Part shown: piece after piece, positions 1 to 64,000 of the stretch
How the letters are laid out: each line of letters opens with the position of its first letter
Position numbering within the stretch: the first letter of the stretch is position 1
Assembly: GCF_003473485.1 (NCBI RefSeq)
Contig: NC_053047.1
Span: forward strand, 29,498,972 to 29,562,971
Length of the DNA stretch: 64,000 nt
Direction of reading: 5' to 3'
From: Medicago truncatula
Lineage: Eukaryota; Streptophyta; Magnoliopsida; Fabales; Fabaceae
The notes under the pieces: generated by a model
What the model saw: the letters and a program-made list of their open reading frames with translations, nothing else
Told to the model about the DNA's origin: nothing
The model's database searches: none
Translations under genes and position numbers: made by a program

Positions 1-111
1 AGTCCATTCTGTATATTCAGAAAAGTGATTTAGAACTTAATATTTGGGTTTATTGGAGTTGATTACTTGCGATGATGCACATTTTGTTAACGTTTTAAAA
101 TCACTTTCCAG

Positions 112-2394
112 TGCAGTGATAAGCTTGGTCTTAGTCTTGAGCTGGGTTCATTTATGGCTGGTGTTATGATTTCTACAACAGACTTTGCTCAACATACTTT
201 GGACCAGGTATTGTTCATGGTTGATTATTTTCAACTTTTATCAAAGTCATGAAACTTATTTTTTTTTGCATACACAGCTTTCATAATGTTTTTCTATATT
301 CTGTTGTTTTAACACACATTTATCTTGGAAACCATAGATACGTACTTCACTGAAATTTAATTTACATTGGTTAATTAATTATTAACTATTAATTTTCAAT
401 TAACCAGTTGTGTTTATCCATTCTTTGTTACATATTTTATAGCAACCTGTTACAATTTGCTTGTAAAATGTTTTGTGATGTCTCTATTGGACATTCGATA
501 TATTCTGCTCATAGCAGCTTTAAGGGAGTTGGTATCTTAAAATGAAGATGGATAAGACAGATTCATTGATTCTTTATTTACCTTTTTCACCTTTCATGGA
601 TTTGTTTTGAAGGATTCCTCATCCTCCTCCTTATTGTACTTCCTTTTTGCTCCATTTGTTTTTTGCCCCATGAAAAAAGTATTAATGACGTGTTTTGGAT
701 AATTTAGTGCTTCTGAAGTATTATTAACTACATTTTGCTTGTAATAAGATTAGAAAATTTCCACCTAACAAAATACATTTATACTTGTCTACTGTAGGTG
801 GAACCGATTCGTAACCTTTTTGCAGCTCTCTTCCTCTCAAGTATTGGAATGCTTATACATGTGCAGTTCCTTTGGAACCATGTGGATATCTTGCTTGCAT
901 CTGTTATTTTGGTTGTTGTTGTTAAGACTGCTGTTGTTGCTATAGTTACAAAGGCCTTCGGGTACAGTCTTAAGACAGCATTTATTGTAAGTATATAGCC
1001 AACTTGTTGGATTGTATATTATATTGGTTAACTGTACTGGCTTTCGTATGTTAACACTACCTGTCTCCATGATAACTTAGGTTGGTATCTCACTTGCTCA
1101 AATTGGAGAATTTGCTTTTGTTCTGCTGAGTCGTGCTTCAAATCTTCATCTTGTTGAGGTTTTTTTTCCTCTCTTCCTCTGCTCCATTAAGTTTGACATT
1201 ACAGATTTTCCTGCCGCTTATTTTGTTATTTCTGTTTATTTCTGCATGCCGACCTTATGTGGTAAATTGTTACGGAATATCTTTCCGTAGATGATTTATG
1301 TGCATGCATAGTATGACACATCCGATCTTTTAAATTAAGCATTTAATTTTCATCTAGTTTGCCTGTATCTAAAGATTTGCGGGCTTGTGCAATCTGATCT
1401 GACAATAGTTAAGAGGTATTAGAATTTGGGTGGATAAGACTTAACATAGGAAATGAATGTCCCGAATGGGGACCATAGAAGTGGGATGACCATAGATTTA
1501 ATGTTTTAGAGTTGAGTCAAGACAATCTCTGGTGGCATTGGCAAACGGCAAGGGTGGTTCCTTGCAAATGTAAAGGATTGAACTCTTCCATCAACTGTAA
1601 AGGATTTCCCTAATTGATGGATGTAGCAAGGAAACTGACAAATGTAAAGGATTGAACTCTTCCAACAACTTCATATTGGAAGTTGATTTTATTTTACCTC
1701 GTCCAGTTTCATCCTTGGATACAACACTTCACAAAGTAGAAGATGGTTTTTTGTCTACCAAATGGATATGCATTACAAGGTACATCAGCATAAAGAAGGT
1801 TTGTCTATCAGGCTTTCTTCTGTTGGTGTAATGACTTCAATGGCTACAAGAGAAATAAAGTTTACACGTTTTGGAAAATAATGGAGGCGATAGGGAAAGA
1901 GTGGAGGAGTAACTAATGAATTTGTCATGTGTATGTATTTGTTGAATATAGACAGTAGTAGGAAAGTGGTTTGATCTTTGTCCTGCAAAGACCCTAACTG
2001 AATTTCTGGGACATTACATTAAATCCCTGTAACTGAATTTTCTTCTTACCGGGCAGAATTACAAGTAAAATATAGTACAGCTGTATAGATGATCTGCTGT
2101 CTCTTTACATTTGTTGCCTTTATCCTTTCTTCTGTGATATGAATTGTCATTTTCTCATGCTAACTTACAACATTTTAGGGGAAAATGTATCTTCTCCTTC
2201 TAGGGACGACGGCTCTCAGTCTGGTAAGTTTCAATCATAGGTGTGTCCATACTTTCCTTCATTCCTATTGTTTAACCATAAATTTGATGATTTCCAACAG
2301 GTCACCACACCGCTTTTGTTTAAATTGATACCGGCTGTCATGAATCTGGGTGTTCTCATGCACTGGTTCCCTTCAGAAAATGGCACACAAATTG

Positions 2395-2487
<93 letters not shown>

Positions 2488-2891
2488 ACACGCATATATA
2501 TATATATATATATATATATCCTTGCAAGTAACTAATATCATATTCAGCTTGATTTTTGTTCCCTTTGCTTTTCCTATGTTGGTGGCTGGTACATTCCATT
2601 TCAAGAAATGTTATGCCTATGATGTTTCATACATTAAATACCTATGAAACACAGACACCAAACATGACATTAGTAACGATTCGATAACCACATGTCCCGT
2701 GTCACTGACACGTGTTGGATACCAGACACATCTTCAATATTCAATATGAAGTGTCCGTACTAAATTGTAAAACACTCCTTGATATATACTGTCTCTATGT
2801 ACCAAAAATCATACACAGTATAACAGCATAACTCACCTTTTACTCTTAACAGGGCAAATCTTTGATGATTGAGGCAAACAGAATGTTGTGA
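112..2891 (+). CDS. KEA: K+ efflux antiporter (KEA), C-terminal six exons; 5' part lies outside the window
   Basis: The gene encodes a CPA2-type K+/H+ antiporter of the plant KEA4/5/6 group, an endomembrane ion exchanger. Exons read from the sequence are 112-207, 798-986, 1081-1158, 2179-2223, 2301-2396 and 2853-2891. All are flanked by AG and GT, and all introns are phase 0. Diagnostic peptides are LGLSLELGSFMAGVMIS (exon 1), VEPIRNLFAALFLSSIGMLI (exon 2), SLAQIGEFAFVLLSRASNLH (exon 3), YLLLLGTTALSL and VTTPLLFKLIPAV. Together these form the last transmembrane helices of the exchanger domain. KEA-family proteins are several hundred residues long, so only the C-terminal part of about 170 residues is present. 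The final exon (GKSLMIEANRML, stop 2889-2891) is the least certain call. The fifth intron starts directly with a CT microsatellite. Assignment to the family is firm; the exact paralogue is not. Confidence 0.9.
2398..2519. repeat. (CT)n then (TA)n compound microsatellite at an intron start
   Basis: About 85 bases of uninterrupted CT dinucleotides are followed by CACACGCA and about 26 bases of TA. The tract begins immediately after the GT donor of the KEA intron that opens at 2397. Confidence 0.95.
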
Positions 2892-3554
2892 GTTTCCAAG
2901 TTTTTGATGACATCAAACAGAGTAGTGTAAGCAATTATCTACATTTCAGTGGCCAATGGAATCAAAGTTTCTTCATTACTGTTTCTGTTGTTGCAAGTTC
3001 CATGATGAGCTTCAGAAGAAACAGTCACTATAGTCGCCTACATTAAAGTCAGCGGAAGATCTCATGAATGTACATAATAAGCATATGATTTTTGTATTCT
3101 TTTAGCAAGCAATGTATATAGGATATTACACGCCTGTCTTGTTGCTAACGCTGATCTAATCACATCATAGACTGGTTAGCTTGTATCTGCTACTATAAAG
3201 TTGCTGTTGGATGATATGATTGCGAAATTTTTGAATGGAATTCGCTCTAACTTTTGTTTGAACATTCACCTTACCTTAGATTGTACTGTAACATATATGG
3301 AGCATTTGGATACAGATATTGATGAATAAATATGCTGGTGAACCAGTATTTTAAATTAGTGATGTTTGCAATAACATTGTGTAAATGTGTAATGATCAAT
3401 GTGGGGATCTAACTTCATCTGTTCTTATTGCAACACTCTTAACATGTGTAATGATCAATCTTATATCCCTAAATAGCGAAGTGATTCATTGGTTATTGTC
3501 AAATGGTTACAAATATATAGTCTTGCAATTAGGGTTGCAAAATTAAGAAACTCT
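2892..3554 (+). other. KEA 3' untranslated region and flank
   Basis: No further reading frame is seen. An AATAAA polyadenylation-type signal lies near 3326 (gatgaataaatatg), a plausible end for the antiporter transcript. The rest is AT-rich and featureless. Confidence 0.5.
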
Positions 3555-3640
3555 CCATTACAGTGGCCGGGGTTGAACCCCGAACACCCTACTTATTTAC
3601 CTTAAGAGGTGAATTTCTAACCACTGGGCAACTTTGACAA
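3555..3640 (-). mobile_element. tRNA-derived SINE relic
   Basis: On the minus strand there is an A-box-like stretch (gttgcccagtggttag). About 40 bases later comes a B-box-like stretch (ttcggggttcaaccccgg) with a self-complementary T-arm-type core. No cloverleaf with an acceptor stem is visible, so this is a tRNA-related head rather than a tRNA gene. The body and tail of the SINE are not delimited. Confidence 0.5.
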
Positions 3641-4929
3641 AAAAAATCGTCTTTAGCTGTTTTTTTTACGTGATCTTTGACTATTTCATATTATACAATG
3701 ATATTATCAATAATTTAAGATATTCATGAAAAAGATAAATAATTTTCTCAAATTAACATAATTTATTGATTTTTTGGCATTTACAAAATAATCTTACAAA
3801 GTGTTATTATTAAAAAGGAACGAAGCTGTAAATTTTTTTGCTATTTAAAACTGATTTTCAATTAAAAACAATATTTGGCAAATGATATTATGGTTCAATT
3901 TGACGAATTCACATACAGTTTTTCTTCTGAAATTATTTGTCTAACAATATGGTTTACTTGGTTTTTAATTTTCATGATAGTGTTGCAAATTATTATATCA
4001 TTTTCTACCTCACTAAATCGGGACTCCAACTCACAAGTTAGTAAAAAGGAAGAGAATTCTAAAGCTTTTATTTTATGGAAGAGATTGAAAACTGATATTG
4101 TGCATTTAGAACTTGGAGGATAAAAAACTTAGGATTGGGATAAAGTATCATGAAATCAATAGTTGAAATGAATGAACACTAGCAACAAATTTTTTCCGAA
4201 GATGAATGTAATTAAAGATCGTGGATCTTTCATTATTATTAACCATCGACTATATGCAGAAGAATTTAGTTTTGTTGTTAGGATTAAGAGTTTAGTTTGT
4301 TAATGTATTTTAGCTTTTGAAATTTCTATATATTGATAACATGCATTCGACTTTCAAAATGCAAATCAGATGATCATCTTCTTCCCGTCACTCTCTCCTT
4401 CTCCCTTCAAGACGCGGATGGGGAATGTCCAAACTCATAATCAATTTCATTCTACTCATGCAGTTGACATTACATATCCGCATGTTACAAGTACACCCCT
4501 AAAAAAAAATCCATATCTACACAATACAAGGTTAGGTTTGAGCCAAGGCTCTATATAACTCAATCGCATTCAGTTGACATTATTCAGCTTTCACCTCATG
4601 CAGACGAGTTGCACATGGTAAGAGATTACTATATTGAATCCAATTGCTTCTCAAGTATTGAGTTATCTCTCTCACCACTTGATGGAAGAGGTAAATACAT
4701 AAACTGCAATGCAAATAATACATCTCTGCTATATTTCACCATTTGATCTACAAAATTTGGAGATAAGGATGTATGTTCTTTCTTCAACCTAGCTGCTTGC
4801 ATAGTCTTTGAAGTTAATCAAGATAGAGATGAATAATCACGTTCATTTCTTCAAAAGGAAGCACCGTGACAAGTTCATGCCTTCAATTTGTGAGAATGAT
4901 AAGATAGTTTCTTTTGTTAGGGACTAATG
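3641..4929. other. Intergenic, no gene recognised
   Basis: The DNA is AT-rich. An 82-codon reading frame at 3875-4123 (+) contains one hydrophobic stretch but resembles nothing I know, and the frame at 4370-4558 is low complexity. I see no convincing exon or RNA gene. Confidence 0.5.
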
Positions 4930-6085
4930 AATGATCATAGATGGTAATGCGAGATGGACTTTTGAAGATAAATATACCAGCTCTTGGAAGCTTGATAAAG
5001 GGAATAAAGCTTCATTGGTGACTTGAGTATGCTCCAAATTCAGCCTTTGCAATTGTTTAAAATTTTGTTGGGCCGTTGGATGTGTGGTAAGACTAGATGT
5101 GATCAGATTAGAGAGCGTTCGGGGTATCACCTATAGTAGAAAAGACGGTGGAAAACATACTTAGGTTGTTTGAACATGTAGAGAGAATGTCTATAAATTT
5201 TGTAGTAAGGAGAGTAGATCAGATCACTAAAGACATAAGAACACCTAGAAAACTATCAGAGAAACTATTAAGAAAGATTCGGAAATTAATGAGTTAGACC
5301 GAGATATGATGTACGTTAGAACATTATAGCGTAATTTGATCCATGTAGCCGACCTATTTAGCGGGAAAAAGCTTGGTTGTTGTTAGAGAGAGCGAGGCCA
5401 AGTCAGACTTTCCCTCCTGCATCATGCTGATAAATAAGAGGGTAGTATCATCCACTGATGTCCGAGATAGTGATAGAATTTCAAGATTGGGAACATATCC
5501 AGCTAAAATTCCTAATCCAGCAGAGCTAAACTTTTTCCACTTTCCATCAATACATGCGACTATCTCAACAGAATCATCATACATGAGCTGAGATTGAGTT
5601 GTTATATCAAGCTATTTTGTGACTCTAGTCCAATCAAGATTTAGATGGTTTAACTTAGGGAACATATTAAGAACAGAAGCACCTTTGTTTGATATTTTAA
5701 TGTCCCAGAGTTCAATGTGTTGTAGATTTTTCAGTACCTGTAACGAAGCTAAAGATCCATGATCGACAGAAAAACTTCCCGAATCAAGATGAAAAGTGTT
5801 TAAGTGAGACAAGAAGCTTGATTCCTTTGGCAGTGATGCTGGTTTTGGAAATGTGCATAACTTCTTCGAATCAGGAATTAAAAATGATATGATTAATTTC
5901 AGCATCATTAACTTTGGAGAATCACTCAGCAAAGAGAAGAAGGGATTGATTCGATCACACTCAGCAATGTTCAAATAACGCAAATGGCGAAATGCTCACA
6001 AATATGCCATCCATTCTACATCGACAAAGTTATCGCCTCTCAAATCAACCTCTTCCACGCTGTGTTTGAAAACCTCGAGGAGGGA
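4930..6085 (-). pseudogene. Leucine-rich-repeat family pseudogene, interrupted by a LINE fragment
   Basis: Read on the minus strand, 6085 to 5392 gives LRR peptides such as LLEVFKHSVEEVDLRGDNFV, RYLNIAECDRINPFF and HLNLDWTRVTK, then DDSVEIVACIDG and NLEILSLSRTSVDD. The series resumes at 5062-4930 with LQRLNLEHTQVTNEALFPLS. The order matches a plant LRR protein of the Arabidopsis At4g23840 type, as I recall it. Disabling features are an in-frame TGA near 5997 (after VEWMAYL), a stop with loss of some repeats around 5600-5612, and LINE sequence at about 5063-5391. No N-terminal exon or start codon is convincing and the C-terminal end is missing. It is a relic, not a working gene. Confidence 0.8.
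5063..5391 (+). mobile_element. LINE C-terminal fragment inserted in the LRR pseudogene
   Basis: The plus strand encodes the tail motif common to a plant LINE group. It runs WMCGKTRCDQIRERSG, then VENILRLFEHVERM, then RRVDQITKDIRTP, ending in a degenerate 'HVADPT-stop-W-D-K-A-W' block at about 5340-5390. Several stops break it. LRR sequence of the opposite strand stops on one side and resumes on the other, so it is an insertion. Edges are accurate to perhaps 10 bases. Confidence 0.7.
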
Positions 6086-6421
6086 TGAGTGAAGGAGAAA
6101 ACGAGTGATGCGTCGGTCAGAAGAGAAAGCAAGCGATCGAGAAAGCGTCTATGTAACCACCATTTTATCAATGCTTTATATGCTTTTACATGCTGCTTCT
6201 ATGCAAAGTTTAACCAATTCTATTATGTTTTTCAACTTCCTCTTTCTTTCTCTATAGTGAGCGATTTGTGAAATGAAATGAGAAGATGAAAAAACAATGA
6301 AAACGACGGTCTTTCCGACTTAAAATTTAATTTTTTAAAAATAATGCATGGGTTAGTCACATATAAAGTCATGTATAGTTCATAAATTAATTTTAAAACA
6401 AAAATAACAAAAATATTTTAT
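6086..6421. other. Intergenic, no gene recognised
   Basis: Short AT-rich spacer between the LRR pseudogene and the first tRNA gene. On the minus strand it has T-runs just past the tRNA 3' end (plus AAAAA near 6406-6410) that could stop RNA polymerase III. Confidence 0.4.
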
Positions 6422-6504
6422 TGCAGGCTGTGGGGTTCGAACCCACGCGCACTCAGTGCAGTAGGTCTTAAGTCTACCCCCTTAGACCACTCGGGCAAGC
6501 CTGC
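6422..6504 (-). tRNA. tRNA-Leu (anticodon UAA), copy 1
   Basis: The minus strand folds into a type II tRNA of 82 bases plus discriminator A. The acceptor stem GCAGGCT/AGCCTGC is perfect. The D arm is CCC...GGG with AGTGGTCTAA in the loop, and the anticodon loop is CTTAAGA with TAA in the centre. There is a long variable arm (TGCACTGAGTGCG), and the T arm GTGGG-TTCGAAC-CCCAC is perfect. A long variable arm with UAA specifies leucine. T-runs follow within 20 bases. One oddity is an A-C mismatch at the base of the anticodon stem (GTAGA/CCTAC). This copy is the outlier of five and lies 26 kb from the others. Confidence 0.9.
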
Positions 6505-6805
6505 TTGAGATGTTTGAATTATGTATAGTTTCGTACTTAACTATACATTATTGTTTTACACAAAATAGACTAAGTACACTTTTTTTTTTTAAATTTTGTG
6601 GACGTGATTAATTTTTTGTTGTCTTTTTATTAGAAAGTAGATAATAGGTTATTAAATATATTAAATATGTTTAATATAACATTTGTTTTTAAAAAAACAA
6701 AATTGTTATATCATTTATATGATATATCAAATGAAATTGTAAGTTTTTATAAATGAGAGACTTAAATGCGACCTTGATATCTTATGTTATTTTAAAAGTC
6801 CATTT

Positions 6806-7421
6806 TAGTTCCATATTTTAATTTTTTTTTTATAGACTATAATGAAAAAGTTAAATAAGAGATTAAAAAAAAACGATGTACAGAAGAAAGATGGGGCTGG
6901 GGAACGAGTACATAACAATACTATCTTATATTACTCTTGGAAAGATGTATGTGAGACTGGACACAAAACGAGCCAAATCTTCATCTTTCACAAAGGCCAC
7001 CGTATCAACGATCTATGAATGATTTGCTCATAAGTTCCTCAACGTCATCCATGACCTTCCCAAGCTGCTGCTTAAGTTCTCGGCCAATTGGTTCCAAAAA
7101 TTTCAGGTCAACTTTGATAGGCCAGACCTTAAGGCCAAGTAATTTAATGGGAGTAACTTGACCAAATATGATGCATTCAGGACCAGCTGCTTCAACTATA
7201 GCGTCATCACCCAAACCATCCCCAATAGGGTCTGGATGCCTCATGATGGAAATTGCATAATCTGAAAAGGGATTCTGAGAAACGCGAAGAATTGGAGAGT
7301 GATGAATTTTGGGTATTGGTTTTGCTGAAGAAGATGAAGCTCTCCATGGCACGTCGTTTTGAAACGAGCTCTTCGACATTTTCAATTTTTTTATTTATCT
7401 ACCTATCTTCTATCTAGTTCC
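6806..7421 (-). mobile_element. Probable processed retrocopy with 7-bp target duplication
   Basis: The direct repeat TAGTTCC occurs at 6806-6812 and 7415-7421. Between them, on the minus strand, lie a short leader, the 126-aa frame, a 3' region and a run of ten A. The array units at 31-37 kb show the uninterrupted sequence 'tagttccattattttaaaa', which works as an empty site. Confidence 0.6.
7005..7385 (-). CDS. Small conserved plant protein of unknown function, 126 aa, intronless
   Basis: A continuous frame on the minus strand starts at MKMSKSSFQN or the second Met (MSKSSFQN). It ends with ELMSKSFIDR and a stop at 7005-7007. The peptides IPKIHHSPILRVSQNPFSDY and KVWPIKVDLKFLEPIGRELK are balanced and non-repetitive, and they resemble a small conserved plant protein that I recall without a name. 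There is no clear signal peptide or membrane segment. The 5' leader to the left duplication is only about 30 bases, there is no intron, and a T10 run (minus-strand A10) lies past the 3' end. These signs suggest a retrocopy, so it may be an expressed retrogene or a still-intact processed pseudogene. I cannot assign a function. Confidence 0.6.
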   Translation of the reverse strand: MKMSKSSFQNDVPWRASSSSAKPIPKIHHSPILRVSQNPFSDYAISIMRHPDPIGDGLGDDAIVEAAGPECIIFGQVTPIKLLGLKVWPIKVDLKFLEPIGRELKQQLGKVMDDVEELMSKSFIDR

Positions 7422-7657
7422 TCCGTTATTTTAAAATTTGTCAATTTGATTCCTTAATTTATAGTAATAGTTCAATTCGATCCTTAACTTTAAAATATGT
7501 CAATTTTGGCTTCTTTTTTTTGGTTACAAAGGAAAAGGAGACCGCAAGAAAACAAACAAGAATAAAAAAGAAAAGGACCAAATCTAACAGAAGCTGAATA
7601 TTCCCTAACAAAAGCTAACTATTATATGCACACTAAGACAAATTGTTTGTACCTTAA

Positions 7658-7995
7658 GGGTGCGTTTGGTTTGCAAAACAGTAAGTACTAGACAGAGCAG
7701 TACAATGCAGAACAGCACAATACAAGGCATAATAATACAGATCAAATTTTTGTGGTATTGAATAATTTCTTGTTTTATATGATTGTTTGGGGACAACATG
7801 CTATTTTGGTGTTTTAGACAATTGTACGTGGGACAAAAAGTTGTGTTGTGGTTTGGTGAGGGACACAAATTTCAGTTTTTGTTCTGTCCCTTGCCTCCAG
7901 TTTGTTCTGTCCCTGAAACAGTTTTACAAATCAAACACTGGACTATGGAGTTGTTCTGTCTTATCCTTCATTTTTTAACAAATCAAACACACGCC
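7658..7995. mobile_element. MITE, hAT-like ends
   Basis: The left end is GGGTGCGTTTGGTTTG and the right end, read in reverse complement, is GGCGTGTGTTTGATTTG, giving imperfect terminal inverted repeats over about 17 bases. The 338-bp block is missing from every array unit at the equivalent place. No clear 8-bp target duplication is visible. The reading frames inside are chance frames. Confidence 0.7.
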
Positions 7996-8655
7996 TTTGA
8001 AGCCAACATGTTGTTATTGAATTATCTTTTTTTCTTTAGGCTAAGTCGAGCCTTTAAGTTAGACCCCTTGTTTCGGTGACGAACCATATTACAAGCCTAA
8101 AGACCTTAGAAATGTTAACCCAAATGTTATTTTGGAGTTAGGCTTGTGTAGGTGTTTGAATATGTAAAATGTTTAAGTTTGGGGTTTGCTCTTGGAACTA
8201 GCAACAATATAAGTTATGGATAGGGGTACTAGAGAACAGAGAGATCACTGTTTGTCTCAAGAGAAGTTAAAAAAAAAGACGATTTATCAAAAATACCAGC
8301 TAAAAAAATAAAATAAAATTGTTACCAGACAAAGTTACAATTTTGATCATAGTCATGTCAATCCAATTCTATAGTATCTTAAAATCATTATAGGTTGTGG
8401 GAATCTTTTTGTTTAGACCAGTAGGATTTTCCTAACTCCAAGGTGTTTATTTTAAACCTACTTTCTAGACTATCCCACCTTTAACCTAAGCCCCGTTATA
8501 ATCCAAAAAAATCCTTAAAAATGTATATTGTGTTATTGACTTTGATTGATGTTTAGAGACTTTTCAAGTTTTGGTAATATAGTAGTTTTGCATGTTGAAT
8601 GTGTGAACCTTTCAAATACTCAATTATGTTGCGACAAATTGTGGAATGGATGTGT

Positions 8656-9501
8656 TACCAAGAAAATTAGCTCATCAATTGCTAACTAAGGAGATGAACT
8701 TTTGAATGACCTTTGGTGAAGGAAGTATTATTTTACTGTTAAATTTTATTTTTAAGTTTGTTCCTTGAGAACAAGAAACGATGCAAGTTTGAGGTTGTGA
8801 TGACACAATGTCACATATGAGTTTAGTGGTTATTTTCATGTATTTTTAGTACAGTATAGATGAATTTGCATGGTCCTAAAGTTGGAAAAAGACAGAAAAA
8901 GAGGAAACAAGGAATTAGAAATCGTGCCACGATTTTGTATCATTGGGGCACATTTTTTTTGCCAAATCCAAAAGTTTCATTTGACAAAAATCGTGCCACG
9001 ATTTCCTATAATTGGGAAACGATTTTGGAGGAGCGCCGATTTGAATTTTGTGTGAAATCGGGCCACAATTTTAAGACTCGGGACACAATTTTAGTGATAT
9101 AAAATTAAAACCTATTAAAGCCACATGTGTTTTTGAGACAAGGGTTCGAAGTTTTGGAGTGAAAATGACATTTTTGGTGTTGGAGATCTGGAGAACCGAT
9201 GGGAGACCATCAAAACTCATAGCCAGTCATCCAATTTATGAAATGAATCCTCCTTTGTTACTAGTTGTTTATGCTTTAGTCATGAGTAACTAAATCCATT
9301 GTGATTAGGTCATAGATGATTATGTTCTAGCTTGTTGGCTATGTAATCTATAAGACTATAACTCTATATCAATATGATTGCAATTCTAATTTATTCAGTA
9401 AATTTATTGTCTAATGCTTTTATGATTTTGACCCAGTATAAATTGAACTTAGAGATTTTATGACCGATGACACCAATTTATAACTTAGATTTATTTATGC
9501 T
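8656..9501. other. Intergenic, degenerate repeat-like DNA
   Basis: No gene is recognised. The motif ATCGTGCCACGATTT recurs at about 8921 and 8990, with diverged forms (gggccacaattt) further on. This suggests a decayed repeat of unknown class. Confidence 0.4.
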
Positions 9502-11889
9502 TGTCATACCCCAATTTTTGACCTAAGATCCCACTGACACGCGTCGTTTAACCCTGATCAATCTCTGATTTTTCAGTGAAAAATTCGACAGAGAGGTATT
9601 TTAAAATACCTCATTTTCTTTGGTTCCGAGTCGGACCCTCATCTCTCTATTTTTATTTTAGTCTTTATTTCCATCTTTTATCTTTTATTTTAATTTTAAC
9701 TCTTTTTTTTAACTTTATTATATTTTTTATTAGTCATTGTTTCTTTTGTCAAAATAAGTCCAATTGTCCAAGTCTGTATATTTACCTTCTTTTATTATTT
9801 TTATTATTATTATTTGATAAAATCCAAAAAAGAGAGTCCGCAAAGCTGTCACGCGTTCTCCCATCCAAGTCCAAGAACCAGCTTTCATTCCAATCCAAAG
9901 TGCAGATTTTCTGCATCCTTTAACAAACCCTAATCTCAAATCCCTTCACTATAAATAGAACCTGCAAAACACAAAAGAAAGGAGCCGGAATTCACAAAGA
10001 AACCAACATTTTTCACGGCCGAAATTCAAAGCACAAAACCTGCAAAAAAACAACAACCAAAATTCACAGAAAAGCATAACAAAATTTACAACACCGATTC
10101 AAACTCTTTATCAATCAACACCCAAATTCAAGCATCAGAATCAAAAACTGCAAAACCTGCACAAGAAAAAGTCTCAATACAAAGAAACCCTCAAAATTCC
10201 CTACGACCCTCACAACATCATGATTCACGATCCACAAACCATTCAAATTCGATCTCATTCAAAACCAACACAACACTCATAGTCGTACAAGCCTCCAAAC
10301 CGTCACAACAGCGGCAATCACACCATGAACCGGACACACACACAGACGGTAACGCACGCACAAAAGGGAGTAGAAGGTAGACCAGTCACAACACGAAATT
10401 GCAAGCCAGCACCATAACAAAACCGGATTCACGAAAAAACAAAAAGAGGTAGTATTTTCTTTACCTTTAGATCTAGGTCTCTGTGTGTATGTTTTCGAAC
10501 ATCTAGGTTTAGAACTGAATAGAGGGGAGGGAGTCGAGAGAAAACGCAAAAAAAAAACAAAAGAAAGAGAGCTTTTTAGCTCCGGTACGGCGGCGCCGCC
10601 GCGAGGGTTCACCGGCCACCGCACCGGAGGTTGCTCCGACCACCGTACTCCTCATCGGAGAAGACGAAGAAATCTAGAGAGAAGGGAGAGGGTTTGATCT
10701 TTAGAGAGGGAAAGGGATGTAAGAAATGAAGAAAAACCGTCCATAGCCTATATATACTGTTTGGCCGAACCGGTTTAGCCCTTGAACCGAACCGAACCAA
10801 AACCGGTTCCCCTTAAGCCCACTGGCGCGCTCTGTTCACCCAGTAAGCCCAACTCAGCTTCTTTTCTCAATTCTGCACACTCCTGAATATTGCTGCACCC
10901 CCCCACCTTGTGATTGAACCACTTTTTATTTATTTATTATTTCATGCATTTTATTTATCTTTTAGCATTGTAATTAGTATTTTATATTCTCTCATGCATG
11001 TTTATTTATTAATGTAATTTATTTTTATTTTGTGCATAGAACTTAGAATGTAAATATAGGCTTAATGTAATTTATTTATTGCAGACCTTAGAATGTAAAT
11101 AGGCTTTTATGTAATAGTCGTAGGTGCATGTGTGCGTGTGTGTATGCCTCTTATCTGCTTTGTAGTTTAGGTCAAAGGTCCTCGTGGTGGTCCAACGCCA
11201 CCATAAGGTACCTACGCTTTTATCTTTTCTTGCTCCGTTAGTGTTAATTTTTAGTATAGCTATCATTCAAAAACAACAAAAAATGCAAATAACAAAAAAC
11301 ACAAAAAACATTTTTTTATAATAAACCTTGATCCTAAATCAAGTGATCGTCTCTTTTTTCATTTTATTTTCTTAATCAAATATCAATCAATTTAATCATA
11401 CTTTGAGTCATCTTTCTTTTAATAAAAAAACACAAATCAATTCTTATTTTGCCATTTGGCTTTTCCTTTTAAAACCTTTTTCCAAACCATTAAAAAACAC
11501 ACAACAAATCAAACGTCAATTTTTACCCCAAACTACGAGGTTTTGATCCCTCACGGATACGTAGGCAGAGGACCATGTCCTTCCAAACAATAAAAAATGT
11601 AGATAAATTAGGTCTCACTTTCTTTTTCTTTTAATCATCACATTAACTTCTTTTTCAAAAGCAAGCAAGTCATAACACATTAAATTAAATAAAATCAAGA
11701 GGTTCCCGTAGAGTACTACGGACATAAAGGGTGCTAACACCTTCCCTTTATGTAACTAACCCCCGAACCCAAAATCTTTTCAATATGGGGTTGTTTGAAC
11801 GTTTTCCCCTTTTCATAATAAAATTAAATGTTCAGTCGTGAAATAATTAGTGAGTCAAATAGCCTTGATCTCCGAAAAATGACGCGGCA
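9502..11889 (+). mobile_element. Solo LTR of an Ogre/Tat-type Ty3/gypsy element, 2.39 kb
   Basis: It begins TGTCATACCCCAATTTTTG and ends TGACGCGGCA, giving TG...CA termini. The 5-bp duplication ATGCT flanks it at 9497-9501 and 11890-11894. No primer binding site or coding sequence follows, so it is a solo LTR left by recombination. It shares its start, the block 'tacgaggttttgatccctca' (11.54 kb) and the end 'agccttgatctccgaaaaat' with the 22980-24600 LTR. The reading frames inside (10277-10800 on both strands) are GC-rich leader sequence and not genes. Confidence 0.9.
9950..9957 (+). promoter_or_regulatory. TATA box of the solo LTR
   Basis: TATAAATA in the context cactataaatagaac, matching the TATA boxes at 23471 and 54033 in the two related LTRs. 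Confidence 0.6.
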
Positions 11890-11894
11890 ATGCT

Positions 11895-12866
11895 GTTCAA
11901 CTTAAAAGACAATCTAGGGATAAAAAGTTGTTGAATTGTGATTATGAAATTAATTGACATTAAAACCTTTGATGATTATATGTTCACCTAAGGGATTAGA
12001 GAATTATAATTAAAAAAGAGGGCTCTGAGTCAAGAGATTGACCTGAGCTATTTTATTAATTGTTGTAAATTAGAGGAACAATTATACTGTTTAGGTGCAT
12101 ATTACCAACAAATGATGAACATATAATTTGAAAGACCTGACCATTTCTCTTAACATTCTTGCAAAAACAATTTACTTTCTGCTATATATTTAAAAATTGC
12201 AACCAAACCAATTGCTTTAGTGAACCTCCCATTTAAATACATTTTAAATATTAATGAAATTGCTACGAAGAGATTAGAATAGCCCATGTAGATACGAATT
12301 GAACTATTATTATATCGATACAATTTAATACACTTTTTAAACGGAAGACAATGTTGTTTTCTTATTTCATTTCTACCTTCATTTCTAACTTGTCATAAAA
12401 TACATGAATTTAACATGGCACTTAAATTTTTCTAAACACTAGATCACCATGTGTGCCTTTTTTTCGGTCAAGACCATGTGTGCCTTTTACTACTAATACC
12501 ATAAGTTACTAAATTATCTTGACTAATGTGCTACAACTTAATAAATAATTTCATGAATTCATAAAATGATTAAGTGTAAATTTAAAGTCCGTGTCTTGTA
12601 TATTGCCTATCTTTGTTTATTGGATGTAGAGATATTTTCCATTTCTTAAAAAACCACATGGTTATCTCTATTTTTATAGTTTTTTTTAATATTAATATCA
12701 AATTAATACCCCCTATTTTCAAAATGTAACCATTTGTATCCTATATACACTCTCAAAATATATATATATATATATAGTAACATGCCTCACTAGTTTTTAA
12801 AAGATGTAGAGAGTCCTAACTAATCAATATGATAATTTTTGTCTTAACCATAATGTATTATAAATA
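11895..12866. other. Intergenic, no gene recognised
   Basis: AT-rich DNA after the solo LTR with a short (TA)n tract near 12757-12775. No exon, RNA gene or element end could be supported. Confidence 0.4.
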
Positions 12867-13005
12867 GGGGAATGCTAACTTGTGTCCTCAAGACACAAGT
12901 TAATGAATAAAAAAAGACACAAGTTAATGAATAAAAAAAAAAAAGATTATTGAAATGTGTGCATCATATTTAATCTTTAACTTTTTAATGATTTAGGAGG
13001 CCTTT
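12867..13005. mobile_element. Partial MITE with terminal hairpin
   Basis: It starts ggggaatgctaacttgtgtc and runs into a palindrome (acttgtgtc-ctcaa-gacacaagt). A second copy of 'gacacaagttaatgaataaa' follows within 40 bases. The end resembles the MITE family at 13253 and 16893 (GGG..ATGCTAA). The right end is not clear. Confidence 0.45.
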
Positions 13006-13252
13006 CTTAAACGTAGTTGGGAGGCCTTTCTTAATATTTGATTCCTTTATCTGTAATCTTGTTTTATAAAAAAAATTATGGACATTTTTTATTCATCTTC
13101 CACATTTAGTGTATATTTAAAAAATTGTTGAAATAAACTAAACTTAAAAAAAATTGTCAAAAGTTCAAATAAATATTTGTTATACTCGTTAAATAACATT
13201 GAATAACAGAACAATATATTAATAATGTATGTAATTTAGATCTTTATTATAC

Positions 13253-13425
13253 GGGTTATGCTAAGAAGTGCTTAAAGATACTTGTTAAGGAAATCAAAAG
13301 TAGAATGTTGCATTGGATTCAATAACATTTTGACTTTTGAAAAGTTAAATTCATCATTTTTCAATACAATATTTCTATTTTAATCCTCTTATCCAATGTC
13401 CTAAGAACACTCTTTAGTATTTCCC
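13253..13425. mobile_element. MITE of the GGG..ATGCTAA family
   Basis: Left end gggttatgctaagaagtgct; right end in reverse complement gggaaatactaaagagtgtt. TTATTAT occurs just outside both ends, consistent with a target duplication. The length is about 173 bp. Confidence 0.6.
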
Positions 13426-13439
13426 TTATTATGTTTATA

Positions 13440-13580
13440 AGGGTAGTGTTATCTTGTGCTCTTAGGGCACATGTTAAAAAACCTAAAAGAAGAAATATTT
13501 TTAAAATTTTGTGCATTCAATTCTTTAAAAAGTTAAAATTAAATGTAATGCACACATTCCAATAACCTATTTCTATTTTT
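13440..13580. mobile_element. Diverged half-copy of the same MITE family
   Basis: Starts aagggtagtgttatcttgtg with the inner palindrome 'tgtgctcttagggcaca'. No matching right end was found. Confidence 0.35.
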
Positions 13581-15082
13581 GATTCAGTAACTTAACTTAG
13601 ATCATCTACAATGGTGTTTTTTTTTTTGAAACAACAAAATTTATTAAACAACCTGATCCCTGCTCAAGACGAACAGAGACCGGTGAAACTGATAATACAA
13701 ACAAAAGACGCTGTATATAGGCGGAACATCCGAAAATAAACACCATAAAAAACACCCATGAGGACCACACCCAACAAAATACACGTCACCACCTAAAACA
13801 GACTCCTTCACGAAACCACCACTGTAAAAACGACATCCAACCATCCACCGTCACTACTCACCCCCAAAGAAAAACACCCCTAAAAAATAACCCCCCGTCC
13901 TGAACACCAAAGCTGAGCCACAATCGAAAAGCTCCTAACCGAAAGACCATTCAACTTCCACCACATCTCGACCTCCGATCCACCGAAAGAAATCATAAAA
14001 AGACCAAAACCAAAAAGTTGAGACAAAGAACTGACTCCCGATCTCGAATCAAAAGTGATCAGCCCGCCAGACTTTAGGACCAAATCAGAAGGGCACCCCT
14101 CACTCTCGGTACACCAGAGAAACACCAAATCACGCCAAACAAAATTGCAGCTAGACACCGACTCCTGATCTCGAATCAAAATTAATCGGCCCACCGGAAA
14201 CCAACACACAAAAAAGAATGACAAATGACATGATATGCGGTGGTGCAAACAACAAACATATCAAAAGGAAAAGTCACAGCTCAACGAGATCCGCTTCCTC
14301 TAAACACCCTAAAACACCTTAACAACCCCAAAAAAACGTGAACAAGAGCTACTGACGACGAACAAGGACCCGAGTAACAGAGGCAACCTCCCAAAGAAAT
14401 CACCACCCACAAAACACCTGCCTCCTCACCTAAACAAAACCAACCACCCCCTTATATAGCTCCCGTCCATAAACAAGTAGCCACCAAACAAGCAAAATCC
14501 GAAGCACCACGACCACCGGCACGAACAACCACAACCACCACGATCCTTACGACGACAAACGATCCAGGAGTTCGTTGAAGGAGGATTAATCATGAATGGA
14601 AGAGATACCGCCACACCTGCCGCCGTGGAAACCGGATCACACATATCGGCACCACCACCCACCACCACCACCATATCTCCACCACCACAGCAGGCCTCAC
14701 ACCACCCGTACACCATCAAAACCACAACAACCACCCCTTATGGTGCCAACACCAATAACCCCTCATTGTAAACTCAAGAAGACCCCATGAAAGACAAAAG
14801 GTTCGAATGGCAGGAACCAAGCAAATCTAAGAATGAGGGAAAACACACCACCTAAGAAATACAAGGAGAGCAATCCACACTAACTCAAAGTCTACAAAGA
14901 AGCCTCCAAAACAACAACTATGCCACGGATAAAGATTGTAGCAACAACATAAAAAACTTAAGAAAAAACAAACCCTAAGACCAAAAGAATATTGAGACAG
15001 TGAACAACACCAACAAATGCTCACAACAACAACAACTCCACAAGATTAGGGACCAAAACAAGAACAAAGTCACCCAAAATAT

Positions 15083-15951
15083 TGTTGGAACAAAATGTGT
15101 TTTACAATAAACTTTAATAAATTTTGATGATAATAAGGTATTAAAAATTGTCAATTGGACATTGCTAATATTTGTTCGAGTGTACATGACCATAGACAAA
15201 GTTGATCATTTTAAAAGGTCTTGGAAGAACAAAAGAGAGCAAAGGAATCAACAAAAAGAGAAGCCTAAAGCATCTGAAGTTTTGAAGTGCTCCTGAAGAC
15301 AAAGTGCCTCTGAAGTGATGACGTCATCAGAAGCAAGTTCATCAGAAGCTGTATATCACTAGAAGCTACAATTCATCAGAAGATGCAACCTGGAGTTTCA
15401 AATAAGCTGTTTATTGGATTCAACCTCATCTAAGAAAGCGAAAGACTAAAGGAAAGGTGGCATCTAGAGAGTCTTTCATTTGCATTGTATTGTGAACACC
15501 ACTGATTGTATATCAAGTGTTCAAACTCAAACAATTTTATGTGTAATTCTGTTTGAATAGAAGTCTCTTGCTTTAGTGCTTGAGCATAGGAAGTCTCTTG
15601 CTTTAGTGCTTGAGCAAAGGAAGTCTCTTGCTTGCGTGCTTGAGCAATTTGAAGTCTCATACTAGGTGTAGTATTGAGCAGTTGTAATCTGTGTGATTAA
15701 ACTTAGTGAAAATCTCCTTGGAAGTGCAAGGGAAACTGGACTACTTTCGGTTTGTGGAAGGAACCAGTATAATTGCCTGTGTCTCTCTTTCTTCTCTCTA
15801 CTCTGTTTTACTCCGCTGCATATCCAATTCTGAACTGCACATCAGAAGCATTTTTTTCAAACAGCTTCTGAAGTGATCTCAGAAGAAGATTTGATCTTGA
15901 GAAAAAGAAAACACAATTCAACCCCCCCTTCTTGTGTTTTTCTCACCTTCA
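15083..15951 (+). mobile_element. Solo LTR, Ty1/copia (SIRE/Maximus-like)
   Basis: It begins TGTTGGAACAAAATG and ends with a pyrimidine-rich tail (caaccccccc, then ttctcaccttca), typical of legume SIRE/Maximus LTRs. The flanking 5-mers are AATAT and TATAT, an imperfect target duplication. No internal region follows, so a solo LTR is likely. Repeated 'catcagaag/tctgaagt' motifs fill the body. Confidence 0.65.
15559..15660. repeat. 31-bp tandem repeat, three copies plus a partial
   Basis: The unit begins gaagtctcttgctttagtgc and continues ttgagca(t/a)ag. It occurs three times in a row inside the copia LTR, with a partial fourth 'gaagtctcat'. Confidence 0.85.
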
Positions 15952-16892
15952 TATATAAGAACCACCATGTGAACAGTGTCAGCAACCAGTACCAACATTC
16001 GTAGATCTGAAAAAAGACCATTGAGCAACCGCCGCCGTCGGTAGATTTGCACAGTACGCCGGTGATGCGGAGAATCTATGGAAGAATCTCTTCACACCAC
16101 CACACATCTAGATCTACATGGTGGATGTTTTTTTTTTTGGATTTGAGGGGAAAGTGTAATACGGTTGTGAGTGGAAGTAAGAGAGAAGAAAGAGAAAAGT
16201 TTTTCTAGAGAGAGGTATTTCACCTAATTAGCACCGGAATAAACAAGCACCCCATTGTGGAGAGAAAATATTTGATGCTTATAGAGAAGGGTGGCTATAT
16301 AAGCACCATCTCTCTCTTTAATTTTCGTGGCCTATACGCAATAAATTATACACAAATCAAGAAATTTTGTTGAAATACAATGACATTGAATTATTAATAC
16401 GACCTATTTAATAACTTTTTTTTTTGTAAAGTGCTGGGTTAGAAAGATTGAGTACTTATTAAATAATATCATTGAAAATTATAAAATAGATGACACGTAC
16501 ATGCATCCACTTAAACATCCAAAATAGAATGCTATATTGTAGATGGTCTTATGCCTTGATCAAACAAGTTAGCATTTTCCTTAATCTATAGTCACACCAT
16601 CAATCATATGCAACATTAAAAAGAGAGTACACCTTTGGTCAACTAGGAAACAATAAGATGCAAATATCTCGTTAAAAATCTTACCTAAGATGGAATAAAA
16701 TGAGGCCGGTGACAGAAAAAAGAGTGAAGCAACAAAAATGTTGTAACAAAAAACATGATAATCATTAACTACATTTATTTATTGAAGTATTTTATCATTG
16801 TCATGCATAGACATTGTCGTTTGTGATATCTTGAATAGGTAACGAAACTTTTGACCTTGTCATAAAATTATACGCTTAGGTGTAATTATTTT

Positions 16893-17078
16893 GGGGGAAA
16901 TGCTAATCCATGCCTCGGAGCACTTGTTAAGTATATTAAAATGGAAATTATATAATAGTTAATACATTGAAATTGTGTAATTAATTTATAAAAGATAAAA
17001 AATAGTTTTCTTTTATGCTAATAATTTTCTCTTTTGATATGCTTAACTAGTGTCTTGGAATACCGGTTAGCATGACCC
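16893..17078. mobile_element. MITE abutting the NCR gene
   Basis: Left end gggggaaatgctaatccatg; right end in reverse complement gggtcatgctaaccggtatt. The ends pair over about 40 bases. TTATTTT flanks both sides (16886-16892 and 17079-17085), a perfect 7-bp target duplication. The right duplication ends 10 bases from the NCR stop codon. Confidence 0.8.
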
Positions 17079-17094
17079 TTATTTTAAAATTTTA

Positions 17095-17349
17095 TTATTT
17101 CTTGAACTGACAAAAATCTTCAATGCACTTTCCAAGATAAGGACAATCTTCACTAGTCTTGCAGCCGATTTTATCTGTATTGTCAAATGAGAAGAAAAGA
17201 ATGTTACTCAAAGGTGATATATTATTGTTCATAATATAAATTAGAAAATTTGAAAATGTTGTTAAAAATAACATACGTATATTTGTTTCAACATGAAATA
17301 GAGAAAGAAAGATGATCAAAACATAAGCAAACATGAAAATTTGAGACAT
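17095..17349 (-). CDS. Nodule-specific cysteine-rich (NCR) secreted peptide, two exons
   Basis: Exon 1 (17349-17277) encodes a signal peptide, MSQIFMFAYVLIIFLSLFHV, followed by ETNI. A 102-base phase-1 intron (donor GTATGT, acceptor ACAG) leads to exon 2 (17174-17095). Exon 2 encodes the mature peptide with CKTSEDC and CIEDFC, ending QFKK. The product is about 50 residues with the four-cysteine NCR spacing C-x5-C...C-x4-C, and the intron sits just after the signal peptide as in the family. NCR peptides are delivered to symbiosomes in nodule cells of IRLC legumes and act on the rhizobial bacteroids. The in-frame upstream Met at 17412 would spoil the signal peptide, so MSQIF is chosen. A MITE lies just past the stop. 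Confidence 0.88.
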   Translation of the reverse strand: MSQIFMFAYVLIIFLSLFHVETNIRMLFLTTFSNFLIYIMNNNISPLSNILFFSFDNTDKIGCKTSEDCPYLGKCIEDFCQFKK

Positions 17350-18931
17350 GTTTTCCCCCTTTGCGTGTGATAAACAAAATTGTTTTGGCCACTTTATAGT
17401 TGAAAATTCCATGCTTTGTTAAGTTCAATTAAGTAGTTTTTGGAACTTAGGACTTGGAAGAGGCCATTTAAAAAATTGCAATTAATGTTAAATGTATATA
17501 ATCGATATGTCTTGTGTATCCCTTTAGATCACTAAATAGATCAATTAAGTTTTGTAAAGGTCGCACATAAAATTCTTCATGATCATCAAAATGATTTTTA
17601 TATATATTTTAGACTTTCAAAATGTATAAGGGCCAAATCCGAAACGAAAAACAGAAGTAATTAACAGCTATTATATATATAATGCATCAAAGAGGTGAAA
17701 ACATTTATTTTTTATAAAAATTAAAGGTACTATAAGAATTTTTAAGACAACATTTCATATCAAAGCAATCAATTTTAACTATAGAAATAATATGAGTTGA
17801 TCAAATGTTTATTTATCATGCACAAGGAAATACAGATAATTAACTAGTTATGGGATGTAGTATTTTTATTGTATCGACACAAATGGAAAAAAATGGGGTT
17901 TAAATTTAGGTCACTTTTTGTGTAAAACTAATTTTGAGAAAATTACTAGGCTAGAACTGAAAAAAAAATTATTATAAGTTCCAGTTTTAAAAAAAAACAA
18001 TAGAATAAATTGTTTTAAAAAAATAATAAAAATTATTATAAGATCTTTCATTAAAAAAATCTTTCATATATGCCTATTTAAAACATACTTATTTTACTTT
18101 ATAATATAGTAAATGATAAAGGGTGAAAATGGAATTTAGTTAGACTAATAAGGGTAAAAATGGAATAAAAGATGATAAGCTTTAAACTATAAGTTCTTTT
18201 TGAGAAGACCGTTATCAAACGAGACTTTTTTTATTAAACGAACTTATAAGCTATATTCGCTATAAATTATAAACTCATTTCTTGATCTTACCAAACAGAG
18301 CCTAAAAAGTTAATTCAAGGTTGCGCTTTCCAAATTATAATTTGACACTTATAATTAACTAGTATTGCCATCCACTACTATAAAAAGTCTTATTAGCCAC
18401 CAAAATTCAAGATTATTCATCTAATAGAATTACAGTTGGACATATTGAAATTAGTGAGATATAATATCCCTGACAATTTTACGTCTTGGCGATTAAACCA
18501 ATCCAAACCTTTTTGGCGTGTTTTGTGCTTACTAACCATTTTATTGGAACACTTCTTGTACTTGCAGTGAGTACAATACTAGAAAACTAGGATTTAAATT
18601 GTTTATGAGATGTTTTGAGAGTGATCTTAAGAGTGGTATCTATAATCTTTTATGGGTTTGATTTCGCATGACTTAAGCCTCAAGCAAGAGGGGTCTTGGA
18701 GTCTTTTCAGAGGTTCTTAGAAGCTTCTAAGAAGTTGTTGAGGCGGCGCCCTTAGGAGGGACGCGCCTAGGCCTCAAGAGCTCCCACGAGGGCGTTTTGG
18801 CCCTTGTGAAGGGCGTCTGAGCCCTTAAGAAGGGCGTTTATTCCCTTAGAGAGACATTAACGGTCCACAACCCCCAAACACAAGTCTTGGGACAAGACGA
18901 AGTGATGAATTTATCTGTCTTAGAGGCTACG
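17350..18931. other. Intergenic, upstream of the NCR gene
   Basis: AT-rich DNA with no exon recognised. At about 18285 a sequence 'accaaacagagccta' resembles one end of a hAT-type MITE but no partner was found. At 18740-18840 short GGGCGT/CCCTT iterations give a GC-rich patch. Confidence 0.4.
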
Positions 18932-19327
18932 TGGCTCAAGGACAAAAGGAAAGGTAGAGAAAATAGAGAAACTCTCTAATGTTCTCAAAGAAATTTGTTA
19001 TTATTTGAATGCTACAATGCTTGAGTATGCCTACACACTTGGTGGTGAGCCTTATTTATACTACTCTAGGAAGGCTCTCCATTACAAACTAGAAATATCT
19101 AAAAACAAGAAAAGTCTAGAGATATATGGATGTTCTAGTACATATGACTAGAAGGATCTAGAAACATTAAGATTTCCCTAGTGCTTAATTTAATTTAATT
19201 TTATTCAGTAGAGTATCTAGTAGCTTCCTTATTAGACTTCCATATTATTCTTGAGTGTTCTAGAGACTTCCACATTGTTCTTTAGTGTTTTAGAGAGTTC
19301 CATATTATTCTTCATCATTCTTTATCA
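18932..19327 (-). repeat. 3' LTR of the 2.7-kb element
   Basis: Read on the plus strand it starts tggctcaaggacaaaagg and ends cattctttatca. It is aligned throughout with 21247-21645, with scattered differences. Confidence 0.9.
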
Positions 19328-19405
19328 TTCTCCCCAGGTTTGAAGAGACTCGTCATCGAGTCAAGATTTCCTTCTTCGTCTTCGAGTCAAGATTTCTTTC
19401 TTCGT

Positions 19406-20060
19406 CTACCATATGATGAAATGAGCCATTTTTGAAGACTTGTCTTCGACTACCATTTTGGAATCCTTTAGTTTTCGAGTCCAAAGTAATCCAAGGGAAA
19501 AATTAATAGTAACATCTTCCCAAGGTGGCTTAGGATCTAGACGAGATATGTATAACTTTGTTTTCTTCTTGAATGGTTCCTTTGCGAGTGAAAGTCCAAG
19601 TTGCTTGAATTCCTTTTTTCCATCATTGAATTCATTGAGTGGTAGAGGTGCCAAGTTGATTTCAATCACATCTTTCAAGAAAGTGCAGGTATTGGCATAA
19701 CCATCGTATAATGCACGATGATCATATTGACAAGGCATCGTGAATGTGGGAAATTTCCATCGGAATAACATCACACCATAAATTTTCTTTATAATTATTG
19801 CCAATGGAAAATGAGAAAATGGAGTGTTGAGATACTTTTACCTCATTATCCTTGTTGAGCCATTGCAGCTTGTATGGATCTTGGCGATTACTCGGTTGGG
19901 ACTTTAACTTTTCTGCTATATAGTTTGATGCAAAATTTTCACAACTTTTGTTATCGACGATAGCATTACAAACCATGTCTTTGGCTATTGTTGTTTGCAA
20001 GCTTCTTTTAACCTCCAAAGATTCACCATATTCAACATGAAGATATTCTTCGTCATACAT
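19406..20060 (-). pseudogene. Protease-region fragment of a Ty3/gypsy polyprotein
   Basis: Two overlapping minus-strand frames (20060-19722 and 19804-19406) join across a frame change. Peptides CNAIVDNKSCENFASNYIAE and LQWLNKDNEVKVSQHSIFSF belong to the retropepsin region of gypsy polyproteins. The second frame continues with CQYDHRALYDGYANTCTF, which follows the protease in relatives. The catalytic D-T/S-G motif has become VDNKS, so activity is not expected. Confidence 0.7.
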
Positions 20061-20753
20061 TGGTTCTTCATTATCATCTTTTTCAATAACTTCATGAATG
20101 TCATCGAGAACATATTCATTATATATTGGATCTCCTTTTCTCCCTCTTCTTCAAATACTTCACAAATGTCAGCACCATCATATTATTCATCGTAAATTAG
20201 TTCTCCCATCGACTCTTCTTCAAACGATTCATGAATGTCTTTTTTTTCTTCTTCAAAAATATTATTTATCTCCCCATTAACGATGGTGACTACTTTGTGA
20301 TTCATACAATCTAAGACTATGTGTCCATACCCTTGACACATGAAACATTTAGGTATCTTGGTATTTCTCTCTTTGAGTGTGTTATGTTGGGGTTTAAATG
20401 AGAAAATAGGTTGATGGGTTAGTGGTTTATAAGAATCAATTTGATTTTTGGTGGAGGAAAGAGGTTGGTATGAATATTTTTTGGATAATTTTTTTTTGAG
20501 TAAAATTGTCTTGATAATAATGAGGATGCAAATACTTACGGGTTAGTTTCTGACGCATTTTGTCCCACGTCTTGATCTTGCTTTTCCCTTCACAGTTACG
20601 TTTCCTTTTAAGATTTTTCCACCAAATTGAAGCGTGTTTCTTCAGCTTGGCAGCAACGATCTTTACTTTTTGCTCCTCTGCTACCTCCTTATACTTAAAT
20701 ACACGTTCAATAGTTTGTAGCCAATCTACAAACTCATCAGGTTGTAGCTTCCC

Positions 20754-20960
20754 TTAAAAATCTGGAATGTCTACTTTGATTTTACTCATCCTAGTTTGAC
20801 GTCGATGTGAGCGACTACTTCTGGAAGATGAAGAGTCACTACCGGAGCCATCATCGTCATTTCTTCTTCGTTGTGCTTCCAATAATGCTTGTTGGGCGTT
20901 GACAGTTTCCTGGAGTAGTTGAATCTGTCGCCTCATTTCTTCCATCTCAATTTCATGCAA
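20754..20960 (-). pseudogene. gag N-terminal fragment
   Basis: The 68-residue frame MHEIEMEEMRRQIQLLQETV...QALLEAQRRR is a coiled-coil start followed by a serine/arginine-rich stretch and MSKIKVDIPDF. This is the usual N-terminus of gag in Ty3/gypsy elements of legumes. It stops where the nucleocapsid-leading region should continue. Confidence 0.7.
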
Positions 20961-21246
20961 AGGTCTTTGGTTTTGTGTTTTTGGTGGCCTTTTGACGATG
21001 GTGGTTTAACAAAATATTTGGTGAAGATTGTGGTGGTGAGTGGTGGTTTTGTTGGTGGTGAAGACTTGTTAACCAAGGGTTTTCTTCACTTCCCAAACAA
21101 AATGACGGTGTTAGTTTCACGAACAAAATGGCCGTAAAGTGAAGTTTTACAAAGGCAAGTCCTTGCTCACTTGAAAACCCACTTTCCGTTGATTTTTTTG
21201 CTCAAACTCAACGCCGAGGTATCGTAACCAGCTCTGATGCCAAATC

Positions 21247-21645
21247 TGGCTCAGGGACAAAAGGAAAGGTAGAGAAAATAGAGAAACTCTCTAATGTTCT
21301 CAAAGAAAGTTGTTATTATTTAAATGCTTCAATGCTTGAGTATGCCTACGCACTTGGTGGTGAGCCTTATTTATACTACTCTAGGAAGACTCTCCATTAC
21401 AAACTAAAAATATCTAGAAACAAGAAAAGTCTAGAGATATGGATGTTCTAGTACATATGACTAGAAGGATCTAGAAACATTAAGATTTCCCTAGTGCTTA
21501 ATTTAATTTAATTTAATTTAATTTAGTAGAGTATCTAATAGCTTCCTTATTAGACTTCCATATTATTCTTGAATGTTCTAGAGACTTCCACATTGTTCTT
21601 TAGTGTTTTAGAGACTTCCATATTATTCTTCATCATTCTCTATCA
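21247..21645 (-). repeat. 5' LTR of the 2.7-kb element
   Basis: Read on the plus strand it starts tggctcagggacaaaagg and ends cattctctatca. It contains four TTTAA units (taatttaatttaattt) where the other LTR has fewer. Confidence 0.9.
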
Positions 21646-21650
21646 CTACG

Positions 21651-22340
21651 TTGTGTGCTGTTTTGTTACATAGTCATCGTGGTGTGATGTCCCTGAAAAG
21701 GGGTTCATACTTAGCCTGAGAAAACCTTTTTACGAAGGAACTGTACTTGAAAGGACGAAATGGTGTTCTAGATGTCCCCCAATCACGAGTGTTAGTATTA
21801 AGCGAAGTGATTAAGATTGTTTTCAGATTGGGGCGATCTCTCTTTCCTTCTGGCGAGCTGGTCCTTTTGAGAGACTCTTCGTTAATGGTGACATGTTCTA
21901 ATCGTGGCATTTTTGGACACGTGTCTCCAATCAATCAGAATTTTTACCATGAACTACATGATTTTGATCCCATTTTTTTGGGTATGTAGGCAAAAGACTT
22001 TTTCTTTCCAAATCAATAAAAAATAACAAAAATATGTTCCTTTCTCTATTCTTTCACACTTAGATTTCTTTAGGAATTCTTACAAGCAAAATAATTTAGC
22101 ACAAGATAATTAAAAACAAGAGGTTCGTATGGAATACCATAGAAGTTTAGGGTGCTTAAAACATTCCCTTTGCGTAACCAACCTCTGGACATTTGATCTC
22201 TTAAAAATAGGTTTTTTTTTTTTAACTTCTTCCCTTTTCCTTGAAAAAAATACAAGATCGGCGGTTAGTCCAAACTTGAGATTCAAGACTAATCTAATAG
22301 CTTGATGTCCAAAAATCACCGCGAGAAGGGTCAAGGTCTA
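21651..22340 (+). mobile_element. Degenerate Ogre-type LTR remnant (3' portion from about 21930)
   Basis: The block 'gaggttcgtatggaatacca', then 'gggtgcttaaaacattccct', then a 'ccaaaaatcaccgcgagaag' end parallels 56.47-56.67 kb of the Ogre LTR. 21651-21930 has no recognised content: the minus-strand frame MIGDTCPKMPRL resembles nothing I can name. Confidence 0.4.
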
Positions 22341-22673
22341 TCATGTTAACACTGTGGGGTTTGACAATGCCTGCTTTTTTCTTGCCTTTTTGTAGACACA
22401 TGCTGTTGTGGAAACATTCTCTGACAATTTTTTGTCGCCCCTAATCATTCCTATTTGTCCACTTTCTAGTGGGTATTTCATTACGAGGAACTTATTTGAA
22501 AGGAAAGCGCCTAGGAGATTAAAAGCAGGTTGGCCTATGATAATATTGTAAGACTTGGTAGAATTTACAACTAGATATTTTACCCGGATTGCCTTGGCAT
22601 TTACGCCTATCCCGAAGGTGGTTTTCAGATTGATGTAGCCTCGTACGTGAACTTGTTCCCATGTGAACTCAAT
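22341..22673 (-). pseudogene. Retrotransposon protease-domain fragment
   Basis: A frame of about 110 codons without a start codon reads VHVRGYINLKTTFG, AKAIRVKYLVVNSTKSYNII and IGQPAFNLLGAFLSNKFLVM, then GMIRGDKKLS. This is the C-terminal part of the retropepsin domain and linker in Athila/Tat-type elements (compare 'YNIIIGRP..N.L.A..S..HL..KFP'). It ends at a TGA (22341-22343). Confidence 0.6.
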
Positions 22674-22979
22674 TTATTTTCACATAAACCCTAACAAGTT
22701 TAAAGTAAGAGGTGTTCTTCACTTCAATTTACTCTTCTTTACTCTTTCATGTTTGTTTCGCCGCAACAACAATGGTTAGAAGTGCTTTTCTCACTGCTAC
22801 CATTGAAGACTTATTACACAAACTCACTTCATCTCAACCTTTCCTAACATCAAAGTACATAGAGAAGAGAAAGGAATTTTTTTGTTTTCAGCAAGAAGAC
22901 ATAGAAAATTTGTACGATGCATGAGAGAGATACAAACTATTTCAATGATTATCACAGATGGTCTGAAGTCAAAAACCTG

Positions 22980-24600
22980 TGTCATACCCCAATTTTTGAC
23001 CTAAGGCCCCACTGACACATGTCACTCGACTCTGATCGATCTCTGATTTTTCAGTAAAAAAAAATTCGGCAGGGAGGTATTTTAAAATGCCTCATTTTTT
23101 GATTCCGAGTCGGACCCTCTTTTCTCTTTTTATTTTCTTTCCATCTTTTATTAATTTTAATTTTAAGATTAGTTACTTTTTTTTTATATTTAATAATTTT
23201 TATTTTCGATCTTTTAATTTTATTTTTCTTTAAATAATTTAGTTTAATTTGTTTTTATTTTATTTCGTATTAGATTTATTTTATTTTATTTCTTTTTAAT
23301 TAATTAGTGTCCAAAAAAAACAAAGTGTCAATAGGTCCAAAATAAAATGTACAAGGTCTAAATTTTTTTTCAAGTCAAGTGTCAACTTTAACATTTCTTT
23401 TTCAAAATTCACCATAATTGTCCATCATTTCCATTAAACCAATTTTCCATTTTTCATCAACCTCCTCACCTATAAATAGAGCCCTCATTCCACACAATTT
23501 CACACACCAAAAGTTCTCTTGAGTTGTCAAAGAACTTTTCTCTCTTCTCCCTCTTTAGCTTGTGTTAACGAGCTATTCTTTTCTCCTCCCCCTTTTTTCT
23601 GTCCCTTCGGAAAAAGTCCATTCGGAAAAGTCCCTTTGGAATTTCGTCGCTTCGGTAATTTTTGTCCCTTCGATTGTCCATTTCTTTTATTTTATTTCTT
23701 TTTAGCATTTTTGCATTTTATTTTATTTCTATTTAGCATTTTAATTATTGTTATTTATTTTTTAGCAATTAGAATGTATTTAGGTCCAATGTAAATATAA
23801 ATGAGAAAAGTGTGTGGGTGTGTGTGTCCTTTTATTTCTTTACCGCCTTATATATATATATCCAAAAATGCAAAAAAATTAGATTAGGGATTTTGTGGTG
23901 ATCCAACGTCACTACAAAAATCCATGCGCTTTTATTTTTATTGCTCCGTTAGTTTAATTTTCATTTAATATTCCAAAAACAACAAAAACATGCAAATAAT
24001 CAAAAATCACAAAAATATTTTCATAATAAACCTTGATTCCAAAATCAAGTGATCATTTTTTTATTTTTATTTTATTTTTCTTAATCAAACTTTCAATCAA
24101 TTTAATCATACCTTGAGTCCATTTTCTTTTAAAAAAAATACAAACCTAATCTTATTTGCCACTTGGCTTTTTCAATTTAAAACCTTTTTCAAAACCAATA
24201 AAAAACACAAACCAATCAAACGTCAATTTCTACCCCGAACTACGAGGTTTTGATCCCTCACGGGTACGTAGGCAGAGGACCATGTCCTTCCAAATCAATA
24301 AAAAATGTAGATAATTAGGTCTTTATTTTTCCACTTTAATTCCTTCTTTTTAAAAATAAGCAAGCAAGTTATAGCACATTAATTAAATAAAATCAAGAGG
24401 TTCCCGTAGAGTACTACGGACATAAAGCGTGCTAATACCTTCCCTTTATGTAACTAACCCCCGAACCCAAAATCTTTTCAAATAGGGGTAGTTTGAACTT
24501 TTTTCCCCTTTTCATAATAAAATTAAATGTTCAGTCGTGAAATAAATTAGTGAGTAAAAAGCTAATCAAATAGCCTTGATCTCCGAAAAATGACGCGACA
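22980..24600 (+). mobile_element. Solo LTR of an Ogre/Tat-type element, 1.62 kb
   Basis: It begins TGTCATACCCCAATTTTTG and ends TGACGCGACA. ACCTG occurs at 22975-22979 and 24601-24605, a perfect 5-bp target duplication. It aligns with the 9502-11889 LTR over most of its length but is about 770 bp shorter, lacking much of the GC-rich leader part. The reading frame at 23519-23794 is not a gene. Confidence 0.92.
23471..23478 (+). promoter_or_regulatory. TATA box of the second solo LTR
   Basis: TATAAATA in cctataaatagagccc, at the position equivalent to that in the first solo LTR. Confidence 0.6.
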
Positions 24601-25090
24601 ACCTGCATGCTCTTAGATGCATTAGTCGGAGGTACCATGAAGAACATAACAGCTACAGAAACCAGAGAGCTCACTGATATCATATCCTTGAACGAGTATC
24701 ACCTCCAAAGCGAGAATATGGTTGGTATTAAGACTTAGGAAGTTCTAAGTTTGGAAACACACGACGCCTTGCTAGCAAGCAACTAAATTCTTAGCGATAA
24801 GATCGAAGCACTAGCTAATAATTTGGAAGCGCAAGAAGTAGTAAAGTTTTCAATCAATGGTGGAAGTTGTAACTTTTGTGAGCAAGCTCATGAAAGCGGT
24901 ACATGCCTTATCTAATGTTTGAGGTTATCCGAGGAGCAAGTAAAAACATGAGTGCTTTTACTGGGCAACTACTCCAACAATTTCAATTTCGATTGGCCAA
25001 ACCTTCTAAATTTTTTTATGGGAAGGAAACAACAACTTCCAACCAGCATAGGCAACCAACGAACAACAGCCACATAAAAATATATTAAAG

Positions 25091-25677
25091 ATCTACTCGT
25101 TAAAAACTTTTGACATTAGTATAATACTTTACATTAGTATAATAAATATTTTAAAAACTTTTAACGTTTAACTTAATTACAGTTTTGATCCCCTTATTTT
25201 ACCTTACTCACATAATTGGTCCTCCTATTTTAAAATCAATCAGATTTAGTCCCCTCTCACTTTGTTTACTCAAATTTGATGATGTGTCGTCTTTTAATCA
25301 GGTGGGACAATCCATCTGTATTCATGAATTACATATCATTATGAATTACATAATAATAAATAACTAACCAAATAAACAAACAAATTACAAAATAACAGAT
25401 AAAAAGAAGAAATGCAAAAGAAAAAGAAAAAATAGAAACAATTTATAAGAACCCTACTTCCCAAATTGAAAACCCAAATTCATTTCTTCTTAAATTTGTT
25501 GTTGGTGGTAGAATATGAAAGCTACTAAAAAAATTCCTTCTACTTATCAATTGTAGGTGCCAACGTGCATATGAAATAAATACATTAAACTGTTGGACTC
25601 TATCTTTCATGAAACTTTCGTAAAGTGCTATCGGGCTAGGAGGGGTGGTTATTCTGATGAGTTAACTTAGTTCATTA
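25091..25677. other. Intergenic, no gene recognised
   Basis: AT-rich; contains 'gttttgatccccttatttta' stretches reminiscent of decayed repeats, but nothing that can be classified. Confidence 0.35.
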
Positions 25678-26060
25678 CAGTGGCGTAGCCAGAAAAAAAT
25701 ATTATGGTGGGCCACTAAAATTAACTATTGAAAAATTGTTTAAAGTCTCGTAAATTAGACCTATAATTGAATTATTTAAATTTTTCGGGTGGGCCACTAC
25801 ACCAATTTACGGGAATTTGGATCAACCGAAACCTAAAACCGACATAAAATTGTATAAAATCTCGCAAAATAGATCTATAATTGAATTATTTAAATTTTCG
25901 GGTGGGCCACTACACCACTTTGCAGGAATTTGGATAAACCAAAACATAAAACCGACACAAAATTGCATAAAATCTCGCAAAATAGACCTATGATCGTTGA
26001 TTTTTTTATTTTTCCGGGTGGGCCGTGGCCCACCCCAGCCCATGAAGGGCTCCGCCATTG
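25678..26060. mobile_element. Non-autonomous DNA transposon, CAGTGGCG ends
   Basis: Left end CAGTGGCGTAGCCAG; right end in reverse complement CAATGGCGGAGCCCTT. These are the termini of a widespread plant TIR element. The body contains a roughly 110-bp unit ('gggtgggccactacacca...aaaatctcgcaaaata') repeated about three times. Confidence 0.65.
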
Positions 26061-26179
26061 GCAAAAGTTATGGTGCATAAGGATTTGCTTATGCACCATA
26101 CATAAGGAAATCACAACCATCAGATCTTGTAATAATCCTAGGGTGCTCATCCCCTCAGCTCACACTTTCACAATCTGAT

Positions 26180-26600
26180 TGCACTCACTCTCCGACGTGC
26201 TCACTGCTCCGACGTGCTCACCGCTCCGACGTGCTCACCATTTCTCGCCGCTCCGACGTGGTTTCACCGGCGAGGTCACGGCGACCTGATTTCACTCCTG
26301 CTCGCACTCCTTGCTCTTGCTCACCCTTTCTCGCACGCTCCGTCGTGGTTTCACCGACGAGGTCACGGGGACGTGATTTGACCGACGAGGTTGCACGGAT
26401 TTCACTCCTTGCCCGCACTCCTTGCTTGTACTGCATTTTGAAGAGGTAATCATGTTTATGATTTAGGTTTTGATTCAAATTTCTGATTTAGGGTTTGATT
26501 CAAATTTCTGATTTAGTTTTTGATTCAAATTTCTGATTCAAGTTAGTGATTCAAAATTTAGTGATTTAGTTTCTGATTCAAATTTCTCCTTGCTCCTTGC
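26180..26600. repeat. Short tandem repeats near the left end of the MULE candidate
   Basis: A 'gctccgacgtgctcac' unit repeats three times (26190-26240). A 'tcaccg(g/a)cgaggtcacg' unit recurs at about 26265 and 26350. Then 'ttgattcaaatttctgattta' repeats four times (26470-26590). Confidence 0.8.
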
Positions 26601-27347
26601 TCTTAGGATTAATTTAGTGATTCAATTGGTGATATTAGGATTAATTTCTGATTTGATATGTAAATAAAGGAACAATTTAGCTTCAATTTATCATATCTAA
26701 TGGTTCTTTGTTCTTAATAGTGTTTGTTGCTGTTTTCAATGGATTTGATATCAACTTCATCTGAGAGTGGACAATTGAGTGTTGAAACTTCATCACTGAT
26801 TCATGCTGATAGTTCTCACCCAAAAAATGTTAAAACAACATATTTATCATTTTTTTCCTGTCATTGATTTTTCTTTTTCTCTGAAAAAATTCAAATCCTT
26901 ACTAAATGTACTATTCCTTACTTTGTATTAGAATCTGTTGGTTAATATTGAAGGATTTTATGCTGATTTTTATTTTTGTGCATGAAAAATCTCCAATCTA
27001 CTATATTTAAGATATACTGTTGTTTTTTTACTTGAAATCAACATATCAATTTAAAGTATTTCATACTGAAATAAAGCCTGCTGATTTTGATTGTCTTTCC
27101 ATTTTAGAGCATGTTCTTCCCGATACCTTTCCTTGACTATTGTATCATTTGATTAAACACATATATTGAAGCATGTTTAAGATAGTATGTTAGTTTGTGT
27201 ATGCGTGCGCAAGCATATTTTACTTAGTCAGTGTCATTAGATATCCTCTGTTTGGGTATTGCTACAGATAGTTCCATATAATTTTTTGTTTGGGTGAGCA
27301 CTTGGTTGGATTCATTTTTGTTTTGTTTTTACTTTCAAAAATCACAC
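26600..27347. other. MULE interior without recognised gene
   Basis: AT-rich DNA between the left-end repeats and the aspartyl-protease fragment. It could be intron or leader of captured or element genes, but no exon can be supported. Confidence 0.35.
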
Positions 27348-27632
27348 TCACCCAAAAATCACACTGCTATTGTCTGGTTTGGTATGGAGATTACCACTAA
27401 CTTCGTCAAACGTAAGAGAATCGTTCACAAAGGATCCGGAGGTTGTACTTCCATCTCTATAAGTTATGCTGTATGGACAAGACATGTCTTGATTGCATCC
27501 AGAAATTGGACCAGAATATGCGTCGGTGCAGAAACTGTCACCACAAGGAACGACATTTGAAGTTTTCGAGCCGTTAGGGTCATAGAGGGTTAAATCCATC
27601 TGCAACATGATAATTAAAGCAGCAACTCTCAA
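27348..27632 (-). pseudogene. Aspartyl protease (pepsin A1 type) gene fragment
   Basis: The minus-strand frame of about 90 residues reads LTLYDPNGSKTSNVVPCGDS, FCTDAYSGPISGCNQDMSCP and YSITYRDGSTTSGSFVNDSL, then HTKPDNSSVIFG. It matches the segment between the two catalytic aspartates of plant aspartyl proteases ('Y.I.YGDGS.T.G.F..D'), with the usual G of YGDG changed to R. Neither catalytic D-T-G motif is present. It covers one or two exons and looks like a captured fragment. Confidence 0.75.
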
Positions 27633-27929
27633 TATTCTTATATTTCAACCAGAAAAGCATGAATATTAAAAAAGTTTAGTTGCTTGGGACATGCTGTGCA
27701 GCCTACACAATTCACCCAAAGAATGTCACTTCTTTTGTCAACTTGTGACGTGTGCCTCTCTGTATTCACATATCTTATTTGATTCTGAAAATTTAATCAT
27801 TGTCCTTCTTTGTCTTTATCAAACCAACGCTACTACTTGTTTGCTTGCTTGGTCTATTAGTGATTGTTTTCATTATTTAGTGTAATTTATATATATGTTG
27901 TATTTTGTTCTGATTTAGTTCATTTACAT

Positions 27930-28425
27930 TTCAGCTGCTTTTATTGGTTTTGAAGACAATACCTGGACAATATGTTTTAAAGAGTTGGACTAGAGATGTG
28001 CATCCGTCTGTTGATAAGCTGAAATCTACCATCAATGTTGGCACTGAAGACACCACTCAATCACAACGATATCAACAAATTTGTGTTGTTACAGTTCAGC
28101 TTTCTACACGTTTTTGCGCAGATCCGGAGGCATCTGAAAATTTTCTCCACGGTGTTCTTGAAGCTGGGAAAAAGGCATAAGAGTTTCTTCTTTCCAAAGG
28201 TATTTTGTACCGACTCATCTTCCGTGACGCCATCTAAGTCTTCAAAAGCAGCTTCTGGCGGTGAACCATCTGCTGGGGTGAAGTCCACTGCACCAAAGTT
28301 CAAAGAAAGACCAAATCCAATTAAGTCAAAGGAGCGACTTAAAAGTGATTATGAAAAAGCTAGAGAAAGGCAGAAATTCCTTATAAATCGGAAGAAACAA
28401 AAGAGAGATGATGAGGCTTTGTACT
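27930..28425 (+). pseudogene. FAR1-related protein C-terminal fragment
   Basis: The frame reads VLKTIPGQYVLKSWTRDVHP, then TTQSQRYQQICVVTVQLSTR and FLHGVLEAGKKA with a TAA stop at 28178-28180. FAR1/FHY3 family proteins, themselves derived from MULE transposases, have 'IP..Y+L+RWT+DA' followed by 'RY..LC......A' in this place. After the stop the family-like series (EFLLSKGI) goes on in the same frame. A basic tail (KERLKSDYEKARERQKFLIN) lies in another frame up to 28425. Either an intron or a frameshift separates the two parts. Confidence 0.55.
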
Positions 28426-28499
28426 AGAGTTTATTGGTAATATTTTGATATGATCTATTTGAAATTATACATTTCATTTTCTTTGTTGTTACGTATTGA

Positions 28500-29612
28500 T
28501 GATTATAGTTTGTTTCAAAACCATTACACAATAATCTTGGTTTCACATTTAATACTATTAAAACCATTAAACCATACTTATGGTTTCAGTAATAGTCATT
28601 ATTTAAAACCATTAGACAAAGGCAGAAATTCATTTTGCAACGGAAGAAACAAAAGAGAGATGATAAGGTTTTACAAAAAAAGTGGTCACTGATTGATAAA
28701 TTCACATTTGGTAATTGTTTTAATGTTATATAAGTGTGTACTATAGTTAGTGAATAATGGTTTAAATGTTTATCACATTTGTTCTTTTGTTTTATTACAA
28801 AACCATTACACAATTATTTTGGTTTCACATTGAAGACTGTCAAAACCATTAAGCCATACTTATAGTTTTAGTAATAATTTCAGTGTATAACATCTTAATC
28901 ATTATTTAAAACCATTACAAAATTATTTTGGTTTCACATACAATACTATCAAAACCATTAAACCATACTTATGGTTTCAGTAATAATTTCAGTGTATAAT
29001 ATCAAAACCATTACACATTTATCTTGGTTTCAGATACAATACTATCAAAATCATTAAACCATACTTATGGTTTCAGTAATAATTTCAGTGTATAACATGC
29101 AAACCATTACACAATTATTTTGGTTTCACATACAATACAATCAAAACCATTAATCCATACTTATGGTTTCAGTAATAATTTCAGTGTATAACATCAAAAC
29201 CATTACACATGTATCTTGGTTTCACATACAATACTATCAAAACCATTAAACCATACTTATGGTTTCAGTAATAATTTCAGTGTATAACATGCAAATCATT
29301 ACACAATTATTTTGGTTTCACATACAATACTATCAAAATCATTAAACCATACTTATGGTTTCAGTAATAATTTCAGTGGATAACATCAAAATCATTACAC
29401 ATTTATCTTGGTTTCACATACAATACTATCAAAACCATTAAACCATAAATACTTATGGTTTCAGTAATAATTTCAGTGTATAACATCAAAACCATTACAC
29501 ATTTATCTTGGTTTCACATACAATACTATCAAAACCATTAAACCATACTTATGGTTTCAGTAATAATTTTAGTGTATAACATCAAAACCATTACAAATTA
29601 TTTTGGTTTCTT
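28500..29612. repeat. Minisatellite of about 97-bp units, roughly eight to ten copies
   Basis: Regular units run from about 28.8 to 29.61 kb, with irregular ones from 28.5 kb. Each contains aaaaccattacacatttatc, then ttggtttcacatacaatact, then aaccatacttatggtttcag, then taataatttcagtgtataac. The part aaaccata-c-ttatggttt is a small hairpin in every unit. Adjacent units differ by only a few bases. Confidence 0.92.
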
Positions 29613-29639
29613 TATGTGCTGCTTCTTTTCTTTCCCTTT

Positions 29640-29850
29640 AGCCTCTCCTATTTTCTGCTCCTTATTTTTATCATCACCAGATGATGAAGTAGTGACATTC
29701 CTTTGCTCCTCCTACAATTGTGTGAGTCCAAAACTGAATGATGGCAATGACTGTAGGTCCTTAGTTTTTTTTCACCTGCTGGATCAAAGAAAACCATTAA
29801 ATACATCTAATGATTTTGGGATAAAGAATGTCACTACAATGTGAAAGAAA
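29640..29850 (-). pseudogene. Degenerate exon with the SFSFGLTQ motif, copy A
   Basis: On the minus strand a splice-acceptor-like CAGCAG is followed by a frame with SLPSFSFGLTQL and then a stop (TAG). It is a diverged duplicate of the block at 30115-30280. P-S-F-S-(L/F)-G-L-T-Q occurs in Ulp1-type proteins carried by plant MULEs. Confidence 0.45.
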
Positions 29851-30114
29851 ACAAAAGAAAGAAAGAATCCTTTCAGGCGCGGCATTAACACCTCATTTTA
29901 GATTTTAGAAGGATGAAAAACTATAGGAAAAACTTAACCAAGACTAAAACTAAATTTTGCCTATTTTACAAGAACCAAAAACAGTAATTTACTGATTTCA
30001 GATTTTGGAGGCATGAAAATCAAATGAAATGTTTTACAAGGATCTAAACCAAAATTGTCTCATTTTCTATGGACTAAACACATAGTTAACCTTTATATTT
30101 TTTGATAGTAAGGA

Positions 30115-30255
30115 TCTTTACCCTTAGCCTCTCTTGTTTTCTGCTTCTTATTTTTATCACCATCAGTGACATTCCTTTCCTCCTCCTCCATTTGTGTTAG
30201 TCCAAAACTGAATGATGGCAATGGCTCTAGCTCTTTAGTTTTTTTCACCTGCATG
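30115..30255 (-). pseudogene. Exon with the SFSFGLTQ motif, copy B
   Basis: On the minus strand, after the acceptor-like 'catgcag', the frame reads VKKTKELEPLPSFSFGLTQM, EEEERNVTDGDKNKKQKTRE and AKGKD without a stop. The acidic-to-basic linker after SFSFGLTQ is typical of MULE-borne Ulp1-type proteins as I recall them. No protease domain is found nearby. Confidence 0.45.
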
Positions 30256-30280
30256 AGCAAAGAAAACCATTACATACATC

Positions 30281-30800
30281 TAATGGTTTTGAAGTACAAC
30301 TCACCAAACCCATTTCCACAGCACAATGATTTTGACATAGTTTTGGAGTACAAAGGTTGAAAGAAGAGCTGTAGCACAATCACAATTTTTAACTTCTTAA
30401 AAACACATCAAGAGACCAAATAATGCATACAGTAGATAACTAAATAATCACACCGTAAGTGATCATTGAATTGAAAACATTAAATTGCTCCTTCAAAAAA
30501 AATACCAGTGTATCCTGGTTCATAACATCAAATATTATTTATCCGTAATTTCAGAAAGTGTTAACAAGAATCCCAACTTCAAACAATACTATGAATACTA
30601 ACAAAAATTAAACTGCTAAGCATATCAGTTAGTATGAATCAAAACAAAAAACATATCTGCAGTTTAACTAGACATACCAAATACAAGAAATGAACAGAAA
30701 CCACTTCAGAGCATGACCATTTTTGTTGAATATTTCCAAAAACTTGCATGAAATTAAAAACCAAACTTCCATTTGAGGTAGGAAAAATTATTTTGTAGTA
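30281..30800. other. MULE interior without recognised gene
   Basis: AT-rich DNA with no exon recognised. It leads into a subterminal repeat of gtgacggtgatg units (30826-31010). Confidence 0.35.
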
Positions 30801-32378
30801 TTTAGAATTTGATGAATGATGATTTCGGTGACGGTGATGATGATTTCAGTGACGGTGATGGCGATGAAGACAGCGACGGTGATGGCAATGAACACAACGA
30901 CGGTGGTTCTAACACAGTGACGACGAGCAATTGAAATGACGGTGAGCAACTGATCGGCGACGGCGAGGTTGTGAGCAACTGATCGGCGACGGTGAGTGTT
31001 TGGTTTTCGGCGACGGTGAGCGTTTGAGTTTCGTGTTCAGGTTTTTGTTTTTTACGTTATTTTCCAATTCAGAATTTTGATTATGGGCTTTTGGTTTATG
31101 TTTGGTTTGGGGGAGTGTATGACAAAATGGTTTGGGGTGTAGGAAGCAATTATGCACGGTGCATAAGGATTTTCTTATGCACCATAACCACTCTCACGTG
31201 CGTTGATGGTTCTTGTGAACAATTCATTAGCTATAAATAAATGCAATTGCATTTTTTTCTTAGTGAACAAACCGTCAAAAGTCCAGTTTAGTTCCATTAT
31301 TTTAAAATTTGTCAATTTGGTTCCTTAATTTAGAGTAATAGTTTACTTTGATCCTTAACTTTAAAACGGGTCAATTTGACCCCCTTTTCTGAGGTACAAA
31401 GGAAAAGGAGACAACAAGAAAACAAACAAGAACAAAAAAGAAAAGGAGAAAGCCTAACATAAGCTAACTTTTCTCTATCAGAAGTTAACTATTTTGTGCA
31501 CACTAAAGCAAATTGTTTATACCTCTAGCTTTTGAAGCCAACCTGTTGTTCTTGAATTATCATTTTTCTTAGGCCAAGTTGAGCATATAGGTTAGTCCCC
31601 TTGTTTCGGTGACGAACCATATTACAAGCCTAGAGACCTTAGAAATGTTAACCCAAATGTTATTTTAGAGTTAGACATTGTGTATGTGTTTGAATATGTA
31701 AAGTGTTCAAGTTTGAGGTTGCTTTCGGAACATTTTTTTTTTTTGTTACGAGACAAAGTTACAATTTTGATCATAGTCAAGTAAATTTAATTCTCTAATA
31801 CCTTAAACTCATTATAGGTTGCGAGAATCTTCTTCTTTAGACGAGTAGGATTTGCCTAACTCCATGGCGTTTCTTTTAAACCTACTTTCTAGATTATCCC
31901 ACCTTAAACCTAAAAGAGAAGTTAAAAAAAAGGCTGATTCATAAAAAATACCAGCTATTTTTTTTTTGTTGTTAAAAAAGCCGATTCATCAAAAATACTA
32001 GCTAAAAAAACAATTGTTATGAGATAGAGTTACAATTTTTATCATAACCATGTAAATGCAAATCTCTGGTAACTTAAACTCATTATAGGTTGTGAGAATC
32101 TTTTGCTTAGACCAATAGGATTTGCCTAACTCCATGGTGTTTCTTTTAAACCTAATTTCTAGATTATCATACCTTTAATCTAAGCCCTTATAAAACCCAA
32201 AAAAGTGTACACTGTGATATTGTATTTGATTGATGCTTAAGACTTTTCAAGTTTTGGTAATATGTAGTCTTGCATGTTGTGTGTGTGAACCTTTGAAATA
32301 CACAATTATATGTTGCGAGAAGTTGTGAAATGGTTGGGTTATATTATTCTTACATTGTTATAAAAATAATTTTTTGTG

Positions 32379-32461
32379 TGCAGGCTGTGGGGTTCGAACC
32401 CACGCGCACTCAGTGCAGTAGGTCTTAAGTCTACCCCCTTAGACCACTCGGGCAAGCCTGC
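32379..32461 (-). tRNA. tRNA-Leu (anticodon UAA), copy 2
   Basis: The 82-base body is identical to copy 1 (6422-6504) with discriminator A. T-runs lie within about 20 bases downstream on the minus strand, and a CAA-containing AT-rich leader lies upstream. Confidence 0.9.
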
Positions 32462-33833
32462 TCGAGTTGTTTTTGTCATCTGTAGTTCATTATTTAAAGC
32501 CATTTGTGGTTAACTATACGACATATTTTTTGTTTAAGTTATTAAGTACACATTTTCTTTTTACCCAAAATAGATTTAGATTAAGTATACAGTTTTTATA
32601 CTTTTGGGTACGTGTTTAAGTTTTTGTTGTCTTTTTATTTCAAATATGAAAATATTTATTAAATTAATTTAAAATGATTGATACAACATTTATCTTTTAA
32701 TAAACAAAATTAGTATATCATTTATACAATATACCAGGTGAAAATTGTAAGTTTTCGTAAAAGAAAAAGTGACTTAAATACTATATTAATATCTTACGTT
32801 ATTTTAAAAGTCCAGTTTAGTTCCATTATTTTAAAATTTGTCAATTTGGTTCCTTAATTTAGAGTAATAGTTTAGTTTGATCCTTAACTTTAAAACGGGT
32901 CAATTTGACCCCCTTTTCTGAGGTACAAAGGAAAAGGAGACAACAAGAAAGCAAACAAGAACAAAAAAGAAAAGGAGAAAGCCTAACATAAGCTAACTTT
33001 TCTCTATCAGAAGTTAACTATTTTGTGCACACTAAAGCAAATTGTTTATACCTCTAGCTTTTGAAGCCAACCTGTTGTTCTTGAATTATCCTTTTTCTTA
33101 GGCCAAGTTGAGCACATAGGTTAGTCCCCTTGTTTCGGTGACGAACCATATTACAAGCCTAGAGACCTTAGAAATGTTAACACAAATGTTATTTTAGAGT
33201 TAGACATTGTGTATGTTTTTGAATATGTAAAGTGTTCAAGTTTGAGGTTGCTTTCAGAACTTTTTTTTTTTGTTACGAGACAAAGTTACAATTTTGATCA
33301 TAGTCATGTAAATTTAATTCTCTAATACCTTAAACTCGTTATAAGTTGCGAGAATCTTCTTCTTTAGACGAGTAGGATTTGCCTAATTCCATGGCGTTTC
33401 TTTTAAACCTACTTTCTAGATTATCCCACCTAAAACCTAAAAGAGAAGTTATAAAAAAGGCTAAAAAAAAATTGTTATGAGATAGAGTTACAATTTTTAT
33501 CATAACCATGTAAATGCAGTTCTCTAGTAACTTAAACTCATTATAGGTTGTGAGAATCTTTTTCTTAGATCAATAGGATTTGCCTAACTCCATGGTGTTT
33601 CTTTTAAACATAATTTCTAGATTATCATACCTTTAATCTAAGCCCTGATAAAACCCAAAAAAGTGTACACTGTGATATTGTATTTGATTGATGGTTAAGA
33701 CTTTTTAAGTTTTGGTAATATGTAGTCTTGCATGTTGTGTGTGTGAACCTTTCAAATACACAATTATGTTGCGAGAAGTTGTGACATGGTTGGGTTATAT
33801 TATTCTTACATAGTTATAAAAATAATTTTTTTG

Positions 33834-33916
33834 TGCAGGCTGTGGGGTTCGAACCCACGTGCACTCAGTGCAGTAGGTCTTAAGTCTACCCCCTTAGACC
33901 ACTCGGGCAAGCCTGC
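33834..33916 (-). tRNA. tRNA-Leu (anticodon UAA), copy 3
   Basis: As copy 1 except for one change in the variable arm (GTGCG to GTGCA). This replaces a G-U with an A-U pair, so the fold is kept or improved. Confidence 0.88.
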
Positions 33917-35354
33917 TCGAGTTGTTTTTGGCATCTGTAATTCATTATTTAAAGCCATTTGTGGTTAACTATACGACATATTTTTTGTTTAAGTTATTAA
34001 GTACAGATTTTCTTTTTACCCAAAATAGACTTAGATTAAGTATACAGTTTTTATACTTTTGGGTACGTGTTTAAGTTTTTGTTGTCTTTTTATTTCAAAT
34101 ATGAAAATATTTATTAAATTAATTTAAAATGATTGATACAACATTTATCTTTTAATAAACGAAATTAGTATATCATTTATACAATATACCAGGTGAAAAT
34201 TGTAAGTTTTCGTAAAAGAAAAAGTGACTTAAATACTATATTCATATCTTACGTTATTTTAAAAGTCCAGTTTAGTTCCATTATTTTAAAATTTGTCAAT
34301 TTGGTTCCTTAATTTAGAGTAATAGTTCAGTTTGATCCTTAACTTTAAAACGGGTCAATTTGACCCCCTTTTCTGAGGTATAAAGGAAAAGGAGAGAACA
34401 AGAACACAAACAAGAACAAAAAAAAAAAGGAGAAAGCCTAACATAAGCTAACTTTTCTCTATCAGATGTTAACTATTTTGTGCACACTAAATCAAATTGT
34501 TTATACCTCTAGCTTTTGAAGCCAACCTGTTGTTCTTGAATTATCCTTTTTCTTAGGCCAAGTTGAGCATATAGGTTAGTGCACTTGTTTCGGTGACGAA
34601 CCATATTACAAGCCTAGAGACCTTAGAAATGTTAACCCAAATGTTATTTTAGAGTTAGACATTGTGTATGTGTTTGAATATGTAAAGTGTTCAAGTTTGA
34701 GGTTGCTTTCGGAACTTTTTTTTTTGTTACGAGACAAAGTTACAATTTTGATCATAGTCATGTAAATTTAATTCTCTAATACCTTAAACTCATTATAGGT
34801 TGCGAGAATCTTCTTCTTTAGACGAGTAGGATTTGCCTAACTCCATGGCGTTTCTTTTAAACCTACTTTCTAGATTATCCCACCTTAAACCTAAAAGAGA
34901 AGTTAAAAAAAAGGCTGATTCATAAAAAATACCAGCTATTTTTTTTTGTTGTTAAAAAAGCCGATTCATCAAAAATACTAGCTAAAAAAAAATTGTTATG
35001 AGATAGAGTTACAATTTTTATCATAACCATGTAAATGCAGTTCTCTAGTAACTTAAACTCATTATAGGTTGTGAGAATCTTTTGCTTAGACCAATAGGAT
35101 TTGCCTAACTCCAAGGTGTTTCTTTTAAACCTAATTTCTAGATTATCATACCTTTAATCTAAGCCTTGATAAAACCCAAAAAAGTGTACACTGTGATATT
35201 GTATTTGATTGATGCTTAAGACTTTTCAAGTTTTGGTAATATGTAGTCTTGCATGTTGTGTGTGTGAACCTTTCAAATACACAATTATGTTGCGAGAAGT
35301 TGTGAAATGGTTGGGTTATATTATTCTTACATAGTTATAAAAATAATTTTTTTG

Positions 35355-35437
35355 TGCAGGCTGTGGGGTTTGAACCCACGCGCACTCAATGCAGTAGGTC
35401 TTAAGTCTACCCCCTTAGACCACTCGGGCAAGCCTGC
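35355..35437 (-). tRNA. tRNA-Leu (anticodon UAA), copy 4
   Basis: Two changes from copy 1: the T loop is TTCAAAC instead of TTCGAAC, and the variable arm is TGCAT instead of TGCAC. Both are tolerated by the fold. Anticodon unchanged. Confidence 0.87.
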
Positions 35438-36742
35438 TCGAGTTGTTTTTGTCATTTGTAGTTCATTATTTAAAGCCATTTGTGGTTAACTATACGACAT
35501 ATTTTTTGTTTAAGTTATTAAGTACAGATTTTCTTTTTACCCAAAATAGATTTAGATTAAGTATACAGTTTTTATACTTTTGGGTATGTGTTTAAGTTTT
35601 TGTTGTCTTTTTATTTCAAATATGAAAATAGTTATTAAATTAATTAAAATGATTGATACAAAATTTATCTTTTAATAAACAAAATTAGTATATCATTTAT
35701 ACAATATACCAGGTGAAAATTGTAAGTTTTGGTAAAAGAAAAGTGACTTAAATACTATATTAATATCTTACGTTATTTTAAAAGTCCAGTTTAGTTCCAT
35801 TATTTTAAAATTTGTCAATTTGATTCCCTAATTTAGAGTAATAGTTCAGTTTGATCCTTAACTTTAAAACGGGTCAATTTGACCCCCTTTTCTGAGGTAC
35901 AAAGGAAAAGGAGACAACAAGAAAACAAACAACAAAAAAGAAAAGGAGAAAGCCTAACATAAGCTAACTTTTCTCTATCATAAGTTAACTATTTTGTGCA
36001 AACTAAAGCAAATTGTTTATACCTCTAGCTTTTGAAGCCAACCTGTTGTTCTTGAATTATCCTTTTTCTTAGGCCAAGTTGAGCATATAGGTTAGTCCCC
36101 TTGTTTCGATGACGAACCATATAACAAGCCGAGAGACCTTAGAAATGTTAACCCAAATGTTATTTTAGAGTTAGACATTGTGTATGTGTTTGAATATGTA
36201 AAGTGTTCAAGTTTGAGGTTGCTTTCGGAACTTTTTTTTTTTTTGTTACGAGACAAAGTTACAATTTTGATCATAGTCATGTAAATTTAGTTCCCTAATA
36301 CCTTAAACTCATTATAGGTTGCGAGAATCTTCTTGTTTAGACGAGTAGGATTTGCCTAACTCAATGGCGTTTCTTTTAAACCTACTTTCTAGTTTATCCC
36401 ACCTTAAACCTAAAATAGAAGTGAAAAAAAAAAAAAAAGGCTGATTCATAAAAAATACCAATTATTTTTTTTTGTTGTTAAAAAAGCCGATTCATCAAAA
36501 ATACTAGCTAAAAAGAAATTGTTATGAGATAGAGTTACAATTTTTATCATAACCATGTAAATTCAGTTCTCTAATAACTTAAACTCATTATAGGTTGTGA
36601 GAATCTTTTGCTTAGACCAATAGGATTTGCCTAACTCCATGGTGTTTCTTTTAAACCTAATTTCTAGATTATTATAGGTTGTGAGAAGTTGTGAAATGGT
36701 TGTGTTATCTTATTCTTACGTAGTTATAAATTTTTTTTTTTG

Positions 36743-36825
36743 TGCAGGCTGTGGGGTTTGAACCCACGCGCACTCAGTGCAGTAGGTCTTAAATCTACCC
36801 CCTTAGACCACTCGGGCAAGCCTGC
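36743..36825 (-). tRNA. tRNA-Leu (anticodon UAA), copy 5
   Basis: The T loop is TTCAAAC as in copy 4, and base 32 of the anticodon loop is T instead of C (TTTAAGA). The anticodon remains UAA. Stems intact apart from the A-C mismatch shared by all five. Confidence 0.87.
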
Positions 36826-37862
36826 TTGAGTTGTTTTTGTCATCTGCAGTTCATTATTTAAAGCAATTTGTGGTTAACTATACGAAATATTTTTTGTTTA
36901 AGTTATTGAGTACACATTTTCTTTTTACCCAAAATAGATTTAGATTAAGTATACAGTTTTTATACTTTTGGGTACGTGTTTAAGTTTTTGTTGTCTTTTT
37001 ATTTAAAATATGAAAATATTTATTAAATTAATTAAAAATAATTGATACAAGATTTATCTTTTAATAAACAAAATTAGTATATCATTTATACAATATACCA
37101 GATGAAAATTGTAAGTTTTCGTAAAAGAAAAAGTGACTTAAATACTATATTAATATCTTACGTTATTTTAAAAGTCCAGTTTAGTTCCATTATTTTAAAA
37201 TTTGTTAATTTAGTTCCTTAATTTAGAGTAATAGTTCAGTTTGATCCTTAACTTTAAAACGGGTCAATTTGACCCCCTTTTCTGAGGTACAAAGGAAAGG
37301 AGCCAACAAGAAAACAAACAAGAACAAAAAAGAAAAGGAGAAAGCCTAACATAAGCTAACTTTTCTCTATCAGAAGTTAACTATTTTGTGCACACTAAAG
37401 CAAATTGTTTATACCTCTAGCTTTTGAAGCCAATCTGTTGTTCTTGAATTATCCTTTTTCTTAGGCCAAGTTGAGCATATAGGTTAGTCCCCTTGTTTCG
37501 GTGACGAACCATATTACAAGCCTAGAGACCTTAGAAATGTTAACCCAAATGTTATTTTAGAGTTAGACATGGTGTATGTGTTTGAATATGTAAAGTGTTC
37601 AAGTTTGAGGTTGCTTTTGGAACTTTTTTTTTGTTACGAGACAAAGTTACAATTTTGATCATAGTCATGTAAATTTAGTTCTCTAATACCTTAAACTCAT
37701 TATAGATTGCGAGAATCTTCTTCTTTAGACGAGTAGGATTTGCCTAACTCCATGGTGTTTCTTTTAAACCTACTTTCTAGATTATCCCACCTTAAACCTA
37801 AAAGAGAAGTTAAAAAAAAAAAAGGCTGATTCAGAAAAAATACCAGCAATTTTTTTTTTGTT

Positions 37863-39446
37863 GTTAAATTAATTTCTTGCCTAAATGTTGCCTCATAAAT
37901 TTTAAGAATATTGAGTAAACTTTGTGCTTCCAGCACATTAGCCCTGCAAAACAAGAAACAATCGTCTGCAAACAACAGATGAGATACTACTGGTGCGCCG
38001 CGACATACTTGTACTCCATGAATATCGCCTCTATTAACTACCTTATGTATTAGAGTCGAGAGACCCTCGAGCACCAATATGAATAAATATGGTGATAATG
38101 GGTCACCCTGGCGCAACCCTCGACCGGGCACAATAGGCCCCATTCTATAAAAATTGATAAGCACCGAATAAGTAACAAAATTAACACACATCATCATCCA
38201 CTGAATCCATTTCTTACTGAATCCCATTTGCATAAGCACGCCACGAAGAAACCCCCAATCCACTCTATCATAAGCCTTGCTAATATCAATCTTGAGAGCC
38301 AATTCCCCTCTCCATCCCTTTGTTTTCCTCTTCATTAAGTGGATTATCTCGGTAGCTATTAACGCGTTGTCCAATATGGAGCGACCCTCGACAAACGCTG
38401 ACTGCTCCTCTGACACACATTTATCCAAACAACGTTTCAGTCGATTAGCGAGCACTTTCGACACCATCTTATACAAAACATTACAAAGAGATATAGGCCT
38501 AAGATCCTTCATATTATCCGGGCCTCCGCACTTCGGGATCAAACAAATGTTTGTTTATGTAAGGTTTAAGGGAAAGTAACCACGATCAAACCAAGAAACC
38601 GCTGCCTGAAAAATATCATCACCACACACATGCCATAATCTATGGTAAAATGCCGGGTTAAAACCATCTGGACCTGGGGACTTGTCTGGTTGCATCTGAA
38701 AAAGGGCTTGACGCAATTCTTCCTTTGTAATAGGTGAAGTAAGCATGATATTGTCATCCATCGAAACACACTGGCTCATCAAATCCAGCACCAGCTTATG
38801 GACTTCCGCATTAGCAGAAAATAATTGCTCAAAATAAACTTGTACCACGATACACATATCCTATTGCGATGTAGCCGTCCTCCCATCATCTGTGCGGAGC
38901 TTACTAACCTTCTTCACTTTGCCATGGGCTATCGCTGATGTATGAAAGAACTTAGTATTCATATCCCCTTCCTTCAACTAGTGCATTTTCACTCTTTGCT
39001 TCCAAAAGACCTCCTCCTGTACAAGTAGTCGAGCATGCTTCTCACAGGTTGCAACGTATTGCGTACGCATCATACCATTCGGCTGGGTACGGAGATCCTC
39101 TAAAATACGAATACATTGCTTAATTTCTGCCTTAAACCGAACTCTCTTCCTTCTACCCCAACTTTGCAACTTCGTAGAACAATTCACAACTCTATCTCCG
39201 AGCTCTAACCCCATATTACCACCCCAACCATCCACCACCACCTCCTCAATATCGTCCTCTAAGAGCCAACTGTTTTCCAATTTAAAAGAATGAACATACC
39301 TCTGACGAACCGTAGGGGCAATATCAAGCAATATTGGAGTGTGATCAGAGTGGGAAGTAAGCAAGTTTGTAAGTTTGACTTCTGGAAAACATTGCAGCCA
39401 TTCAGAGTTTCCCATAGCCATATCCAATCTTTCTTCTAGTGTAACT
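37863..39446 (-). pseudogene. L1-type LINE relic: endonuclease end and reverse transcriptase
   Basis: Read from 39446 downward: the endonuclease C-terminus with SDHTPILLD, a linker, a pre-RT segment (PDKSPGPDGFNPAFYHRLW), then the reverse transcriptase with LRPISLCNVLYK, KIDISKAYDRVDW, GLRQGDPLSPYLFILVLEGL and the catalytic block HLLFADDCFLF. These are hallmarks of plant L1 non-LTR elements. Frames change at about 38555-38560 and 38860-38980, the endonuclease start is missing, and the sequence stops abruptly at 37863 after the RT. RNase H and tail are lacking, so it is dead. Confidence 0.88.
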
Positions 39447-40014
39447 CCCTAGTCGTTATTTTATTTATTTATGATTTATTTAGAGTCTTTTATATGATTT
39501 TAAATAATTATTGTTGATTATGTGGTGTGTATTATTTTATTATATGGTTTATTTTAATATTAATAGAATAATGTGAGAATTATTATTATTTTGGAGGTTG
39601 GGGATTTAATTAGAAATTAATAGAATTAAGAGGGAGTTAAATGAAATAAAGGGGAGTTATGTATTGGGAGTTAGGAAAAGAAACAGTCAGAAAGCAGTTT
39701 TACGTGAAAACAAGTTTTGGGAGAAAAGGGAGAAGAGACAAGTAGAGCCAAGTGAACCAGATTTTTGTGCATTTGTTCGTCTGAATTAAGGTAAGGGTGA
39801 GGTTTGCTTCAGTAGTGTAGATGTTTAATTCTGATTTTGATTTAACAGGTTTATGGTAGAAATTAGGGATTTTGGGTTTAAGTTGAATTCTGGTTTTTTT
39901 GGGTGAATTGAGTGTAGGAATCACTGGTTTGATGTTAGAAATAGGTTCTGAGTGCATACAGCATTTCATTTCATATCTGTAAACTGAGTTGGGGAGTGAA
40001 ATTGAAAAAATTGG
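39447..40014 (+). mobile_element. LTR-like fragment, class uncertain
   Basis: It begins tgtaactccctagtcgttat and has purine-rich GGGAGTTA stretches and a leader-like part (gggagaaaagggagaagaga), as in some Ty3/gypsy LTRs. No second copy or internal domain is present. It could equally be promoter or leader of an unknown gene. Confidence 0.3.
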
Positions 40015-40116
40015 GAGACAACAAGAAAACAAGAAAACAAACAAGAACAAAAAAGAAAAGGAGAAAGCCTAACATAAGCTAACTTTTCTTAATTTAGAGT
40101 AATAGTTCAGTTTAGA
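40015..40116. repeat. Displaced piece of the tRNA-array unit
   Basis: The sequence gagacaacaagaaaacaa... to ...agcctaacataagctaactt matches the unit (for example 31411-31475). It is followed directly by taatttagagtaatagttca, which in the intact unit lies before it. Two parts are therefore joined in swapped order. Confidence 0.8.
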
Positions 40117-40812
40117 ATGGCTATTCTAGAATGTACGAGGGTCTTTCACTCTAGAATGTACGTGCTTGATATGATGCTACCAAATTGAATACAGAAGTTC
40201 TGAATCTCTATAAGGCTCCACTATCTGTTGAAGGATGGGATGAAGCTGTTTTGAAACCATCCTTGCAGCAAAAAATGCAGAATCATTGCTGCAAGGTGTA
40301 GAAGACATTTCAGTGTTGGTTAAAGCTATGGCCTCAAAACTTAAAAATTCTAAACTGGTTGCATATCTGGATGTGGCCCCATGAAGAGTTTGCTTGCAGC
40401 TATTATATAGTTATCATATATAGCTTGTGTAATGCGAATGTCATCTGACAGTAGTCCAAGTGAGAAAGAGCTATTCAATTGATAAATTATTAGGCATGGG
40501 ATAAGTGTATTTACCATTACTACTAGCTTATGCCTGAGGTGCTACTTGCAGTGGTTTTCAAGTCTGAAGTTGTCAATGACTAGGAATGGATGGTATAAGC
40601 TTAGTCCACTGTTTTTCTTTCCTTTCTTTCTTGTTTCGAAGGTTTTGGTATAGTCTCCCTTTTGTATATATTTTTCCTTTTTTTTTAATAAAATTTTGAG
40701 ATTGACGGCATATGATGGAGGTTCTTCGGGATGTCAACCTAGTTGAAATGTCGTTGCTTCCTCTTGATGTTTGTCTTTTTTCCTTGCTTATCCAAAAAAA
40801 AAAAAAAAATAC
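40117..40812 (+). pseudogene. Processed-type 3' gene fragment with LINE-like poly(A) end
   Basis: The frame KLNTEVLNLYKAPLSVEGWD, EAVLKPSLQQKM shifts by one base near 40272 to AESLLQGVEDISVLVKAMAS, KLKNSKLVAYLDVAP and a stop (TGA, 40380-40382). I do not recognise the parent protein. The 3' part holds AATAAA (about 40688) and ends in A15 at about 40797. The stretch 'gggatgtcaacctagttgaa' just before the tail resembles LINE 3' ends in legumes. Confidence 0.5.
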
Positions 40813-40980
40813 AATTTAAATTATTAAATATATATATGATTTTCATTTGTAAAAGTCCAATGCTATGATCTATAACCGGCAATTATACCACTTCTAGGAC
40901 TATTTTTTTTAAGGACTGTTTCTAAGACTATTGGCAGCACATGAATATATATAATTTTCTTTTCGATGTCCCAGTAATTA

Positions 40981-40985
<5 letters not shown>

Positions 40986-41028
<43 letters not shown>
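40986..41028. repeat. (TA)n microsatellite
   Basis: About 43 bases of uninterrupted TA dinucleotide. Confidence 0.95.
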
Positions 41029-41030
<2 letters not shown>

Positions 41031-41625
41031 TTGCCTTTTGTGTTGAATAATTTCAACATGTTGAGTAAAAAAAGGATGGTGGCAGCACATGAATAGTTTT
41101 TTTTTTTTTATAATAAAAGTAGTTTAGCCTAAAAAACTCAAAATCCATATAAAAAATTAGTGTCATTTCAGTTACTATTATGAGAGAAAATTTGTTTCCA
41201 ACCCATTAAAAGAGATATCTGTTTGTCAAAAATTTATACCAAATACCACAATAATACTCTTTAAAAGAAAATATGCATTTTTTTTAACAAATAAAAAGAA
41301 AATATGCATTAATCTATATCTATATTTATATTTATATTATATAAATTTGAGACCCTTTTTCAAGTCCCTTTATGGAAATGATTTTCTATTCTTTTGATGT
41401 TGACATGTGTCCCTTTATTTTTTACAAATAGTCTTACCATATTCATCCTCACAAAATGCTCTCACCACAATCTCCTCACAAATTTGTATTTAATGTTCAT
41501 GTTTATGTATAATAGGAAGTTTTTTAAATTCAAATTCAATTCTAATTCTAATATTTCAAATCATATTAAAAATCAAAAATTTCAAATATTCATTCTTCAA
41601 ATTTCCTCCTCATATATCACCTCAA
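41029..41625. other. Intergenic, no gene recognised
   Basis: AT-rich DNA with the short frame at 41394-41711 (+) that is not convincing. It leads up to the hairpin at 41638. Confidence 0.35.
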
Positions 41626-41654
41626 CTAGTATGGACACCCGTGCCAAGCACGGG
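41626..41654 (-). mobile_element. Candidate Helitron 3' end
   Basis: On the minus strand a perfect 7-bp stem with 3-base loop (cccgtgc-ttg-gcacggg type) is followed after 8 bases by CTAG, then T. A hairpin shortly before CTRR, with T following in the host, is the Helitron 3' signature. No 5' TC end was located. Confidence 0.4.
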
Positions 41655-41759
41655 CTAGAAATTCGTCATAATTACGGAGAGGATACTGAGATGTATCAAA
41701 ATGTCATTTAAATTCAACATTAGATAAAAGAGTGACAAAACTCATACTTAGTCTTAATT

Positions 41760-43270
41760 TTTTTGGATAAAGATGTAGTATCATTCTCATTTTTGTGGTT
41801 TCTCTTTCTCAAATGTGTCAATGCACACCAGTGTTGCCTCCTCATAAGGCTTAACAGTTGTATGATGTCCCAGTTTAACATTGCGGGAGACCATGAGTGG
41901 CTCTTAATGGTGGAACACGAACACGAAGAGTCTTACACTTAGTGGAGAGATGTTAATGTGTAAAGTGAGTTAAAATTCAGTGTATGCAAGAGTAAATATT
42001 GAGCAACATATAAGTGAGATGACCCATATACATGTTGTTTTAAGATTTTGGATGAAAAAGTGATGTCAATCTTACTTGTGTGGTTGCTCTTGGTCTAACA
42101 TCATTATGCAACCTAATGTAGTCTACCACGGAAGTCCTAAAATTATGATATTTTATTTTGTTAGTTTTTGGGTCTCATTTGTCTAAATTTTTATCGTAAA
42201 TTTTAGTCTTTTTATGTCATTCTCTTTCGTGAAAAAAAACTTCAACCTTCATTATTTTGATTTGCTTTACTTTTGGTATTTGGTAGGATCTGACAATGAA
42301 AAAGTGTGTGTTTTGTTAAGTTAACAAAATACATGTTCATTAGAGAAAAGAACATAAACATCTCTCTATTAAATTACAATCAAATGACCTTTTTGACCAA
42401 GTTTTGCCTTCGTTTCATCTTATTTGACTATGTCACATAATTACAGAAGCAAAGATTTGCACACTTGAATGAGAGATGTTAATGTGTCAAATTTAAGCTA
42501 AAGTTCTACGATGGATGAAAGAGTAGATGTTGAATAACATATCAGTGATATGATCCATATACATGTACCTAAGAATTTAAAAACAAATGTGGCGTCAATT
42601 TGAACATTTGAAAATGATGTGGCATTTTTTTCAAAGATTATAATATTTTTGTAGTATAATAACCCAATAACCTTCAACTCGATCAATAAAACCATTAAAT
42701 TATCGGTAACTTAATATTTTCCCTTATCATTTCTTTCACGTTCAAATTCTTTGTTCATATTCATTCATTTTCTAATTTACCTACTCTTTTCTCATGAAAG
42801 AAAGGAGAAAAATCTTCTATTAAACCGCAACCAATCCATATTTTTTTTATTTTTTTTACCATTTGTACCTCTGACACCATATCATAGACACAAAGAGTCT
42901 CACATTTAAAGGTGAAATGTTAGTGTGTCATGTTTAAGTTAAACTTCTATATTAAATTCAGGTGTGAATATTGAGCAACATATAAGTGAGATGACGAACA
43001 TACCAAATGTCCTAAGTTTTTGGATGAAGATGTAGTGTCAATCTCACTTGTAGGGTTTCTCTTAGACAAACATAATCATCAACCCGTTGAAGACTACCTC
43101 AAAACTCTAAACTCATTTGTTAGTTTTTGGAGTCCATTTGCTTTATATTTTTATTAAATATAAAAGTTATTTCAGTTTTTTATATTATTTTAAATTCATT
43201 CACATTTTGTCTTTGATGGGATCTAACCAACGAAAATGCTAATTTGTTACGCCTAGTTGACAAAATGAAT
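41760..43270. repeat. Degenerate tandem repeat of about 0.45-0.5 kb units
   Basis: Two sub-blocks recur in the same order. Block one is 'ttggatgaagatgtagtgtc..ctcacttgtgtgg' at 41763, 42048 and 43020, and in decayed form at 42585. Block two is 'gagatgttaatgtgtcaa...attgagcaacatataagtgagatga' at 41947, 42473 and 42909. Units are strongly diverged, so the duplication is old. No coding sequence is recognised. Confidence 0.65.
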
Positions 43271-43334
43271 GCTTATTAAACAATTTTATAATTAATAAAT
43301 TAGGAAAAATAATTTGATGGATGATAAATGAATT

Positions 43335-43335
<1 letters not shown>

Positions 43336-43409
<74 letters not shown>
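43336..43409. repeat. (CA)n(TA)n(CA)n compound microsatellite
   Basis: ACAC repeats, then about 56 bases of TA, then ACACACC. Confidence 0.95.
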
Positions 43410-43412
<3 letters not shown>

Positions 43413-43552
43413 CCACTTATTTTTTGGAAGGTGTGTTTTAGCAACATTCACTTTAAGGTGTATTTATCAACTTTTTAGTTATATCTTTGCTAAAACACAC
43501 CTTAATAAAATTTGGTGGGTGTATCATAGCAAACCCCATATATATATATATA

Positions 43553-44349
43553 GGGATAGGATCAAATGACACCAAGGTGTCAAATTAAATTTGACACCAA
43601 ATCCTAGCCATTAATACGGTTTTAATCTAACGGCTCCCATCAATTCATTAAGTGCTCACATGCTTGATCAAGTGACTCATCTTTTATTTTTAGAAATAAT
43701 TTATTCTTTCTTCTTTTGGTTAATTCCTTTCCAAAAATTCTAATATTCTATTTTTTTTTATAAAGGATTCTACATCGTTTATTCTTAGGGCTCTCTTGCA
43801 CATGATTTACCCCTATTTCATTACTCCAAAACCTAATTGCCATTTTTTTTGCTATACCATTGTTTTATGCTTCACTTCCCAAGCTATTCACCATTACACC
43901 TTCCATCTTCTCTTTTCCTATGCTAGTCGAAAACTTAATTTTGTGGCTGCTGTCCAAAACTTAATTATCGTTTTGCTCATCCTATAACAACCTTATTTCT
44001 TTATTGAGTTTATTTCTATTAACTATTTTTTCGAAGAGCCTCAAAAGAAAATTGTTTTAAAGAAGGGCCATGATGCTAAAAACATGAACAAAATGAATAA
44101 TGACTAATTCTTTAATGTAAGTTCTTTATGCAATGTTGTGAGTAATTCATATCTAAGAATAAAAGATGTAGAATCCTTAATAAAAAAAATCAGAGAAGAA
44201 TAAATTATTTCTAAAAATAAAAGATGGATCACTTAATCAAGCATGTGAGCACTTAATGAATTGATGAGAGCCGTTATATTAAAACCGTATTAATTGCTAG
44301 GATTTGATGTCAAATTTAATTTGACACCTTGATGTCATTTGATCTTATC

Positions 44350-44351
<2 letters not shown>
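43553..44351. mobile_element. Long-TIR non-autonomous DNA element A, 799 bp
   Basis: Left end GGGATAGGATCAAATGACAC; right end in reverse complement GGGATAAGATCAAATGACAT. The inverted arms pair over about 200 bases (43553-43787 and 44153-44351) with few mismatches. TA-repeat DNA lies on both sides, so the target duplication cannot be read. The centre (43800-44150) has no recognisable gene. Confidence 0.85.

Positions 44352-44396
<45 letters not shown>
44352..44396. repeat. (TA)n tract between two TIR elements
   Basis: 45 bases of TA separate elements A and B. Confidence 0.95.
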
Positions 44397-44400
<4 letters not shown>

Positions 44401-45207
44401 TAGGATCAAATGACACCATGGTGTCAAAATTAGTTTGACACCAAATCTCATCCCTTCATTTTATTTAATCCAAAGGCTTAAAACTATCACCAAATTAATT
44501 AATATACACCAAATACTCTCTATCACTTAATTAAGAAAAATATCTATCATCATTAATTTATAATCAAACATTCCATTTTTATTTCCTCAAATTTATTTGT
44601 TCCTCTTTTTTATTTCCCCAAATTTATAAATTTTTTCAGATTTCTATAATCATACTCAAACTTCTTTTCTAAACTTTTTTATAAAATGAATGGTTGAACT
44701 CATATATCTATGGTTGTTTGAGTCATCATCACCATCAATGATATTTCTTAGTCTTTATCTCATATACTCATATTTTTTTAATAATGAATTAAATTGTATT
44801 AAAAAAAAACCAACAAGCTCGACAAATGATTCTTGAATTGTTCATGCTAATTAGATTATTTTGTGACTCATAGGTCTAATTTTTTTTAGAGGACTCGTTG
44901 TGTCTCATGTTTAACTGAATTAAGATTTATCGTGATTTTATAAAAATTATAAAGTTTGAGTTTGTGCTTATGGCCAAAAGAAAAAAATTAGGGGAAAATA
45001 AAAAGGGTTCGAATCTACAAAAAACAAGAAGGTATTGTTTGATTATGAATTAATGATAATAGATATGTTTCTTAATTAGGTGATAGGGAGTATTTGATGT
45101 ATGTTAATTAATTTGGTGATAGTTTTAAGCCTTTGGATTAAATGAAATGAATGGATAAGATTTGGTGTCAAACTAATTTTGACACCATGGTGTCATTTGA
45201 TCCTATC

Positions 45208-45209
<2 letters not shown>
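44397..45209. mobile_element. Long-TIR non-autonomous DNA element B, 813 bp
   Basis: Left end GGGTTAGGATCAAATGACAC; right end in reverse complement GGGATAGGATCAAATGACAC. Arms pair over about 180-190 bases. The outer 40 bases (with the palindrome gacaccatggtgtc) match element A but the inner arms and centre differ, so A and B are family members and not a simple duplication. A (TA)n tract follows. Confidence 0.85.
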
Positions 45210-45239
<30 letters not shown>

Positions 45240-45243
<4 letters not shown>

Positions 45244-47261
45244 GTTTGCAAGATATGAAATAGGTAGGAATGCAAATAAATGAAATAATAGTTATGGTTT
45301 TCAATAAAGAAGATTTAAGTCAGAGGTTCCAGATTTGATCAATGAAAACTAACATTATCCCCTTCCCTTGAACAACTTACTAACAATTAACATTTGCCTA
45401 TCAAAAAAGAAGGAAAAAAACATAACAAAGGTGAAATGAATGAGTGGAAGAAATTTTTATTTCTAAATTGGTTGTCATTAGTTATGTACTAATTATTAAT
45501 TTTAAATGTTTATACATTATCTTTATTGGATTGAAAACTCAAAATCAAGGTGTGCAAAAACTTGCTTTGCCCATATACATAGATTGAAAGAAAAAACAGA
45601 ACTAACTATATAGTACAATTTCATTCACTTAGTGACGTATTTCTCACTAATAACTAATGATAATTACTAATTACTACACATATCTATAACCTTGTATCAT
45701 CTTCTCATACAAATAACTTTTCTTCCTATATTTTTCCATAATACTTCAAGGAGTATATTTGGTTTATCACATGTATCCAACTTTTCTACACAAAAAACTA
45801 ATCACTAAACTATATAAGCGAATGCAACAATGACATAAATCATAATATTCAGTGCATCAATTTCTTGTGATTAAAAAACAATTAAAGGAACACTGAGGGA
45901 GATGATATTTTCTATAATAAACCTAAATAAAAATGAAGTCAAAATAAAGTAGTGGTTATAGGTTGAAATGGAAATGAAGTGGAGATAATAGAGAAATGAA
46001 AAATATGGTCAGTTCCCACTTAAATCAACGGAAGACAATAGTGAAATGAAATAAGAGAATTAGGTAAAAAACAAAAAAAGTTACAATGTAACAATGAGGA
46101 AAAAAAGTATAATTTTTGAGAAAATTTCAATAATATGAATTGTGAATTGAAAGTGTGTCGTGAAAAGTGTGAGAGAAAAAAACCAATATTTATAGCCACA
46201 AACATCGTATCAAAATAATCATTCTTTGATTCAAGATGCAGTAAATAAAAAACAATACGTCAATACTATATTTTAATGTTCATCAATTCATATATCTCAA
46301 CTTAGAAACAAAATCACGAGAATTCAAATCCACGATTTTCTGTTATTGAATCTATTTACTTGACATTTACAATTTTTTTAGAGGGACATTTACAATTTTT
46401 TTATCACACTTTTGTTTTGCCAAATTTTATTCATATAAGTGTATGATTTTTTTTTTTTAGAAAAATAATCAATGTCTTCAATGCTATTAATTTTACTGCA
46501 ATTTTATCAACCAAAGAAATTCGACACTAATTTCATTCCTAAAAATTTATGATCCTTTGATTTTAAAGAAATCAATCTCCACGGTTTATGCAAAGATTCA
46601 TTCTACCCACATTAGTATATAAAGGAAGCATTGCTACATCAAAAAACCACCACAATTGAAGTCTCTACTTTCAACCTCATTCTCTTTTCTTTTATCTCCC
46701 TCATATACTTAATTATGTATTGCTACTTTCTTTATTTCATATATATATTTTTTTTATTGTTTGTTTAACATTTCTTATTCTTATGTTGTTTTTTATTGTG
46801 ATTACTTATGTTGCCATTTTCTTATTCATATTTTTCTCTTTGAAATTAACTTTTTTTTGTGCTTTATGTTCTTTGTTTTTGACCAAATTTTTATTTTGGA
46901 CATGGGTTTTAGCATAGTCTCCCAATTTTGCATTTTTTATTTCACTTTTAATATTCTTTTTGGATTTTATCACAAAAAACGAAATTAAAATTGATTGAGA
47001 AATTGCACAGGTATTCCTTGAATATTTCTGATGAGAAACATTGTTATAATCTAAGTTAATATATATTTTTTCTTTATAAGAAGCTATAATATGAATTAAT
47101 GTTAATGAAAGTTATATAAAACAGACTGGCTTTTGGCAGGTACAATGAATCTGTAATTGACAAGTAATCTTGTAGGATTGATGGTTTTATATATATGCCT
47201 AGCTTCTTGTTGTGTTAAATCAGAACAATAGCATTTTAGAGAAAAAAGTTTATTTTGCTTA
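45240..47261. other. Intergenic, no gene recognised
   Basis: Very AT-rich. The frames at 46020-46205 (-) and 46720-46988 (+) are phenylalanine/isoleucine-rich chance frames. I looked for signal-peptide exons of NCR type here and found none with a cysteine exon. Confidence 0.4.
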
Positions 47262-47412
47262 TACACCCTCCAGTCATTAATATAAGTAAAAAATTACATT
47301 TTAGGTTCATTCATTTAATGATGTATGTGATCTATAATAAAGACCATGTGCATCATTAAATGAATGAATCGAAAATGTAATTTTTTGCTTATATTAGTGA
47401 CTGGAGGGTGTA
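47262..47412. mobile_element. Stowaway-like MITE, 151 bp
   Basis: TACACCCTCCAGTCA...TGACTGGAGGGTGTA (47262-47412) with TA at both ends. The two arms pair over about 60 bases almost perfectly (for example ttcattcatttaatgatg with catcattaaatgaatgaa). Confidence 0.85.
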
Positions 47413-47627
47413 TTTCTATATTTTTGTATATATACAGCATAGCCCTTTATTGGGTATATATACAACAATGTAATAAATAGGATTTATAACATATACAAGT
47501 TGACTAAAAGCTATATTTGACAAGAAAATAAAATAGCCTATAAATCACCGATTTACACTAATGAGTATCTCCTCAACATTGACTAATAACATAGGAAACA
47601 ACTCACACCAACACTCCCCCTCAAGTT
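47413..47627 (-). mobile_element. Ty1/copia 3' LTR remnant with polypurine tract
   Basis: On the minus strand CAACTTGAGGGGGAG (polypurine tract, 47614-47628) is followed by TGTTGGTGTGAGTTG, the usual start of a copia LTR. The LTR runs to about 47413, with CCAATAAAGGG near 47440 as polyadenylation region. No 5' LTR or coding part remains. Confidence 0.55.
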
Positions 47628-48094
47628 GGTAGGTAGATATTTTTGATAGGGATTTCTACGAAGTAGTCATAAAATTATCTTTTTTGGAAAAATTATTTTA
47701 TTTAATTAATAGTATAACTGTGGAAGTCATGTCAGTTAGTGTCTGCTAGTGGACCACTCTAAAACTAAACTTTACCTTATTATAAATCAGTTCTCATACA
47801 AAATATTAAAGAAATTTCGATCTTAATGAACAAATGCGAATCCATGTTTAATTTTGATTTAATGAGGGACATAATTGCAATAAGGAAATATATAATGACA
47901 CACCTTATAGGCAAATGTGCAATACACCATATAATCTAACATGACATGAATTAAATACACAAATGCTCAATGATTATCTAATGAGTTGTAGAAGACTTTA
48001 CGTGAGACAGTTTTTCTTAACATATATTTCATGACCTTTTTCTCAAGATTTTCTTTGATAATATGCATATCCACCTCAATCTGCATCGGTATAC
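47628..48094. other. Intergenic, no gene recognised
   Basis: AT-rich, possibly decayed copia interior on the minus strand, but no protein similarity can be read. Confidence 0.3.
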
Positions 48095-48180
48095 CATTCC
48101 ACATTTGTGGTGGCTATGATTTAAACCCTAGATCATACATATATCATGCAACCAACTGAGCTAAGTTCACAAGGACATAT
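48095..48180 (-). mobile_element. tRNA-derived SINE relic
   Basis: On the minus strand, A-box-like cttagctcagttggttgcat and B-box-like tctagggtttaaatcatagc are about 30 bases apart. No acceptor stem is seen. Confidence 0.5.
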
Positions 48181-49011
48181 ATAGATACATACTAAACGTA
48201 TTATATATTAAGCGTAAAATTCTCTCAAAAAATAAAAAAACAAGACAAGACTATTGCAAAAATGCAATGATCATTACCACTAGAGTTAGCTTATAAATAA
48301 AGAGATACACCCTCATTGTAACATTTTTGTTAAGAAATAGCATAATTTCAGTCACAATGCTCTCTATTTCTCTTTCAAAATTTTCAATCTAGTTACGGCA
48401 AGTTGCACAGATTCATCACCGTAACCTTGAACCTTCTTGGTCCTCTTGTTTTCCTTCATTAATATATTTTTTGGTTTTGATTAGTACTTTTTTGTCGTAC
48501 AAAGTCAAAATGATTCTACAACTCCGGGTATATTTACTTACTGGGATAAAGTTTAGTTGTTAACTTAGATTTTTATAAAAATAAATGGATCTATTGTAAC
48601 AAAACTCATATATTATATATATTAAAGAGTTAATATGTCTTTACCTCCTGTAATATAGGTCATTTCCGATTTTACTGCTGTAAAATATTTTTTTTGATTT
48701 ACCCCCTGTAATTCTTTTCTTTTTTTTTTGTTTTGATTTACCTCTTAATATGCCAAACAAAAACGAAAAATTCTTGAAAAATAAAATAAAATTTGTTTTT
48801 GTTTTAAATTAAATTGCACTTTTCTTTGTTAGTAGTTTTAATGCAAGAAAAGAAAAAAGAAATTCTTTTAAATTAAATTGCACTTTTCTTTGGTAGTAGT
48901 TTTAAGTTTCACTTTAACACATTCATTTAGCGTAAAAAAGACTTGTTGTTGATAGACTTTTTTTTTCTTTTCTTCAAGTGACATAATAAGTAAAATTCAT
49001 CTTTTAAGACG
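48181..49011. other. Intergenic, no gene recognised
   Basis: AT-rich; 'gttaatatgtctttacctcctgtaatatagg...taccccctgtaattc' (48630-48760) is a decayed repeat. A block 'attaaattgcacttttcttt' occurs twice (48808 and 48872). Confidence 0.35.
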
Positions 49012-49100
49012 ATTTGGTAAAGTTCTCAAGATTCGAAACTCGACTCCTACATATTACAATGTATTATCTATACCAACTGAATTATGTTCACGAAAATATT
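49012..49100 (-). mobile_element. tRNA-derived SINE relic
   Basis: On the minus strand, A-box-like cataattcagttggtataga and B-box-like gagtcgagtttcgaatcttg, about 30 bases apart, are the same kind of head as at 48095-48180. Confidence 0.5.
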
Positions 49101-50472
49101 TAATACGTTCTAAAATATAAACGAGAACATATCTAATAATCACACATGAAATTGACATGGGAATATCCTTAATTTTTTTAATAGTTACTTTGCCACTAAC
49201 TTAAAGTGAAATATTACCATATTGAGCCCCACACGCACAGAGAGTTAGAGACCATAATTTTCATAAAATTGCTTTTTGCACCAAACAACACACACAAGTT
49301 AGGAGCTAATTAATATGTCAATTTCATGTCTCACAAAAGTGTTTCATATTTAATGTCACACTTAAGTAAAGTAATATAAAGGTCACTTAGCTTTGAAGCC
49401 AAGTAGAATTCGATGGTTACTTGTCTAGCATGCAAAGCTTTACACGTTCTTGTTAAGCTCATATTTCTCATGTTCTTGGCTTTTAATTCTATCATATTGT
49501 TTTTAGTATGTTACAATACTAACTCAATTTATTTGTTACTTGATCTTAAATATTTCTCAAAATTTTTGTTTCAATTGCTTATGCATTTTATATTCCTCAT
49601 ATCTATTTCTAAACCACATTCTTTGTATAGGATTGAAGAGAGTGAAGAAATGTATGATTTGAATTTGGTTTAATTTGGACAATTGAGGAGCATAGATTGT
49701 GTCTATAAAGTGTGCTACGGTAAGATCTTAATTCTTTGCTTATAAATATATATTGTTTTCGGATTTCCATAAGAATTTTGTTCAAATTTTGAATGTTTCA
49801 TACATTTTCAAGTAGAAAAGGTTTAAATAATTTTTTGAAGAAAAAAGGTTTAAATAATATAATCAAGCATTGACAATATGGAATCAAATTTTAGTGTTTA
49901 TAGCACAAATGTTGGAAATAATATTTTGAAACAATACAAGTTATTGAATACAAAGTTAATATCATATTTCAACAATTTTTGTATTGATTTATCAAAAAAG
50001 GCCTTATGTCAAGAATCGGTTATAAGACTTTACTTATATTCCAGTCGAACATCGTATTATCAGAATCCTCTTCTCTTGAAAACCGTATAATTAGAAAACA
50101 GAAAAGGGCTTTATATCTTTTTCCTTTGTATTGACTTAGCCTGTAATCATTCAAAAATATATTTTTGCATATATGATTATGTATATTTTGCTTTAATACG
50201 AAAAAAAATGTTATTTTAAAAATCTATTCACTTATTTAAATTAAAACTGATTTTTATATCAAAGAAAACAATTTAGCAACCTAACTTTCATATTTTGAAG
50301 ATCTAGTTATAAGATTGAAAATTCAGTTAAGTCAGTTCATGGTAAAAGTAGGCCACCATATAATAAATTAATAATTTTTCTTTGATAATTTTTTTCTGTT
50401 TTTACCAACTCTTTGAATATGATCCATCTAACAGGTAAAAGTTTAAATATAATTAAACAAAACGCGAAGAAG
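49101..50472. other. Upstream region of the DUF936 gene
   Basis: No other gene is recognised. The frames at 49413-49673 and 49878-50090 are not convincing. The start of the next gene's transcript is not marked by a clear TATA box. An in-frame upstream ATG at 50413 adds 20 residues but looks like leader. Confidence 0.4.
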
Positions 50473-52941
50473 ATGGCATCTCTCATACCTGGAGTTCTAC
50501 TGAAGCTTCTCCAAACAATGAACTCTAATGTGAAAGTTCGCGGTGAACACCGTTCAGTTCTTCTTCAAGTGATAAGCATCGTTCCTGCATTATCCGGTTC
50601 TGAATTATGGCCTAACCACGGTTTCTTTATAAAAGTCTCGGATTCTTCTCATTCAACCTATGTTTCACTTTCCAAGGAAGACAATGAGCTTATTCTGAAT
50701 AATAAGTTGCAGCTTGGACAATTCTTTTATATTGATAAGATGGAAGCTGGTACACCGGTCCCAGTTCTTGTATCGGTTAGGCCTGTTCCGGGAAGACACC
50801 CTTTTGAAGGTAACCCTAAGGATTTAATGCAGATGATGGAGTCATCGGAGAGTAGAATGCATCCTGAAAACGATGGAGTTGATGGTTCAAAATCGACCGA
50901 TAAAATAGAAGCCAAAGAGAACACAAGTTCAAGGCAGAAGATTGTTATTAAAGAAGAAAAGGTTTCTGTTGCATCTAGGTACATGAAGGGTGTTCTAAAT
51001 CCAAACTCAAAAGTGAATGCGTCGGATACTAATATAGGAAGCAAAGGAAATGATTTCGAGAATGGTGTAGATGGTAGGAAAATGGGATCTACCAAAGGAA
51101 AGCAGCTAGAGATTAAAGGTCAGGTATGATTCTTGATCCGGAATTTCAATTTTCGAAGGCTCAAGTATGTGTATAGTTGAAAAACTAAATCTCCCTCTCT
51201 TGTGGCTATGAAATAGTGTTTGATTTTAACTCTGGTCACTTCCGTAGGGAAGAGGCCCTGATAATTTGGAGTTCGGCCAGAAGAAATTGAAGTCTAGCTA
51301 AGATTTATTTGAGTCAGGATTAAAACTCGGGTTCTCCCGAACGAATCGTCCTTAAAGTGGATATGAAATAGTTAGAAAATGAAAATTATTATTCTCTCAA
51401 GTATGACTAGTCCCTTAAAATCAAAATTGTAAAGAATTTCAATTAACATATAAACTCTTTTGGATGCCACCAATTCGAGTCTTTTCTTTTCTATTATCAA
51501 TCAACAACAATGTAAGTTGCATGTTACCACAAAGTTGGATGTTAGTTAGCAAAATTACGAGCTAACACCATATCAGTTTAGGAAACTTGATGATCAAGGC
51601 AGAGAGGGAAACCGCATAATCCTTATATGCACAGTAGCTGAAGATGATTTAATTCCATTCCAAGATTATAAAATATCACAGAAAACAAATATATCGTAAT
51701 TGAATAAAAGATAACCTTGAAATAAAAAAAAATACCAAGTTTAGTTCTGATGATATCCTTAGTAAAGGACAAAAAGTGAAACTGAATGATTTAAGCATAA
51801 CAGGTACCCCCGACAACCTCAACTCGTACTCGATTTGAAGCACTTTCAACGAAGCAAGACATTTCTCAATCAAACATTCAGGAGACAGTAATAAAACCTT
51901 CTAAAAGCACCTCCGCCAAGCACAGTTCTACTAAACAGGAAAATTTGAACTTGAACTTTTTGTCACATAGTCAAGAAAAAAGCAATTACCCCGAGACAAT
52001 TTCATGGTCCGCTTTGCCAGCTAATCTTTTAAAGCCAGGAAAGGTGAACAATTTTTTAATTTCTCCGTCATAATATTTATATATTCCCATTTAATCGCCT
52101 TATTTTAATTTTATAGGGAATTCTAAGAAGGAAACAACTAGCGTCTCAAGTTGCAATAGAAGCTCAAAAAGAAGCATCGGAAGCAGCAAAGATAATCAAG
52201 TGCTTAAGGTATGTAAAGTTGTAATCTAAACCTTATCACAGATATAAGAATAAAAAAAAAATATGACATTAGTTATTAAAGACTGAAATAAGTTAATTCT
52301 TAAATCAATCTTTGTGTTTCAGTACATTTGCAAATATCTGCTCTTCTGCGGCATCGGAGAACCCTCATGTCATCCTGGACAAGTTTTTTGCACTCCTACA
52401 GCTCATGGACCGGCCAAATGGTACAACTCAGTTGAAAGCCGAATCTCTTGAGTCACATAACATTCAATCTCCTGCAGAAAAACATAAATATGGCAAAAAA
52501 GCAGGTCTAGCACATGCGAAAAACACATCAAAGACTGCAAAATCCTTACCTGAATTATCAGGAAACGAAAAACAAGAATGGGCGAAAGAGAATGGTATAA
52601 AACAGATCAATGAACTCAAAGAAGTTTTTTTGAATGAAACAAGATCATGGTTCATTAAGTACTTGGAGAAGACATTGGATGCTGGATTTTCTAGGGTTTT
52701 CCAAGAGAAGGGTAAGGAAAGTAAGGTTATTGCAGGAAGAGAAATGGCGCACGCCAACCACATCGCGGTAACATTGTCCCACCTTAAGAATGCAAATGAG
52801 TGGCTAGAAAATTTGAGAAGAGCTTTAAACTCGGAAAGTGACGGTCTGGTTGAGACTATTGACAGATTGAAGCAAAAAATTTATTCTTCTTTGCTTGTAC
52901 ATATTGATTCTGCAGCAGTAGCTTTGGAAAACCGAGCTTGA
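50473..52941 (+). CDS. DUF936 family protein, 453 aa, three exons
   Basis: Exons are 50473-51123, 52117-52208 and 52323-52941, with donors GTATG and acceptors ATAG and TCAG. They sum to 1362 bases without a stop before the TGA at 52939-52941. The N-terminus [20 protein letters not shown] and [20 protein letters not shown], followed by [17 protein letters not shown] and [20 protein letters not shown], is the OB-fold-like start of plant DUF936 proteins. A charged, low-complexity middle follows. Exon 2 is a helix ([20 protein letters not shown]), and the C-terminal domain contains [19 protein letters not shown] and [13 protein letters not shown]. The start is set at MASLIPG because family members begin there. 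The biochemical role is unknown. The first intron is about 1 kb and AT-rich. Confidence 0.9.
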
Positions 52942-53319
52942 TTCTTACAGGAAACTGTTTAAGAAAAACAAACTGTAATGCTATTTTATAGGTTAAATTA
53001 TATATGTTTCAACCAAGCATTGTTAAGGAAAGTTTGGCTTACTATATTTATACGTGCAACATTTGCGATTACATACTATCACACTTCTATTTTATCTAAT
53101 TATTAACGGATTCCATAAGTCAGTGTCCGTGAGTGCTTCATTCGATGCAATGTGATTTTCTGATCGATACCTGTTTTAATCATGAACTCCATTATTTGGA
53201 CATTGTTTAATCAAATGTGATAATCGTAAACAATACTTGGATCTACGGTTATCTTTGATATCAAATGGCAAATCTTAACCGTTAATCCATAAAGAGTTCA
53301 CAAAAAATAACTTACCTTA
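52942..53319 (+). other. 3' flank of the DUF936 gene
   Basis: AT-rich, no gene. It separates the DUF936 stop codon from the start of the Ogre LTR. Confidence 0.5.
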
Positions 53320-56300
53320 TGTTATACCCTGATTTTGAACCTAAAAATACTCGTTCAAATTTTTTTTTTTACACTGATATTTGTCAATTCTCTGTTATTT
53401 TTTTTCTCTGAATCTTTACTCTTTTTTTTAAGCATATTTTACTGCCTCTGTCTGTCTTTTCTGACATTACAAGTCATTTAAGAACTCTCTGAAACGTCGC
53501 ATTACTTTTCTTGCATTTTATTTCAAAAAATCATACAAAAGGGTATTTTGGTCATTTCCTGCAGTGGAACCCATTTTAGTCCCTGTGTTTGCCTCTGAGT
53601 CTTTTCAACTTGTCTGTACGAATTATTGTTGAGTCTCTTTTTAAAATCATTTCAAAAATTGCATCTGAGTCAGTTTAGTCCCTAGGGGGCATTTTGGTCT
53701 TTTCCTGTTAAAATTCCGACAGGGAGGTATTTTAAAATACCTCATGTCGGTAATTTGTTCGTTTTAGTCCGTTTGTTGATTTTATTTTTCGTTTCACTTT
53801 ACCTTTTTACCAATTACCAATTTTAATTCATTTTATTTTTTATTTACATTTCGGTCCCCCAAAAGAGTCCCAAAATTGCATTTTTGTCCAATACTTTTTT
53901 TAATTGCATTTTTTTAGTCTTTTTTTTTTATTGCAGATTAGTCCTCATATTAACTTTTTTGCAGATTAGTCCATAAGTCCAAAACAGTCCAGGTGTCAAT
54001 TTTCCATTGGGTCTCCAATACACATGGCAGGCTATAAATAGTAAATGTGTCAGATCCATCACAATCAGTCAAATCAGTCAGAAAAATCAGAATCAATCAC
54101 AATCACTCTCAAAACAGAATCTTTCTCTCTCTCTCATCCATAACAGAATCAAAACAGAAAAAGCTGAGAAAAAGAGGAAGAACACCAAGAACACTTCATC
54201 ACCAAAATCAACAGATCCAAACCGGATCTGCTCCAAAACAGCCCCAACCACCACAAAATCAACAAATCCGAACCGGATTCACTCAAAACCACCGCGAAAC
54301 ATCACATCAACACAAAAACGTACCGGATTTTCGAGCAAAAACAACCACAAGCGGAGCAAAACGCGCGCGCGCACGGAGGGGAAAAAGGGAGATTCGAAGT
54401 TTTCCGAAGATTTTTCTCCGTTCTACGACAGAGGTAACGCATTTCTCTCCTCTTTTTCTTCATTTTCGCGCGCGCACGTAGTGTAGAAAAGGTGTGAAAA
54501 AGTTTGTTACGGATATGTATTTGTAGATCTAGGCTTGTACGTTCGGATTTTGGAAATTTTGAGGCCGGATTCGGACACTAGAGCGAAAAGGATATCTAGA
54601 TCCGTGGTTTTTTTTCAAAAAAAGTGTGGAAAATTTTTCAAAGAAAAATGTAGATCTAGTCCGAACCGAACCGTTCTCGCTAAAACTAACGCCGGATTTG
54701 TGTAGAGGAGGTGGTGACGGAACTTTTGATGTAAAAATTTTGAAAAAAAAAGTAGTTTGAATTTTCCGGCGCGGTGGCGCCGCCGCCGGAAACCGGCCGG
54801 CCGCCGCGCCGGAACCACCACCACCTCATGCTCGCCGGCGGCGAGTTCTTAGAGAGAAGGGAGAGCTTCTCTCTCTAAGTTTAACTTAGAGAGAGAAGAG
54901 TTTTGTGAGTTTTTTGTGTGAAAAATCCTTTTTATACTCCCTCCGTTCCCACGCGCGCGCGTGCGTGCTCTTGTTGTGTTCCCTCGCTCTGTGAACCATC
55001 AGATCTGGATTGTTCCAAGATCTGATGGCTGCTGTGTGTTTGATTTTGAATCCTGTGTGTGACTTTTTGTGTGGAATATGGTATATCTTCTGTTTGAACC
55101 GTTAGATCTTTGATCTAACGGTCACTGTGCTTCCTGCATTTTTACACTATCTTTTGTGCTTTTTTTTGGACCCTTGGATCTTTGATCCAGTGGCTGTGAT
55201 GTGATCTTGGGAGTTAGATCTGGACCTCTGGATTCATCCAGCGGACCAGATTAAATCCTGCTGAGCCTTTTTTTTAATTGCTTTTTAATTGTGTTTTAAA
55301 TACTTTTTTTACACTTTCTTGGCATTTTATGCTCCTAAAAAATTTTCTAAAAATATTTCCCTATCATTTTAATTTTTCCTCCAAGTGTTAGAATTTATTT
55401 GCTTATTTTTGCATTTATTTTCTTTACTTTGTTCTTTTAATTCTTGCTCATTAAATTCCATATATGTTCTTGATGCATTTTTTTTCATATTATGATATTT
55501 TGACATGTGAAATAATGTGTGAAAATATCTCTAGGAATATGATATAATGCTTTGCTTGTGTGTACTCTTATGATCCTCACATTGTAGCTTAAATTCAAAC
55601 CTTTCAAAAAATGGCTATAATGAGGGAATTATAGGTCATATGCATGTATGAGTGTTATATCTAAATTCTAGGTGTATTTTTACCACTTTATCTCATTTCA
55701 TTACTTTTTTTCTCTCTTGCTATTCTATTCAATTTTGTTTACCTTTCTACTATTTTTATGCTTTATGATACTAACCATCTCATCTCACATTTCATTCATC
55801 CTATAGTTTTGGCATCATTTTTTCTATTCATTTCTATATCAATTGGGTTTGTAATAATCTTAGATAGATTAGTTCCTTTTAAAATTCTTCACAAAGACCA
55901 TAGCATGTATCTAGGACAATGTAAAGGACTATGGACATTATAAGGGATGTACACCGACACAAGCACCGACACGCACACACGTTGCATGATTACCGTTTAG
56001 ATGTATGTTTAGGAAACGCGATCTTTAGACAAATGCCAATTTTCAAAAAAAATAATGAAACAATTCCATCACTCAAATTTTTCCAAACAAACCATGGAGT
56101 CAAAACTCCATTGATTTTCTTCCTTTATTTTCTTAAACAAATCCAAATGAACCCTAATTTCTACTTAGACTTTTTTGATAAACAATTGAACCAACACTCA
56201 CCATTTCCTTCTCTTATGCCTTTAAGGCCTCTTTCTTTTCTTCAAAACCATTTTCCAACAAAAAATTAAAATCAACTAAACACACCAAAAACCTTTTTGA

Positions 56301-56663
56301 GAGAGAACTACATGGAGTTTGATCCCTTAAATGGGTATGTAGGCATGAGGTCAAAACCTCTCCAAGTCCACTAAAATAAAACCTCAAACACTTTCTCCCC
56401 CCCATTCTTCACTCAAATAAAATTTCTCTTTTAAATAAGTAGGCAATAAAAATAAAGCGTAGAAATAAACTTAGGAGAACGGTTCTTATGGAATACCATA
56501 ATCGTTCCGGGTGCCTAACACCTTCCCGTAGCGAAAACGACCCCCGAACTTCGAATCTAAGGGTTTTTTCTCAATTTTGCCCTTCCCAAGAAAAATAGAG
56601 AATATCAAAGATTGAAAGGTTCAAGCCTAATTTATGACTTGACACCCGAAAATCGCGATAACA
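53320..56663 (+). repeat. 5' LTR of the Ogre element, 3.34 kb
   Basis: It begins TGTTATACCCTGATTTTGAA and ends ATCGCGATAACA (TG...CA). It shares its first bases, the 'gggaggtattttaaaatacc' block (53723), the TATA box and the general plan with the two solo LTRs, but is longer and of another subfamily. GC-rich patches (CGCGCGCG at 54361 and 54953) and reading frames at 54007-54486 are LTR leader sequence, not genes. Confidence 0.88.
54033..54040 (+). promoter_or_regulatory. TATA box of the Ogre LTR
   Basis: TATAAATA in ggctataaatagtaaa. Transcription of the element would be expected to begin about 25-35 bases further on. Confidence 0.6.
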
Positions 56664-56667
56664 GAAA

Positions 56668-56685
56668 TGGCGACTTCACTGGGGA
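56668..56685 (+). other. Primer binding site
   Basis: TGGCGACTTCACTGGGGA starts 4 bases after the LTR end. Ogre elements are reported to prime from tRNA-Arg, and this sequence fits that type (recollection, not checked against a tRNA here). Confidence 0.7.
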
Positions 56686-57388
56686 CTTTTTTTTTTTTTA
56701 GCGGGTCGCGCCTAGTTTTCCTTAGTTTATATTTACGCTTTGTTTTATTGCTTACATATGTGAATACTTGTTTACTTTCATTTGACGTGTGGGGTGAGAA
56801 TATCAAAAGTCCTATACCCGGGCTGAGTGAACTTATGAATAGGTAAAGATATAATCGACAATTCGATCCGAGGGTTGCCTCGTGTATTGGATTATGCGAT
56901 CAATCTCACATAGCTGAGGCATTTTGGAAGTAATATTGTCGGCGTGTGTTGTCATGCTTAGGCACTTTGCTTTCAATTGTTCGACGATGCTATGGACCGT
57001 AGTTACCAAACCCATCCCTGGCCTTTTTTAGGACGTAGTGCGGTGGCTAAACCGAGTGTTGTCTCGAGTTTTAGTCGTCACGCGATACTACACTAAAACT
57101 AGACCTTCTCACAAATAATCATGGAACGGGTGTCGTCCTGTACTACCATGATATATGTGAGAGAGGTTGCAGTTTGGGAACTGTGTTAGAACCTTGGTTA
57201 CTACTATCCAAAGCCTTAGTTCACCGGACGCCGTGTCCATCCGTGGCCCTGTTACTTTGAATCTCGACCCACCTTGTTCTTTGTAACTAAACAACACAAT
57301 CATGCATACATGCATTCATGCATAAACATTTTTCATGCATTCATCGAAGGGCTTAAACAAATGGAAATTTTTGTAAATAATCACAGGT
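56686..57388 (+). other. Ogre leader between primer site and ORF1
   Basis: No long frame on the plus strand. The minus-strand frames at 56833-57315 are not genes. An AG just before the ORF1 start (tcacag|gtATG) could act as a splice acceptor. Confidence 0.4.
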
Positions 57389-58819
57389 ATGAAGAAGACT
57401 AAGTGCTACAAGTTCAAGGAAGTGGATTTGGTCAGTTTAAGAGAGTTGGCACTCAAGGTCAAGAGTCAAACAGGGTTCCGACTCCGGTATGGGGGATTGC
57501 TTACTTTGCTCCGAACCGATGTGGAAGAGAAGCTAGTACACACCCTAGTGCAATTTTATGATCCGAGCTTCCGTTGCTTCACTTTCCCGGACTTCCAGTT
57601 GGTTCCTACTCTCGAGGCTTACTCCAATCTAGTGGGTTTACCTATAGCCGAGAAGACGCCTTTCACCGGTCCCGGGACTTCTCTTACTCCTCTGGTTATT
57701 GCTAAGGATCTCTACCTCAAGACGTCCGATGTCTCCCACCATCTTATTACCAAGTCTCACATCCGGGGGTTCACTTCGAAGTATCTTCTTGAGCAGGCTA
57801 ATCTCAGTACTACTTGTCAGGATACACTCGAGGCTATTCTCGCTTTGCTTATCTACGGGCTCATTCTTTTTCCAAACCTCGACAACTTTGTGGACATGAA
57901 TGCTATTGAGATCTTCCATTCCAGGAATCCGGTTCCCACTTTGCTAGCAGATACCTACCACGCCATTCATGACAGGACTCTCAAGGGCCGTGGGTATATT
58001 CTTTGCTGCATATCTCTTTTGTATAGGTGGTTTATTTCGCACCTTCCGAGTTCCTTCCATGACAACTCGGAGAACTGGTCCTACTCGCAGCGGATTATGG
58101 CCCTCACTCCTAATGAGGTCGTCTGGCTCACTCCTGCCGCTCAGGTGAAGGAAATCATTATGGGTTGTGGGGACTTTCTCAATGTACCTCTTCTTGGTAC
58201 TCGTGGAGGAATTAACTACAACCCCGAGCTTGCTATGAGACAGTTTGGTTTCCCTATGAAGTCGAAGCCCATCAATCTTGCTACATCTCCAGAGTTCTTC
58301 TTCTACACGAATGCTCCTACCGGAAAAAGGAAAGCTTTCATGGATGCTTGGTCCAAGGTTCGAAGGAAGAGTGTGAAGCATCTAGGTGTGAGATCCGGTG
58401 TTGCTCATGAGGCCTATACTCAGTGGGTGATAGATCGAGCTGAGGAGATTGGCATGCCTTATCCAGCTATGAGATACGTGTCTTCATCTGCTCCATCTAT
58501 GCCTCTACCTCTACTCCCCACGACTCAGGATATGTATCAGGAGCATCTAGCTATGGAGAGTCGTGAGAAGCAAGTGTGGAAAGCTCGGTACAATCAAGCT
58601 GAGAATCTAATCATGACTTTGGATGGTAGAGATGAGCAGAAGACTCATGAGAACCTGATGTTGAAGAAGGAACTAGCTAAGGTCCGGAAGGAATTGGAAG
58701 AGAAAGACGAGCTGCTTATGAGGGATTCCAAGAGAGCCAGAGGACGACGAGACTTCTTTGCCAGATACTGTGATTCAGATTCCGAGTCCGATGATTCTCC
58801 GACTACTTCCTATGTTTGA
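57389..58819 (+). CDS. Ogre ORF1, 476 aa, function unknown
   Basis: The protein starts MKKTKCYKFKEVDLVSLREL. It has a globular region with TLVQFYDPSFRCFTFPDFQL and PTLEAYSNLVGLPI (residues about 50-90), then AWSKVRRKSVKHLGVRSGVA (about 312-331). A C-terminal coiled coil (about 390-455, KKELAKVRKELEEKDELL) and an acidic end DSDSESDDS follow. It is the extra ORF found before gag in Ogre/Tat elements, related to plant proteins I recall under the label DUF7745. No enzyme motif is visible, and its role in transposition is unknown. It ends about 300 bases before ORF2. Confidence 0.85.
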   Translation: MKKTKCYKFKEVDLVSLRELALKVKSQTGFRLRYGGLLTLLRTDVEEKLVHTLVQFYDPSFRCFTFPDFQLVPTLEAYSNLVGLPIAEKTPFTGPGTSLTPLVIAKDLYLKTSDVSHHLITKSHIRGFTSKYLLEQANLSTTCQDTLEAILALLIYGLILFPNLDNFVDMNAIEIFHSRNPVPTLLADTYHAIHDRTLKGRGYILCCISLLYRWFISHLPSSFHDNSENWSYSQRIMALTPNEVVWLTPAAQVKEIIMGCGDFLNVPLLGTRGGINYNPELAMRQFGFPMKSKPINLATSPEFFFYTNAPTGKRKAFMDAWSKVRRKSVKHLGVRSGVAHEAYTQWVIDRAEEIGMPYPAMRYVSSSAPSMPLPLLPTTQDMYQEHLAMESREKQVWKARYNQAENLIMTLDGRDEQKTHENLMLKKELAKVRKELEEKDELLMRDSKRARGRRDFFARYCDSDSESDDSPTTSYV

Positions 58820-59117
58820 GGGCTTCATTTGTTTATCTTGTTGAAATTTCAAAGTCTTCCTTTTGAAAATACTATGTAGTTTTGATTATTTGCAAGATTT
58901 CTAATTTGTTTAAAAATCCTTCGATGAAAAAAGAAGTCTTTTGCATTTGCATTTGCATATCATGCATCATATGCATCATGCATTGGTCACAAAGGCTTCC
59001 AAGTGCTCACTACCTCCTGGTTCCTCTGCCACAGTTTGAAAAGTGGCTCGTGCTCAGAAGGTCTACGAACCTGACAGAATCGATCGAACCAGAGAATACA
59101 GAAGAAGGAAAAAGGCT

Positions 59118-62100
59118 ATGGAAGAAGAGAACGCTCAGCTCCGTACCGAGTTAGCCACTCTAAGGGAGGAATTGGCTAAAGCTAATGATGTCATGACTGC
59201 TCTGCTAGCCGCTCAAGAACAATCAGCTACGGCTATCCCTATAGCCACAGCTGTACCGGTGACTACAAGCGTGCTCCCAACCGCATCTGCAGACGCTTGC
59301 TTTGCTATGCCAGCTGGGTTTCCGTATGGGCTTCCACCGTTCTTCACTCCCAGTACTGCAGCGGGCACTTCTGGCACTGCTAATAATGTTCTGATCCCTG
59401 CAACAAATGCTGCCTCCATCAATGCTACTTTGCCACAAACAACAGCAGCTGTCACTGAGCCTCTTGTGCATACCATGCCTCAAAGTGTTAACATCAACAC
59501 ACAGCACGGAAGCATCCCCGTAACCAAAACCATGGAAGAGATGATGGAGGAACTTGCTAAAGAACTCCGTCATGAGATCAAAGCCAATCGAGGGAATGCG
59601 GACTCTTTCAAAACTCAAGATCTCTGCTTGGTGTCAAAAGTGGATGTCCCTAAGAAGTTCAAAATCCCAGATTTCGACCGGTACAACGGGCTAACTTGTC
59701 CCCAAAACCACATCATCAAATACGTCCGAAAGATGGGCAATTACAAAGACAATGATTCCCTTATGATCCACTGCTTCCAGGATAGTTTGATGGAAGATGC
59801 TGCAGAGTGGTATACTAGTTTGAGCAAAAATGACATCCATACCTTTGATGAATTAGCCGCTGCTTTCAAGAGCCACTATGGGTTTAACACCCGATTGAAG
59901 CCGAACAGGGAATTCCTCAGATCTCTCTCCCAGAAGAAGGAGGAAAGCTTCCGTGAATACGCACAGAGATGGAGGGGGGCAGTTGCCCGTATTACTCCCG
60001 CTCTTGATGAAGAAGAAATGACCCAGACATTCTTAAAGACCTTGAAGAAGGATTATGTTGAGAGAATGATCATTGCTGCCCCGAATAACTTCTCGGAGAT
60101 GGTCACCATGGGAACCCGTCTGGAAGAAGCCGTCAGGGATGGAATCATTGTGTTCGAGAAAGCTGAATCCTCTGTGAATGCATCAAAGAGGTATGGCAAT
60201 GGACACCACAAGAAGAAAGAAACGGAAGTAGGGATGGTGTCAGCTGGAGCCGGTCAATCCATGGCTACTGTTGCTCCTATCAATGCAGCCCAAATGCCTC
60301 CGTCATACCCATATGTGCCGTATTCTCAGCATCCTTTCTTTCCGCCATTTTATCATCAGTACCCTCTGCCACCGGGTCAACCTCAAGTACCCGTTAATGC
60401 AATCGTTCAACAGATGAAACAACAGTTGCCAGTTCAACAACAACAACAAAATCAGCAAGCTAGACCTACTTTCCCTCCGATACCGATGTTATATGCTGAG
60501 TTGCTTCCGACTTTACTCCATAGAGGGCATTGTACAACCAGACAGGGCAAGCCCCCACCTGATCCGTTGCCTCCAAGGTTCAGGTCCGATCTCAAATGTG
60601 ATTTTCATCAAGGCGCCCTAGGTCATGATGTCGAGGGGTGCTATGCTTTGAAGTATATCGTGAAGAAGCTCATTGATCAAGGAAAGCTGACTTTTGAGAA
60701 TAATGTCCCACACGTCCTCGACAATCCTCTTCCAAATCATGCCGCTGTGAATATGATCGAAGTATGTGAGGAAGCTCCTAGACTTGATGTCCGTAATGTC
60801 GCAACTCCTCTGGTGCCTCTACACATCAAGTTGTGCAAAGCTTCTCTGTTCAGCCATGATCATGCCAAGTGCCTAGGATGCCTTCGTAATCCTTTGGGTT
60901 GCTATACTGTTCAAGACGACATCCAAAGCTTGATGAATGAAAATTTTTTGACTGTTAGTGACGTCTGCGTGATTGTGCCAGTTTTTCACGATCCGCCTAT
61001 CAAGAGTTTACCTTTGAAGAAGAGTGCTGAGCCTTTGGTGATAAGGTTGCCCGGACCGGTACCGTATACTTCAGATAGGGCTATCCCGTACAAATATAAT
61101 GCTACCATAATCGAAAACGGAGTAGAAGTGCCTCTGGTGTCCTTGGCTGTGATGAACAATACCGCCGAAGGAACTTCAGCAGCCCTTAGGAGCGGAAGAG
61201 TCCGTCCACCGTTGTTTCAAAAGAAGGCAGCTACGCCTACCGTGCCACCCATTGACAAGCCAACCCCGACTGATGTTTCTCCCGTTAACAGAGACGCGAG
61301 CCAACCAAGCCGGTCTATAGAGGATTCTAATCTGGACGAGATTTTGAGGTTGATCAAAAGAAGTGATTATAAGATTGTGGATCAGCTGTTGCAAACTCCG
61401 TCGAAGATATCCATTTTGTCTTTACTCCTGAGTTCCGCTGCTCACAGAGATACCCTTTTGAAAGTATTGGAGCAGGCTTATGTGGATCATGAAGTAACTG
61501 TGGATCACTTTGGTAGCATAGTGGGAAACATTACCGCCTGCAGCAATCTGTGGTTCAATGAAGATGAATTGCCTGAAGCAGGAAAGCATCATAATCTGGC
61601 CTTGCATATCTCCGTGAATTGCAAGTCTGACATGATCTCAAATGTGTTAGTAGACACTGGCTCGTCTTTGAACGTGATGCCCAAGTCAACGCTGGATCAG
61701 CTGAGTTACCGGGGAACTCCCTTGAGGAGGAGCACTTTTCTGGTCAAAGCCTTTGATGGAACCCGCAAGAGCGTTCTCGGGGAGATAGACTTGCCAATAA
61801 CTATTGGCCCCGAAACCTTTCTAATCACGTTTCAGGTCATGGATATTAATGCCTCTTACAGCTGTCTCTTGGGGAGACCATGGATACATGACGCGGGGGC
61901 GGTGACCTCTACCTTGCATCAGAAGTTGAAATTTGCAAAAAGTGGAAAGCTTGTTACCATTCATGGAGAGGAGGCATACCTGGTTAGCCAGCTATCATCT
62001 TTCTCTTGCATAGAAGCAGGGTCTGCAGAGGGGACCGCTTTTCAAGGATTAACTGTCGAAGGTACGGAGCCCAAGAGGGATGGAACTGCAATGGCTTCTT

Positions 62101-62369
62101 TGAAGGATGCACAGAGAGCCGTCCAAGAGGGTCAAGCTGCCGGCTGGGGCAAGTTAATACAGCTTCGTGAGAACAAGCATAAGGAAGGTCTTGGCTTTTC
62201 CCCAACTTCAGGAGTTTCCACCGGGGCATTCTATAGTGCTGGGTTTGTCAACGCAATCACAGAAGAAGCAACTGGATTTGGCCCGAGGCCTGTTTTTGTT
62301 ATACCAGGAGGCATTGCGAGAGATTGGGATGCCATTGACATTCCCTCAATCATGCATGTTTCTGAGTAA
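59118..62369 (+). CDS. Ogre ORF2: gag, aspartic protease and G-patch, about 1083 aa
   Basis: The frame is open from 59040 (TGA at 59037-59039). The first ATG is at 59118, so the start is uncertain. In order: an N-terminal coiled coil (MEEENAQLRTELATLREELA), an Ala/Thr-rich stretch, and the capsid-type gag domain (about 185-320; FDRYNGLTCPQNHIIKYVRK, DAAEWYTSL). A Pro/Gln-rich linker and a zinc-knuckle-like CDFHQGALGHDVEGC (about 493-507) follow. Next comes the retropepsin with VLVDTGSSLNVMP (catalytic Asp about 846) and LGRPWIHDAGAV. Near the C-terminus is a G-patch (AAGWGKLIQL...EGLGFSP, about 1005-1030). Gag forms the particle and the protease matures the polyprotein. It is intact and ends with TAA at 62367-62369. 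Confidence 0.9.
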   Translation: MEEENAQLRTELATLREELAKANDVMTALLAAQEQSATAIPIATAVPVTTSVLPTASADACFAMPAGFPYGLPPFFTPSTAAGTSGTANNVLIPATNAASINATLPQTTAAVTEPLVHTMPQSVNINTQHGSIPVTKTMEEMMEELAKELRHEIKANRGNADSFKTQDLCLVSKVDVPKKFKIPDFDRYNGLTCPQNHIIKYVRKMGNYKDNDSLMIHCFQDSLMEDAAEWYTSLSKNDIHTFDELAAAFKSHYGFNTRLKPNREFLRSLSQKKEESFREYAQRWRGAVARITPALDEEEMTQTFLKTLKKDYVERMIIAAPNNFSEMVTMGTRLEEAVRDGIIVFEKAESSVNASKRYGNGHHKKKETEVGMVSAGAGQSMATVAPINAAQMPPSYPYVPYSQHPFFPPFYHQYPLPPGQPQVPVNAIVQQMKQQLPVQQQQQNQQARPTFPPIPMLYAELLPTLLHRGHCTTRQGKPPPDPLPPRFRSDLKCDFHQGALGHDVEGCYALKYIVKKLIDQGKLTFENNVPHVLDNPLPNHAAVNMIEVCEEAPRLDVRNVATPLVPLHIKLCKASLFSHDHAKCLGCLRNPLGCYTVQDDIQSLMNENFLTVSDVCVIVPVFHDPPIKSLPLKKSAEPLVIRLPGPVPYTSDRAIPYKYNATIIENGVEVPLVSLAVMNNTAEGTSAALRSGRVRPPLFQKKAATPTVPPIDKPTPTDVSPVNRDASQPSRSIEDSNLDEILRLIKRSDYKIVDQLLQTPSKISILSLLLSSAAHRDTLLKVLEQAYVDHEVTVDHFGSIVGNITACSNLWFNEDELPEAGKHHNLALHISVNCKSDMISNVLVDTGSSLNVMPKSTLDQLSYRGTPLRRSTFLVKAFDGTRKSVLGEIDLPITIGPETFLITFQVMDINASYSCLLGRPWIHDAGAVTSTLHQKLKFAKSGKLVTIHGEEAYLVSQLSSFSCIEAGSAEGTAFQGLTVEGTEPKRDGTAMASLKDAQRAVQEGQAAGWGKLIQLRENKHKEGLGFSPTSGVSTGAFYSAGFVNAITEEATGFGPRPVFVIPGGIARDWDAIDIPSIMHVSE

Positions 62370-62647
62370 TATACCTTGGTTCTTAAGTATCTTGTTTTTT
62401 CAAAATAACAATCCTCTCGCTCTGCCCAAAGCGAGAGTGATATTTTCTGTAAGGGCATGTTTGTTTCGGCATTGCCGTTGATTAATAAAAAATTGTCGTT
62501 TCTTTCACGACTGTTTTTTTTTAGTACCTTTTTTTCTTGGAAATAATGGTAATGCCAGAAAAAACCAAAACATCTGTATTTTCTTATTAATTTCAAAAAT
62601 CTGCATAAAAAACCTCCTTCTAAAATCATCCAATCATTTTACGCAGA
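62370..62647 (+). other. ORF2-ORF3 gap, probable intron of the Ogre element
   Basis: No frame links ORF2 to ORF3. A strong donor-like tct|gtaagg lies at 62449 and an acceptor-like tacgcag at 62646 directly before the ORF3 frame, with T-rich DNA between. Ogre elements are known to splice an intron here. The donor that would fuse the two frames lies upstream of the ORF2 stop and was not identified. Confidence 0.5.
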
Positions 62648-64000
62648 TTGAACTATAATAAACCCGTTGGGCATAGTAATCCTGCATTCCCTCCGAATTT
62701 TGAGTTTCCAGTGTATGAAGCCGAAGATGAGGAAGGTGATGACATACCATATGAGATCACTCGGCTACTTGAGCAAGAAAAGAAAGCCATTCAGCCTCAC
62801 CAGGAAGAGATTGAGCTTATCAACATAGGTACCGAGGAGAACAAGCGAGAAATCAAGATCGGTGCTGCTCTAGAGGAAGGGGTTAAAAAGAAGATCATCC
62901 AACTCCTCCGGGAATATCCGGATATTTTTGCATGGTCGTATGAAGATATGCCAGGTCTAGATCCTATGATTGTGGAGCATCGGATCCCCACCAAGCCTGA
63001 ATGTCCTCCCGTCAGGCAGAAATTGAGAAGGACTCATCCAGATATGGCTCTCAAGATTAAGAGCGAGGTTCAAAAACAGATTGATGCGGGTTTCCTCATG
63101 ACAGTTGAGTACCCTGAATGGGTTGCCAATATTGTACCTGTGCCAAAGAAGGATGGTAAAGTCCGGATGTGTGTTGACTTCAGAGACCTGAACAAAGCCA
63201 GTCCAAAAGACAACTTTCCATTACCTCATATTGATGTGCTTGTTGATAATACTGCTCAGTCTAAGGTGTTCTCCTTCATGGACGGTTTCTCCGGTTACAA
63301 TCAGATCAAAATGTCTCTTGAAGATAGAGAAAAGACGTCTTTTATCACTCCATGGGGTACTTTCTGCTACAAAGTGATGCCGTTCGGCCTAATAAATGCT
63401 GGTGCTACCTACCAAAGAGGAATGACTACTCTATTTCATGACATGATTCACAAAGAAGTCGAAGTATATGTGGATGATATGATTGTGAAGTCAACCGATG
63501 AGGAGCAACATGTTGAGTATTTGACAAAGATGTTTGAAAGGTTGAGAAAATACAAGCTTCGATTGAATCCCAACAAATGTACATTCGGCGTCAGATCCGG
63601 GAAGTTATTGGGCTTCATTGTCAGCCAAAAGGGCATTGAAGTCGATCCTGATAAAGTCCGGGCCATCCGAGAAATGCCAGCTCCACAGACTGAGAAGCAA
63701 GTCAGAGGTTTCCTCGGGCGTTTGAATTACATCTCCCGATTCATATCTCACATGACCGCAACCTGCGGGCCGATCTTCAAGCTACTCAGAAAGAATCAGC
63801 CTATTGTATGGAATGATGAATGCCAAGAAGCTTTTGATAGCATCAAGAATTACCTGCTAGAACCACCTATCCTTGTCCCACCCGTGGAAGGAAGGCCTTT
63901 GATTATGTATTTGGCAGTATTTGATGAATCCATGGGATGCGTACTTGGTCAACAAGATGAGACTGGAAAGAAAGAACATGCTATCTACTACCTAAGCAAG
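62648..64000 (+). CDS. Ogre ORF3: reverse transcriptase and start of RNase H (partial)
   Basis: A frame of 451 codons runs to the window edge without a stop. After an acidic N-terminal linker (YEAEDEEGDDIPYEITRLLE) come IFAWSYEDMPGLDP and the reverse-transcriptase blocks. These are VPKKDGKVRMCVDFRDLNKA, FSFMDGFSGYNQIKM, TPWGTFCYKVMPFGLINAGA and the catalytic YVDDMIVKS (residues about 274-282), then LNPNKCTFGV and RGFLGRLNYISRF. The last residues (LVPPVEGRPLIMYLAVFDES, MGCVLGQ) begin the RNase H domain. It copies the element RNA into DNA. No ATG is conserved at the frame start, consistent with expression by splicing from ORF2. Confidence 0.9.
   Translation, partial: MNYNKPVGHSNPAFPPNFEFPVYEAEDEEGDDIPYEITRLLEQEKKAIQPHQEEIELINIGTEENKREIKIGAALEEGVKKKIIQLLREYPDIFAWSYEDMPGLDPMIVEHRIPTKPECPPVRQKLRRTHPDMALKIKSEVQKQIDAGFLMTVEYPEWVANIVPVPKKDGKVRMCVDFRDLNKASPKDNFPLPHIDVLVDNTAQSKVFSFMDGFSGYNQIKMSLEDREKTSFITPWGTFCYKVMPFGLINAGATYQRGMTTLFHDMIHKEVEVYVDDMIVKSTDEEQHVEYLTKMFERLRKYKLRLNPNKCTFGVRSGKLLGFIVSQKGIEVDPDKVRAIREMPAPQTEKQVRGFLGRLNYISRFISHMTATCGPIFKLLRKNQPIVWNDECQEAFDSIKNYLLEPPILVPPVEGRPLIMYLAVFDESMGCVLGQQDETGKKEHAIYYLSK

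What the first reader, a model, noticed from the sequence alone, without database searches (positions are those of the whole stretch)
31276..37862. Recent tandem amplification of a 1.4-1.5 kb unit bearing tRNA-Leu(UAA)
Four near-identical units each carry a tRNA-Leu(UAA) gene in the same orientation, and a fifth, older copy of both gene and spacer lies at 6.4-8.7 kb. Spacer similarity shows that the whole segment was duplicated, not just the tRNA. The array units share an internal 200-bp duplication absent from the proximal copy, so the founder unit changed before it was amplified. This is local tRNA dosage expansion by unequal exchange, or part of a larger array.
Basis: seen in the sequence. 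Interest (0 to 1): 0.7.

Follow-up and report, generated by a model that had tools for sequence, protein, structure and literature searches.

The report
Small tandem array of leucine-tRNA genes
A stretch of plant chromosome carries four recently copied leucine-tRNA genes in a row, not far from an older single copy; the array is real, but it is an ordinary example of how plant tRNA genes multiply and may then start to decay.

Summary
The window, very probably Medicago truncatula, has five tRNA-Leu(UAA) genes on the minus strand. Four sit in a head-to-tail array, 31277-37868 (spacing 1388-1521 bp, units 96.0-98.2% identical); the fifth lies in a diverged copy at 6404-8657 (83-87%). The proposed history is mostly supported. 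Over half of the "spacer" is a fragment of a dispersed repeat. In 6 of 7 fetched repeat copies homology to the proximal locus runs on past the unit boundary, and the internally duplicated segment occurs once. So the proximal layout is ancestral, the tandem joint (repeat interior fused to the tRNA 3' flank) is derived, and the internal duplication preceded amplification. "Dosage expansion" is untested. Sequence leans to redundancy: tRNAs vary like spacer inside the array, one copy lost its near terminator, and C-to-T changes are enriched at CG/CHG sites. The "A57 variant" is not array-specific: 6 of 8 dispersed tRNA-Leu(UAA) loci seen carry it. No continuation was found within about 110 kb on either side. 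Known kind: plant tDNA tandem cluster, as in Arabidopsis tRNA-Cys and Ser-Tyr-Tyr clusters.

The parts
6422..6504 (-). tRNA-Leu(UAA), proximal single copy, G-type T-loop; identical to array gene A1
6404..8657 (.). Proximal, older unit copy; homology to the array begins about at the tRNA 3' end and stops at 8657, while homology to the dispersed repeat family continues to 8813-8849
6822..7421 (-). Insertion in proximal unit: open frame of 129 aa (7005-7394), T10 at the low end and a diverged flanking duplication; looks like a retrocopy (inference; parent not found)
7655..7992 (.). Insertion in proximal unit whose ends look complementary; MITE-like (label recalled)
8319..8489 (.). Single copy of the segment that is duplicated inside the array units
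31277..32340 (.). Left partial unit A0 (no tRNA of its own)
32341..33797 (.). Unit A1 (tRNA 3' flank, tRNA, 5' flank, repeat-derived spacer)
32379..32461 (-). tRNA-Leu(UAA) A1: A box, B box, CAA at -8, T5 at +13
33798..35318 (.). Unit A2
33834..33916 (-). tRNA-Leu(UAA) A2: one private substitution next to the variable arm; T5 at +12
35319..36690 (.). Unit A3, with a deletion of about 140 bp near its right end
35355..35437 (-). tRNA-Leu(UAA) A3: A-type T-loop plus one private variable-arm substitution; T5 at +12
36691..37868 (.). Unit A4, truncated on the right at the junction with a reverse-transcriptase element fragment
36743..36825 (-). tRNA-Leu(UAA) A4: A-type T-loop, one private anticodon-loop substitution; first run of four or more T downstream is at +229
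31743..31913 (.). Internal duplication, first copy (d1), leftmost unit
32014..32183 (.). Internal duplication, second copy (d2), leftmost unit
33019..33797 (.). Dispersed-repeat-derived part of the spacer (shown for unit A1), 779 of 1457 bp including the internal duplication
37869..40023 (-). Stretch with a reverse-transcriptase domain (RVT_1) abutting the array; the RT open frame ends near the junction
40024..40113 (+). Two array-derived snippets in scrambled order (unit offsets 132-197, then 47-72) beyond that element

Best explanation
This is a small nuclear tDNA tandem array of a known kind. Steps: (1) shown by outgroup: the ancestral layout is like the proximal copy, one tRNA-Leu(UAA) gene with a fragment of a dispersed repeat about 1 kb upstream of it. 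(2) Shown: in the array the repeat is broken at the point equivalent to 8657 and fused to the tRNA 3' flank, so the unit arose by a duplication with breakpoints near the tRNA 3' end and inside the repeat. (3) Shown in order, inferred in cause: a segment of about 171 bp was duplicated inside the founder, and the unit was later multiplied head-to-tail, most likely by unequal exchange with some gene conversion. (4) Shown: both edges are cut; on the right the array meets a reverse-transcriptase element fragment followed by scrambled unit pieces, as after faulty break repair (cause inferred). (5) Inferred: A1-A3 could still be transcribed by RNA polymerase III, but the copies are redundant, have probably lain in methylated chromatin, and are drifting; A4 is probably defective in termination.
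For: Five tRNA-Leu(TAA) genes and colinear units. Tree of units star-like, 0 of 3 inner branches supported. Whole-genome search (40 of 179 first-look candidates scored, so a lower bound): matches covering most of a unit only in this window; sub-blocks in a dispersed family. Seven of 30 such places fetched: 0 of 7 stretches of 2.7 kb holds a tRNA; 6 of 7 are colinear with proximal 7993 to 8813-8849, across the unit boundary at 8657, the seventh (L035) matching in pieces; both internal-duplication copies map to one and the same interval in 6 of 7, L035 not covering it. Proximal and array 3' flanks are not alike beyond chance (115 of 500 shuffles reach the score), the 5' flanks are (0 of 500). 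tRNA differs from the proximal gene at 0-2 of 83 sites against 17-18% in spacer. Inside the array tRNA varies like spacer (4 of 83 against 77 of 1228 sites, p 0.81). C>T on either strand at CG+CHG 15 per 339 cells against CHH 18 per 1679, p 1.4e-4; transversions at the same sites show no bias (4 per 339 against 22 per 1679, p 1.0).
Against: No reads, expression, methylation or other-accession data. The tRNA comparison inside the array has little power (83 sites), and private substitutions in 3 of 4 array genes against 1 of 9 others is only p 0.052. The C>T bias has no unmethylated control locus, and transitions do not outnumber transversions overall (43 against 52 single-unit changes), which strong deamination would lead one to expect. 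A1-A3 keep A box, B box, CAA and T-run, so they may be active. The flanks are AT-rich and the flank test is weak: the 3' flank of dispersed locus L044 beats nearly all shuffles against the proximal flank (2 of 200 reach it) and all against the array flank (0 of 200). Unequal exchange is not separable here from replication-based amplification. d1, d2 and the proximal segment are nearly equidistant.
Confidence: 0.82

Rival explanations
1. Selected dosage expansion: the array supplies extra tRNA-Leu(UAA), possibly in particular cells, as reported for the Arabidopsis Ser-Tyr-Tyr cluster.
For: 5 of the 13 tRNA-Leu(UAA) loci seen in this genome lie in this window (13 is a lower bound). A1-A3 have intact promoter boxes, CAA motif and T-run. 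A1 is identical to two of the 8 dispersed genes seen. PMC12308677 (passages, section 7) reports cell-specific use of an otherwise silent cluster.
Against: Within the array tRNAs are no more conserved than spacer; 3 of 4 array genes carry private substitutions against 1 of 9 other loci (p 0.052); A4 has no run of four T until +229.
Confidence: 0.12
2. The unit is itself a mobile element that carries a tRNA gene, and the array is a run of insertions.
For: More than half of the unit belongs to a dispersed repeat family; the Arabidopsis tRNA-Cys cluster overlaps annotated Helitrons (PMC10701932).
Against: 0 of 7 fetched family stretches hold a tRNA; matches covering most of a unit occur only in this window (lower bound); the array joint lies in the interior of the repeat; the inverted-repeat search of one unit showed no pair at its ends.
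Confidence: 0.03
3. The proximal copy is derived from the array by excision and reinsertion of one unit.
For: The proximal copy spans one unit, opened at another point.
Against: Homology of the proximal locus to the dispersed family runs on past the unit boundary, from 8657 to 8813-8849, which a reinserted unit would not have; its single 171-bp segment is the outgroup state.
Confidence: 0.02
4. Assembly artefact.
For: Reads could not be inspected.
Against: Units differ by 1.8-4.6%, with private indels and distinct edges.
Confidence: 0.02

Closest known systems
Arabidopsis thaliana tRNA-Cys(GCA) cluster, chromosome 5 (PMC10701932; outline with abstract, Results part 1 of 2 and Discussion seen)
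   Same: Four tandem units, each with one tRNA gene of one isoacceptor plus spacer; whole-unit repeats; a related copy near the array; overlap with transposon-annotated sequence; substitutions private to copies
   Different: Units of about 0.42 kb at 84-94% identity there, 1.4-1.5 kb at 96-98% here; annotated as Helitron there, an unnamed dispersed repeat here; the related copy is an adjoining pseudogene there and an intact gene about 25 kb away here; unit number is known to vary among accessions there, untested here
Arabidopsis Ser-Tyr-Tyr (SYY) cluster (PMC12308677; passages and section 7 seen)
   Same: Tandem expansion of tDNA units with variant and decaying copies; methylated and mostly silent there, a methylation-like mutation bias here
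   Different: Dozens of genes of two isotypes there; expression data exist there, none here
Angiosperm tDNA cluster survey (PMC11700998; passages seen)
   Same: Reports tRNA-Pro, Tyr-Ser and Ile clusters in eudicot or monocot genomes
   Different: Its criterion of at least three tDNAs within 1 kb cannot register this array, whose genes are 1.4-1.5 kb apart
Human 1q23.3 tRNA tandem repeat (PMC4041453; outline with abstract and passages seen)
   Same: Large repeat units containing tRNA genes, the rest of the unit free to diverge
   Different: 7.3-kb CTCF-binding units with several tRNA genes each, 9-43 copies

Membership tests
Plant nuclear tDNA tandem cluster | Three or more tRNA genes of the same isoacceptor(s) in head-to-tail order | tested here: met
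Plant nuclear tDNA tandem cluster | Gene and spacer repeat together as a unit | tested here: met
Plant nuclear tDNA tandem cluster | Pol III signals (A box, B box, CAA, T-run) | tested here: met
   met by A1-A3 (3 of 4); A4 lacks the near T-run
tDNA cluster by the survey definition of PMC11700998 | At least three tDNAs within 1 kb | tested here: not met
   spacing 1388-1521 bp
Plant nuclear tDNA tandem cluster | Copy number variation between accessions | not testable with these tools
   no other accession held
Silenced tDNA cluster (Arabidopsis type) | DNA methylation and transcriptional silencing | tested here: inconclusive
   only indirect: C>T bias at CG/CHG, overall transitions not in excess; no methylome or RNA data
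tRNA-carrying transposable element | Dispersed copies containing both tRNA and repeat | tested here: not met
   (lower bound): matches covering most of a unit only in the window; 0 of 7 fetched repeat stretches hold a tRNA

The most novel reading that the evidence does not exclude
The array is a conditionally used tRNA-Leu(UAA) reserve: a tDNA cluster embedded in repeat-derived, methylated DNA and switched on in particular cells (for example where repeats change methylation state), with private bases that give traceable isodecoders.
Probability: 0.08. Interest if true: 0.5.

Novelty: new member of a known kind. Interest (0 to 1): 0.27.

Why it matters
It is a young, small, fully readable tDNA array in which the order of events can be polarised: the joint near the tRNA 3' end, the internal duplication, the amplification and the edge breakage. 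Its spacing escapes one published density-based cluster definition (PMC11700998), so surveys of that type would miss arrays like this. The private bases of A2-A4 would let tRNA sequencing ask directly whether these copies are used.

Tried and rejected
Larger array: the window was extended by 22 loci, 219,991 bases of which 91 overlap the window; ARAGORN found 0 tRNA genes and BLAST at 1e-4 found 0 matches to the array or proximal unit. Introns could hide a tRNA from ARAGORN. Tandem Repeats Finder does not report the array because its longest period is 500. Unit tree: no inner branch supported, so no order of duplication among units is claimed. Higher-order repeat of two units: rejected, since U1-U3 are alike (98.2%) but U2-U4 are the least alike (95.4%). 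T-loop A57 as a sign of decay: rejected, since 6 of 8 other loci have it. The 171-bp copies alone did not fix the polarity (d1, d2 and proximal nearly equidistant); the repeat family did. Minimum-energy folds of the tRNAs fell into two shapes, one for proximal, A1 and A3 and another for A2 and A4; I draw nothing from that. The listings of my literature searches named no tRNA-Leu tandem array in Medicago; this covers only the open-licence library, those terms and the rows shown. PMC8862580 (Medicago A17 against R108; passages only) showed nothing on it. One paper was not held.
Full report
What was checked. ARAGORN reports five tRNA genes in the window, all tRNA-Leu(TAA) on the minus strand, and Rfam agrees. 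Self-comparison of the window shows head-to-tail copies from 31277 to 37868 and a diverged copy at 6404-8657. The window is G000:C6:29498972-29562971 in a genome of 429,922,655 bases in 42 contigs. Two microRNA families match, MIR2680 and MIR2593, which I recall as Medicago families, so I take the plant to be Medicago truncatula; this is inference.

Anatomy. In the register that starts at the tRNA 3' end the array consists of a left partial unit without tRNA (31277-32340) and units A1 32341-33797, A2 33798-35318, A3 35319-36690 and A4 36691-37868, the last cut on the right. Pairwise identity is 96.0-98.2% within the array and 83.4-86.8% to the proximal copy. Every unit that reaches that far has a core of about 171 bp twice at a step of about 270 bp, the two copies differing by 11-16.5%, while the proximal copy has it once (step measured in the leftmost unit). 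The proximal copy is interrupted by two insertions, 6822-7421 and 7655-7992.

What the spacer is. A search of the whole genome with one unit found matches covering most of it only in this window (40 of 179 first-look candidates scored, so counts are lower bounds). Part of the spacer, window 33019-33797, matches 29 other places in its first block and one more place only in its second block, at 68-82% identity, on all eight large contigs. I fetched 7 of these 30 places. They belong to a dispersed repeat family, alike over up to 2.7 kb, at 67-98% over the aligned pieces, and the fetched 2.7-kb stretches hold no tRNA (0 of 7). Two of its open frames matched no Pfam family, so the family is left unnamed.

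Order of events. The family works as an outgroup. In 6 of 7 copies the homology to the proximal locus runs colinearly from 7993 to 8813-8849, past 8657, where homology between proximal copy and array stops; the seventh (L035) matches in pieces. So the proximal layout is ancestral and the array joint, repeat interior fused to the tRNA 3' flank, is derived. In the same 6 copies both internal-duplication copies of the array map to one and the same interval, over the full core in L032 and over 58-79 bp in the other five; L035 does not cover it. So the single state is ancestral. All array units that reach that far share the duplication, so it preceded the amplification. The 3' flanks of the proximal and array genes are not alike beyond chance (115 of 500 shuffles reach the score), whereas the 5' flanks are (0 of 500); this test is weak on AT-rich DNA, as the 3' flank of the dispersed locus L044 scores high against both (2 and 0 of 200). 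A tree of units is star-like without support. With recalled substitution rates of 6.5e-9 to 1e-8 per site and year, the units split about 1-3 million years ago and array and proximal copy about 7-15 million years ago (distances); gene conversion would make these too young.

Edges. On the right, unit A4 ends at 37868 against a stretch with a reverse-transcriptase domain (RVT_1, E 1.2e-31), whose open frame ends near the junction. Beyond it, at 40024-40113, lie two pieces of the unit in scrambled order (offsets 132-197, then 47-72). This looks like break repair with filler DNA (inference). The left edge at 31277 lies inside a unit. No unit match and no tRNA gene was found in 219,991 fetched bases around the window, 91 of which overlap it.

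Are the genes functional? A1, A2 and A3 have A box, B box, an upstream CAA at -8 and a T5 run at +12 or +13; A4's first run of four or more T is at +229. Against the proximal gene the tRNAs differ at 0-2 of 83 sites and the spacer at 17-18%, so the gene was under constraint, or was converted, over the long term. Within the array 4 of 83 tRNA sites vary against 77 of 1228 spacer sites (p 0.81): no constraint is visible, with little power. The 8 other places with tRNA matches were fetched and all 8 are called tRNA-Leu(TAA). At least 13 loci are thus known, 5 of them in this window; the dedicated census request did not complete.

Mutation footprint. Polarised by the majority base, C>T changes on either strand number 15 per 339 CG or CHG cells against 18 per 1679 CHH cells (odds ratio 4.1, p 1.4e-4), while transversions number 4 against 22 (p 1.0). 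Columns with fewer than three units were left out, and tied columns gave no change. This is what cytosine methylation would leave behind. Against it: no unmethylated control, cells are not independent, and transitions do not outnumber transversions overall (43 against 52 single-unit changes).

Comparison with the known. [quoted passage not shown]). The SYY cluster is silenced in most tissues and active in root cap cells (PMC12308677, passages and section 7). The survey of angiosperms reports tRNA-Pro, Tyr-Ser and Ile clusters under a definition of three tDNAs within 1 kb (PMC11700998, passages), which would not register genes 1.4-1.5 kb apart. A human tRNA tandem repeat is also on record (PMC4041453, outline with abstract, and passages). 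The present array is a new member of this kind.

Verdict. Interest is modest.

Noticed in passing
window 6822-7421: Insertion in the proximal unit with a 129-aa open frame on the minus strand, a T10 run at its low end and a diverged flanking duplication; looks like a retrocopy. No Pfam match; the genome search for its parent did not complete.
   Followed up: partly
window 40024-40113: Two snippets of the tRNA array in scrambled order, separated from the array by a reverse-transcriptase element fragment.
   Followed up: yes
L038 and L039 (G000:C3:55497680-55498180 and 55500810-55501330): Two tRNA-Leu(UAA) genes about 3.1 kb apart in the same orientation; L038 has a second copy of the tRNA 3' end just downstream. 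The L039 3' flank resembles the proximal gene's 3' flank (0 of 200 shuffles reach the score).
   Followed up: partly
G000:C8:19327044-19334062: Three copies of the dispersed repeat blocks at exact 3160-bp steps with identical scores: perhaps another tandem array involving this repeat family.
   Followed up: no
window 28340-29610: Minisatellite-like direct repeats, mostly about 82-94% alike.
   Followed up: no
window 18932-19327 and 21247-21645: Direct repeat pair of about 400 bp at 95% identity, 2.3 kb apart, like the LTRs of a short element.
   Followed up: no
window 47280-47394 and 62800-62967: Rfam matches to MIR2593 (both strands) and MIR2680; the second lies just beyond a frame with a retrotransposon gag domain (59040-62369), so it may be repeat-derived.
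   Followed up: no
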